Below are positions 1 to 64,000 of a stretch of 64,000 nt of DNA, piece by piece. The position numbers and the translations under genes are program-made. Source of the stretch: Pagrus major (Eukaryota > Chordata > Actinopteri > Spariformes > Sparidae). Position 1 is the first letter of the stretch. Each line of letters begins with the position of its first letter. The stretch is taken from NCBI RefSeq assembly GCF_040436345.1, contig NC_133235.1, positions 24,080,660-24,144,659 on the forward strand, in the 5' to 3' direction. The notes below the pieces were generated by a model. It saw nothing but the letters and a program-made list of their open reading frames with translations, was not told where the DNA came from and ran no database searches.

Positions 1-73
1 GTGTGTCTTTCATTGTTCCAGCTATTGTGATGTGATATTTGTCTAATTATTTCCCCCCTCTGTCCTCCTGCAG

Positions 74-3000
74 GTTCCTAAGGCTCAGCCAGTTGCCTTG
101 ATTACCAGTCCAGAGGACTCGCAGCATTATGAGGAGGCCAGGCAGTGTGTGGAGGAGCTGGCCCTCTACCTCAAACCTCTCAGCAACACCAGAGGTACAA
201 CACACAAACACATGCTTGTTACGCCTTTATTATCATCTGTTGACACTCTTGTTTCCTTTAAATGAAACTCGGAAAGTTGTGTTTAACACGGGAAGTATGC
301 TCCCCGATATTCTTGGCGGTTCCATGTGGTTTGAGATGTGAGAATGCTGCTGCGAGGTGAATGTTGACGGTCGTGGCCTTGTTCCCTTTTTAAAAAACGT
401 GCTGCGTGAGTTTGTGCTTTCTGCATGTCAATGTCACACAAGGAACAAGAAAGGGATGGAAAACTAAAGTTATACAAAACAGTAGTCAGTAATTTCCATA
501 AGGACAAACATTTTTTAAAAGAACATCAGCCTGACAAGTGATGAACCCGGAGTTCAGTCAAAACTTCCCCTCATGAAGCTGTGGATATGATATCACTAGG
601 CCATAAACGGACGATACACTGTTACAGATGGCAGATGTGTCAGATAATTTACATTTCTGACTTTGTTATCAGTTGAAAATATCAAAACTAGCGTGTGTGA
701 TCCTCTACTATTGTGTGATTCATGTCATGCGTGGGATAAACAAAGATATTAGATGTTTGATTAGGCTTTGAATAGTTTTTGTTGTTCGAGTTGGACTGTT
801 GCCAGATCAATTGTCATTGTCAATAGAAAAAGCAGAACTACTTTTTCTGTTAATATATCACAGAGACATATCTCATCACTAGTTCTCATAAATGGCTGTT
901 TCATAGGGATAGTACTGTCTTGATGGTCTTAATAGTTTTTACAAAATTCAGATTATATTTTCAAAGAGCAGAGAGGGTTAAAAGGAGCTCTTGCTAAATT
1001 GTTCACCTGAAATAAAATGTTAAAGACTAACCTTAGTGTCTGTTGGCAGGATTGCATTAAAACTGCATAATTGTTCTGCAAACATTGCAAATAAAGCACA
1101 ACATGCTCCTGTGGCAACATTAAAAAGGTTAATGGTGGTGCTGTCCTTGATTGCTCTTTGTTTGGGTGCCAATTTTAAGCAACTTCCTTGATTTTTCACT
1201 GACCATGTTAACTGAATATAGTTGACTGAATTAAAAGCTTGATGCAAAATGTACTTCTAATTGAAACCATTGAAAAAGGCTCATTTCTCATCATAAATGA
1301 GTAAATTAAGTGCTTTAATCATTGTTTATTTAAACGTAAGGAAATTAAATCAAACAAAATAATCCCGTCGCTCAGAATTGCTGCTGATTTTCTCGCTGCG
1401 CCCGTCTTAATTCAATGACAACGTTTAAAAAAATAACAGACTTACTCTGTTGAACCCACAGGCTTTATTGGACCGCACGCACCACGTGACACATGCAGTG
1501 TTCTTTAAACGTTGCCTGACACATTTTAGTATCAACAAAGAGGATTATGTCTTACAAAGAACTTGATCTTCTGACAAATCTGTTTGTAATATGGGCATTA
1601 TCTGTGTAGTCAGAGCTGTGAGCTGTGTTTTCAGTGTATATCCTCTTGGTTTACCAGTCGTCATCTCTAACCTCTCACCAGGTGTGGGTCTGAGCAGCAC
1701 AGCCCAGAGCATGCTAAGTCGGCCCATGCAGAGGAAACTGGTAACTCTGGTCCACTGCCAGCTGGTGGAGGAGGAGGGCCGTGTTAGAGCCATGAGAGCT
1801 GCCCGCTCTCTGGGCGAACGAACTGTCACCGAACTCATCTTGCAGCACCAGAATCCACAGCAGCTCTCCTCCAATCTGTGGGCTGCTGTCCGTGCACGAG
1901 GATGTCAGTTTCTCGGGCCAGGTATGTCATTTTCCTTACCGTACCTGCAAAGTGAGACGAGACCTCTCTTTCAATTGTCACTGATGGTTTTTTATGTCTG
2001 TCCTCTCCCAGCCATGCAGGAGGAAGCTCTAAAGTTGGTCCTTCTCGCTCTAGAGGATGGTTCTGCTCTGTCCAGGAAGGTGTTGGTTCTCTTTGTAGTC
2101 CAGAGGCTTGAGCCGCGCTTCCCACAGGCCTCTAAAACTAGCATAGGCCATGTGGTGCAGCTCCTCTACAGGGCCTCCTGCTTCAAGGTATGTCACTGGC
2201 TGAAGTTTGTCAGTTTGCATGTCATAAAAAGCTCTCTGCAGAAGAAGGCAGAGGACAAAGCTTACACAAAAATACACTCTTTACCTCCTTCTGTGTCTAC
2301 ATAGGTTACCAAACGTGATGAGGACTCATCCCTGATGCAGCTTAAAGAGGAGTTCAGAACTTACGAGGCTCTGCGGCGCGAGCACGACTCTCAGATAGTT
2401 CAGATTGCCATGGAGGGTGGGCTGCGCATCGCACCTGACCAGTGGTCCTCTCTGTTATATGGAGATCAATCTCACAAGTCACACATGCAGTCTATCATAG
2501 ATAAGGTGTGTAAGAGATGTAACTGTTTGCTTTCACGTCATAGTGTATTCTGGTATATTTCATAGATGATTTGTGTGTTCTGCGATACGTTGGAGTTTCT
2601 TATCTCCTTACATATAAAAGCATGTTCTTGTCTTCTTTTGGCGCAGCTGCAGACCCCGGCGTCTTTCGCTCAGAGTGTTCAGGAGCTGACGATTGCTCTG
2701 CAGAGGACCGGAGACCCAGCCAACCTCAACAGGCTGCGGCCTCACCTGGAGCTACTGGCAAACATTGATCCAAGTCCTGGTGAGAAACTACTTCAGGAAT
2801 CTATATTTTGTATAGACATAAGGATGCAGTGTCACAAGCTGGAAACCACACAATGACCTTTGCATCTTTTCAATTCTTTCTCCAACATCTTTCCTATTAT
2901 TCTAGTGTATCTTGTCTAAATACATTTTGTTTCCGTTTTGAATCATTTTTGATTTTAATACTTTGATAAAAGTCTGTTTTTCTCATATCTACATAATATT

Positions 3001-6000
3001 TTCTCCACAGATGCTCCCCCTCCCACATGGGAGCAGCTCGAGAAAGGGCTGGTCGCAGTGAAAACAGTGGTGCATGGCCTGGTGGACTTCATTCAGAACC
3101 ACAGCAAGAAAGGAGCTGACCCTCAACAGGTCAGTTTATGCAACGGACCACAGAAAAAATGGGGCCCAGTCCCTTTACGTTGCCGAGTTAATCCAGGATA
3201 CACTGACTGGAGGTCATAGTCTTACCACTACCACCATTAATACATCAATGATAAGACTTGTAGAGATGCACTTTGAAGCCGTTCCTAAGCTTTGTGGTGA
3301 AATAGATGTTATCAGTATCACCCAGTTCTGCTCTTCCTGTCATGTTTAAACACCTGTGTGTTTGGCTTTGTTTGTTGTTGTGCTAGGCAACCTCCTTGAA
3401 TAGGGTTTAACCGTAATGACACAAGGTAAATGCTTTCTGTTTCAATAATACTTGGTGTCTCTCTTTTAGCCTCCTCAACACAGCAAGTACAAGACATACA
3501 TGTGTCGTGACATGAAGCAGAAGGGAGGCTGTCCTCGTGGAGCCAGCTGCACCTTTGCTCACTCTCAGGAAGAACTGGAGAAGTGAGTCTTGACAAATAC
3601 CAACATGTAGCATTCTCTCCTTTTTAGATAAAAAAATTAGATATTGAGGTAAAATGAAACCGTTCCCACACCACTAAGCATCTCTTAAACATGTTGTGCT
3701 TTGTTTTCTGTTTCGTCAGGTATCGTAAGATGAATAAGCGTCTGGCAGCTCGCCTCCCCGGCTCAGGAGGGCTCATGCCAGACGACGGCCTTCCTCTCGA
3801 TGTAGCAGTGACCAGGAAGCCTTCGCCCCTCACCAACGGCGCACCCTCTTTGCCCCAGCTGATTGCCCGTGGCACCGAAGCCCCGTATGAGCTGTTGCGT
3901 AAACCCATGAAGATGGACGGAGGGAGTCCCAATGCCCCAGGATCACCACCTGATCCGTGAGTATAGCTGTCTCTGTGCATTCAAGTCTGTGACAGCCAAA
4001 GAACAGGCAGTTTCTTTTCTCTAGGTTTTGAATGCGTTCCCATATATGGAGTAAAAATCAAATACTTGAAATGAAATTTGCGATATTCATCAAAAAGAAG
4101 AGTTTTGTACTGAAAGAATAACCGACCTTTAGTTTTAGGAATGTCTTGTTTTGTCCAAATTCCAAATATATTAGATTTACTGTCATAGAGGAGTCATGAA
4201 ACCAGAAAGTATTTACATCTGAGAAGCTTGAATCAGAGAATTATTACCTTTTTTATGTCTTTAAAAAATTGCTCAAGCCGATTCATTGATTATCAGAATA
4301 GTTTGTGATTAATTTCATAGTTGACAACTACTAAAATATTTTTTTGCTGCTCTACTTCTGTTAATGTTTTAGTGTTATATTTTGTCTGAAGCTGTCCACA
4401 ACTCTACCAGGTGCAAACACTAAACGGTATAAAGTTGGTGTAGTTCAGTGGTTGCACAATGCAAAGGGGTTAGGATAAGTCTACCGAGGACAGGACAAAT
4501 GTCATTGTCAAATCCGTAGAATCATATTTGAATAATGGCTTTATGGGAAAAACTGTCTGCAGGTTGATGATTACTCATGACTCATGATGATTGCTAACAT
4601 TTATCCCTGTAGCATGGACTCTGTGCCCAAACCTGGTATGCAGCTGCCACCTCATGCCATGGCCCACCCGAGGATGCCAGCAGACCACCTCTCTGGGGTA
4701 AAGCACATGCCGGTGGTAGCCAGAGGTTCACCAGTGTACCCACAGCCACAGCTCCCTGAGATGTGCTACGACGCTCGCCCACCACCCTCTGCTTCTCAGT
4801 ATGAGCCCCCACAATACTCCACAGGTATGGGTCGAGTAAATTGCGCTTCTGCGCTTGTGACTGGTGAAAAGTTGCCATCTTTTTATTTTTTGCGTAGAGA
4901 TCATTTGGGAAGGTCATGTTAATAAAAGCTGTTTTTTTTTCTCAGGGTACCCCTACCAGCAGCCACAGTATGTTCCTCGGGATTACATGCGTAATCCTCC
5001 TCCACCCAGTGAGTCCGGGCCCCCTTACCAGGACCCCTACCCTGGCTACGGCCCTCCAGAGCGCCCATACCAGGCCCCTCACTCTGGTCCACCCTTCTCT
5101 TACCCACATCCTCCACACCATGACCGGGGTCGCCACGGGGCCTACTCTGGCCCACCACCCCCTCCACAGCCTTACCCATCTCAGAGGGATGGCCTGGTCA
5201 GAATGAGCCCTGCCCCTCTGGATGTCCCCCCACCCTCAGCAGCACAGGCTAATTCACTTTACCACCAGGAGCCCAGTGCCCGGGATAGATACCCTCCAGA
5301 TGGCTACTATCCACCAGGTGCCCACCCTCCACCCATGAGGACTTATGTCAGGGTGAGTCGATTTCAGGGGTTTGCCTTTAACTCTTTGTGTAGCCATCCT
5401 AGCTACAAACCACTAAAATAAATGCCAGTTGTTCAGCACTAATATTTGAGCATGTGTGTGTGTTTTAGGGACCATCATATGGTGGCTCGCAGCCCAGCCT
5501 TGACTACCTGCACCGACGTCGCCAGGAGCTGTTATCGCAGCTGGAGGAAAGGAAGGTCATCTCCCCTCCACCATTCGCTGCCTCCCCGACTCTTTCCCAT
5601 TCCTTCCCCAGCGACTATCCTCCAGAGGTTAGCACCTTGTGAATTTCATACATCTCTACAACTGGCTTCAAGAATCAGGAACTGCAATGGGCGTTGTGGT
5701 GTAATTGTTAAAAAGAGGTACTGGAAGTATTTGTAACATCACTTTCTCTGTGTATATTCTGTGTTTGCAGTACGGGGAGGAGAGCTCCAAAACCATGATG
5801 AAATGCAGAGAGCCTGACTACGCAGGGCAATACTCTCCCTGGTCTTGTGAAACCATTGGCTCCTACATTGGCACAAAGGACGCCAAACCCAAAGACGTTA
5901 TGGTTCCTGGCGCCATGGAGATGATGGTGAGTTCAGATGGATAAAATCTGTTAGTAACCCTGTCAGTATTTTTTCCATTAGGGTAGGGAAAATGATGCGT

Positions 6001-8671
6001 TTTGATCCTGTTTGTCTAAGTAACCTGCCCTGACACCTACACGTTTTGTTTTGTTGAACACAGACCACAAGACAAAAACAATGTTTATTTAACAGTAGAG
6101 AATCAGGTGAAGTGCATGTAGCCTCAGCCTCTCTAACCGCTAATATCCCTCTTCCTCCCACTGTCAGAATGTGGAAGCTAAGGATCTGAGAGAACCATCA
6201 CTGGAGGCTCCTCGGAGGGGTACAGAAGTCAAGGATGATGACCCCATTATCCCGTTTGGCCCCCAGCCCACTGTATCACGCTTCGGTGCCATTTCCCGCA
6301 CCTCAAAGACTGGCTACCAGACCACCTGCCCTGTGCAGGCTATGGCCTCCACTCCCCAGAACCCAAACTCTAAACATATGGCTATGCCAGGTATGAGATC
6401 ACAACAAGGTATTAATGACTGATACAGGGATCTTTTGCAACTTGGTCATTTCACATAATTGTGTCATTTAATTACATTTCTGACAACCATTTGACCATCT
6501 CTCCTACAGAATACACGTACGGAGGCCATGTAGGATGGGGTGGAGCTTCATACCCCTCCCACCAGGCTGCCTCTGCCTCTCAGGGACACTTAAGTGAGCG
6601 GTAAGGCCTGCGTGTTTTTGTTTTTTTTCCCTCTTTGATGATAATCACGCTTTCAGGAAGATATCAGAAATACGTGTGTAAAAATGAAAATTTATGCCCT
6701 GAGATGATTTTAAAGCAGTTTTTTCCCCACTGTATTTCACCCTCACAGCCTACCTATGGCAGCCCCAGACAGAGAACAGTTAAAGATTGAGCTGCAGCAG
6801 GTCACCCAGCAGATCAACCAACAGACCCAGATGCGAAGCATGGAGGTATGTATGATGCATCCACATGCTTCTTAGGTGGTCCCATTTCCCCAAGTTGGGA
6901 AGTCTTTACTCCTTTCGATATGATGTGTTCAGGAGCTTTTAAGTCGTAATGCGTAAACAAAATGGATGCTACAGTGAAGATGGCAACTAACCATATTAAA
7001 AATGACATGTGAGCAAAAAATTGATGCGCAATACATGAATTAAAAAAACATTTCTTACCATCAACCAAATAGTTACTTTGGTCTGTAGTGTTCTGCGTAT
7101 ATAACTTCAAAGCCAAGTACCAAAATTTTCAACTGCTTTCCAACTTGTTGTCCCAACTTAAGAGGGTGTTCATGTGAATTTTCCCAGTCAGGAACTCATT
7201 TTTCTGGTAATTCCTACGCCATATGATTTCAATGTCTAACAAGAGGACCTTCAAAGGTCTAGAAAGTACAGAAGTTGATTAAATATTGCTACTTGATAAG
7301 TTCTGCATTTAAAAAACATTATGATTTTTTTTATTATTATTTAGAAATCAAGAAGTTTTTTTATATCCCTGCTTTCATTTCACATGATAAATGAATCAGC
7401 GGTTGACAGTCATCCTAGTCTAGTCACTCTCAAAATATAGTCATTACTGTGCCACGCTTCTTCAGATAATTGCCAGAAATGCACACTCATCCTTCTTCAC
7501 TTCCTGTCTCACTTTCCAGGCTGCCAGTAACTCTCTGCTGCTGCAGAGGGAGGCCAGCGCGTTGGCAGGACAGCCTGTGCAGTCCAGTCAGAGCCAGGCG
7601 GCAGCAGCAGCCCAGCAGCAGCAGGCCAAGTGGCCAGCAGGGGGAGCAAGCACAGCAGCTGTATCCAGTGAACAGCTAAGCCTGGAGCTCCACCAGGTGG
7701 AGAGAGAGATTGGCAAGAGGACCCGGGAGATGGCTTTGGTAAGGGTGGTGGGGAGCTAATGTATGCTTAGATAAAGTTGGGATAAGGGGGAATTATTGAT
7801 TTAAAAAAAAAAAGAGAGAGAGAAGAAGTCTCTTAATGGACTTTAAAACACTAAGAAGAGTGCGTATATGCATGCAACAATATCCGTTGTAGTAATCTAG
7901 GCCATGGCTCTGATTGGGGTTCAGGTGGATCTGATGAGCTCGACATTTTAACAAAAACAGAATATGTAGCCGAGTGTCTCTCCAGCAAAATAAGCCTGTT
8001 TTGTCCATCCCCAAACCAGGAAAACCAAGTAGCCCATGATGTTCAGCAGTACAAGATGAAACCTGCAGAGAACGGACAACCAGAGCACAAGACACAGCTG
8101 GAAGAAATCTCGCTGGCTCTTGGGTGATTATACACATATTTGACTATATGTGCATTAGAGCTGCAACAATCATTCGATTAGTTGATCAAAAAGACTGTTC
8201 TGATAACTGATTAACTTTCAACAGAGTCATTTGTTTAAGATTTTCTGGTTTCAGCTTCTTAAATAGGAGGATTTGCTTGATTTTTAACTGTTGGTTGGAC
8301 AAAGAAGCAATTTGAATGATGTCACTATGATCTCTGAGAAATTGTTATAAGCTTTTTTCCATTTTATAGAGTGATCAGTTAATCCTGACAGTAATCGGCA
8401 TATTAATCGATAGTGAAAAATATCACAAGTTGCAGCCCTAATGGGTATGAGTTACCCTGATCTCTCTCCAGTGTTCCTTCTTCTCACTTGTGTTTTTCTC
8501 TTTCCTGAATCCAGCGAGGTTTCAAACGGCTCCAGCAGTCTGCAAGAAAGTGCAGTGGGCGGGTCCATGCTGTCACTGACCAACAAGACGTCTGCGTTGA
8601 GCATGTGCTCTGATCCTGGTGCCACTGGTTCAGAGATGCAGAAGAATGGCGTCGTCCATTCCTGCTCTTAG
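74..8671 (+). CDS. rc3h1: Roquin-1, 3' eighteen coding exons (N-terminus outside window)
   Basis: Roquin is a cytoplasmic RNA-binding protein that recognises stem-loops in mRNA 3' UTRs and recruits deadenylation and decay factors. Exons read in one continuous frame: 74-194, 1682-1921, 2012-2187, 2305-2505, 2647-2779, 3011-3129, 3470-3582, 3720-3956, 4613-4824, 4946-5352, 5469-5627, 5771-5926, 6168-6390, 6510-6600, 6749-6845, 7520-7738, 8020-8123 and 8515-8671. All have GT/AG borders and matching phases, giving 1054 residues plus TAG. The first exons cover the HEPN/ROQ RNA-binding core. Exon 3470-3582 encodes a C-x8-C-x5-C-x3-H zinc finger. A Pro/Tyr-rich region follows (4613-5352), then a Gln-rich coiled-coil-like stretch (6749-7738) containing [20 protein letters not shown]. 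The RING finger, about 90 residues upstream, lies outside the window. The C-terminal LSNKTS-like tail (LTNKTS here) favours Roquin-1 over Roquin-2. No break was seen. Confidence 0.93.
8156..8440. mobile_element. MITE-like inverted-repeat element in the last rc3h1 intron
   Basis: The 285 bp segment begins TAGAGCTGCAAC and ends GTTGCAGCCCTA, which are inverted copies of each other with one mismatch. The interior is AT-rich and contains several ATCGAT/GATTAG-type palindromic words. No coding capacity is seen. This matches the general form of short non-autonomous DNA transposons that are abundant in fish. No clear target-site duplication could be read. Confidence 0.65.
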
Positions 8672-11600
8672 GCAGTGCACACTTGCACACAGACACACAC
8701 ACATACACACACATACACATACACACACAAGATGCTCAATTGAAAAGCATGCACAGGCACACACACACACACACCCATTCTATTTAGAAGATGAGCAGTA
8801 TCTGCCGTGATATGAATTTTCTTTCTTTTTGTTCTGTGAATGAGCTTTTTTTAATGACTTTCCTTGCCTGGAAACCAGGGCATATGATAACATTTCTTGT
8901 GTGTGTTAATTTTTTTTTTTCTTTCTTTTTTTTGTACTGGGATTACAGATTAACAAGGCTCACAATAGATATATTAGGAAGAGAAAATGGTGGTGACGTT
9001 GACAGTGGTATTATAATTTCATTCAGCAAGGATAGGCCTATTCCATCTTTCATTAACACAAAAAACATTTGTTAAGTATTTGCCTGATCCTCCTCATATC
9101 AGATGTTTTTGGCATACATGTAGACGAACGGTTAGATACAAAGGAGCAGGTCAATAAGCACTATCACAGCACATCACATGCACTCTGAGGAACCTCTCTT
9201 GTTACAATTTGACGATCTATGAAGATGATGTAGGAAGTGTGTCGCTTGGTACTCACCCCCAGAATCGTAAAAAAAAGAGTGGTTGCCCAGATCTAGATGG
9301 TCTGAGGAGGGAAAAGCATTAACAGTATTCCACCAGTATTCATCTGAAACAGAAACGCGAGGTGTTTTTTAGAAATCACTTTAGCGCCACATGCACGTCC
9401 TCACCTGCCACGAGAAGTATGATTTTTATTAGTGCATTTTATGAATACATCATATATCTGTTTCATACTTGAAAGCAGTATATTATATTTAATTGAAGCA
9501 TTCTGTTTTAAGGATTGCAACAAGTCTTTTTGATAATGACCTTTCCACATGTTTTCTATAAGGGAATCTACCGTGCTTCTCTCGGTCGTGGCGTGACCTG
9601 ATGTGGTTCGGTCGGCTTTCGCCCCGTGCGCCGCAGGGCTGCATTCAGTCCAAGCAGATTATGTTATGAAATCGTTCGCAGCATGCTCAAAAAGAACAGT
9701 TGAGTTTTCTGGTTATATGCAAATGATCAGGCTGAGAGAGTACATCTTTCTGCCTCAGGAGTCCAGTGAATGAGTGTAAAACTTGTCTGTCAGGGTAAAA
9801 TAAGGATTTCCCTCCTCAGAGCTTCTCATCTGGCCACACAAAAGGCCTCCCCATTGGGATTATCTTGTCATTTGTTCTCCTAACTTCTATGAAGTTGCCT
9901 TCCCTTTGTGTTTTTTTTTTTCGTAAAATTTTTTTCATGCTTTATGTTGTTACGATTTGGGGGGTGTGGCCTACCTAGTGAAGGCTTTATAGAGTTGCAC
10001 GCGTGTCCTCCTCTCTGTCATGAAATGGTTGAATTCCAAGCAAAACCCAGACTTATCTTTTGTACTCGTAGAAAGGAAACTGTTGTAGCGTTTTTAGCTT
10101 CACAGTACTTTTGAAATCATGTTTACAGCTGAGGATATTAGCGTTGGTTACTGAGGGGTGAACACATCAGACTTTTCAAATATAGCTAGCCGCAAAAATA
10201 GCAGATGTGAGTGTATTTAAACATCTTTATTGGTGAGTCGGACAATATTCTGTTCACACTGTCACGTTTTCCTTTTCACACCTCAATGTCATCATCACCA
10301 CCATTGCCACTATTATTGCTCTTTCTCCATCATGTCAGTTGTTTACTGCTGATGCTCGACACGGAGCTCTTTGCCTTTTGTAAACAATTAGCATGATGGG
10401 CTACAGTTTTACAGCTCTGCTGAGAGCGAGTGAGTCCTTGTGTTTGAACGGTTGAAGGATAGAGGAGACGCTCCCGGGGCAAGTCGCTTAACGCTGAGCC
10501 TTCGTTCAGGTCAGACGAGGGGTTCTGTGAAACTGACAGTTTGACAAATCCCTGATAACTGATGAGTCAAATAAATAAAGACACAAATGTTTTGTGGGTT
10601 ATTTGATAGGCATCTCTTCCAGTTAGTCAGCGCCATGAATAGTGGATGTTTGGGTTTTTCTTTATTTTCTTCAAATTTTCCTACCACACTTCAAGCCTCT
10701 GGCTGCTCCTCGCTACATTTATTGTTTAGGTACACAGCTCACTTATACATATGAGTATGTATACATACATTAATATACTAAAGCACTATTAATGTGCCAC
10801 CTCTTATTTTACTCGCTCAGCATTTATATTAAATGATCTCTACTAGAATCAGCATTTTTTTTTTTTGTTTTGTTTGATTTGTTCTCTGTCCACTGGTTGC
10901 CAACACAGACTTTATCCTTTCCCAGACGAAGGACTTCTGTGCGCATTGATGTGTGTTCACTTAATCTTTTGTGTTCAAACAAAGATGTTCTTTATAGACT
11001 ATGCTTCCGAAGAAGACAAAAATTCTGTAACTTTGGAAAATTTATGGAGACGTTTTGTGTGTGCTAGATTGTATTGTAGAAAATGTACCCTATTTTTTTT
11101 TCCTCAAAGTGTGCTGTACTGGGTGATAGTGTTGAGGTATTAGAAAAGTGTTGGGGTTTTTTTCCCCACCCCTGCCCTACAAGAGGATATTCAGGAAGTC
11201 TCTGATGAAAGGTTGGCCTTAAATCCTCTTGCAATGCTCCTTTACCTTGTCTGCTTTAGGAGCATGAGATGATCTCAAAAATAGTAATTTACACTGAATT
11301 GGCATGACTTAGAGTCATACAGACGGACTCTAGTAGATTTCCCCCCGTTTTTGAAAATTTCTTATGAAACTACAATAATGCAAATCTCTTATGATTTGAC
11401 GCAAAATGTGTATTTTTTATTATTTTTAAAGGAAAAGTTGACCTAGCTTTTTTTTTTTTTCTTTCTCTTGTTTTTTTTTTGTTTCTGCAATAGTTGAGTG
11501 AATTTACTGACCTACAAGTCTTACAGTCTTTAAAGCATCATCTGACCTGATGTGTAGTCAACAGCTATAAGAGTATCTGAGTGACATTCACACAATAATT

Positions 11601-12480
11601 TTGTTCTGCAGTTATAATTCCATGAATTGGCGACATTTGACGGTGTTAATTCAGTACGTTGTTTTTCACTTCTCTAAGTGCGAGTCAACCAAAACTATCA
11701 CGATGCTGATTCTACCTGCTGGGTCCCCTGCAGGTCTGAATGAGCCTTAAAACGCCTTTAGCTTAGCAGAACTGACATATGACAATGACGAATGGGGTGG
11801 TTTACTATTTAGTAAATAGCAAAGATGTTCATTTCAATCTCCTGTGTGTTTTTGTTTCTGAGTGGAACTGCTGCCTCAACCCCCTCATTTACATAATTAA
11901 CCCCTCCACTCCCATCCTTGACCACTGAACTCTGTTACTGCTGTTTGAGGCTCACATTTTATTCCCTGACTTTCTGGGGAAATTCGCAAATGGCTATTTT
12001 ATATGATTACTCCCTTGTAAAATATCTCTTAAATTAAGGTACAGGTTTGATTTCAGCAAGAAAAAAGAAGTTTTTATATGTGTATTATACTCCATTAAGG
12101 AATGTCTAGAATTATCTTCCTCCAATGTGGATGTAGCCATTATTACGCCATTTTATGACTTTGTAAGAGAATTCACTGTGTGAAAATTGGTTTGCATTTT
12201 TGTATAATACAATCTGCTTTTTTTTTTCGTTTGATACGAGAGGGAGGTCAAACTGGAAGTTTGAAGAGAGAAAAAAATGAACCTGTGAAATTGAGAAAAC
12301 AAAGTGTAACTTATGTACAACAGTGATTCTAAGCTGAGGGGGAAAGATTAAATGATATTGCTAACTCAGAATCGTTGTGTCGTTGTTTTCTATTGAGTTC
12401 AACCAGTTCAAGAGCAAATTCAGCTGTAGATGTATATTTACCAGAATATGTATTTACCAGAGGCTTCAGCACAGGTTCAA
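8672..12480 (+). other. rc3h1 3' UTR and tail-to-tail intergenic interval
   Basis: This stretch has no convincing ORF. It starts with a CA-rich tract (about 8690-8776) and is AT-rich with many poly-T runs. Overlapping AATAAA signals occur at 10570-10579 and could end one rc3h1 transcript form; a longer 3' UTR reaching towards 12.4 kb is possible because Roquin mRNAs usually have long 3' UTRs. The exact end cannot be set from sequence alone. Confidence 0.5.
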
Positions 12481-12497
12481 GTCCTCAGTGTGACAGC

Positions 12498-12503
12498 TTT
12501 ATT
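12498..12503 (-). terminator. Polyadenylation signal of the aldo-keto reductase
   Basis: The minus strand reads AATAAA here, 108 bp past the stop codon of the reductase. This is the first canonical signal downstream of the stop, so the 3' UTR is probably short, about 130 bases. Confidence 0.6.
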
Positions 12504-12610
12504 TCAGCAAAAGCAAATATTTTGTATTTAGACATTTATTTTTAAATAGTTATTTCTATAAAGTAAGGCACTTAAAAACTTTTTCACACTCTTGGTTATC
12601 TCGCATATTG

Positions 12611-15600
12611 TTACTCCACGTCTGTTGGATCCCACGTCACACGTCTGTCTTCATGCAGACTCCCCAAAGTGGCCATGTCCAACTCCTCCAGCTGGAACCC
12701 AAACACCTATGTACAGGTAGAGGAGGAGGAAGAGGGTGAAATGAAGAAATGAATTTAATTCAATCTATCCTTTAAAGGTCCAATATGTCAGAAATGTAGT
12801 TTGAAATATTCAATTAAACTTATCCAAACTAAAAATATCAACAGAATGTGAAGAAATGGGAGTTTTGATATTATATCAAAGTGTACTGTGTTGCAGAGAT
12901 GTCTACTGATGTTAGCATGCTCGTACTAGCCTGTCCTTTTTCATAATACCACTCCGACCCTCCTGTCCGGGCCACTAGCTGCACGTCTAACTGAGTCTAA
13001 CACGTGTCTTTTTAATATGTTTTCTGTCTTCATGCATGCTTGATTTGTACGGAAGCCCTAAAGGGCCAGGCATTCATACATTTTATTTCCTCCATTTTCC
13101 TGTGATAACGAGTAAATTTCATTTGTTTTCTCGAGTTATTATCTCGAAATAACTGCCGTTTTCCAAAGATAACGGGATAATTTTCTCGAGATAACGAAAC
13201 TTTGTTTCAAAAAACAAAACGATAGTGTAGTATATTAAATCATTGCAGGAAACATCATTCAGTGTAGCAATGTCAGAGGAGCAGGAGCATATCGATCACC
13301 GCACCACATATGTTTTCAATCAAGGCCTGACACAGGCTGAAATAGCATTATGCCTTGCTATTATAGATAATATACACATTAGTGTGCGTAATCTAAAAAG
13401 ACGGTTAGCAAGGCTTCCGCTATATCGGTGGCACAATCTAAGTGAGCCTGATGTCGTCGTTAACTACATAGCTGACCAGCTACGAGGTCCCGGGCGTCTC
13501 CATAATCTCAGGCCTATCATATCACAGTCATTATCTCGAGATCTCGAATTGATTATATCGTTATCTCGGGAAAACAAAGTTTCATTATCTCGAGATCTCA
13601 AATTAATTATATCGTTATCTCGGGAAAACAAAGTTTCGTTATCTCGAGATCTCAAATTAATTTTATCGTTATCTCGAGATCTCTGGAAAATTATCCCGTT
13701 ATCTCAGGAAAACGGCAGTTGTTATTTCGAGATAATAACTCGATCTCGAGAAAACAAATGAAATTTACTCGTTATCACAGGAAAACGGAGGAAATAAAAT
13801 GTATGAATGCCTGGCCCTGCATTCATACATTTTATTTCCTCCGTTTTCCCGTGATAACGAGTTAATTTCATTTGTTTTCTCGAGATCTCGAGTTATTATC
13901 TCGAAATAACAACTGCTGTTTTCTCGAGATCTCGAATTAATTATATCGTTATCTCGGGAAAACAAAGTTTCGTTATCTCGAGATCTCAAATTAATTATAT
14001 TGTTATTTCGGGAAAACAAAGTTTCGTTATCTCGAGATCTCAAATTAATTATATTGTTATTTCGGGAAAACAAAGTTTCGTTATCTCGAGATCTCAAATT
14101 AATTATATTGTTATTTCGGGAAAACAAAGTTTCGTTATCTCGAGATCTCAAATTAATTATATTGTTATTTCGGGAAAACAAAGTTTCGTTATCTCGAGAT
14201 CTCGGGAAAATTATCCCGTTATCTCAGGAAAACGGCAGTTGTTATTTCGAGATAATAACTCGAGATCTCGAGAAAACAAATGAAATTAACTCATTATCAC
14301 GGGAAAATGGAGGAAATAAAATGTATGAATGCATGGCCCTTTAGGGCTTCCATAGATTTGTCCATCTCAACATAATGAATCTTTCTCAACCTCTCAATTT
14401 TCAACAGTTTTTACGAAGCTTAATGTGCAATCATCCAAAAGACTGACCAAAGCAATTCCAACTCACTTGACAGTTTTCTTTTATCCTCTTCTCTTTGATG
14501 GATTTTGGTATCGTGACAACTCCATTCTGAGGAAAAGAAGGAAAACCACGGCATTAATTATATAACTTGTGACATATGTGTCAGGCTAACTCAACTGAGG
14601 GCAATGTCTGATCAATGTAACAACCTGAATGCTCCAGCGGATGCAGATCTGAGCTGGTGTGCGTCTGTACTTTTCTGCTATCTGGAGAACAGTTGGGTCG
14701 CTGAAGACTTGACCCTTGGCAAGAGGACTGTACCCTTCAACCACGATTCCCTCCTTCTGACAGTACTCCTTCAGGTTACTGGGCTGCTGGAAAGGATGGT
14801 ACTCCACCTGATGAGAACATTTTTAAGATGCATCATAGGCAAGTTTATGGGGCAAGTTAGTACTCAAACAGCAGACTAATATAAGTTTATGGACGAAAGC
14901 TACTTAGAAATACTGCCATAAGTGTGGATATGGGGACCCTCACGCAGGAGCGATCGCACCCTCACAACTACAGTCTTTTTTTATTATCATATCTGAAACA
15001 AAAATATCATTCCCCAAATCTGCCCTGAATTCCCCTAAGAACCAAATAAATACATTTTATGAAAACAAAAAACTAAACCCCTACCTGGTTCACATGTGGC
15101 ACAACACTGCAGTCCTCCTTTAACTGTTCCAGGTGGTGGACCAGAAAGTTGCTCACTCCAATAGCACGGCACACCCCTTCAGTGACAGAGATACTTATGC
15201 TGTATGGATATCCCACTCTCAGCACGTTATCGACTATTCGTAATATGCATATTTTGTATACTTATATTTGATGCTGCCACGGCCTGGATTGCTGCCGAAC
15301 AAAGTTTTGCTGTATTTCAAAAATGCAATGACAATAAAGTATCTATCTATGTTCTGTACCTTCTTCGTAAAGTTCCTCCAAAGCTCTCCAGGTCTCAGCT
15401 CTCACCTCCCTGTTGGAGCAGCCTGGTCGCATTGACCCCGGCCAGTGCATCAGGTACAGATCTGAAAAAAAGGGGGCAGGTGATGAGTTGAGATACTGAC
15501 AAAGATGCACAGAACAAGCATTATTAGACAGAGCAAAACAACAACAAAGAAAACTGTAGTTTCATACCAAAATATTCAACCCCCATCCTTGAGCAGGAGT

Positions 15601-16266
15601 CAGCCTTCTTCTTTGCAGCTTTGTACCCGTAGTCCAATGGCCAGAGTTTGTCAGTGATCCATAGATCCCTTCGAGGTATTCCACTTTCTTTGAGAGCTTG
15701 ACCCAGTTTCTCCTCACAGCCATAGCGCATTGCTGTGTCAATGTGGCGCACACCACACTCAGTAAGAGCGTACAAAATGGCATCATGAGAGTATCCGCCA
15801 AAACGTGATGTGCCTGTTAAAGAGAGGAGATGTTAGACAAATCACAGGCTGTCTGAATTCAAAGGTCTTTTGTGGTCGTCTTTGTTTTTGGTATATTCAG
15901 AAACAATAGCGCCAAGGCCCTTTACGAACACAAATCTACAGTATGTTCATTGTTGAGAGAGAAAAAAATGTCTGACTGAAAAATAAACAGAAAGAGAAAT
16001 TCAGAATTGACTTTCTAAGTCTGAATGTTACAATTCATTCATTGACAAAACAAATCATCTGATGTGAACAAAAACAAATGTGTAAAAAATAATGGTAATA
16101 ATAGGTAAAGCAGCACCATACAATATGTTGAGTTTTATATTTGCATTGTTGTCATGATACACACCCAGGATTTACCAAAATAAAACGTACCTAATCCCAA
16201 TATTGGCATCTGCAGACCATTGGAAAGTGGGACTGTAGGACAATGCAGCACTGACGTGTCAGTCAT
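12611..16266 (-). CDS. Aldo-keto reductase, 284 residues, complete
   Basis: Predicted NADPH-dependent carbonyl reductase of the aldo-keto reductase superfamily, with a (beta/alpha)8 barrel and probable cytosolic location. Coding exons in transcript order are 16266-16191, 15813-15568, 15461-15360, 15176-15085, 14807-14625, 14526-14467 and 12706-12611, giving 855 bp with consistent phases. The catalytic tetrad is visible: Asp and Tyr in HIDTAMRYG, Lys in ITDKLWP, and His in LYLMHWPG. IPKSIKEKRIKENCQ matches the cofactor phosphate-binding loop. It is shorter than the AKR1 family (about 320 residues) and resembles the bacterial-type glyoxal/diketogluconate reductase branch found in many animals. 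The donor after exon 5 reads GTTGTT, a weak but valid GT site. A 5' UTR intron is likely: an acceptor AG lies about 30 bp upstream of the ATG, and the 5' exon probably lies near 16.5-16.7 kb. The physiological substrate is unknown. Confidence 0.9.
12770..12995. mobile_element. Fragment of a fish interspersed repeat in the last reductase intron
   Basis: It begins CCTTTAAAGGTCCAATATG, which resembles the termini of other elements in this window (41597, 49141 and 59782), all of the form TTTAAAGG(T/G)...TATG. Only one end is recognisable, so the borders are approximate and the family assignment rests on this terminal similarity. Confidence 0.4.
13243..13761 (+). pseudogene. N-terminal fragment of an integrase-core transposase-like protein
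   Basis: A 172-codon ORF; a better-placed start is the second Met at 13270. The first ~85 residues look like genuine protein, with a helix-turn-helix-like stretch around GLTQAEIALCLAIIDNI and an Arg-rich segment NLKRRLARL. After LRGPGRLH the reading frame runs into the TCTCGAG-type repeats, so the C-terminus is low-complexity translation of repeat DNA. From memory, similar N-termini occur in fish proteins with a DDE integrase core of the IS3EU/Ginger type; the catalytic core is absent here. The element is therefore probably a deletion derivative that depends on another copy for movement. A database search would settle the family. Confidence 0.5.
13545..13665. repeat. 54-bp tandem repeat, first block
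   Basis: About two and a half copies of a 54 bp unit containing TTATCTCGAGATCTCAAATT and GGGAAAACAAAGTTTCGTTA. The unit length is a multiple of three, so its translation repeats every 18 residues. Confidence 0.8.
13925..14200. repeat. 54-bp tandem repeat, second block
   Basis: Five copies of the same 54 bp unit as the block at 13545, nearly identical to each other, inside the second half of the inverted-repeat element. The shared TCTCGAGATCTC word is almost palindromic, so both strands read alike. Confidence 0.8.
15190..15353 (+). mobile_element. 3' end of a retroposon within a 183-bp reductase intron
   Basis: The segment ends in AATAAAGTATCTATCTATG. A 3' AATAAAG followed by short tandem (ATCT)n is typical of the tails of fish LINE/SINE retroposons. 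The left border is approximate. The insert fills most of the intron 15177-15359, and its tail stops a few bases from the splice donor of the minus-strand exon 15360-15461. Confidence 0.55.
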
Positions 16267-16749
16267 GTTCACCTGAGCAGTGCTGGGCAACCTGTGATGA
16301 AAATAAAAGTCATTATTAGTTATTATTATCTGCTAACTTTAACGAACATCTGGGTCCTAGCCTGCTATTACACATCTGCAACAATAAAGACTACCCACAT
16401 CCTTCCAAAGCACTTTTTGTTCATACTATATACCCGTTGCAAACACCGCACCGCCAACGACACGTACCTGAGCTTTGCTGTGACAAATGTGGACTTTCAA
16501 GTTGAAGCCCATTGTGAAGTAGTTTTGCGTGTTGTAGTTTTCAAAGCAAACACATTAGCATCTCTGGGGTGGGAGGAGATATGCCTCCGAGAGGAAAACC
16601 AAATGACACGACAGGCAGGCCTATGGGTAATCCGTTGGTTCAGCCCACAAAGATGGCGTCTGTTTTCAAAGCGCTCAAGTGAGTGAAGACTGACGTACGA
16701 CACCGTTGCGTAGAAAACGCAAACGTAAAGGAGTAAACCGCATTTTATT

Positions 16750-16812
16750 AGGGCCCGAGCACGGAACTCCGTGCGAGGACCTATTGAAATCGTAAGAATT
16801 CTTATTATTATT
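16750..16812 (+). repeat. Extra unit head at the left edge of the array
   Basis: A 63 bp copy of the unit head (GGGCCCGAGCACGGAACTCC and onward) followed directly by the full head of unit 1. Its hairpin arm sequence (CACGG/CCGTG) differs from all others in the array. Extra heads also occur at 19986 and 25194. Confidence 0.8.
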
Positions 16813-18374
16813 AGGGCCCGAGCAGTGAAACTGCGAGGACCCTATTGTAATTGTAATGATTATTATTTTTTGTTATATTTTTTCTTTGTCCAAAATGATC
16901 GCATTTTTCACTGCCTGAACATACCCCAAAACTCATCAAACTTGGAATATAGATCAGACCTGGCGAAAAATTTTATAATCTGTTGTCATTGTGAATTTTC
17001 AGCACTAGGTGGCGCTATAATCAAGGAAAGTGCGTTTTGGCTAATAACTCCCACATACTTTGTCGCACGTTCAAAAACCTTATATCCACGCGTTCAGTGA
17101 ATCTTGCTGAATCTCCTGATATAGGCCACGCCCATTTCCGCCTACCGTTTTTTTTCGCTAGCTCGCGAAATGTCGCAAACCTACTTTTTCGAACTCCTCC
17201 CGGGCAATTTCACCAATGTGCATGAAACTTTGCACACAGCATCTGTGGACACTCCTGACAAAAAGTTATTAAAAGAATTTTAATATTCCAAACAATACTC
17301 AAGTTATTAAATACCAACTTCCTGTGGATTCGGGTCACAACAGGAAGTGTTGCATATCTCCACATTGGTGTGTCCGAATGACGTGAAACTCAGGATACTA
17401 CTTCCCCATGAGCCCCTAAGGCTCTGTGCCAAATGTTGGCCCATGACCACTAGGTGGCGCTATTTAAATTGAAGTATTTTATATCTCGACATCGGTTGGT
17501 CGGATTAACACAAAACTTGGTCCACTGATTGCCAATGGCCTCCTGAGGACAGCTGAGAAAGGGGTTACCGATCTGACACTAGGTGGCGCTCTGGTGGCAG
17601 TTTCATTTTATATTTGGCACTGTGCCCACACCATAACACTTATGGATATGAAATTCATAGGGGTGGTATAGACTGGCCCCTGTAACTCACACACCAAAAA
17701 TGACCAGCAGGTGGCGCTATTATCAAGAAAAAACGTTTTTTGCTAATTACTCCCACATAATATGGTGGACATTGTTAAACATTATATCTATATCTTTCCT
17801 GAATACAGCCGAACCGTGTGATGTAGGCCACGCCCACGTTCGCACTGAATTTCCATTCGCAAATTCGCCAAATGTCGCAAACCTACTTTTTCGAACTCCT
17901 CCCAGGCTATTTTTCCAATTTGCACCAAACTTTGCACGCAGCATCTCTGGACCCTCCTGACAAAAAGTTATTAAAAGAAATGTGCTAGTCCACAGAACGC
18001 CCAAAATATAAAACAACAATTTCCTGCGCATTGTGGTTAAACAGACATTCTTGTGTATCTTGATGAAATACAGTCCGATGAACACAAAACTTTTTTGATT
18101 TGTCTTCCATGCCCACATGAGGGTTCGTGCCAAATTCGGTGCATATCCACCAATAGGTGGCGCTTTTATTGCTAAATGACGAAATGACAGCTTGACTGCC
18201 TTCACTGTCATTTCCTCAATGGAAGTTGTTGCATGTAGAAGCCCCGACAGCAGCATGTCACGACAGCAGCTTGCCCCAACGGCAGCATGTCCCGACAGCA
18301 GCACGCCCGAGAGCAGCACGCCCCGACCCGCGTGGACTGCGAGGGCCCGTTCATCGCTGCTTGCAGCTTTAATT
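16813..18374 (+). repeat. Array unit 1
   Basis: A 1562 bp unit. CTCF-like motif cores (AGGTGGCGCT) start at 17007, 17452, 17581, 17709 and 18155. The unit ends in a short block of a 15-bp CAG-rich repeat (about 18240-18330), then TTCATCGCTGCTTGCAGC. Confidence 0.88.
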
Positions 18375-19985
18375 AGGGCCCGAGCAGGGAACCTGCGAGG
18401 TCCCTATTGTAATTGTAGTGATTATTATTTTTTTTTTTTTTTTTTTTCTTCTGACGAAATGATCGCATTTTTCACTGCCTGAACATACCCCAAAACTCAT
18501 CAAACTTGGAATATAGATCAGACCTGGCGAAAAATTTTATAATCTGTTGTCATTGTGAATTTTCACCACTAGGTGGCGCTATAATCAAGGAAAGTGTGTT
18601 TTGGCTAATAACTCCCACATACTTTGTCGCACATTCAAAAACCTTATATCCACGCGTTCAGTGAATCTTGCTGAATCTCATGATATAGGCCACGCCCATT
18701 TCCGCCTACCGTTTTTTTTCGCTAGCTCGCGAAATGTCGAAAACCTACTTTTTCGAACTCCTCCCAGGCAATTTTACCGATTTGCACCAAACTTTGCACA
18801 CAGCATCTGTGGACCCTCCTGACAAAAAGTTATTAAAAGAATTTTGCTATTCCAAACAATACTCAAGTTATTAAATAACAACTTCCTGTAGATTCGGGTC
18901 ACAACAGGAAGTGTTGCATATCTCCACATTGGTGTGTCCAAATGACGTGAAACTCAGGATACTACTTCCCCATGAGCCCCTAAGGCTCTGTGCCAAATGT
19001 TGGCCCATGACCACTAGGTGGCGCTATTTAAATTGAACTATTTTATATCTCGACATCGGTTGGTCAGATTAACACAAAACTTGGTACACTCATTGCCAAT
19101 GGCCTCCTGAGGACAACTGACGAAGGTGTTACCGATCTGACACTAGGTGGCGCTCTGGTGGCAGTTTCATTTTATAATTGGCACTGTGCCCACACCATAA
19201 CACTTATGGATATGAAACTGATTGGGGTGGTATAGACTGGCATCTGTAACTCACACACCAAAAATCACCAGCAGGTGGCGCTATTATCAAGAAAAAATGT
19301 TTTTTGCTAATTACTCCCACATAATATGGTGCACATCGTTAAACATTATATCTATATGTTCCCTGAATACAGCCGAACCGTGTGATGTAGGCCACGCCCA
19401 CGTTCGCACTGAATTTCCATTCGCAAATTCGCCAAATGTCGCAAACCTACTTTTTCGAACTCCTCCCAGGCAATTTTTCCAATTTGCACCAAACTTTGCA
19501 CACAGCATCTGTGGAGTCTCCTGACAAAAAGTTATTAAAAGAATTGTGATAGTCTAAAGTACGGCCAAAATATAAAACAACAATTTCCTGCACGTTGTGG
19601 TAAACCACACAGTCTTGCATATCTTGATGAAATACAGTCCGATTAACACAAAACTTTTTTGATTTGTCTTCCATGCCCACATGAGGGTTCGTGCCAAATT
19701 CGGTGCATATCCACCAATAGGTGGCGCTTTTATTGCTAAATGACGAAATGACAGCTTGACTGCCTTCACTTTCATTTCCTCAATGGAAGTTGTTGCATGT
19801 AGAAGCCCCGACAGCAGCGCGCCCCGACAGCAGCACGCCCGACAACAGCATGCCCCGACAGCAGCATGCCCCGACAGCAGCTTGCCCCAACGGCAGCATG
19901 TCCCGACAGCAGCACGCCCGACAGCAGCACGCCCCGACTTGCGTGGACTGCGAGGGCCCGTTCATCGCTGCTTGCAGCTTTAATT
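18375..19985 (+). repeat. Array unit 2
   Basis: A 1611 bp unit. Motif cores start at 18571, 19016, 19145, 19273 and 19719, with the same spacings as unit 1. Its head hairpin is of the GCAGG-GAA-CCTGC type. The CAG-rich block at 19805-19940 is longer than in unit 1. Confidence 0.88.
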
Positions 19986-22093
19986 AGGGCCCGAGCAGTG
20001 AAACTGCGAGGACCCTATTGTTTTTGTAGTGATTATTAGGGCCCGAGCAGTGAAACTGCAAGGACCCTATTGTAATTGTAGTGATTATTATTTTTTTTTT
20101 TTTTTTTCTTCTGACGAAATGATCGCATTTTTCACTGCCTGAACATACCCCAAAACTCACCAAACTTGGAATATAGATCAGACCTGGCGAAAAATTTTAT
20201 AATCTGTTGTCGTTGTGAATTTTCAGCACTAGGTGGCGCTATAATCAAGGAAAGTGTGTTTTGGCTAATAACTCCCACATACTTTATCGCACATTCAAAA
20301 ACCTTATATCCACGCGTTCAGTGAATCTTGCTGAATCTCCTGATATAGGCCACGCCCATTTCCGCCTACCGTTTTTTTTCGCTAGCGCGCAAAATTTCGC
20401 AAACCTACTTTTTCGAACTCCTCCCAGGCAATTTGACCAATTTGCACCAAACTTTGCACACAGCATCTGTGGACCCTCCTGACAAAAAGTTATTAAAAGA
20501 ATTTTGCTATTCCAAACAATACTCAAGTTATTAAAGAACAACTTCCTGTAGATTTGGGTCAAAACAGGAAGTGTTGCACAGCTCCACATTGGTGTGTCCA
20601 AATGACATGAATCTCAGGATACTACTTCCCCATGAGCCCCTAAGGCTCTGTGCAAAATCTTGGCCCATGACCACTAGGTGGCGCTATTTAAATTGAAGTA
20701 TTTTATATCTCAACATCGGTTGGTCAGATTAACACAAAACTTGGTACACTGAATGCCAATGGCCTCCTGAGGACAACTGACGAAGGTGTTACCGATCTGA
20801 CACTAGGTGGCGCTCTGGTGGCAGTTTCATTTTATAATTGGCACTGTGCCCACACCATAACACTTATGGATATGAAACTGATTGGGGTGGTATAGACTGG
20901 CATCTGTAACTCACACACCAAAAATGACCAGCAGGTGGCGCTATTATCAAGACAAAACGTTTTTTGCTAATTACTCTCACATAATATGGTGCACATTGTT
21001 AAACATTATATCTATATGTTCCCTGAATACAGCCGAACCGTGTGATGTCGGCCCCGCCCACGTTCGCACTGAATTTCCATTCGCAAATTCGCCAAATGTT
21101 GCAAACCTACTTTTTCGAACTCCTCCCAGGCAATTTTTCCAATTTGCACCAAACTTTGCACAGAGCATCTGTGGACTCTCCTGACAAAAAGTTATTAAAA
21201 GAATTGTGATAGTCTTAAGAACGACCAAAATATAAAACAACAATTTCCTGCACGTTGTGGTAAACCACACAGTCTTGCATATCTTGATGAAATACAGTCC
21301 GATTAACACAAAACTTTTGGCAATTGTGTTCCATGGCACGATGAGCATTTCTACCAAATTTCGTGCTAATCGACCAATAGGTGGCGCTATTATCAAGAAA
21401 AAACGTTTTTTGCTAATTACTCCCACATAATATGGTGCACATTGTTAAACATTATATCTATATGTGCCCTGAATACAGCCGAACCGTGTGATGTAGGCCA
21501 CGCCCACGTTCGCACTGAATTTCTATTCGCAAATTTGCCAAATGTCGCAAACCTACTTTTTCGAACTCCTCCCAGGCAATTTCTCCAATTTGCACCAAAC
21601 TTTGCACGCAGCATCTGTGGACCCTCCTGACAAAAAGTTATGAAAAGAAATGTGCTAGTCCACAGACCGCCCAAAATATAAAACAACAATTTCCTGCACA
21701 TTGTGGTCAAACAGACATTCTTGTGTATCTTGATGAAATACAGTCCAATTAACACAAAACTTTTGGCAATTGTGTTCCATGGCACGATGAGCATTTCTAC
21801 TAAATTTCGTGCAAATCGACCAATAGATGGCGCTTTTATTGCTAAATGACGAAACAGCAGCTTCACTGCCTTCAGTTTTGATTCCTCTATGGAAGTTGTT
21901 GCATATACAAGCCTCGACAGCAGCATGCCCACACAGCAGCATGTAACGACAGCAGCATGCCACGACAGCAACATGCCCCGACAGCAGCATGTCACGACAG
22001 CAGCATGCCCCGACAGCAGCATGTCCCGACAGCAGCACGCCCCGACCCGCGTGGACTGCGAGGGCCCGTTCATCGCTGCTTGCAGCTTTAATT
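19986..22093 (+). repeat. Array unit 3 (long form with duplicated second module)
   Basis: A 2108 bp unit with two heads (19986 and 20038) and an extra copy of the second module (about 21375-21820). Motif cores start at 20231, 20676, 20805, 20933 and 21379, with a degenerate AGATGGCGCT at 21825. From the second head to the end it appears identical to unit 6. Confidence 0.88.
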
Positions 22094-23607
22094 ATTATTT
22101 GTTTTTTTTTTTTTTTTCCTGCCAAAATGATCGCATTTTTCACTGCCTGAACATACCCCAAAACTCACCAAACTTGGAATATAGATCAGACCTGGCGAAA
22201 AATTTTATAATCTGTTGTCGTTGTGAACTTTCACCACTAGGCGGCGCTATAATCAAGGAAAGTGTGTTTTGGCTAATAACTCCCACATACTTTATCGCAC
22301 ATTCAAAAACCTTATATCCACGCGTTCAGTGAATCTTGCTGAATCTCCTGATGTAGGCCACGCCCATTTCCGCCTACCGTTTTTTTTCGCTAGCTCGCAA
22401 AATGTCGAAAACCTACTTTTTCGAACTCCTCCCAGGCAATTTCACCGATTTGCACGAAACTTTGCACACCGCATCTGTGGTCCCTCCTGACAAAAAGTTA
22501 TTAAAAGAATTTTAATACGCCAAAGAATACTCAAGTTATTAAATAACAACTTCCTGTGGATTCGGGTCACAACAGGAAGTGTTGCATATCTCCACATTGG
22601 TGTGTCCAAATGACGTGAAACTCAGGACACTACTTCCCCATGAGCCCCTAAGGCTGTGTGCAAAATCTTGGCCCATGACGACTAGGTGGCGCTATTTAAA
22701 ATGAAGTATTTTATATCTCCACATCGGTTGGTCGGATTAACACAAAACTTGGTACACTGATTGCCAATGGCCTCCTGAGGACAGCTGACAAAGGGGTTAC
22801 CGATCTGACACTAGGTGGCGCTCTGGTGGCAGTTTCATTTTATAATTGGCACTGTGCCCACACCATAACACTTATGGACATGAAACTGATTGGGGTGGTA
22901 TAGACTGGCATCTGTAACTCACACACCAAAAATCACCAGCAGGTGGCGCTATTATCAAGACAAAACGTTTTTTGCTAATTACTCTCACATAATATGGTGC
23001 ACATTGTTAAACATTATATCTATATGTTCCCTGTATCCAGCCGAACCGTGTGATGTCGGCCACGCCCACGTTCGCACTGAATTTCCATTCGCAAATTCGC
23101 CAAATGTCGCAAACCTACTTTTTCGAACTCCTCCCAGGCAATTTCTCCAATTTGCACCAAACTTTGTACGCAGCATCTGTGGACCCTCCTGACAAAAAGT
23201 TATTAAAAGAAATGTGCTAGTCCACAGACCGCCCAAAATATAAAACAACAATTTCCTGCACATTGTGGTCAAACAGACATTCTTGTGTATCTTGATGAAA
23301 TACAGTCGGATGAACACAAAACTTTTGGCAATTGTGTTCCATGGCACGATGAGCATTTCTACTAAATTTCGTGCAAATCGACCAATAGGTGGCGCTTTTA
23401 TTGCTAAATGACGAAACAGCAGCTTCACTGCCTTCAGTTTTGTTTCCTCTACAGAAGTTGTTGCATGAACAAGCCTCGACAGCAGCATGCCCGGACAGCA
23501 GCATGTCACGACAGCAGCATGCCCCGACAGCAGCACGCCCCGACGGCAGCACGGCCCGACCCGCGTGGACTGCGAGGGCCCGTTCATCGCTGCTTGCAGC
23601 TTTAATT
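22094..23607 (+). repeat. Array unit 4 (head missing)
   Basis: A 1514 bp unit that lacks the GGGCCCGAGC head hairpin and starts directly with the ATT/poly-T tract. Motif cores start at 22239 (AGGCGGCGCT variant), 22684, 22813, 22941 and 23387. Confidence 0.86.
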
Positions 23608-25193
23608 AGGGCCCGAGCAGGAAACCTGCGAGGTCCCTATTGTTTTTCGAATGATTCTTATTATTATTATTATTATTTTTATTTTTATTGTTCCCAAATG
23701 ATCGCATTTTTCACTGCCTGAACATACCCCAAAACTCACCAAACTTGGAATATAGATCAGACCTGGCGAAAAATTTTATAATCTGTTGTCGTTGTGAACT
23801 TTCACCACTAGGCGGCGCTATAATCAAGGAAAGTGTGTTTTGGCTAATAACTCCCACATACTTTATCGCACATTCAAAAACCTTATATCCACGCGTTCAG
23901 TGAATCTTGCTGAATCTCCTGATATAGGCCACGCCCATTTCCGCCTACCGTTTTTTTTCGCTAGCTCGCAAAATGTCGAAAACCTACTTTTTCGAACTCC
24001 TCCCAGGCAATTTCACCGATTTGCACGAAACTTTGCACACCGCATCTGTGTTCCCTCCTGACAAAAAGTTATTAAAAGAATTTTAATACGCCAAAGAATA
24101 CTCAAGTTATTAAATAACAACTTCCTGTGGATTCGGGTCACAACAGGAAGTGTTGCATATCTCCACATTGGTGTGTCCAAATGACGTGAAACTCAGGACA
24201 CCATTTCCCCATGAGCCCCTAAGGCTGTGTGCAAAATCTTGGCCCATGACCACTAGGTGGCGCTATTTAAAATGAAGTATTTTATATCTCCACATCGGTT
24301 GGTGGGATTAACACAAAACTTGGTACACTCATTGCCACTGCCCTCCTGAGGATAGCTGACAAAGGGGTTACCGATCTGACACTAGGTGGCGCTCTGGTGG
24401 CAGTTTCATTTTATAGTTGGCACTGTGCCCACACCATAACACTTATGGATATGAAACTGATTGGGGTGGTATAGACTGGCATCTGTAACTCACACACCAA
24501 AAATCACCAGCAGGTGGCGCTATTATCAAGAAAAAACATTTTTTGCTAATTACTCCCACATAATATGGTGCACATTGTTAAACATTATATCTATATATTC
24601 CCTGAATACAGCCGAACCGTGTGATGTAGGCCACGCCCACGTTCGCACTGAATTTCCATTCGCAAATTCGCCAAATGTCGCAAACCTGCTTTTTCGAACT
24701 CCTCCCAGGCAATTTTTCCAATTTGCACCAAACTTTGCACACAGCATCTGTGGACTCTCCTGACAAAAAGTTATTAAAAGAATTGTGATAGTATAAAGAA
24801 CGACCAAAATATAAAACAACAATTTCCTGCACGTTGTGGTAAACCACACAGTCCTGCATATCTTGATGAAATACAGTCCGATTAACACAAAACTTTTTTG
24901 ATTTGTCTTCCATGCCCACATGAGGGTTTGTGCCAAATTTGGTGCATATCCACCAATAGGTGGCGCTTTTATTGCTAAATGACGAAATGACAGCTTGACT
25001 GCCTTCACTTTCATTTCCTCAATGGAAGTTGTTGCAAGTAGAAGCCCCGACAGCAGCATGTCACGACAGCAGCATGCCCCGACAGCAGCACGCCCCGACA
25101 GCAGCACGCCCGAGAGCAGCACGCCCCGACAGCAGCACGCCCCGACCTGCGTGGACTGCGAGGGCCCGTTCATCGCTGCTTGCAGCTTTAATT
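23608..25193 (+). repeat. Array unit 5
   Basis: A 1586 bp unit with a GCAGG-type head, and a first motif of the AGGCGGCGCT variant at 23810, as in unit 4. The first halves of units 4 and 5 are very similar, suggesting a recent shared origin. Confidence 0.86.
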
Positions 25194-27304
25194 AGGGCCC
25201 GAGCAGTGAAACTGCAAGGACCCTATTGTAATTGTAATGATTATTATTAGGGCCCGAGCAGTGAAACTGCAAGGACCCTATTGTAATTGTAGTGATTATT
25301 ATTTTTTTTTTTTTTTTTCTTCTGACGAAATGATCGCATTTTTCACTGCCTGAACATACCCCAAAACTCACCAAACTTGGAATATAGATCAGACCTGGCG
25401 AAAAATTTTATAATCTGTTGTCGTTGTGAATTTTCAGCACTAGGTGGCGCTATAATCAAGGAAAGTGTGTTTTGGCTAATAACTCCCACATACTTTATCG
25501 CACATTCAAAAACCTTATATCCACGCGTTCAGTGAATCTTGCTGAATCTCCTGATATAGGCCACGCCCATTTCCGCCTACCGTTTTTTTTCGCTAGCGCG
25601 CAAAATTTCGCAAACCTACTTTTTCGAACTCCTCCCAGGCAATTTGACCAATTTGCACCAAACTTTGCACACAGCATCTGTGGACCCTCCTGACAAAAAG
25701 TTATTAAAAGAATTTTGCTATTCCAAACAATACTCAAGTTATTAAAGAACAACTTCCTGTAGATTTGGGTCAAAACAGGAAGTGTTGCACAGCTCCACAT
25801 TGGTGTGTCCAAATGACATGAATCTCAGGATACTACTTCCCCATGAGCCCCTAAGGCTCTGTGCAAAATCTTGGCCCATGACCACTAGGTGGCGCTATTT
25901 AAATTGAAGTATTTTATATCTCAACATCGGTTGGTCAGATTAACACAAAACTTGGTACACTGAATGCCAATGGCCTCCTGAGGACAACTGACGAAGGTGT
26001 TACCGATCTGACACTAGGTGGCGCTCTGGTGGCAGTTTCATTTTATAATTGGCACTGTGCCCACACCATAACACTTATGGATATGAAACTGATTGGGGTG
26101 GTATAGACTGGCATCTGTAACTCACACACCAAAAATGACCAGCAGGTGGCGCTATTATCAAGACAAAACGTTTTTTGCTAATTACTCTCACATAATATGG
26201 TGCACATTGTTAAACATTATATCTATATGTTCCCTGAATACAGCCGAACCGTGTGATGTCGGCCCCGCCCACGTTCGCACTGAATTTCCATTCGCAAATT
26301 CGCCAAATGTTGCAAACCTACTTTTTCGAACTCCTCCCAGGCAATTTTTCCAATTTGCACCAAACTTTGCACAGAGCATCTGTGGACTCTCCTGACAAAA
26401 AGTTATTAAAAGAATTGTGATAGTCTTAAGAACGACCAAAATATAAAACAACAATTTCCTGCACGTTGTGGTAAACCACACAGTCTTGCATATCTTGATG
26501 AAATACAGTCCGATTAACACAAAACTTTTGGCAATTGTGTTCCATGGCACGATGAGCATTTCTACCAAATTTCGTGCTAATCGACCAATAGGTGGCGCTA
26601 TTATCAAGAAAAAACGTTTTTTGCTAATTACTCCCACATAATATGGTGCACATTGTTAAACATTATATCTATATGTGCCCTGAATACAGCCGAACCGTGT
26701 GATGTAGGCCACGCCCACGTTCGCACTGAATTTCTATTCGCAAATTTGCCAAATGTCGCAAACCTACTTTTTCGAACTCCTCCCAGGCAATTTCTCCAAT
26801 TTGCACCAAACTTTGCACGCAGCATCTGTGGACCCTCCTGACAAAAAGTTATGAAAAGAAATGTGCTAGTCCACAGACCGCCCAAAATATAAAACAACAA
26901 TTTCCTGCACATTGTGGTCAAACAGACATTCTTGTGTATCTTGATGAAATACAGTCCAATTAACACAAAACTTTTGGCAATTGTGTTCCATGGCACGATG
27001 AGCATTTCTACTAAATTTCGTGCAAATCGACCAATAGATGGCGCTTTTATTGCTAAATGACGAAACAGCAGCTTCACTGCCTTCAGTTTTGATTCCTCTA
27101 TGGAAGTTGTTGCATATACAAGCCTCGACAGCAGCATGCCCACACAGCAGCATGTAACGACAGCAGCATGCCACGACAGCAACATGCCCCGACAGCAGCA
27201 TGTCACGACAGCAGCATGCCCCGACAGCAGCATGTCCCGACAGCAGCACGCCCCGACCCGCGTGGACTGCGAGGGCCCGTTCATCGCTGCTTGCAGCTTT
27301 AATT
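25194..27304 (+). repeat. Array unit 6 (long form, duplicate of unit 3)
   Basis: A 2111 bp unit with two heads (25194 and 25249) and the extra second module. It matches unit 3 at a constant offset of 5211 bp with no difference in the stretches compared. Confidence 0.88.
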
Positions 27305-28891
27305 AGGGCCCGAGCAGGGAACCTGCGAGGTCCCTATTGTTTTTCGAATGATTCTTATTATTATTATTATTATTATTATTATTTTTAGGCCAAAATGATC
27401 GCATTTTTCACTGCCTGAACATACCCCAAAACTCATCAAACTTGGAATATAGATCAGACCTGGCGAAAAATTTTATAATCTGTTGTCATTGTGAATTTTC
27501 AGCACTAGGTGGCGCTATAATCAAGGAAAGTGTGTTTTGGCTAATAACTCCCACATACTTTGTCGCACATTGAAAAACCTTATATCCATGCGTTCAGTGA
27601 ATCTTGCTGAATCTCCTGATATAGGCCACGCCCATTTCCGCCTAACGTTTTTTTTCGCTAGCGCGTGAAATGTCGAAAACCTACTTTTTCGAACTCCTCC
27701 CAGGCAATTTCACCGATTTGCACCAAACTTTGCACACAGCATCTGTGGACGCTCCTGACAAAAAGTTATTAAAAGAATTTTGATATGCCAAAGAATACTC
27801 AAGTTATTAAATAACAACTTCCTGTGGATTCGGGTCACAACAGGAAGTGCTGCATATCTCCACATTGGTGTGTCCAAATAACATGAAACTCAGGATACTA
27901 CTTTTACATGAGCACCTAAGGCCCTGTGCGAAATTGTGGTCGATGACCACTAGGTGGCGCTCTTTAAATTGAAGTATTTTATATCTCCACATTGGTTGGT
28001 CGGATTAACACAAAACTTGGTACACTGATTGCCAATGGCCTCCTGAGGACAACTGACGAAGGTGTTACCGATCTGACACTAGGTGGCGCTCTGGTGGCAG
28101 TTTCATTTTATAATTGGCACTGTGCCCACACCATAACACTTATGGATATGAAACTGATTGGGGTGGTACAGACTGGCATCTGTAACTCACACACCAAAAA
28201 TGACCAGCAGGTGGCGCTATTATCAAGAAAAAACGTTTTTTGCTAATTACTCGCACATAATATGGTGCACATTGTTAAACATTATATCTATATGTTCCCT
28301 CAATACAGCCGAACCGTGTGATGTAGGCCACGCCCACGTTCGCACTGAATTTCCATTTGCAAATTCGTCAAATGTCGCAAACCTACTTTTTCGAACTCCT
28401 CCCAGGCAATTTCTCCGATTTGCACCAAACTTTGCACGCAGCATCTGTGGACCCTCCTGACAAAAAGTTATTAAAAGAAATGTGCTAGTCCACAGAACTC
28501 CCAAAATATAAAACAACAATTTCCTGCACATTGTGGTCAAACAGACATTCTTGTGTATCTTGATGAAATACAGTCCGATTAACACAAAACTTTTGGCAAT
28601 TGTGTTCCATGACACGATGAGCATTTCTACTAAATTTCGTGCAAATCGACCAATAGGTGGCGCTTTTATTGCTAAATAACGAAACAGCAGCTTCACTGCC
28701 TTCAGTTTTGTTTCCTCTACGGAAGTTGTTGCATGAACAAGCCTCGACAGCAGCATGCCCAAACAGCAGCATGTAACAACAGCAGCATGCCCCGACAGCA
28801 GCATGTAACGACGGCAGCATGCCGCGACAGCAGCACGCCCCGACCCGCGTGGACTGCGAGGGCCCGTTCATCGCTGCTTGCAGCTTTAATT
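27305..28891 (+). repeat. Array unit 7
   Basis: A 1587 bp unit with a GCAGG-GAA-CCTGC head and a long (ATT)n tract (about 27356-27385). Five motif cores are present at the standard positions. Confidence 0.87.
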
Positions 28892-30427
28892 AGGGCCCGA
28901 GCAGTGAAACTGCAAGGACCTATTGTAATTGTAATGATTATTATTATTATTATTATTATTATTTTTTTTTTCCTGCCAAAATGATCGCATTTTTCACTGC
29001 CTGAACATACCCCAAAACTCATCAAACTTGGAATATATGTCACACCTGGCGAAAAATTTTATAATCTGTTGTCGTTGTGAACTTTCACCACTAGGTGGCG
29101 CTACAATCAAAGAAAGTGCGTTTTGGCTAATAACTCCCACATACTTTGTCGCACATTCAAAAACCTTACATCCACGCGTTCAGTGAATTGTGCTGAATCT
29201 CCTGATATAGGCCACGCCCATTTCCGCCTACCGTTTTTTTTCGCTAGCTCGCGAAATGTCGAAAACCTACTTTTTCGAACTCCTCCCAGGCAATTTCACC
29301 GATTTGCACGAAACTTTGCACACAGCATCTGTGGATGCTTCTGACAAAAAGTTATTAAAAGAATTTTGATACGCCAAGGAGTACTCAAGTTATGAAATAA
29401 CAACTTCCTGTGGATTCGGGTCACAACAGGAAGTCCTGCATATCTCCACATTGGTTTTTCCAAATGACGTGAAACTCAGGATCCTACTTCCCCATGAGCC
29501 CCTAAGGCTCTGTGCAAAATCTTGGCCCATGACCACTAGGTGGCGCTATTTAAATTGAAGTATTTTATATCTCGACATTGGTTGGTCGGATTAACACAAA
29601 ACTTGGTACACTGATTGCCAATGCCCTCCTGAGGATAGCTGAGAAAGGGGTTACCAATCTGACACTAGGTGGCGCTCTGGTGGCAGTTTCATTTTATAAT
29701 TGGCACTGTGCCCACACCATAACACTTATGGATATGAAACTGATTGGGGTGGTATAGACTGGCCCCTGTAACTCACACACCAAAAATGACCAGCAGGTGG
29801 CGCTATTATCAAGAAAAAACGTTTTTTGCTAATTACTCCCACATAATATGGTGCACATTGTTAAACATTATGTCTATATGTTCCCTGAATACAGCCGAAC
29901 AGTGTGAGTAGGCCACGCCCACGTTCGCACTGAATTTCCATTTGCAAATTCGCCAAATGTCGCAAACCTACTTTTTCGAACTCCTCCCAGGAAATTTTTC
30001 CAATTTGCACCAAACTTTGCACGCAGCATCTCTGGACCCTCCTGACAAAAAGTTATTAAAAGAAATGTGCTAGTCCACAGAACGCCCAAAATATACAACA
30101 ACAATTTCCTGCGCATTGTGGTCAAACAGACATTCTTGTGTATCTTGATGAAATACAGTCCGATGAACACAAAACTTTTGGCAATTGTGTTCCATGGCAC
30201 GATGAGCATTTCTACAAAATTTCGTGCAAATCGACCAATAGGTGGCGCTTTTATTGCTAAATGACGAAATGACAGCTTCACTGCCTTCACTTTCATTTCC
30301 TCCATGGAAGTTGTTGCATGAACAAGCCCCGACAGCAGCATGCCCCGACAGCAGCACGCCCGACAGCAGCACGCCCCGACCCGCGTGGACTGCGAGGGCC
30401 CGTTCATCGCTGCTTGCAGCTTTAATT
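28892..30427 (+). repeat. Array unit 8
   Basis: A 1536 bp unit with a GCAGT-GAA-ACTGC head and an (ATT)n tract. Five motif cores are present. The CAG-rich block at its end is short (about 30328-30380). Confidence 0.87.
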
Positions 30428-32016
30428 AGGGCCCGAGCAGGGAACCTGCGAGGTCCCTATTGTAATCCTTGTGATTCTTATTATTTTTCTTGTTCCCAAA
30501 TGATCGCATTTTTCACTGCCTGAACATACCCCAAAACTCATCAAACTTGGAATATAGATCAGACCTGGCGAAAAATTTTATAATCTGTTGTCGTTGTGAA
30601 TTTTCAGCACTAGGTGGCGCTATAATCAAGGAAAGTGTGTTTTGGCTAATAACTCCCACATACTTTGTCGCACATTCAAAAACCTTATATCCACGCGTTC
30701 AGTGAATCTTGCTGAATCACCTGATATAGGCCACGCCCATTTCCGCCTACCGTTTTTTTTCGCTAGCTCGCGAAATGTCAAAAACCTACTTTTTCGAACT
30801 CCTCCCGGGCAATTTCACCGATTTGCACCAAACTTTGCAAACAGCATCTATGGATGCTTCTGACAAAAAGTTATTAAAAGAATTTTGATACACCAAGGAG
30901 TACTCAAGTTATTAAATAACAACTTCCTGTGGATTCGGGTCACAACAGGAAGTCTTGCATATCTCCAAATTGGTTTGTCCAAATGACGTGAAACTCAGGA
31001 TACTACTTCCCCATGAGCCCCTAAGGCTGTGTGCAAAATCTTGGCCCATGACCACTAGGTGGCGCTATTTAAATTGAAGTATTTTATATCTCAACATCGG
31101 TTGGTCAGATTAACACAAAACTTGGTACACTGATTGCCAATGGCCTCCTGAGGACAACTGACGAAGGTGTTACCGATCTGACACTAGGTGGCGCTCTGGT
31201 GGCAGTTTCATTTTATAATTGGCACTGTGCCCACACCATAACACTTATGGATATGAAATTCATAGGGGTGGTATAGACCGGCCCCTGTAACTCACACACC
31301 AAAAATGACCAGCAGGTGGCGCTATTATCAAGAAAAAAAGTTTTTTGCTAATTACTCCCACATAATATGGTGCACATTGTTAAACATTATATCTATATGT
31401 TCCCTGAATACAGCCGAACCGTGTGATGTAGGCCACGCCCACGTTCGCACTGAATTTCCATTCGCAAATTCGCCAAATGTCGCAAACCTACTTTTTCGAA
31501 CTCCTCCCAGGCAATTTCTCCGATTTGCACCAAACTTTGCACGCAGCATCTGTGGACCCTCCTGACAAAAAGTTATTAAAAGAAATGTGCTAGTCCACAG
31601 AACGCCCAAAATATAAAACAACAATTTCCTGCACATTGTGGTCAAACAGACATTCTTGTGTATCTTGATGAAACACAGTCCGATGAACACAAAACTTTTG
31701 GCAATTGTGTTCCATGGCACGATGAGCATTTCTACCAAATTTCGTGCAAATTGACCAATAGGTGGCGCTTTTATTGCTAAATGACGAAATGACAGCTTCA
31801 CTGCCTTCACTTTTGATTCCTCAACGGAAGTTGTTGCATGAACAAGCCCCGACAGCAGCATGTAACAACAGCAGCATGTAACGACGGCTATCAGTTACGA
31901 CATGCGCGCACAATAACGGGGCATTGGGTCCGGGTAAGGAGCACGCCCCGGACGGCAGCAAGCCCCGACCCGCGTGGACTGCGAGGGCCCGTTCATCGCT
32001 GCTTGCAGCTTTAATT
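30428..32016 (+). repeat. Array unit 9
   Basis: A 1589 bp unit with five motif cores. Its CAG-rich block is interrupted by a foreign-looking segment around 31888-31945 containing ACATGCGCGCACAATAACGG, which is also found near the end of unit 10. Confidence 0.86.
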
Positions 32017-33858
32017 ATTATTATTATTCTCCTTCTTCCTCACAAAGGATCGCATATTTGGCGGCCGCAACATACCCCAAAACTCACCAAACTTGGAATA
32101 TAGATCAGACCTGGCGAAAAATTTTATAATCTGTTGTCGTTGTGAATTTTCACCACTAGGTGGCGCTATAATCAAGGACAGTGCGTTTTGGCTAATAACT
32201 CCCATATACTTTGTCGCACATTCAAAAACCTTACATCCACGCATTCAGTGAATTCTGCTGAGTCTTCTGATATAGGCCACGCCCATTTCCGCCCCAGGTT
32301 TTTTTTCCGCAAATTCGCAAAATGTCGAAAACCTACTTTTTCGAACTCCTCCCAGGAAATTTCACCGATTTGCATGAAACTTTGCACACAACATCTGTGG
32401 ACCCTTCTGACAAAAAGTTATTAAAAGAATTTTGGAATTTCAAGTAATACTCAAGTTATTACATAACAACTTCCTGCAGATTTCGTTCCAAACAGGAAGT
32501 GTTGCATATCTCCACATTGGTGTGTCCAAATGACATGAAACTCAGGATACTACTTCCCCATGAGCCCATAAGGCTCTGTGCAAAATTTTGGTGGATGACC
32601 ACTAGGTGGCGCTCTTTAAATTGAAGTATTTTATATCTCCACATCGGTGGGTCGAATTAACACAAAACTTGGTACACTCATTGCCAATGCCCTCCTGAGG
32701 ATAGCTGACAAAGGGGTTACCGATCTGACACTAGATGGCGCTCTGGTGGCAGTTTCTTTTTATATTTGGCACTGTGCCCACACCATAACACTTATGGACA
32801 TGAAATTCATAGGCGTGGTATAGACTGGCCCCTGTAACTCACACACCAAAAATGTTCCATGGCACGATGAGCATTTCTTCGACGTTTTTCAAACATCTCC
32901 TAGCTCTGGCCTACGTTCACCTAGAAACACCATTCAAACTTTAAAATGTAGGCACGGGTCTTGTCTATTTAAGTCGTATTTGAACTTTTTTCCCACAATG
33001 TTTCGTTTTTGAACTGTGACCCTTTAATGATGCTGAGTGAATTTTAAAGAATTTTGAAAATTTTAGTTTTTTCAATGATTGTGTATTGCGGAATGTTCGT
33101 GCAGAACCAACTGCCAGAGTGTGGGAGACTAAAAAAAAACTCTCAGAAATTCTCTTTCTCTGACGATCCCAGCCACAAATTACACAGTAGAAATGTGATT
33201 TTTTCACAGAGTTGTAGCCACACTTGTCTTCTTTCTCCCAATGTGTCTTCTTTATCAGTAGGATTTACGGTTTTTGATTTATCTGCCCCTAACCAACAAG
33301 AGTAGCTCTCAACTGTTCCATTTACTCCAATGTTAATCGGGAGGAGGATTTTCCAGGATTTTTCAAACTGCACCTGTTTTGAACTCGCTCCTATTACCAC
33401 ATTTTAGAAGCTAGGACCACAAAAAATTATGGCTGTGTTCTTTAAGGCCTTTCTGGCTTGACGGTGAAGAAATTTTGCCGATATCATGTTTGGTTTTGAA
33501 GATATAGCAGTAGTTTGAAGTCCTACTTCTGAGCCAGAAATCACTCTCAGATCAGCTCTGTCACAGACAGCAGCTGTGGTCACAGGCCATTGCTAGGGAG
33601 TTCCGACAACCATCACCGTAGCAACTGAGATCAACTGGGCCAACAGAGACACACAATTAATATTCCCCCTGTCTTGGAATATAGATCAGACCTGGCGAAA
33701 AATTTTCTAATCTGTTGTCATTGTGAACTTTCACCAGTTAAGACATGCGCGCACAATAACGGGGCAATGGGTTCGGGAAAGGAGCACGCCCCGACAGCAG
33801 CACGCCCCGACCCGCGTGGACTGCGAGGGCCCGTTCATCGCTGCTTGCAGCTTTAATT
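32017..33858 (+). repeat. Array unit 10 (divergent, interrupted edge unit)
   Basis: An 1842 bp edge unit, clearly older or less homogenised than the rest. It lacks the GGGCCCGAGC head, has a divergent start (CGCATATTTGGCGGCCGC), and carries only the first three motifs (32158, 32603, and AGATGGCGCT at 32733). Its second module is replaced by about 0.8 kb of unrelated sequence (about 32855-33675) before the common unit end returns. This sets the right border of the array. Confidence 0.82.
32855..33675. other. Unrelated segment replacing the second half of unit 10
   Basis: This stretch does not match the other units. It has no ORF longer than about 85 codons and no recognisable protein. On its right it re-enters unit sequence at GGAATATAGATCAGACCTGG, a phrase that belongs to the start of a unit, so the junction is a rearrangement rather than a simple clean insertion. 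Confidence 0.6.
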
Positions 33859-34013
33859 ATTATTATTTCTCAAATAACTGAAGGCTTTAAACAGAGCCGT
33901 TCACTTTTATTTATTTTATTTTTTTTAGCTGTGGCTGCCACTCGTACTACGTTTCTGCTGATGTTAGCTTGTTAGCTCTTAGCTTTTAAGGTCTCTGGTC
34001 AAAGTCAGTTAAC

Positions 34014-34028
34014 ATGGCGACCATGTAA
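34014..34028 (+). promoter_or_regulatory. Short upstream ORF before the extl2 start codon
   Basis: ATGGCGACCATGTAA lies 41 bp upstream of the proposed extl2 ATG, out of frame with it, and ends before it. If the transcript starts further upstream, this four-codon ORF would be met first by scanning ribosomes and could lower translation of extl2. Confidence 0.4.
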
Positions 34029-34054
34029 AGCGGGCTGTCTGAAGTGCAAACAAA

Positions 34055-36544
34055 ATGAGGTGAGTGTTGAGTTACGGAAAGAAATAAACCATCACTTCTA
34101 CTGCTCTGAATACAAACAAACACCTCCTCCGTGCGGCGGTAAACTTAACGTATTTCGTCACGTAGGAAGTAATAAAAGAGTTGAGCATAAAGTCGTGTTT
34201 TCATACAGCAAGAAAGTTTTGCCGTCGGCTAATATCTACTGTGATTTGTTTACAAAACATGGCTAATGAGCTAGCTAGGGATTCTGGACCTTCGAGTCAA
34301 AACTATTGTGGGACTCACTTTGTCAATAAAATCAACCTGCTGATTTTCTCCAGATGTTTACCTTCTATAATCAATCTTTTAACGATGCTGGTTAAACTGT
34401 TAATGTGCACCAGGAATATCTTTTAGACACTTCCTGGCAGAACCAGTGTGTTCAGAAAGCTTCACCTGGACATGAATGAATGCAGTAAAAGAGTCTCTAC
34501 AAAAATAACATATGATAGATATAGATATCTTTTAATATACCCAGCGGCGTCTCTTTCTCAGTTTCACCCAGTGTTGGCAGCAGGAGGACGGTTAGCTCCC
34601 CTCCCAGAACCTCGGGCTGGGCTGGGGTGGAGGCTGACTTAGGGACCATCAATAAATTACACTATTGTTTGTTTTGATTCACACAAAAACATTGTTTCTT
34701 CATGCTGACTTGATGATATTAGTGAAAATTATTATTAAAAATTTTTTTTTATACTAAACTGATTTTATGTAGCACTTATTTTGATTGCCAATGTGTTATG
34801 TATTTGTTTTGCAAAAATATTTTTATATGACAATAGCTTTATTTTTCAATAGCTTCTATGTCATGTGACCCAGTGACTCAAAACCAATGCCGAATTGTAT
34901 CACTACGCAGGCCACATAGGAGACACCTCTTTTTATTGGATTTTACAACTTCTTCTATTTTATATCAATATTTTTATCAAAATTCAACAGTTTTTTTCAA
35001 TGGTTTCCATGTCATGTGACCCAGTGACTCAAAATCAATGCCGGATTGTATCACTACACAGGCCACATAGGTCACACCTCTTTTTATTAGATTAGATATT
35101 GATATATTGCCCAGCCCTATTTTCATCTAGCCTCGCCGGAGTCTATTGTAAAAGCTAATGTTCTGGGATGTCTCAACTGGAAGCGACAAAATCTGGAGTA
35201 CATTGTAATAGGATGTCCTGCACCTTCTGTGACACAGGGTCCCCCGTTGCTGCATCAGGCTCAGACGAATCTATTTGGTTTGGCCAATTCTGCTTCTTCT
35301 CCTGGTGGGTGCAGCCTTGACAGCTCTGCTGCCCCCCGCTGAGGACCAAGGAGGTCGTGGCGTCCTGGGAGTGCTTCGCCGGGCCACATCACAACAGGAC
35401 AATCCTGCACAGGGCCTCCACGGTGACAGCACAGAGGAGGAGCAGAGATTTACCATCATCATTCAAACTTACAACCGCACAGACGTTTTGCTCAAACTCC
35501 TGAACCACTACCAGGCAGTACCTCATCTTCAGCGGATTATCATTGTCTGGAACAACGTGGGGGAGCAGACACCCCTGAAGTTATGGAACTCTTTGGGGCC
35601 TCATCCCGTCCCTGTGGTCTTCAAGGAGCAGACCAGCAACCGAATGCGAAACAGACTACAACCATTCCCTGAGATTGATACTGATGGTCAGTTCGTCTAT
35701 AACTTTCATATTGTTTGTGTCTGTGTCAACATCTTTATTTAGTGTCTTTTTACTTATTTTTGCTCTGATCCTTAGCTGTGCTGATGCTGGATGACGACAC
35801 CCTCGTCAGTGTTCCTGACCTCAGTTTTGCTTTCTCTGTCTGGAAGGTAGTACGTTCAATGAAAAATACAGTTGAGAGTGGTAATTGAACATTTAACTGC
35901 AACATACACAATGTTACTGACCGAAGTCGTTCGAACTTTGGTTCCACAGCAATTTCCAGACCAGATTGTTGGGTTTGTCCCAAGGAAACATGTCTCAACA
36001 CCAGGAGGGGTGTACAGTTATGGCAGCTTTGAACTGCAGGACCCAGAAACATCTGGAGGTGACAAGTAAGTTGTGCCTCTCTTTGAAAGCTTCACATATA
36101 CTGCATCTTTTTGGTGTACTTATATCCTGATCCACTTGCTGCAGATACTCCATGGTGTTAATTGGTGCTGCCTTCTTCCACCGCCGCTACCTGCAGCTCT
36201 TCCAGGACCAACCTCAAACAGTGCACGCGCTGGTGGACGAAACACAGAATTGTGACGATATTGCCACAAACTTTGCTGTAGCGCTGTATTTGAGGAAACA
36301 CTCCACAGGCAGCATTAAGAAACCGTCTGGGGTCTTTGTCAAACCCGTGGACCTCCGCAACCTGGAAAAGGATGCCAGCAGTGGGTATCAGGGTATGTGG
36401 CATCGCCCAGAACACCTCCTTCAGAGATCCTACTGTCTGAACAAGCTGACACAGATCTATGGCTTCATGCCACTCTGCTTCTCCAACCTGATGGTCTCCC
36501 AGTTTGGCTTCCCCAGCTATGCCAACCACAAGAGTCGAGGCTGA
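34055..36544 (+). CDS. extl2: Exostosin-like 2, alpha-1,4-N-acetylhexosaminyltransferase
   Basis: EXTL2 is a Golgi/ER type II membrane glycosyltransferase that adds GlcNAc/GalNAc to the glycosaminoglycan-protein linkage region. Exons are 34055-34059, 35238-35686, 35776-35846, 35950-36065 and 36145-36544, giving 1041 bp and 346 residues. The start was chosen because no in-frame ATG precedes the long exon (a TGA at 35230-35232 blocks it), while ATGAG|GTGAGT at 34055 joins in frame to give MRVPRCC, like the MRCC start known for mammalian EXTL2. A signal anchor follows (YLVWPILLLLLVGAALTALL). The GT64 fold shows QTYNRTDVLLKLLNHYQAVP, the metal-binding MLDDDT, VGFVPRKHVS, YSYGSFE, and the acidic DETQNCDDIATNF. 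The C-terminus lacks an obvious retention signal. Mammalian EXTL2 has 330 residues. No break was seen. Confidence 0.93.
34849..35100 (+). repeat. Two tandem copies of a ~151-bp segment in extl2 intron 1
   Basis: TCATGTGACCCAGTGACTCA occurs at 34861 and again at 35012, with the following ~80 bp also alike (through GGCCACATAGG and CACCTCTTTTTATT). The second copy runs into TTGCCCAGCCCTA (about 35108-35120), a typical end of a fish MITE, so the pair may be part of a transposon. Confidence 0.65.
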
Positions 36545-38264
36545 CGACCCGTCACATTGCTGACTGTTTTGGATAGAAAGAAGACAGACTCAAGTAGCAG
36601 TCTGGTAAGTGTGTTTGTGAGAATTGGTTGTTCACCTGGTGTACAGCTGAAATTCTCATGATCATTTGATCTGTCACTGGAAACCATCATTTACTTATTT
36701 ATTTACATCTTTGTTCAAAAACATGTAAAACTGGCATTTGATTTTTAGATGCTATCAGAAATATTTGACCAGTAAAGACATGGCTGCATAATAAGAATAT
36801 TTGTTTACCTGCTCAGTGTTATGCTCTTTTTTTAATTTCAGGATACGGAGCATTTTCACTGCGGCATCAGAAGGTCTGTTGTGGACTTCCATCCTTTGGA
36901 CAACAGCGAGGACTCTTAAAGGATTTTCTATACATGGTCCAGTCTGAATCCAGTTACTTTATAGCCAGCAGGTGTCAGTTTTGGATCTACTTTGAGATTG
37001 CCTGGTTTGTAAACATGAATTACAACACTGATGCTGTCTCATGTTCTTTTTACTGCTTTTAATATTGTTTATGGAATGTGTCAATTGGTGAGCTTGTGTA
37101 CAGTCCCTACACATTTTTAATAAATGTTAGCAGCTATAAATATTCTTCAGTAATTTTGGCCAAAAAGAATACCCACCAAAGTGTAAATAAGAATAAAACA
37201 GAATCAATATTCAAGTATTATGTCCATTTTTGTCTGATCTTTACCTTTATGTAAAGTAATATGCATGCGTGGACAATCTTTTTTTTTTTTTAATGTTTGG
37301 GTATATGTCAGGTTTGTAGAACTGTATCATGTGATTCAGTTAAATAAAGAAGAAAACACTTTTTCACGAAACACAATTTGTGGATGAATTCATTGTATTC
37401 AGTTAATAAGAGTTAAAGGAAAAGTTTACCAAAAAAGTCAAATTCAGTCATTTCAAATGGCTCCTTTTCATGGCTTCCTGTCTCAAATATTGTCAAGCCA
37501 GTAAGGACCAAGATCCCTCTGCAGTATCTATGGCACCTTATGAAAGGCGTTCCCACTCGTCAGAAATGAAGAGATATATTCTTATGTGAATATGGACTGA
37601 TCCCCTTTTATTAAATAATTGTGTCACGATTGTTGCAATACTTTTTTAAAATAGCAACATAAGACCAGCCCACAGGACTGTATATTACACTGAGTTCAGC
37701 AAATTATTTACTCATTGAATTGTATCAGCATTCAAACATACGGGAGGTTATCGCTGCCACCACAGAAAAAGAAAATGGATCAGTACAACGTCACAACATA
37801 AAAAATGGATTGTTTCTTTGTACAACTCACTAGTTGTTATCACGTGAAATGTTTCACGTAATGTAATAACATAAAATGTTTAATGTTATAACTGCAATAA
37901 GATATGTTCATGTTAAACTTGAAACTTTTATCACGATAAATAGTATATTATTATATGTTATTTGCTATAATGCCATAAGATGGTGTGTCGTAATGACGTG
38001 AAAATATCTTGTTATCTTGTAATAACTGAACTTTTCACGCTACATGATACCGAATACTTTTTCTTTTTCTGGCGTGGCAGTTATACACGGCTGTAAAAAA
38101 ACAGACCAGCTTATGCTCAATACTAACCTTGAATGAAAAACTATATTTTCTTAATAAACAATAACATACGACTCCTTATTGGTGTAAAAAAGTGTCCTTG
38201 CATATTCTGAGGTAACTCTGGCGTCCAGTTCTTACAAAGAGGATCCGAGAGACCTTGCAGAGTC
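36545..38264. other. extl2 3' UTR and intergenic interval before parl
   Basis: No gene was recognised. AATAAA at 37119-37124 is the likely extl2 polyadenylation signal. A plausible 3' UTR intron runs from GTAAGTGT at 36605 to an acceptor before GATACGGAGC at 36841. The stretch at 37850-38050 holds TCACGTGAAA/GTTATCA-type inverted words that may be a transposon remnant. The parl 3' UTR must lie in the right part on the other strand. Confidence 0.5.
37119..37124 (+). terminator. Polyadenylation signal of extl2
   Basis: AATAAA, 575 bp past the extl2 stop codon, followed by a T/G-containing stretch. Confidence 0.55.
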
Positions 38265-41200
38265 TCACTGTGGTCCAGGTCCACTGCTGCCACCACCACC
38301 ACCACCACCACCACCACTGACACCAGGCCCACCTCCTGGCCTGGATCCACTGCTACCTGGAGAACGCATGTCATGCCACAGCTTCACAAGAGGTTCCCTC
38401 TTCCTCCAGATCAGTTTGTGGCCATATGCTACATACCATCTGTGGGACGAGATGCATAGAGAAGGTTAAATGAGTGCAGGACAGCAAGCCACCAAACCAC
38501 GTTTAAGCTCATTAACATGCTATTAAAAGATTAATGTCACTGTAAGCGATATATAATGCTGAACTACATTTTTAAGTCTAAAGACATCCAATAACACATA
38601 ATTATGAGTGTATTCATCAGCTGTTAACACATGAACAAAATTCTATACTTGCGTCACTGCTTTTACTTTTTCACTTCAGTTCTTACAATGTGAACCGAAC
38701 CCCAAATGTTTTTCTCCCAACTACATCTCATGTACCATAATGATAAAAGTAAGACTTTAAGGGGCACTATGTTTTTTCTATAACTGAATAAACAAGCTGT
38801 TATCAGAGGAAAATAAGGTCCCCAGAACACTGTTGGAAACTAGAAAGGTGGCAGGGTCCGCCAAATATAAACAAAGTAAAACAGTATGAAATTGTGTCGT
38901 CCTTTAAGGTCAGTTTGTTTATTCAGTCATGAAAATGAAGAGAGTTCGTTTAATTTGTCATTAAAAAAACAGTCAATGATGTTCTTTCTCTTCTGATTAA
39001 AATTTCTTCCCCAAAACTACATCATTTATACTTTATATTCAGTTTTCGAATCTTTTTTTTCTCTTACAAAAGCAATAATCGATTATTCTTTTCAGCGCTG
39101 GAGAAACATTGGACACTCACACTCCAAAGAGGGCTCCGCCAAGGTGAGCTGCGTGGTCAAACAGCCGCCATCCCAGAATAAGCCCTGCTGCGTCTATGGC
39201 GATGAGCGCTTTCAGAGCCTAAAGATAGACCAGTGACAGGAACCTGAAGTTACACGCAATGTAAATCGCACTAGATCAACGACAACTATCCGCCTATCAT
39301 GCATTCAGACATGCATACTTACACATTCACTCACACACACTGGACTTTGTCCGTTTCGTTCATGCACAGATTTACACCTCTTGCCTGCAGCGAAAACACA
39401 ACATGTGAATGTCAACAACATCCTCTTCATTGAGTGAATTACCAAACTATTTAAATTCACATTACACATCAGAGGTGTGTACATGACAAGAAACCTACTT
39501 ATTTATTTTTTTTTTTTTTAAACACGCACGGTGCACACCCAAGACCAGGAGTGCAAACACAAACATGCACACAAATACAAACCTCATGTACACACACACT
39601 TACATTCCCTGCTGTGAATGTGATCATGGGGAGGAAGATTATGCCCAGTTTGGCCTCTGGCACCTTTGTACAGACTGCGGCCAGTACTGCCATGACGGCA
39701 CCCGACTGTGGATCAAATTAAAGACGGGTCAAAAGATTAGGATTATTGTACTTTTTTTGTGTTAAACTGTATGAAGTATGAAGCAAATATCTCACCGCTC
39801 CTAATGATGGATAGAGACGTCCAGTGGCTGTTTTACACATGTAGCTAACCATAGTGGAAATGACACCTGAAGAAACACAAAATACATAACAAAGGTTGAC
39901 TTGTTTTTATTGCCAAAATGTTAGGTATTATATCTTTAAAAGGAGTTCTGGTTTGATAGGTTCAAAGCAGTTTCAAGAGTTTACTTATATTCAATTTAAT
40001 GTTATCACACTCCAGTCCTATTCTTTATTTTACTCACCGGCAGACATGTAGACTGCAAGAAACTGCTCCTTCCCTAAGAGAGAGACAATTCCTGAAGAGA
40101 ATGTCCACAGGACATACATGTTGGCCACCATGTGGATAATGGAGTAGTGGCTGAAGGACGACAGGACCATGGGAAGGTACCGGGTTTCTGATGAGGGAGT
40201 GAAAAATGGACTGAAAATTAAACATGCCCTTGGATGCCACAAAAAATTGTCCTCATTATCCTTGTGTAAGCACTTTGTATTATTTATTTAATTTTTTCAA
40301 AAAATGGGAAGAACAGGCATACTCACTGGAGGCTGGGTTAGATGTGAAGTACTTAATCATGCTCCTTTGCATTGCAGGGATCCGCCAGCAACACAGGACT
40401 ACAGCATTTACCGCAATGATACCTGGAAAAAGGTAAAAAGGAAAGCTCCTCACTATGAAGATATGTGAGACAATATCAAACATGAACAGAAGAACAACAT
40501 GAGTCTGCAACATAAGTTACCAGTGACAGTCCTCTGTCCTTCTGTGAGGCTGCTCCAGAAGTCATCCACCATGGACATCACCAGTATGAGCTGTCGTTGG
40601 AAGCCTGACAGCTGGTTCCACCAGTCGTGCCAGTACGCCATGTCCTGGGACCCCTGGTGATGAGTGGATGGCTGTAAGCAGCTTATTTCTCACATTGGTT
40701 GACAGGCAGCAGTTTGTATCATTAAAACCTCACCTGTGACAATTTTTCTTCCTCCTCTTCATCTTTTGCAGACTGAACTCTCGACTTCAGGGTCTCATAT
40801 TGCAGAATGGCCGCGGCACCAAAGGAGGAGCCTGTAAACTGACATGGAGTCAGACCACAACCAACAGCATCATACTGTCCCAAACCTCACTACTACATGC
40901 ATCTATTTTCTCTTATTCCAGCAGAGAAATGAGACGACCTACCCCTACTGTGAACATCAGTGGTTTGAAAAGTGTCGGTCTGGGGGCTTTGGGAGGAGGT
41001 GGGGGACCTGGTGTGCCGGCCTCAGAGGGTGAAGGGTTTGTTTCTTGGGTGACATTTCCTTTCTTTGTATCCGACCTTTTGGCTTCCCGACGGAAACCGC
41101 TCCTCTGTTGGTTGCAAGGGTCTAGTCTGCCGAAAAAGACATGTTGACACAGGAGGAAATATTAAAACCTAATTTATAGATAAACAGCTTTGGTACACTT

Positions 41201-41968
41201 GTATGATACAAACCAATATATATAAAAAAAACCTGCTGAAAAAGCTGTGAAGATTGTAATGCTAACCTAACCTAAAAATATTTATTTTATGATCAAATAA
41301 GACAAAGCATTACATTTGAGAAGGTGGAACCAAAGGATATTTGGCATTTTAGCAAGAAAAAATGACCAATCGGTTATCAGAAATCCAGAGCCTGACCGAT
41401 ACTCGATTTTTGGGGCCGATACCTCGACCGATATAAGGAAGTAAAGAAATTCTGATATCGATACATAGGCCAATATACACACGTTTTGTGCAGTGATCTC
41501 TCAAGTGTGGTTTTCAAACACAATTGGGGCAGGACATTTTACAGTCACGTCTGAAATCACATTGTGCACTGGAGTGGTAAGCGTCACTGGGAATTTAAAG
41601 GTACAATACGTAAAAAACCTGTACTCAAGACCAATAGGGGTTAGAGTAACTGCTGCTAACTAGGTAGTTAGCACAGTTAGCAGTGCAGTTAGCCGGCCAG
41701 ACTGGCAGCTTCAAGTACAGGGGGTGTGTTGGTGTTAACACAGCTAGCACAGGAGCTGTAGATTTGGCAGAGAAAATGATACGAAGTGTGAAAAGCTGTA
41801 CATTAATGAAACTGCTGGAGTAGCTTCGCTCGTCAATAACCTTAGTTAGCAGATAGTTAGCTAACACGCACGGTGCTGCCGGTCTGGCAGGTTGTTACTG
41901 TAAACAAATGAAACACACAGCCGCGGGTCTGTACAATGACACTTAGGTAATCACACACTGCTGCTCGA

Positions 41969-42001
<33 letters not shown>

Positions 42002-42131
42002 TAGGTTACTGCTCATTTTCTTAATTACTCTTGTTGCTCTTATTTGCTCACCTGGAGCGTTTTGAGGTAGTGTTGGTGGATCTGATGAACTCTGTTTTGG
42101 CCCATTTCATGACACATCCTCTCCACGCCAT
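38265..42131 (-). CDS. parl: Presenilin-associated rhomboid-like protease, mitochondrial, 397 residues
   Basis: PARL is the rhomboid intramembrane serine protease of the inner mitochondrial membrane; it cleaves PINK1, PGAM5 and related substrates. Coding exons in transcript order are 42131-42052, 41126-40943, 40838-40734, 40653-40521, 40422-40327, 40187-40038, 39866-39796, 39705-39604, 39218-39121 and 38439-38265, with consistent phases and 1194 bp in total. The N-terminus MAWRG matches mammalian PARL and is followed by a basic, Ser/Thr-rich presequence. The core shows the serine motif GASGA (split between exons 39796 and 39604), the catalytic-histidine segment [13 protein letters not shown], and [16 protein letters not shown]. 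The C-terminus ends in a run of glycines (GGGGGGGGG) from a trinucleotide repeat. Mammalian PARL has 379 residues, so the extra length is in the N-terminal region and Gly tail. It converges on extl2. Which teleost paralogue (a or b) this is cannot be said. Confidence 0.94.
38285..38316 (+). repeat. (CAC)n coding trinucleotide repeat in parl
   Basis: A run of CAC/ACC triplets on the + strand, read as consecutive GGT glycine codons in the last parl exon. It is likely to vary in length between individuals. Confidence 0.85.
38755..39030. mobile_element. Short inverted-repeat element in the last parl intron
   Basis: It shares a long stretch with the element at 59782-60070, including AGAAAGGTGGCAGGGTCCGC, AAACAAAGTAAAACAGTATG and TTTAAGGTCAGTTTGTTTAT. 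The left end is CTTTAAGGGGCACTATG; the right terminus is eroded. Confidence 0.7.
41385..41480. mobile_element. MITE-like GATATCG-rich element in parl intron 1
   Basis: Contains GCCTGACCGATACTCG near the left and CCGATATAAGG plus GATATCGATACATAGGCC at the right, with repeated CGAT/GATA words in inverted order. This resembles common fish non-autonomous DNA transposons; the borders are approximate. Confidence 0.45.
41597..41910. mobile_element. Repeat fragment in parl intron 1
   Basis: Starts TTTAAAGGTACAATACGTAA, similar to the left end of the 49141 element, and contains many TTAGC/GCTAA words. The right end is not defined. Confidence 0.4.
41970..42001 (+). repeat. (CA)n microsatellite in parl intron 1
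   Basis: An alternating CA tract of about 30 bp, ending 51 bp before the splice donor of the first coding exon. Confidence 0.85.
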
Positions 42132-42432
42132 GTTTGTGATGACCTCCTGCCTGAAGCCCGTCCCCCCTGCCCCACTGGAGCTGCTGCTGCTGCGTTCACT
42201 GACGCTTCTCAAAGCTCCGACTTTTCAGTTTCCACTCAAGAGCTCTTGGTTATACCGCTTTTCCACCAATATTAGCGGGTCTACACGGGTTTTTTAAACG
42301 CGGGTCAACCCTCTTAAAATCGCCGATTGATCCCATTCCCACTTCCCGCAGGCAGGGCAGGCCATAGACATATCTATAATATATCTAAAACTGTTGTTTT
42401 CTCTTCTGTTACAACTGTGTCCGGCGCATTCG

Positions 42433-42470
42433 TGACGTAAAATGTGACGTCAGTGACGTGCAACGTGACG
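42433..42470. promoter_or_regulatory. Cluster of four CRE/ATF-type half-sites upstream of parl
   Basis: TGACGTAA (42433), a full palindromic TGACGTCA (42445-42452), TGACGTGC (42454) and TGACG (42466) lie within 38 bp, about 300 bp upstream of the parl start codon. They could be CREB/ATF sites. The surrounding sequence (from about 42255) has features of a fish interspersed repeat, so the cluster may have been brought in by a transposon. Confidence 0.4.
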
Positions 42471-43355
42471 CTTCAGATAAAAATGACAGACGGGCTGCCC
42501 CATACACGTATATACTGCGTTTATTTGCTCACTCCTCAGCTCTCCCTCACCCATCAAACATTAATATTTACACTAATTTTTTATTTGTTTGTTATTTTAC
42601 AAAAATACTTGACAGGTCGGCCTAACAGACAGGTGACAAATTAATGGAAAAACCTAAATGCAGATACCGTCATGCAGGACACTAGGCTTTATTGAATGGC
42701 TTGATGAGAATGAAAATGATGTGTATGAATTGAACACGTATGGGAGAATAGACAGGGTTCTTAAGAAGGTCTGGGTTGGCTTTTCCTTTAAATTGTCACT
42801 TATCTTTATGCAGTCGGTTGGAGGTCATTGTTGCTTTTTAGATATACACTGTATTTATAAATACTATTATTCAGATTTAAAGTTCATGTAAGGCTAAAGA
42901 ACAGTAAATAGCATGCAACTGCAATAACATAACCAAATATCCATGTATTGCGAATAGTGCAGACAAACTGTACATACACTACTGTATATACTTTATTTAT
43001 TCAGGAAGTTTCATTGAGATCACAAGTAGTGGACAATATAAGCTCAGACTAAAACGAAATGATAATAAAAATGGAGGTGGAAGCGGTAATGACAAAATCA
43101 TACATAACATAAACCACCTAAATAACTTGCCAACATACTCTATTACCCTCCACATGCCCTTGTACTATTCTTAAATATGTACACAAGGTTAACAGTTAAA
43201 ATGTAATCCATACATATTGGATGTTATTTTCCATCTGCACTTCTGTATGGAATTGATTCTCATTCTGAAATAATAGTCGGGGGACCTTGAATGCAGCAGA
43301 GGGTGTAGTATGCCTCTATCTTGCACAGGCTCGACAACAAGGTGGCACTTCACCT

Positions 43356-43366
43356 CCCTCTAGTGG
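43356..43366 (-). promoter_or_regulatory. Single CTCF-like motif
   Basis: The minus strand reads CCACTAGAGGGAGG, close to the CTCF core CCACTAGAGGGCAG. It points towards the 17 kb array, whose motifs point to the right. Confidence 0.35.
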
Positions 43367-46300
43367 TGCATTCACAGACCTGTCAGATGTGGGAGGTCTA
43401 GCCAGTGAAGTCAGAGTGGTGGAAATAACTCAGCAGGCATTTACTAAAAGTAATGACTCTTTCAGTTTTGTACTTATATTGTGCTTTTTTACTCCACTAC
43501 ATTTATTCGACAGCATGTGACTAACCCTAACCCTGCCTGTGCTTTTCCTGTAATGACACATCAAAATGTCGGCTGTGAAAAAGGTTATATATTCAACTCA
43601 CAAACAGCATGAAGAGCAGTTAAAATGACACATTCATGAATTTGTAATGATAACTACATTTTGCTTTTATGCTCTTTTTACTTATCTTTTGCAGGACCTT
43701 TACTTAGGAGAAAGTAGTTTGCTACTTTTTACTTCAGTAAAATATCCAAATACTCCTCCTATGTTCCTCAGAATGTCAAAATATGACTAAAATCACAATA
43801 AATGACTCCCTTTCTTCTTGTTATTCTTATTAAAACATTTGGCACTGAACTTTGTTTTCATTAAAACCAAAAGAGAAAGTAGTGGCAGCCTTGGACAGCA
43901 GCAGAACAGTATTGATGACACTAGGTGTTGCTATTGGCATCTGGACAAGTTCCACAAACTTCTCATAAGCCCGAGTCCAGAAATAGGTGAAGAAGGTAGA
44001 ATTTACAGGGAGAAGGCTGCACTGCAGTGTCCGCAGAGTAACTAGGGCTCTCCTCCAATGCAATATCTGCGCTTGACTCGCCGGGTTACTTTAGACAATA
44101 CTGCACAGAAAAATGCTTTAATAGAGCGAGGAAAGAAATGAAAGAAGTTTAGGGGTAAGGCAGGCAATTAATCTTAACTGAGACATGCAATGCATCCCGT
44201 GGGGACACTATAATACAATCTCACACTTCTGCGGGGAAATTATATAGTTTTGCAGAAAAGTGGGGGTGCAGAGGTTTCAGGGCTCAGATACAGTGTGCAA
44301 AGTAAGGAGAGCAATATGCCTTTGCCACTGTATGGACCCAAGGACACACTGCCAAGTTAGATGATATCCTATGGGTGCAGGTCTGGGGCAAGGGAGGACA
44401 GGGAGATGTGGGAGAGGAGGGGAGGGATGAAGAGAGCAGTGAGGGGAAGGGAGGGATGACAGGGCGGATTGAGGTGGGGGAACGGAGGAGAGTAGACGAA
44501 ATAAGGGTGAGAATCATAAATATTTAAGCGTCCACGGAAGTTAACTTAGGGAAAAATCTGTTTTGGATTTTGGCAAAGAAACGGCCGTACAATGCTGCAG
44601 CCTCGAGCACAACCCTCACACCAACACACATTCATCCCTCGCTGAATCTGTAGAGGACTATAGGTTCCTTTCTGATCAATGCAGTGCATTTTCCCCCCAG
44701 CAGAGGTGTCCTCTTTCAGGTCCTCTCATCGATTTGCTGTGAACCGACGCCAGCCCAGAATTCAGCCTGTGTCGGCAACAGGGCAGCAAGGCCTCGGTCA
44801 TGTGACAGGAAGTGTCGAGTCTGAAATCAGAACAACTTGTCATTTGTGTAGGACACTCATTCGTCTTACTGCGAATATGTCCGGATAGAGTGAAAAATAA
44901 AAGCAACTCTTGACGTATGGCTCCCGTATTGTAGTGCTCATATTTTTTTGGATCGACAGACGTGGTGCTGAACGTCATTTGGCCTTGAGGCTTCTATTTC
45001 AGGCCAGAGACTTGAAGCATCTAATACCAGCAGCACGGTCTTTTTATACCACCAGAGGAAACTCTAGCTGTTATCATAGCGTCCCATCAGAGTGCTGACG
45101 AGGAGCTTTCTAAGACACGGATCAATGAGCCAGTTAGATAATACCACACTGTCACTTGTTTTCTGTTTTTTTTATTTTTTCCTGCATAGATTTTGAGTCT
45201 CAGTGGTCAGTGTGTGATTGTGGTGTTCTTTAAAGGAGACGTTCGCTCAAAAAACGCAGTCATTAACTTCTCATCCTCATGCTGATGGAAAGTCGAGTGA
45301 AGTTTTGCAAATTTCTGGAGCTTCACAGCAAAATAGCATTCTCCTAAACAGCTTAAGTCAATGGGGGCTGGAAAATAATTAAAAATGCCTCCACACAGCT
45401 TAATTGGCATAATCCAAGTCTCGAGAAGCCCCAAGATCAAGATAATTGATTTGAAAAGACGCCAAATACAACCTCAGTGTGGAGGTCAAGGTTGTGTAAC
45501 AGCTTCAGATGGGTTCTGTGCTAATGCTATTAGCATAGCAGCTAAAGTGAAGATTTTGGCTATAAATAAAATTCAAAAATGTATTTACAAATCAATTTGG
45601 GATCTTATTGCTTCCAGAGGCTTGGATTAAGTTGTTAGAGTTGTATGGAGCCAATCTATATTTTCATTTTTCAGTTCTTTTTAATGTTTTAAAACAAGTC
45701 CCCATCTACTTCAGCTGTTTAGGGGAATCCTGCTTGCCGTGAAGCTCCAGACATGATCAGTACGAGTGTGATAAGAGAGTGACTGAAATGTATTTATTGA
45801 GTGAACTTTTCCTTTCAGAAGCAGCCAGGAGCTGATTTACAACATTGAACTCCATGAGATTTTTAAAATTTAACTCCACCATTTCTATTCAAAAATAGCA
45901 TTTTAAAAAAGGTGATTATGTAGAGCTTTGTTTGTTTTGTTAATTTGGAGTAAAAATGAGAGAGGCACTTGAATGAATATGAGAGCGGCACACTGTTATG
46001 CACACACTGTAACCTTGTGAACATATCTGCCCTGGCAGTTCACACTGACTTGATTACACAACAACTTGCTCCAGAGCTTTTTGCACCAACCTATTACAGC
46101 GGCACAGCCAGCTCATTCTGAATGCACACTGCTGTCTTTGTATTTATTGTACAATGTTTTTTTCATAATTCTACTGCAGTATAATCAAATAACAGGCACA
46201 TTAAAGAGTCAGATGTTCAGGACACGACTATTGATCCGCGATTCGTTCATTAAATATGGATGTCTCTCAGCAAAATATCATCTGGCTTTGCTTACAGTAA

Positions 46301-47198
46301 AGCAACACGGTGGTCAGCAGGTGTGTGAGGACGGAGCTCATCTGACAGTGGAAATGATTTATTAGTAAGCAGAGTTGGTTTGAAATAATATATATATATA
46401 TATATAAAACAAAGTACATTATACTGCAAGCATAACAAGTGCATGTGCATAAAGTATGTATTTAACTTGCTTCTTTGAATAAAGGCTAGATTGATTATTT
46501 GATTAGTTTTTATTATCATTTCTCTCATGATGTTGGTATCTAGTTTTATTGTTTCCTGTTTTATTTTGTAAGGTTCATCCTCATGTGTCATGTTGTGTTA
46601 TTTCTTGTCTTTGCCTTGTTTTCCCTGCCTTGTTATTGTCCTGTTTTGCTGTGTGCTGTTTTGTATTTTCTTGGTTCTTGGTTTTGCCTGTTTTCTTTTC
46701 ATTAAAGTTTAATCTTGTTCCACTGTTTGCCTGCCTGGTGTCTGCATTTAGATCCTTTTTTTTTGCTACAATCATAACAATTTCTCTGGTAATTTTACAG
46801 AACATGTTTTAGGAAGGAAGTGTGTTGTTGACGTGAATCTCAAATGTTATCAGCAGTATTCTGGATGTGGCTCGTAGGAACTTTTGTTGTCTTGCAAGGA
46901 TTGGTTTATAGTCTGCATGGCACAATAATAAGAAGTTCATTCATTCATTCAATACATAGGCTATATCTGCATGCAAAGATTTTCTCGTTGTATGATCAAA
47001 ACTACAGCCACCAGATCTTTCAAATTGAACAGTGATGTCAACTCACCAACAGTACAAAACAGATGCTGGTTTGCAGGAAAATGAAAATCTTGCCTGTTTT
47101 GCTGAAGTGTTTCAGTAGACAGTAGAGAGGGGAAAAAAAGCTCCTACTGTACTCCTGCATCAAGACACAATGCTCACCCTGCAGCCACTCTCCCCTGC

Positions 47199-47277
<79 letters not shown>
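47199..47277 (+). repeat. Long (CA)n microsatellite
   Basis: About 39 uninterrupted CA units, ending roughly 300 bp upstream of the candidate first exon at 47580. Confidence 0.95.
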
Positions 47278-47279
<2 letters not shown>

Positions 47280-47579
47280 CCCTCAGTCTTTACCTGAGCC
47301 CTCAGTGCACCTTACTCAGAAACTCTTGCAAACACCAAGGGGGAAGGTACTGAAGGCTGCCTGAAAAGCTCTGCATCCATCCAGTGTCGCTGCCAGGAGG
47401 GGGTGTCCCAGAAGGAGCTCATTTTGCTCATCTATCTCTTGAAACAAGCAATTTGCCTCCCTCAGCTCCTTCAACTCCCTCAGCTCCCTCCTCAGCTCGG
47501 CTGTCCCATCTGAAGAAACGAGCGCGCATCCTTCCAGCCTCCGTCTGCAGCATCTCCAACTTCTGCACCGCGAGGGGAC

Positions 47580-47598
47580 ATGGGTGATAAAAACGCCG
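47580..47598 (+). CDS. Candidate first coding exon (MGDKNA) of an unidentified gene
   Basis: The sequence GGGACATGGGTGATAAAAACG has a good start context and runs six codons plus one base to a strong donor G|GTAAGA. Upstream, 47370-47579 is GC-richer and pyrimidine-rich, as expected for a 5' UTR. The exon ends in phase 1, like the candidate exon at 58951-59041. I do not recognise the protein, and no downstream exon was firmly joined to it inside the window. Confidence 0.35.
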
Positions 47599-49140
47599 GT
47601 AAGAAACTTCCACGTGCTTGTAAATGAATGAACTTATACGAGCTCGTTTTTTATTTTGTTTTGTGTGTTTTTATTATTCTTATTTTTGGACGTAGCGCTG
47701 CTCATTTGTGTGAATCCTTTGCGCACAGACACAACACCAACAACCATAACTTTGTCATGTTATTGCATGCGTGTGAAGCAGGGATGCATTTCGGGAAGTT
47801 GAGGATGAGGGATGCGGATGATGCTGTGGCTGTACGTTAACCGGCCACAGACCAGCAGCACATGCTTCAGTGCTGCAGCGGGATGCTGCTGCTGTATCCC
47901 GGCTTCGTACCTCTCACTACTCCCCCCCTCCTTCCGTGAAGCACTTTAAACCTCTCCAGCACTTAAGATGTATCAACACTTTTAGTCCAAAATGTGCTGA
48001 ATTGCATTTGAAATACAACTTGTGCAAATATTAGGCTTGCGTTACATTGTTTTCTCCCCCCCTGTGTTGCGCATGGTAAACGGCTTTATTCTCCCTGCCG
48101 GAGCTTTCCTTCACTCTCCCGGTGCTGTCAGCTGATTTAGACAAAAAACTGCTGGCTCTCCACTTTTTTTTTCTCTCTCTCTCTCTGGGTGAGATGAATG
48201 TGCTGCTATTCCCTGTGCAGCGGCGGCAGTGTGGCCTCAACCATCAGCATGCGTGTTGTTGACAAAGCTTTTCAACTCTGCCAACAATGGGCTATATAGG
48301 AGCTGCTATTAAGAGCCTGCAGCATACACTAGATGCTGCTTAGTGGTTACACACAGTTTGAAATGTGTAACTCACTCTGAAACACCATGTGTCTTGTTGT
48401 GGGTGTGTTGTTTTGCAGGGTAATTTAAGGATGCATCCCTTAAAGCACAAAAAAAAAAAGAAAAAAAAAAGACACAAGCTCATCCCCCTTCTTCAGATAT
48501 ATATAGGGATAGGGACAGGTTGCCCTTGCTTAAGTAGGGTAACCTTCTCGCTTATGGTCACCCTGATCTGTAAAGTGAAATCCAGAAGTCATACAGTACA
48601 TGTCAGGGGGGGCTCCTGTCTTGTGTGAACCTTTCACCTTTTCTTAAATCCACTTTGGTATCTGCAGATTTTACGGCCACATTCATTGATCCCACACAGG
48701 CAAAATGAAGTGTCCACTACCACCAATATGAAGTGCTTTATGCGTTACTGCAATGCATAAAGTCCTCCATAGCACATTGCACAGTCGCCTTAATCTCATC
48801 GGTCTCTGTGGGTTATTTCTTTCGTCAACACTTTTATGACGCATGTACCATGGAAACATTAAATATAACTCTCCAATAGCTATGACAATGCAAATCAGCT
48901 GAATCAGTTATATTGGTCGTAAAATCAGTGAGTAATAGACAATAAAAGACAGTTCTAGCTCGATACAGTGTATCAGTCTGACCTCAAGCATCTTTTAACA
49001 GTTTGTTTCTTTTTCTGGCTCTTGTATGATGGCAGTAAGGCTTATTTATTTACTTATTGATTTCATATTTGTTTTCTGATATATTCATGCTGTTTTAAGG
49101 TGCACCACTTGTGGTCTATGTGTTAACTGATGGACTGTAC

Positions 49141-50155
49141 TAAAGGTATAGTATGCAGGACTTGTGGGTTGCTGTTTGAAAACAAACCATTTAAAAATGG
49201 CTCCTCCTCCTCAGCTGGTGTGCAGGTAAACTTGCTACAATAGGTGATTGACTAGCTTGCCATTTCTAGTAGGTGGGTTTGTCTTTCTGTTTTTTTTTTT
49301 TTTGGTATGTCACGTTCAATGTCACCAACGCACTGGAAAACGGAGGCCAGACACAACATTACAGTGGTTACTTTTTTGTATCTTTAACATCAGATTTTCA
49401 AATTCAGTGCAGGTGAATGATGTTGCTTGAATTGAGTCGTGTGGAGGAACTTTTGTCGTTACATTTTTACTTGACCTTATTCGTCCTTAACTTTAACCCA
49501 AGTCACATTGCGGTGTAATTTATCCGTCATTGCTGATTGGACATGGAGCCCGTGACCACTGCTGCTCCTACTACTGGTCATTTGAAGTGAGAATGAACTC
49601 TGATTGTAACCTTTCCCACTGGAGACAAAAGCCAGATGTTGGTGGGTGTTTTGTCCAGTGTGGAAGAGGTATGACTGAGTCTAAGAGAGTAGCAGTGGTC
49701 GAGCGAATGAAGAGAAGGCGTGGCGAGAAGAAAGCAGTGACTCAGAGAAAGAAAATGACTTTGGGAAGGTCCCGCATTGCCGGCTTTTGTGTGAATTTAG
49801 CGAAATGCGTCATCCTGTCCGCTGTTTGCCTCTCTGCTCTATATGTGTGTGAGTGTGTAGCCCCTCCCTCGGTCAAACAGACACACAGAATAACTGCTCA
49901 TGACACAGACAGAGCAGAGCAGAGCAGAGAGACGAAACAGCGATTTAAGATGGTCACTATGTCTTTATACATAGTCCCTGGCCAAAGGTTGACACCCAGA
50001 AACATCCCAAACAAAGCAACATACTAATGAAATACAGAGGGCAGGCTCTGTGCAGACACATACACCACTACACACTTATTAAGTGATGATTGAAAGGTAT
50101 TAGTTTTGTATTAGTCTGTACATTTTTAGGGAAAATCCTGCATAGTATACCTTTA
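49141..50155. mobile_element. 1-kb non-autonomous DNA transposon with 20-bp inverted ends
   Basis: The left end TAAAGGTATAGTATGCAGGA is matched in inverted form at 50136-50155 with one mismatch. The interior holds a 165-codon + strand ORF (49530-50027) with no recognised domain, probably chance. Part of the interior (GACAAAAGCCAGATGTTGGT) recurs at about 50430, just outside the element, so a second fragment of the same family lies next to it. No target-site duplication is evident. Confidence 0.7.
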
Positions 50156-50180
50156 AATATATATATATATATATATATTG
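50156..50180 (+). repeat. (AT)n microsatellite
   Basis: An alternating AT tract of about 23 bp directly at the right end of the 49141 element. Confidence 0.85.
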
Positions 50181-50429
50181 ATTCATTGGTTTTGGGAGCT
50201 CTTGGGATCTCAGTCTATAAGTCATTTTTTTCTTAATATCCCACGTTTTTTTTAGTAACTTGTAAAACCCTTGGAATTGCATTTTGATTTAACTTCAGTC
50301 TCTCAAAATAAACAGCAACGGAACGATGTTCGGTGTTGCATGAACAAAGACTGATGGAAAAGTTTTTATGCACCAACGTTCTTAACTTCAGGCTGATAAA
50401 CACCCGTGACTGACTGCTGCAGAGTCATT

Positions 50430-50480
50430 TCACCTGGGAGGACAAAAGCCAGATGTTAGTGGGATTTTTGTAGTGATACT
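50430..50480. mobile_element. Fragment related to the 49141 element
   Basis: GACAAAAGCCAGATGTTAGT here corresponds to GACAAAAGCCAGATGTTGGT inside the element at 49141-50155. Borders were not defined. Confidence 0.45.
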
Positions 50481-51824
50481 GTGGCAGCGTATCTTCATAT
50501 TTGTCTGACCCGTCTATGTCTCTTCTGTGAGGGTTCATAAAGTTTTCTAATGTAATCTAAATCAGGATTACCAACTGGCCTAGCGTATAACTGCTCTGGG
50601 ACCCTAAAAACCCAGGTTCACTGCAGCAATTAGTGTGTGATAATTTGATTAAATCTAATTTTGTTTGGGAATATGCTCAACTAAAGCACTGTATCAACTT
50701 ACACAACAAAGGCCTTATAATGGGTCCTGCCCCACCTGACCTTAAGCTATTGTCTAGATGATGGCTCCTGTGTAAAAAGCTGGTTAATACTGTTATTGTG
50801 TTTACACGGTGCACATTATTACATTAATTCAAGCACAACCAAACCTGGGGTTGTAAAGTGTTAGAGGCATAGGAATACTGAACACAATGCACTGTGAGAG
50901 GGAGGAACGGGGTGTTAACTAAGGTCCCCCGGAGTCGGCCATGACAGTCCACTCATGCTGTATACAAACCGTATGTCAAGACAGAGCAGGTTTCTGTCAC
51001 TGTTTCTGTGTTCTGGTGGATTTGTCATGGCCCCGGTGACGTCCTTATTCACCCCTCCTTAAGAAGGCAGGAAAAGCTCTTTACAAACATGTACACACAG
51101 CCATTTAGTGCTACTGCTGATTCATTTTTCACGTCTCTCTACTCGCTCTCACTCTCCCCGTCTTCTAAATCCCCTCTTTCTCTGTCATGCACACGACAGC
51201 AATCTTAACCTCTCACTTCTTATTCCCCACATATTTGCAGTCTTGACTGCTGCATGATTTAAAAACTCTCCTTTTGTTCTCTTCCTATCTTGTCCTTACC
51301 CTCTCTTCTCAATTTACATGACACATCACTTTGCATTGTTGGGTGTTATTTGCTGAGCTGGTTGTTACCAAAACCAGGAAACAAGAATGTCCACACATTG
51401 CCCAAGGAAATACACACAGGTAGCAAACCCCTGTTGGGACAGAGGACTACACAGTAGTCCTGCTGAACAATAAATTCTACCTGTTCTAATGTGAGAAGTG
51501 AAAAAGCTAGTTGTATCTTTATATTGTGATGCTGATACGTTATCTGTGACACGTATCTTGTTGCTGTCTTGTACCTCATTCAGCCCCTAACCTCAAGTTT
51601 GCACACTTGTCATTTTGAAAGAGATTTTTGGCAGCTTAACTTAATGCAACCATTAACAGTTTTGTAGCGCTGCTGCATTTAGTGACACAGACATTGCTGT
51701 AGCTTTGCAGAATATGAGAATGCTTTCTGACGTTTCAGCGAACGGTGGTTACCATCAGCAGCAACTGAGAGCTGTTGTACAAAACAGTGTATGTTTATCT
51801 GACTGCCTTTTATCGAATCAAAGG

Positions 51825-51866
51825 TCTTCTTCTTCTTCTTCTTCTTCTTCTTCTTCTTCTTCTTCT
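51825..51866 (+). repeat. (TTC)n microsatellite
   Basis: About 14 uninterrupted TTC/CTT units, a pure purine-pyrimidine mirror repeat able to form triplex DNA. Confidence 0.92.
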
Positions 51867-53185
51867 GAAGCTGAATGTTGTCGCAGCAGTTCAAAGGACA
51901 AACTGTTTACATTATTAGATTTTTTTTATGTGTTTTGACTAACTTTGAGTCAGTCACATGAGTCAATACATAACTAGAATGGCACTCAGTAGAGAATATA
52001 CCTCCACCGAGGCCACCAGTCCTCTTTTGTTCTCACTCATAGATAACAGCCACCTATATGCCTGATTTTAGTTAATGGGTCTGAGCTGAGACCCATCCTC
52101 CATCCAAGTTTTGTGGAAATTGGTTTAGTTGTTGTTTTTTTTATAATCCTGCTGAGAAACCAACCAACAAACAGACACGGGTGAAAACATAACCTACTTG
52201 GCAGAGGTAGTGATCATTTTGTGCGGTGTGTGCTTTAAATTGGTCATGATAGAGAATCACGTCCTTGTGTTTTTGTCTTTGGTGCAAGGCCATGAGGTGC
52301 CATGCACTGAAAAGTCTGCAGTGCAATAACAAACAATAATGTGACTTTGACAGGCAGATGTGATGTTTACTATGATGGATTCTGTCTCTGTCTTTTTATG
52401 GTGTACAGTGAGGTACTGAATACATTAAAGATCAATCGGAAATAGTTTAAGCAGTCATCATTGAAGTGTTTGTACATTTTTGGTAAATAGGCTAAAACAT
52501 CATGAACACTAGTATAGTAATACAGAAACAGTTATCAATATAAAACTTGTACAATTGTAAAATTAAGATCCAAACATTTGGTGTCACTTTAAATTAGTTC
52601 TCTCATCAGAATATTTTTGCATAACATGATATCAGGTTTTAAATGAGCGAGTGGCCTTTTCATTTGTTTTGAAATGATCTGTTTGTCTCATCCAGCGTGC
52701 CCCGCTGTGGGCAGCTGTAAAGCTATAAACACATACAAACAACTGAGTCATCCACCCAGTAATTTTACACTCAGACCTGTTCGAGCAGCTTGTTAACAAT
52801 ATACTGTATGATACATTTGCATTTTATGTTCGATAAAACATTTTCCCCACGGTGTTCGACATACTCACTGCTGTATATATATCGCGTGCAGTGTGTAGTC
52901 AAATCCCAGATGTGTCGTGCATTGTTTTATACATATTTCTGTGTTATGATGGTTGATTAATGCTCGGCTACACAGCATGAATTTATAATGATGAAGCCAT
53001 CAAAGTGTTTGTTGGGTTGAGTAGTTTGAGGTTAAATATACTTAAAATACAGTAGTTTTGTTTCCTTCTGCACCAAACCTCTGACGCAGGAACAATAAAT
53101 TAATAAACACAACTGGCTAACAACATCACTGATAAATAGTAAATCTATATTTGATTTTAACTTAGTTAATAGTTACTGTTAACAA

Positions 53186-53352
53186 ACAATTAAATGCTTT
53201 ATAAACCATTTATTAAGTTATTGTGAAAGTTGTATCAGTTGTAACTTTGTAATGTTTATAGAGGAACTACACAGCATTTATTAACCACTTACAAAGTATT
53301 ATAAACAGCAGTAAACAATTGTTTAATAAATGGTTTATAAAGCATTTTTCTT
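53186..53352. mobile_element. Short palindromic MITE
   Basis: ATGCTTTATAAACCATTTAT (53193 onward) is repeated in inverted form at 53323-53345 without mismatch over 23 bp. The interior is AT-rich and partly self-complementary (TAACAAACAATT / AACAATTGTTTA). Confidence 0.7.
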
Positions 53353-55124
53353 GTAACGCTTGACTCGCATAATGACAACACATATCTACAAGGTACATTG
53401 CGATTGCAGTCACAAAGCTGGTATCACCTTACAAGGTGAGCATTTTAACCTCACTCGTGTTGACTTGTGTAGGAAGGTGAATGAGAGCAGGCTTGTCCAG
53501 CATCTTTCCACAGTGTCATTACAGACAGACCCTGAGTTTGCTCAACAGACAGATAGGACACGTCTTTTTTTGGACAAGCTAGTTATGACACATGTGGAGT
53601 GATCGAAGATGGGTCATCCACCACGTGGCACAAGTGTGATCGAAGGAGGGAGGATGAGTTTAACATCTAAAATCAGTACTCCCCCTCAAGTTTTACTACT
53701 TAGTCACCATAGTGCAGATGGGAGAAGAGAGGGGCAGATAAAAATGTTGATAAACTCATTGGAGTCAACTATTTCTTTATGCTTCAAGCAATGAGTGTAG
53801 GATTTATCTATTTTATTTTGCCCCCCAGGCTACACACAGCCTGGCCTATCTTATAGATGAAGGTTGAAGGGGACCTACACCCTGAAAGTAAAAACCTGCA
53901 AACATTACTTCATTTTTTTGAAATTGAAAATCATTTACATTTTTCTTTTGATATCAGTTAATTATGTCACTAGAACTGAACAGCAGTCAAAGATAGGAAA
54001 GCAAAAAGTCAGTGCAGTTTGCAAATACGACGCTATCCGACAGTCGCCTTCTTAGCACGATGTATCCCCCCTTATTAATCTCCCCTCTCCATCTCCTGGT
54101 AGCGGACAGAGTGCAGGGGCAGAGGGGTTGTTTAGTTGAATATCTTACTCTAGTCTGCCAGACTCGTAGATCCTTAATCTGACTGAGTCTCTCACAAGAT
54201 ACAATCTATGGCCCTGACCATGACTCTGAAATATAACTGTGCCGTGTATTGATAAATCCATGGAGCTGTCTGTTGTGCTGAAGTAGCAGACGGGTTTGTA
54301 ATTGCACCTTTTTCTATCAATCCCACTTCTCTTTCAGTTTGGTCTTGGATAATAGAATATTCTCCAAACTATGCACTATAAAATACTCTAATATATATAC
54401 ATCGTAGCCTATGTATACTCTATAGAGTAGTGTCCCCATGAGCAAAGTGACAAGTAGCAACAAGTAGAGGATCATAAAGACACATAATACTAACTGTGAT
54501 CACTCTGTTGTGTCTGTGCTGCTGAAAAGACACCCCAAGTAGTTTAATGGAGACATGGCCACAGAAACTGTTTTTATTAAAGACATTTGGTGTAATTTGT
54601 GAGTACAGCAAGTGATGTAACTGACACAATTAACATGCATTGACCACACCACGCTAAGCTGCTACCATTACATTATTCAAAGTAAAGTTTATACCATCAT
54701 GACTATGGTGTGTTTTGAAAAATAAGCATTATTAAAAATGCTTTAAGTCTACATCCAGTGAAGGAGAAAGGTGTACACAAAATAAGTATGTAACCCGATA
54801 GAAGTTCTATGTATTTGAAAGAGACCTGGAGAGGATATTCTGCAATCATCTTATAGAGTATAGTACTATAACCTCTCTGCCAGTGTACAGTATGTTATAT
54901 ATTAGTAACATGAGACAAACAAGTGCTCATTGGCGTTGGTAATCAGCTTATCTCATCGTCTGGAAATTTAAGAAATGCACAAATCATCCTTTACATGTAA
55001 AACTTACCTTTTACCAGTATACTGTATGTATCTTAAGTTCTTCTTAAGCACTTATTTACGTGTGCAATTGTTTCTCCGTCTGACTCCAGCTTTATAAAAC
55101 CAGCTCTACATAAAGGCTATAAAG

Positions 55125-55454
55125 TAGGGCTGCCTGATATGGTCAATAAACCATATTGTGATTGTTTTTGAGAGACACTGCTATTGCGTTTTGATTCATG
55201 ATTAGTGGAAGTGATCATTTTTACATCACATTTTCATGAAATCGCAATGATGGGACATTTGTTGGGGTCTGTAACAAGCAAACATGTTTTCTTACATCAA
55301 CAGTACCTCATTATAAAGCTGTTTTCTCACACAATTTACCTCTATCAAAAAAAAACAACTAAAATTGCAGCTTTTTGTGATCTGGATATCGCACTTACTG
55401 CACTTATATTGCACACCATATTGTGATCATTTTGCGTTTAATTGTGCAGCCGTA
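55125..55454. mobile_element. MITE-like element with TAGGGCTGC ends
   Basis: The left end is TAGGGCTGCCTGATATGG and the right end is ATTGTGCAGCCGTA. The terminal words are inverted copies with few differences. Internal ATATTGTGAT and ATCGCAATGA words are typical of a family very common in fish. Confidence 0.6.
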
Positions 55455-56164
55455 CTGTTAAGTGAAACTAATTTGCAGCCTGTGTGTTTGTGTTATGTTT
55501 CATAAATCTGTCTTGTAAATTTTTGTTGATTTTCATTGCTTTGTAGGGTGCCCTCTGTGCGATCGACCCCTTTTCCTCTTCTTTCCCCCTCCTGCGCTCT
55601 CTGCATACAGTGGTGATTGGCTCCTCACTAGGACAGTGTAGTGGGAGCTGAAAATACAGCACCATCACCATATCTGTGACTTCTGGGTCTGATGCCAACT
55701 CCCCCCACCTCCCTCCGTCCCTCCCTCCCTTCACCCATTCTCTCTTTACTCCTCTCTGACCTTACCTCATTTACATGGATGCTGTTGTTGAGGCATTTTG
55801 CTGACCTAAAACGTCCTTTTATGCACATTGTATATATTATACATCGTGGGGCCATGTTCCCAGGGTAGTTGATGAAATATGATTTGTTGTTGTTTTTATG
55901 GTGCAAGGTTATATGAGGACCAGAAAGAGGAATGTTGATAGATACACAGTGAAATACTGTAAAAATGCAGCAGCGTGTTAAATTAACGCTGCAGTAGAGG
56001 TTGTGCAGAGTGTCTTTGTCCACTACACAGCTTCGAGAGCAATGTTTTTGTCTTTTGTCTTTCTGAACTTTACAAACTAGTGATGTCTCATTCTCTCTCT
56101 CTCTACTTCATGGTCAAATCTCAGTCCCTCTGCATCTTATTTCAGTCTGAGTGTTTTATGTTAT

Positions 56165-56177
56165 GGCGCCCTCTAGA
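56165..56177 (-). promoter_or_regulatory. Single CTCF-like motif
   Basis: The minus strand reads TCTAGAGGGCGCC, agreeing with the right part of the CTCF consensus (AGAGGGCGC). It is opposite in orientation to the motifs in the tandem array. Confidence 0.3.
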
Positions 56178-57327
56178 GTAGAGAGGGGCACATTGTTTGA
56201 CTGATGATATATTTTATCGTCTTGCGAAAAAAGAAAACAAGATCATGGAGACTGATGTATCCTCAAAACTGCTGTTTATTGTCTTGTGTTGCTTGCTGTC
56301 CTGTGGTTGTTTTGCTGTTATTTTGTGGTGTGTTGTTCATTATAGAAGTGGACCACACTGGAAATAAGCATTTGGTTTTATTGTGTTTTCATCCTCACTT
56401 ATGTTTAAGGCATGTACTGACTGCTGTTCAGTGTTTTATATGTTTTTAACCATCAAATAAATTCACTAAGAAATCTACTTAATTATTTGTTTCCTGTTTT
56501 TAGCACTTTCTAGCCTTTATTTTGAAATGCCTACTTACTCAGAAATGTCTGTACTTAATTACTTTTATGAAGTACTATTACTTTACTCGAGTATTTCCAT
56601 TTCAATTAACTTTATACTTCTACCTCACTACAAATCAAAGGAAATACTTTTTTTTACATTTATTAGACAGTTTTGGTTACTTTACAAATTAAGATACAAA
56701 CACATGCTGATGTTATGTAGTAGAAAGCCTGTAGTGGCCCCAGAGAAAGCTGAATGTAGTCTGATCAACTGCCTCCAGTGACAGAAAAGTTGCATCGTGG
56801 GTAATGTAGGCGCCAGGTTTTGAAAAGGAAGAAAAGCTCTCTTGTGTCTTGTTCTGCTGTATCGATTTTGACAATTTGTTTTTAATATGTCAATGCCAGA
56901 CCAGTGGACTGCTTTTCAAAACCTGGTGCCTACATTACCCACAACGCAACTTGACTCACTCACTGAGTGACGCCACTGGAAGCAATTTATCAGATTTCAT
57001 GCAAACAAAATGCTTTTTAGTATTTTTTTCACATATGCAGTAAAACTCCTCAAGACCTATAAACATACTTTAATGTGTAAAATTGCTGGAGTTACTGTCA
57101 ATGGATGACTTTTACTTGGTGTTTCTACAGTGTGATATTTGTATTTTTAGTAAGTAAAGGATCTGAATACTTGCTCCATCATTGAAAACTTGTCAAGTGT
57201 CAACAAGTGAGAAAAACTACATCGCCTGATGCCACAGGACCTGATCAACTTTATTTACTTATGTTTATCACTCACATCACGTGAATACTTTTTGGCGTTA
57301 TGGAGAGACTTAGATGGATGCAGTAAT

Positions 57328-57405
57328 CTTTTCTTTTCTTTTCTTTTCTTTTCTTTTCTTTTCTTTTCTTTTCTTTTCTTTTCTTTCTTTTCTTTTCTTT
57401 CTTCT
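57328..57405 (+). repeat. (TTTTC)n microsatellite
   Basis: About 15 units of TTTTC/TTCTT with slight irregularity at the right end; a pure pyrimidine strand. Confidence 0.92.
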
Positions 57406-57749
57406 CTTGTTAATACACTTCTGTCTTATGTCTAGCCAGGGTTCAAGTTATGTGGAGCCAGAGAGATCTGAGCTCCCATGAAATAATACATCTGTGGGGG
57501 TCATTAATACATTACCAACAACCGTTACTGCAATCACAAAAAATGCATTTAATCTAATGAGTTTTACTTATGTTAATGATACAAATAAGATGAAAGAAAC
57601 ATGTTTTCCCAAAGAACCAAACCTGACCACCAAACACTTCAGTTCAGAGGAGGAGGAGGAGGATGTTATGGAAGACCATTCTGCCTTTTTTTTAAAAAAA
57701 AAGTGTTGATAAAAAAATATATAATAATCTCATTCTGAGGAAAAAAAGG

Positions 57750-57895
57750 TGAAATTATGAGGAAAAAGTCATAACTATTTTTAAATTTTGACTATTTACA
57801 TCATAATTTCGACTTGTTATCTCAGAATTTTGACTTTTATCTTATGATTTTGACTATTTATCTCATAATTTCGTCTATTTATCTCATAATAAACA
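57750..57895 (+). repeat. Degenerate ~20-bp tandem repeat
   Basis: Several imperfect copies of a unit like TTATCTCATAATTTCGAC, with variation in the last bases. Copies run head to tail without coding potential. Confidence 0.7.
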
Positions 57896-58109
57896 ATGCA
57901 GACTTACAATGGAATGGGCTGTGGCGGGGACTTCCACAAGTCTCTCTCCCTCTTTCTCTCTGGCTTGTTATGCATGTCTCTCTGCCATCCTAACGTTGAG
58001 ACCCTCACAAAGTTAGGAAAATAACTCGCACTTCTTGTGCACAGCCGGACACGCTGGGGTGACCACCTGTGCCGTCATAACGCAGTGTGACTGAGCCAAT
58101 AAACTTTCA

Positions 58110-58142
58110 GGTATATATATATTTATATATATATATATATAA
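58110..58142 (+). repeat. (TA)n microsatellite
   Basis: An alternating TA run interrupted once by TTTA. Confidence 0.8.
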
Positions 58143-58352
58143 AGCAAAAAAACACCTTTGTCTTTAAAGCGGTGGGCTGCAGCTGACGTAGGCTCTGCGT
58201 TGTCCGCGTCTTCCCAATGGATCTGTAGAGGGGAACAACTATTGGCTGTTGATGCAACATCTGTGCGTCCAGCGGTCGGCTCGCGCAGCCCCGTGTCGCC
58301 TTTGAACTGTCGGCTCCGCATTACCTCACTAGTGGGCCGGCCTGCCACTTCT

Positions 58353-58378
58353 CCCCCCCCCCCCCCCCCCCCCCCCCC
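58353..58378 (+). repeat. Poly-C run of 26 bases
   Basis: An uninterrupted C26 followed by TCCCC. The complementary G strand could form a G-quadruplex. Runs like this are rare in natural sequence and prone to sequencing error. Confidence 0.9.
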
Positions 58379-58490
58379 TCCCCACACCTCCCCCCTGCAG
58401 TTTAACTTTGGCGTGCATGCTCTCTCCCTCCCTCCCTCCCCTCTCTCCCCCTATTACGTCCGCTGCTGGTAAAGACGCGGAGGCAGGTGG

Positions 58491-58493
<3 letters not shown>

Positions 58494-58528
<35 letters not shown>
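58494..58528 (+). repeat. (TG)n microsatellite
   Basis: About 17 TG units, 120 bp to the right of the poly-C run. Confidence 0.9.
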
Positions 58529-58531
<3 letters not shown>

Positions 58532-58663
58532 GGAGGTGGTGGTGGTGATGGGGGGGATGTACAATTAAGAGCACATTGTAACGTCCTTGCGTTGCCTGCC
58601 GTGGCGGAAGAGGAGTGTGCCGTGAACGCGAATGACCGTCGGTGGACGAGAAAGGAGGATAGA

Positions 58664-58700
58664 CAGAGAGAGATAGGGCTAGAGGAAGAGAGAGAGAGGG

Positions 58701-58731
<31 letters not shown>

Positions 58732-58748
58732 GAGAGAGAGATAGAGAG
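58664..58748 (+). repeat. (GA)n-rich tract
   Basis: An 85 bp purine tract made mainly of GA units with a few GG interruptions. GA tracts upstream of exons can bind GAGA-type factors; no direct evidence is available here. Confidence 0.85.
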
Positions 58749-58950
58749 GGGGGAATCACTCAAGATGCCTCGTTTTAGCGTAATTTGTCCTGCAGACTGT
58801 GCCCTTCCGGCGTTTTGAGGGCTGCTTGCGAGCCTGTAGAGAGAGAGAGAGGCTGGCTGGCTGGGCTACGCTATGCTGCCTGACCCTGCTGTGTTGTGAT
58901 AGCGTTGTCCGATTGTTTGGATTGAGGAAGGCTCCCATCAACCCAAATCA

Positions 58951-59041
58951 ATGAGGATTCTGAGGCCATTCCTTCAGAAAGGAGCGCATATGCTGCAGTG
59001 TTTCTGTGGACAACGATCGAAGTCGACCACTATCACCAACG
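58951..59041 (+). CDS. Candidate alternative first coding exon (30 residues) of an unidentified gene
   Basis: ATG at 58951 (context AATCAATGAGG) opens 30 codons plus one base up to a donor G|GTGAGA. The peptide starts MRILRPFLQK and contains a Cys pair followed by basic residues (LQCFCGQRSK), a pattern that in other proteins can be lipid-modified. The exon ends in phase 1, the same as the candidate exon at 47580. I do not recognise the gene. A second isoform of one large gene, or an independent gene, are both possible. Confidence 0.4.
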
Positions 59042-61592
59042 GTGAGAGACTAAAAACATAGCACCATAGCTCTATGGCTACCTTTGGCTTTGCATGCTTT
59101 CTCTCTTGAGTGATGGAGGTGGTGGTGGTGGTGGTGGGGGGAGGCAAAAAAAAAAAAAAAAGGGGGGGAGATATAAGAGAGAGACACAGAGAGGGGGGAG
59201 GGTGAGTTGGTTTCATTGGCCACTCGAGTGTGTGAGTAACATCTTCCGAGTCTGCAGTGGAGAGAGCCTCTCCTTGTGTGCATCTGTCCCGAGTTGTGTG
59301 TGCAGCGGGTACCGCCGCCGCCTGCTGCCTGCTGCCTGCTGCTGGCAGTCAGCATCCAGCCAAGGATGGGGGCTCCGGTTACTTCAGCCCCAGAACCAGC
59401 TGCATTTTGCAGACGAGCGCGTTCCAGCAGTGCTGCATCCGAAGCGGGCCAAGAAAAAAAAAAAAGAAAAACCCGGACAATGCAGGGATCAAGTCATTAA
59501 ACTTCAGGGGCCTGGAGAGGCAGCGTTGTTTCAGGGCCCCAAACAAAGCAGCACCGCGGCTCAGCACCGCGGACAGCGCCATAGCAGACGGGAGGGGGGG
59601 GGGGGAGCAGGGCAACTTTTCATGTTCTGAGCAGATGAACGTCGAACCAGGACACCACACACTGATCACACAAGTGTCTCTACTCTGGTGATTGCAATTG
59701 GATATCATGTGAGAAGTCCTTATTTTGTTGGCCTGTCAAAGACCCCAGGAAGTCCCCCAAACTCCACTGCAGCTTCAGCTACTTTAAAGAGGCACTGTGT
59801 AGTTTTGGAGGTAATAATACAAACTCAGAAGTATTTGTTTTTTTCCATAACTGAATAAGTGAGCCATTCTCAGAGGAAAAAAACGTCCCCAGACCACTGT
59901 TTGAAGCCAGAAAGGTGGCAGGGTCCGCCACATATAAACAAAGTAAAACAGTATGAAACTGTCCTTTAAGGTCAGTTTGTTTATTCAGTCATGAAAACAA
60001 AGAGAGTTTGTTTATTTGGTTTGTTTAGGCTTAAAAGATTTCTCTCTCTCTACATAATGCACCTTTAAAGCAAAACCAGGCACAGGATCAGGCTCTACTT
60101 TGTGGCCACTGTAAATCATGCTGCATCTACCGCCGTGAAGTCACAATGACACGCTCGCACAACAACCAGCACTCAACAGTCTTTGGCATCCAGCCTAAGA
60201 AGCCTGCCATGTCCTCTAGTCATGTCTCAGCAATCCACTGCATTGCTGCTGTTGTTTCACTCCTAACATACCTCAAGTCAAAGTCATTAAAAAAACATCC
60301 TTCAGTGTTTCCAGAGCGAGACAAAACGCTGTTTTTGTTTTGCTTTTTTTGTTACTGGGGGAGACAAATGCAACACCTTTCCTCCCCCCATACGTCTCCT
60401 CCCCGTCACTTGCAGGATCTCCGGTATAGTTTGAGCTACAGAGCCGGCTCTCAAATTCAGGGCAGACAATTAGAAACTCCATTAAGCACAGTTGATTCCT
60501 CTGAGGTGGTTGGACCAAAAGCAGCACGCACACTGGGATCTGTAGCACTCGGATATAAAGCGCCACCGGTCCTAATCCTGCATCTCTGTTCACTGTTAGA
60601 GGAAACCTTTTGACCTCAATCAGAACCTTTTTGAGTCAGCTCACAGGTGTTGACACACATGCACGCACAGTGTTTGATGCACAGCTGTTTGGGGAGAGTT
60701 TCGTTTGAAGTTTTGTTGCATATTTTACAACTTGTGAGCTCATTTACAAGTTTAATCCTCTTCTGCAAGAACTCCTAAAAAAGGAGTTCCACTGCTCATC
60801 AAAACTATAACTTCATGATGATAATGCTTTTTTGGATTTTAAGCAGACACACTTGAACTCATCTTGAACATTGATTCAGTGTGTGAATCAAAGAGGGGTC
60901 ACACACGCTTCACTTTCTGGTTAAAAGGGGCCAAAACCTCAGCTGGTAATCTGCCTGCATTGTTTCACCGCTCTGGGGGGACGTTGGCCCGCACAAGATC
61001 ATGTAAAGCAGGCAGAGCAGAGAGTGTTTTGCTCTACAGGATCACGGCAGGATGCCAAAATCACCACCCAGGGATTTTCTGTAAAAGATCTTTCTGAGTA
61101 GGCTTAAATGTTTGCACCTGCGGGTCCTCCGGGGCATCAAGTTTGCACCTGGCTTTTCTGGAGTTAAAGCGTCTAACCTACATAACATCTGGTTTTACTT
61201 TGGGGAAAGCTTTTTTTTGTTTGGTCAGTCAATCCTGATGTGTTTGTAGACTGATGGGTGGCATTTGCATTCTCGTCAGGCGTGATTTGTTTTAATGACT
61301 GACTTAATTAGTGTTAGTCGTCTTAATTAGCAGTTGGTTGTCATCTATCTGCTTGTGTTTTGTCTGGTTTTGTGGCTTTTTTTCCCTCAAGAACAACAGA
61401 AAGATTGGTTGCTGAAACTTTGCTTCCCTTTGTTTTTCTTCATCCATACAACTCGGGCTTTGTGCAGCATCACTCCGACTATAATCAGACAATAAGCTGT
61501 GATTTGTGCTGGTAGTGTCCATGTGTTAACGAGCATTGTGAGCCACAGCATCGCACTCATCCTCACACGTCTCTCCTCTCTGCCTCCTGCAG
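59042..61592. other. Non-coding stretch after the candidate exon
   Basis: Contains a (GGT)n/poly-A tract at about 59110-59162, several short CG-rich pieces (59280-59600) without a clear exon, and the MITE at 59782. Nothing else was recognised. Confidence 0.4.
59782..60070. mobile_element. 289-bp MITE with inverted ends
   Basis: The left end CTTTAAAGAGGCACTGTGTA is matched by the inverted right end (TACATAATGCACCTTTAAAG) with a few changes. The interior closely resembles the element at 38755-39030. Confidence 0.75.
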
Positions 61593-61650
61593 ATTTGGCG
61601 GGATGGTTTATCAGACTATGATAACACCATGACAACTAGTTCCAGCTATT
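61593..61650 (+). CDS. Weak candidate exon (58 bp)
   Basis: Flanked by TCCTGCAG and GTGAGT, and open in one frame (IWRDGLSDYDNTMTTSSSY), entering in phase 0 and leaving in phase 1. The phase does not fit the two candidate first exons directly. It contains its own ATG (61629), which would also leave in phase 1. It may be a 5' UTR or alternative first exon, or simply a chance acceptor-donor pair. Confidence 0.2.
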
Positions 61651-61765
61651 GTGAGTCAACAAATCTGTGAGGTAGCTCAAGGACACATTAGAGGGATGAA
61701 GTTCAGGGAATGGAAACAGCCACTAGTCTCTTTCTGTGTGTGAACACCTGTGGTTTGCTCTTTTT

Positions 61766-61779
61766 CCACAAGAGGGCAG
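61766..61779 (+). promoter_or_regulatory. Single CTCF-like motif
   Basis: CCACAAGAGGGCAG differs from the CTCF consensus at one position. Confidence 0.35.
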
Positions 61780-62537
61780 CAGGTACAAAGAAATGGCTCT
61801 TGACTCTGAGTTATTCCTGTAAGTGGTGGCACCTGAAGGAGGCCACAGGGATGCTGAGGATTTGGTTTATTTCCCTCTGCTTTTCAGACATACTTCAGTT
61901 GATGTGGTTCATACTTTAAGTTATAAAATCCAAGAACTGGCACTGACTGATAAAAATACACATGAGAAATGCTTCATTTTCACACAACAGTCTGACACAT
62001 GACTCACACTGAGGACCAGACACATCTTAAACGCTGACATCAGCCTGTTTCTACTTTTGTACAGAGTCAAATCATTTCTAATTGAGAATTCTCACGATTG
62101 AAATGTATTGCCCGCAGTGCATTTCACAGCAGCTGTGTTTTATCGCTCGTGGACGTTATCTCAGCTGGAAATGAAGTGAACATCAATTGTCTCCGGTAGA
62201 GGGAGGACGCCTAGCAGATCCTCATTAGGGAATACTTTATCTTTTCCTGACAAAGATATATGTGCTACGTGTCTACACCGCAAAGGCCCGCCCATTTCTG
62301 AGAAAGCTCACGAACCACTGGCTGATGGTTTTTTTTTTTTTCTTCCAAGAAATGTATATCACACTGCTGCATATCCTGCTGGAATGATGAATGTTGTATT
62401 GAAGTTGTTATTGATATTTCTTTATGCTGCGGTGACATATTCATTTGTGCAGCTCACTGGCAGCTCAATAAGAATACAAAGCTGGATTAAGGGTTTTGAT
62501 TCAGATGCCAACCTTCAGTTTCTAACTTTTATTTGGC

Positions 62538-62570
<33 letters not shown>

Positions 62571-62922
62571 GGGAAAGCATTGTAGCTCCCCGTCCATCTC
62601 TTTCTCTGTTCCTCTCTTTCTCTCTCTCTCTCACACATAGTTAGAAACACACAATGGGGCTAACTGGGGTACCAGTGCTTCACATTCAACACTTCCATCC
62701 ATTATATCTGAACCTTACGTAAGACGGGGGGACAGACAGTGGTAGTCAAAAGAAAAGAAAAAAAATCTCTCCCCCTCTCTCTCACCGTCTGTCTCCGGGC
62801 TGTGTTTGGAGAGGGAATGTCAAACCAAGTCCTGGAAAAAGCCTTTAAATGTTTCATGCTGTTTCATCACGGGGAAGAGAGAGGTTTTGCTGTGCTGCCG
62901 AAGACTCACGTGTTCCTCCGCA

Positions 62923-62925
<3 letters not shown>

Positions 62926-62952
<27 letters not shown>
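62926..62952 (+). repeat. (TG)n microsatellite
   Basis: About 13 TG units. Confidence 0.9.
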
Positions 62953-62955
<3 letters not shown>

Positions 62956-63128
62956 CCCCAGTCCATGCACTAGAAAACATGAAAACATGCACAGGCACAT
63001 GCTGGTAGACACACGTTCTGCAAGACATATTCAGGGACTTTGCTTTGCTTTGTTCTGATAACTTATTCTTCACAGTACGTTACAGTCATTCCCTGATTTC
63101 CAATCAAAAGAGGAGTATTTAACATGAA

Positions 63129-63185
63129 AGCCAGGGGCGGTTCTTGAGTCAAAAATTCTCCGGGGGGCCCCTCCAGCCTGATAAA
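63129..63185. mobile_element. Possible hAT-type transposon terminus
   Basis: CAGGGGCGGTTCTTGAG followed by GGGGGGCCCCTCC is like the ends of hAT-derived fish repeats. The matching other end was not found in the window. Confidence 0.35.
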
Positions 63186-64000
63186 TAATCTGACACCAAT
63201 GAAAAATGTACGCAAGCAAACCTTTTCCATTATTTACATCAGTAAAACATTTTAAAATATAAAAACCAGAACAATTAAAATGCATAGCATCTAAACCCAC
63301 ATTATAAGGCCAGTGATAAAGCAGTCTGAGGCAACAGAGGTGCACAGTATGGTGCCTTTATGGGAGGTTTATAGTTGTCATTGCAAAATGTGCCAATATG
63401 AGTGGCCACTAATGGCCCCTTTTCCCCAAATTTCTTTGGTTTCTGCAGCTGCATTGCACTCACATGGTTTGCATCTGTCCCCAGATGTGATACACGCAGA
63501 CCACAGTCCGCTCTCTCTCCTGCAAAGAGTGTTAAAGGGCAGTTTTCTATGCTTTGGTGTTACAGTATTTCCCATGGCTTGTTATGAGGACCATTGTGCT
63601 GCTGTTGAGGACGTTATTTGTAATGTTTTGGTGTGTCATGGGGTCGTCCATTTCATTTCCATAAGCCCAAAATCGCATTTATCCGTGTTGTGTGCCCGCC
63701 TGGGTCTTCATTGTACCATTGGGTGTTTTGGTCGTGCAGGAACCTGTTGCAGGTAATCCCTTTAGCCAGAGTTAATATGTTCTTTATGGCACGTGTGGAG
63801 ACGAGGGGGGTGTTTAAATAAAATGGGTGCTTATGTCCCTTAAGTATAAGCTATGAAGAGGATGAGGATGCTGTACAGTATCAGCCAAAGCTGATTAAGA
63901 TGTATCTTTTTCATGCACACTGGGAGAGTTGACTGTCCCAGACTTTGCAACAGTGAGATCACCACACCTCTTTAGATAGACACATTGGCCCAAGGGACTA

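Follow-up and report, generated by a model that had tools for sequence, protein, structure and literature searches.

One-way CTCF-like words in a tandemly amplified, putatively Helentron-type element of Pagrus major appear to be kept by selection in multiplying lineages

Introduction

Mammalian transposons spread CTCF sites, but whether such a site is of use to the transposon or just a by-product is usually unclear. At the Dxz4 macrosatellite, the sections of PMC5899087 that describe the repeat report that little of the unit is conserved beyond its CTCF motifs and one other short part. Among rolling-circle elements, the closest described relatives of the sequence studied here are the non-autonomous Helentrons called HINEs (Thomas et al., 2014, PMC4067079), in which inverted repeats of 12-15 bp lie close to either terminus, the 5′ copy at 2-4 nt from it. 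Here we analyse an array of CTCF-like words in a 64,000-nucleotide stretch of Pagrus major DNA (the window) and copies of the underlying element across the genome.

Results

Fifty CTCF-like cores in one orientation

The word AGGTGGCGCT occurs 45 times in the window, always on the + strand and between 17007 and 32613, where shuffles predict 0.04 occurrences. When one mismatch was permitted there were 53 matches, 50 within 17007-32742 and three elsewhere in the window; five of the 50 array cores carry one change and the other 45 are exact. The first-pass annotation had reported about fifty CTCF-like motifs in a single orientation on a regular grid, and this was borne out: all 50 cores read on the + strand, and the core-to-core distances inside units are 445/129/128/446, with one extra 446-bp module in each of units 3 and 6, a last spacing of 445 in unit 8 and spacings of 446/129 in the truncated tenth unit. 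The letters described as preceding the cores were also found, with CGAC (before the core at 22684) as an addition.

The sites were scored with our own transcription of the CTCF matrix MA0139.1; the same identifier is named in zebrafish work (Kaaij 2018, PMC6047509). With this transcription 49 of the 50 sites scored at p<1e-6 and the remaining one at 3.8e-6, all on the + strand, and the minus strand inside the array gave three matches at p<1e-4 and none at p<1e-5. All 50 array sites exceeded 12 bits under a uniform background, as against nine sites on both strands of the other 46.7 kb. The strong matches at the array cores uphold the identification of the motif as CTCF-like and the expected high + strand scores. 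C at matrix position 4 is absent from site type T3 and from part of T1.

A tandem array of a mobile element

The array and its parts are as follows (window coordinates, with the basis of each feature in parentheses).

16747..32870, + strand: HINE-like non-coding element in tandem array, nine units near-complete and a tenth truncated (unit identities, heads, 3′ ends)
16747..16809, + strand: extra element head before the array, with variant hairpin CACGG/CCGTG (head comparison)
16810..18374, + strand: unit 1, from the 5′ head (AGGGCCCGAGCAGT..ACTGC hairpin) to the 3′ end (ACTGCGAGGGCCCGTTCATCGCTGCTTGCAGCTTTAATT) (heads and 3′ ends)
17007..32742, + strand: 50 CTCF-like cores of site types T1-T5 on the grid 445/129/128/446 (word search, matrix scan, spacing)
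21825, 27036 and 32733, + strand: variant core AGATGGCGCT (one-mismatch search)
22239 and 23810, + strand: variant core AGGCGGCGCT (one-mismatch search)
17007..17306, + strand: module D, starting at the T1 core and 75% identical to module D′ (repeat family D1)
17709..18008, + strand: module D′, starting at the T4 core (repeat family D1)
18243..18327, + strand: minisatellite with a 16-bp repeat (CCCGACAGCAGCATGT), towards the 3′ end of unit 1 (sequence)
21379..21824, + strand: extra 446-bp module of unit 3 (spacing, site types)
26590..27035, + strand: extra 446-bp module of unit 6, the same as that of unit 3 (spacing, site types, unit identity)
32017..32870, + strand: truncated tenth unit with three cores, lacking 5′ head and 3′ end (right edge approximate, by eye)
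33670..33858, + strand: further element fragment with a complete 3′ end (left edge by eye)

Each near-complete unit contains five or six cores, and units 1-9 are mutually 92-99% identical when compared core to core, units 3 and 6 reaching 99.4%. Eleven heads lie in the window, along with ten 3′ ends that are identical to one another; the head is missing from unit 4 and doubled in units 3 and 6. The first core of the extra module in these two units has T5-type sequence upstream and T4-type sequence downstream, joined at the 10-bp word. The 16-bp minisatellite is reported for other units too, in varying copy number.

Exact 3′ ends of the element number 1,607 in the 786 Mb host genome, and CCACTAGGTGGCGCT occurs 2,729 times, its reversed control not once. 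Four of five inspected places where CCACTAGGTGGCGCT seemed to be scattered turned out to be pieces of the element. The element is present on many chromosomes, with isolated insertions that each have one head and one 3′ end, and its copies carry 4 to 10 cores in one orientation relative to the element ends. The present locus lies near 24.1 Mb of C21, and similar arrays exist elsewhere; those among the first 100 places listed are largely distal on C1 and C2. Judged by its letters, the region is almost certainly a tandem array of a mobile element, and from these tandem copies the cores inherit their single orientation and their grid. Pattern scans of viral and prokaryote collections gave no matches. 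A coding origin was rejected, as the one minus-strand frame of the array that was scanned (223 aa) had no Pfam match, and so was a known structured RNA, as the window had no Rfam match at gathering scores. We also observed TGTTGCCACTAGGTGGCGCTA at eight places in the genome.

The element ends

The ends are very probably of the Helentron type. Inverted repeats of the 12-15 bp class lie near both ends, directly behind the flanking TT(A); they are imperfect, the 5′ GGGCCCGAGCAGT matching the reverse complement of the 3′ ACTGCGAGGGCCC at 11 of 13 positions as counted by eye. Some 26 nt separate the 3′ repeat from the end, a distance outside the 38-60 bp that the relevant part of PMC4067079 gives for mite HINE families and does not state as universal. 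The 3′ end consists of the palindrome GCTGC-TT-GCAGC followed by TTTAATT and is identical in all ten cases in the window. Nested in the 5′ repeat, as in DINE-1, is a hairpin whose stem varies while pairing is kept (AGT/ACT, AGG/CCT, ACGG/CCGT); its letters match those of the 3′ repeat only in part. TT precedes all 142 heads of the window and the loci, overlapping loci being counted twice; T-flanking on the 3′ side is a biased measure, most loci having been located through their 3′ end. A canonical Helitron (5′ TC, 3′ CTRR, A-T insertion) was ruled out by the ends, which read (TT)AGGG... and ...TTTAATT.

Conservation of the ten-letter word

That the word is kept while neighbouring sequence diverges was likewise confirmed. 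Between the five site types all ten core columns are invariant, compared with 16 of 131 flank columns (Fisher 9e-9), and the flanks have a mean identity of 42%. In the array units alone the core is only modestly quieter than its surroundings, 30 of 1046 shifts being as low. We compared 35 loci outside the window (14 and 20 from two lists of 3′ ends, and one, L023, from a core-containing match), placing the cores by their flanks only. CpGs were kept in 198 of 207 core cases versus 708 of 1095 elsewhere, and non-CpG cells differed in 22 of 1656 versus 2612 of 40192. The T1 and T2 cores were among the quietest ten-column stretches (15 and 5 of 210 stretches varied no more than they did); those of T3, T4 and T5 were not outstanding (42, 44 and 42 of 210).

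A tree of 118 distinct copies separated changes on internal branches from terminal ones, which are mostly post-insertion. The cores together had 8 internal changes, against a mean of 43 and a minimum of 16 in 60 rebuilt-tree controls, for which the control windows, like the core, had been excluded from tree building; none of the 60 had as few. Terminal changes in the core numbered 42 versus 62 in the controls, of which 10 of 60 were as low. In the core internal changes stood to terminal ones as 8:42, and elsewhere as 475:684 (p=3e-4); among 298 shifted windows none had as few internal changes and 52 had as few terminal ones. Taken singly, cores did not always stand out: 125, 42 and 42 of 398 windows had no more internal changes than they.

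Since internal changes are rare and terminal ones only moderately fewer, the word has very probably been kept by selection in the lineages that multiply, and it probably serves the element itself. Individual inserted copies are not evidently protected, because the core is not clearly poorer in terminal changes than other sequence. Terminal CpG decay was lower in the core (8 of 346 versus 36 of 545 elsewhere, p=0.004). Genome-wide, one core CpG was intact in 1246 of 1271 cases and a neighbouring CpG in 1006 of 1039 (non-CG 25 versus 33, p=0.08); because these counts barely differ, we do not rely on protection of inserted copies from CpG methylation as the cause of conservation.

Candidate readers and alternative explanations

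The pattern of conservation is not clearly that of CTCF. Internal changes per position did not follow CTCF tolerance (rho -0.27, p 0.33; positions 4-18, 25 internal events, the T1 rows including eight loci, L001-L008, that were located through the T1 core): of these 25 events, matrix positions 16-18, where CTCF tolerates change, received none, and positions 5-6, where it tolerates little, received five. C5A or A9T copies are found in several loci, through multiplication or through duplication with their surroundings. Internal changes cost a mean of 2.51 matrix bits (n=25), about as much as terminal ones (2.71 bits, n=83), and in a hand-made list of 11 events the matrix loss through variants of the window was not significantly below that of random changes (P=0.086). 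CTCF, or a factor of overlapping specificity, would nevertheless be the leading candidate reader. Binding of the array by CTCF in some tissue is rather probable, and that CTCF is the main selecting reader is a tentative proposition, somewhat short of even odds.

The element's own machinery might read the word instead, as an iteron-like site for the Rep/helicase of an autonomous Helentron, the likeness to CTCF being coincidental. Conservation that centres on AGGTGGCGCT rather than on the CTCF profile would fit this, as would 4-10 one-way copies per element and selection that seems active in multiplying lineages. We consider it unlikely, as the shared signature in the relevant part of Thomas et al. 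(2014, PMC4067079) consists of terminal sequences and not internal sites, and a 15-bp sequence is itself unlikely to agree by chance with most positions of a strong CTCF site.

Identity of the word could also reflect module exchange rather than protein binding, if it were mainly a joint of recombination or template switching. Homology blocks do begin or end at the core (D and D′ start exactly there), T5-upstream and T4-downstream sequence meet in units 3 and 6, and among 683 sites in 64 loci and the window we counted 22 with T4-upstream and T1-downstream sequence (18 loci) and six with T5-upstream and T4-downstream sequence (five loci including the window, at least one counted twice in the overlapping L002 and L003). 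The other side of this count is that 639 of the 683 sites are homotypic, so exchange is rare and probably goes back to few events; a 10-bp joint would moreover leave the few internal substitutions in the T2, T3 and T4 cores together unexplained. We regard this explanation as improbable.

Quite improbable, too, is an ordinary young repeat whose conservation stems from recency or from artefacts of tree or alignment. The close identity of the array units, the modest conservation within the array, the unremarkable single cores and the genome-wide CpG counts would suit it; it conflicts with a word identical across five old site types and with a deficit of internal changes that remains when control windows are treated in the same way. 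That the array is a host-selected regulatory element, a directional loop anchor adjoining an EXTL2-like gene, is very improbable despite the strong one-way matrix matches and the precedent of tandem one-way CTCF motifs at Dxz4 (PMC5899087), given the similar arrays elsewhere and terminal core changes not clearly fewer than elsewhere. A purpose-built host anchor is not evident, because orientation and grid stem from tandem copies of a mobile element found on many chromosomes.

Discussion

We favour, at a probability of roughly 55%, a trans-mobilised tandem element of Helentron type with a protein-binding word that it needs. The element would be non-autonomous, with HINE-like ends and mobilised in trans, and local head-to-tail amplification would have produced the array. 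The word (C)CA(C/G/A)(T/C)AGGTGGCGCT, one-way and placed at module joints, would be a cis-acting protein-binding site required for multiplication; copies without it would insert and persist, yet seldom start new lineages. Its likeliest reader would be host CTCF or a zinc-finger protein of overlapping specificity. By binding in the germ line or in early embryos it would keep the element open, or positioned, for replication; that the array serves as a directional CTCF bank would then be incidental. A stronger form, that a fish rolling-circle lineage was selected to carry a one-way CTCF bank as a handle on loop extrusion, is doubtful; if true, such arrays would be DXZ4-like directional extrusion barriers at many places of one genome.

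The new result would be an evolutionary one, retention of the word in multiplying lineages; the way internal changes contrast with terminal ones suggests that it aids the element's own multiplication. Thousands of natural variants are available for testing which positions matter, and if CTCF is the reader, the arrays would offer natural experiments on directional loop barriers in non-mammalian genomes. A word as frequent as CCACTAGGTGGCGCT could also affect CTCF maps of such fish that are based on motifs.

The literature searched on CTCF in teleost transposons and on the element's words, including the relevant parts of PMC7786948, PMC6047509, PMC10115646, PMC4067079, PMC7492417 and PMC5899087, yielded no description of the element, which may well be catalogued in Dfam, Repbase or FishTEDB. 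It resembles HINEs and DINE-1-like non-autonomous Helentrons (PMC4067079) in being non-coding, in its short inverted repeats near both ends, in a hairpin arm nested in the 5′ repeat (DINE-1), and in the palindrome just before the 3′ end, the T-flanked insertion and the internal tandem repeats (HINEs). It differs in the shorter distance of the 3′ repeat from the end than in mite HINEs, in the imperfect match of its two inverted repeats, and in its repeated CTCF-like words, which the HINE sections of that paper do not mention. The Pacific oyster Cg_HINE (PMC7492417) likewise shows HINE-type elements carrying and spreading tandem repeats; here, unlike there, head-to-tail amplification also involves the elements as wholes, and what recurs is a 10-bp word that modules share although they have diverged. 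With the DXZ4/Dxz4 macrosatellite (PMC5899087) the array shares tandem units with one-way CTCF motifs, in our case predicted; DXZ4 is, however, one X-linked host locus with demonstrated CTCF binding, whereas this is a dispersed element with five or six sites per unit, unlike DXZ4. Like mammalian SINE B2, HERV and MER20 (reviewed in PMC7786948), it is a transposon that spreads CTCF-like sites, but of the rolling-circle type, in a fish host and with many one-way sites per copy.

Array architecture

Fifty copies of a ten-letter CTCF-like core, all on the + strand, are carried in the window (C21:24,080,660-24,144,659; the genome counts cover 786 Mb in 25 contigs), between two sets of animal gene fragments. 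Together with the repeat content, these fragments suggest a teleost host.

1567-2304: Roquin-like exon, animal gene fragment beside the array
17007-32742, +: 50 cores, of which 45 read AGGTGGCGCT and five differ from it by one letter
35233-35742 and 36131-36544: glycosyltransferase-64 exons, animal gene fragments beside the array, which we take to belong to an EXTL2-like gene

Within units the cores are spaced by 445, 129, 128 and 446 bp, with small exceptions, and the count, orientation and spacing bear out the first-pass annotation, which had described about 50 such motifs in one orientation on a regular grid. One element, repeated head to tail, makes up the array: nine copies are near-complete, a tenth is truncated, and units 1-9 are 92-99% identical. 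The 5′ head is absent from unit 4 and doubled in units 3 and 6; the latter two (20231-22110 and 25442-27321) are 99.4% identical and lie 5,211 bp apart, a higher-order duplication within the array. As the copies of this mobile element stand in tandem, the one-way regular grid is part of the element's anatomy and is not, alone, evidence for a loop anchor made by the host.

The CpG observed/expected ratio is 0.80 in the array (16980-32000) versus 0.50 and 0.43 in its flanks, fitting a young or little-methylated repeat. Two 54-bp minisatellites (13528-13676 and 13918-14203), rich in the near-palindrome TTATCTCGAGATCTC, have no kinship to the array as judged by eye.

Match to the CTCF matrix

We scanned the window with CTCF matrix MA0139.1. 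It scored p<1e-6 at 49 of the 50 array cores and 3.8e-6 at the last, all on the + strand, in line with the expectation of about 50 strong + matches. These scores make the word credible as a CTCF site by sequence, and naming it CTCF-like was sound. With a uniform background all 50 cores exceed 12 bits; in one analysis of a zebrafish study, motifs were taken at a FIMO score >12 (PMC6047509), a score comparable to, and not identical with, the bit score used here. Outside the array four sites in the window reach p<1e-6, the top one at 7631 (+, p 1.1e-8); this and the match at 61763 (+, p 1.5e-7) are lone strong matches.

Conservation of the word among site types and copies

The five site types (T1-T5) share all 10 core columns versus 16 invariant columns among 131 in the flanks (Fisher 9e-9, columns treated as independent), where mean identity is 42%. 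Flanks of T2 and T3 and of T3 and T5 are related (0/500 shuffles as good), while the same shuffle comparison gave no clear relation for the other eight pairs. T1 and T4 are 75% identical over 300 bp beginning with the core. Read together, these flank comparisons place the word at module joints, where modules have changed partners. A census of 683 sites in 64 loci and the window, a few of them counted twice via overlapping loci, found upstream and downstream types in agreement at 639; T4-upstream joined to T1-downstream at 22 (18 loci), T5-upstream to T4-downstream at 6 (5 loci), and 16 had another or unclear combination.

Copies were then compared at 35 loci off the window (14 and 20 from two lists of 3′ ends, and L023 via a core-containing match), with cores found through their flanks only. 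The exact core was present at 219 of 254 sites in 34 loci. Among distinct copies, CpG retention was 198/207 in the core versus 708/1095 at other CpGs, and 22/1656 non-CpG cells differed in the core versus 2612/40192 elsewhere; these figures mix subfamily differences with later decay, and selecting loci by exact 3′ ends favours young copies. Of 210 ten-column stretches, 15 are as quiet as the T1 core and 5 as the T2 core, which puts these two among the quietest; the T3, T4 and T5 cores (42, 44 and 42) fall only in about the quieter fifth.

Probable selection in multiplying lineages

To separate changes on internal branches from those on terminal, mostly post-insertion, branches, a tree was built from 118 distinct T2-T3-T4 segments (59 loci including the window), leaving the cores out, and changes were assigned by parsimony. 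The core showed 8 internal and 42 terminal changes versus 475 and 684 in the rest (p=3e-4; copies are non-independent, and gene conversion in arrays could skew single branches). Of 298 shifted triple windows, none was as low in internal changes and 52 were as low in terminal ones. Because columns used in building a tree can appear more internal, 60 shifted windows were each omitted from their own rebuilt tree. The means were 43 internal changes (minimum 16) and 62 terminal ones (minimum 25); none of the 60 matched the core's low internal count or share, and ten were as low in terminal changes. Core by core, T2, with six internal changes, is not unusual (125/398 windows as few), and T3 and T4, with one each, fall in about the quietest tenth (42 of 398 for either).

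Core decay after insertion is thus not clearly slower than elsewhere, but decayed copies seldom beget others. From this we infer that the word is useful to the element; of chief interest here, the element seems to be under selection to retain it.

Candidate reader of the word

The word's sequence and matrix score speak for CTCF. Against it, internal changes per position (T1-T5, 25 events) show no agreement with matrix tolerance (rho -0.27, p 0.33): positions 5-6 have five and positions 16-18 none. The matrix loss of internal changes is similar to that of terminal ones; with only 25 events this pattern is weak evidence. Genome-wide, one T3 core CpG is intact at 1246/1271 sites versus 1006/1039 for a CpG 18 nt upstream (p=0.08), no strong sign of special protection. 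On balance CTCF is a plausible, somewhat doubtful candidate for the selecting reader; that it binds the array in some tissue we consider rather probable.

Distribution, ends and class of the element

Exact 3′ ends number 1,607 in the genome. Among the places listed (for the longer match lists the first 100, all on contigs C1 and C2), long arrays lie in the last 3.3 Mb of the 36.8-Mb chromosome C2 (G000:C2:33.4-36.5 Mb, many copies, in long single-orientation stretches) and isolated insertions elsewhere. Between 35.45 and 35.74 Mb every listed T4 word lies on the minus strand, and between 35.78 and 36.13 Mb on the plus strand; a single 3′ end in plus orientation at 35.54 Mb departs from the pattern. 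In two pairs of loci (L012/L013 and L016/L017) the elements face opposite ways at a distance of a few kb and have nearly the same cores and spacings, which suggests inverted duplications.

CCACTAGGTGGCGCT occurs 2,729 times in the genome and its reversed control never. Four of five seemingly scattered places inspected were element fragments, and one of the five carries a second word 446 bp further. The fifth, locus L065, has the CTCF-like word at ~151-165 in surroundings without clear likeness to the element: at E 1e-3 nothing in it matched the array, and with other loci it aligned only over short stretches around the word (best E 0.027). Its longer word, TGTTGCCACTAGGTGGCGCTA, is present at eight genome places, possibly a second repeat family carrying the word.

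The typical head is AGGGCCCGAGCAGT-GAA-ACTGCGAGGACCCT, and the 3′ end, ACTGCGAGGGCCCGTTCATC-GCTGCTTGCAGC-TTTAATT, is the same in 10/10 window copies. Across the window and loci, head hairpin stems differ with pairing preserved (AGT/ACT, AGG/CCT, ACGG/CCGT); CCTGC 3′ ends go mostly with AGG/CCT heads (11/12), which occur with ACTGC ends too (28). No description of the element was found in the literature searched, and it may still be catalogued in repeat libraries. Its ends and hairpins agree, with some differences, with those of non-autonomous Helentrons as described in PMC4067079.
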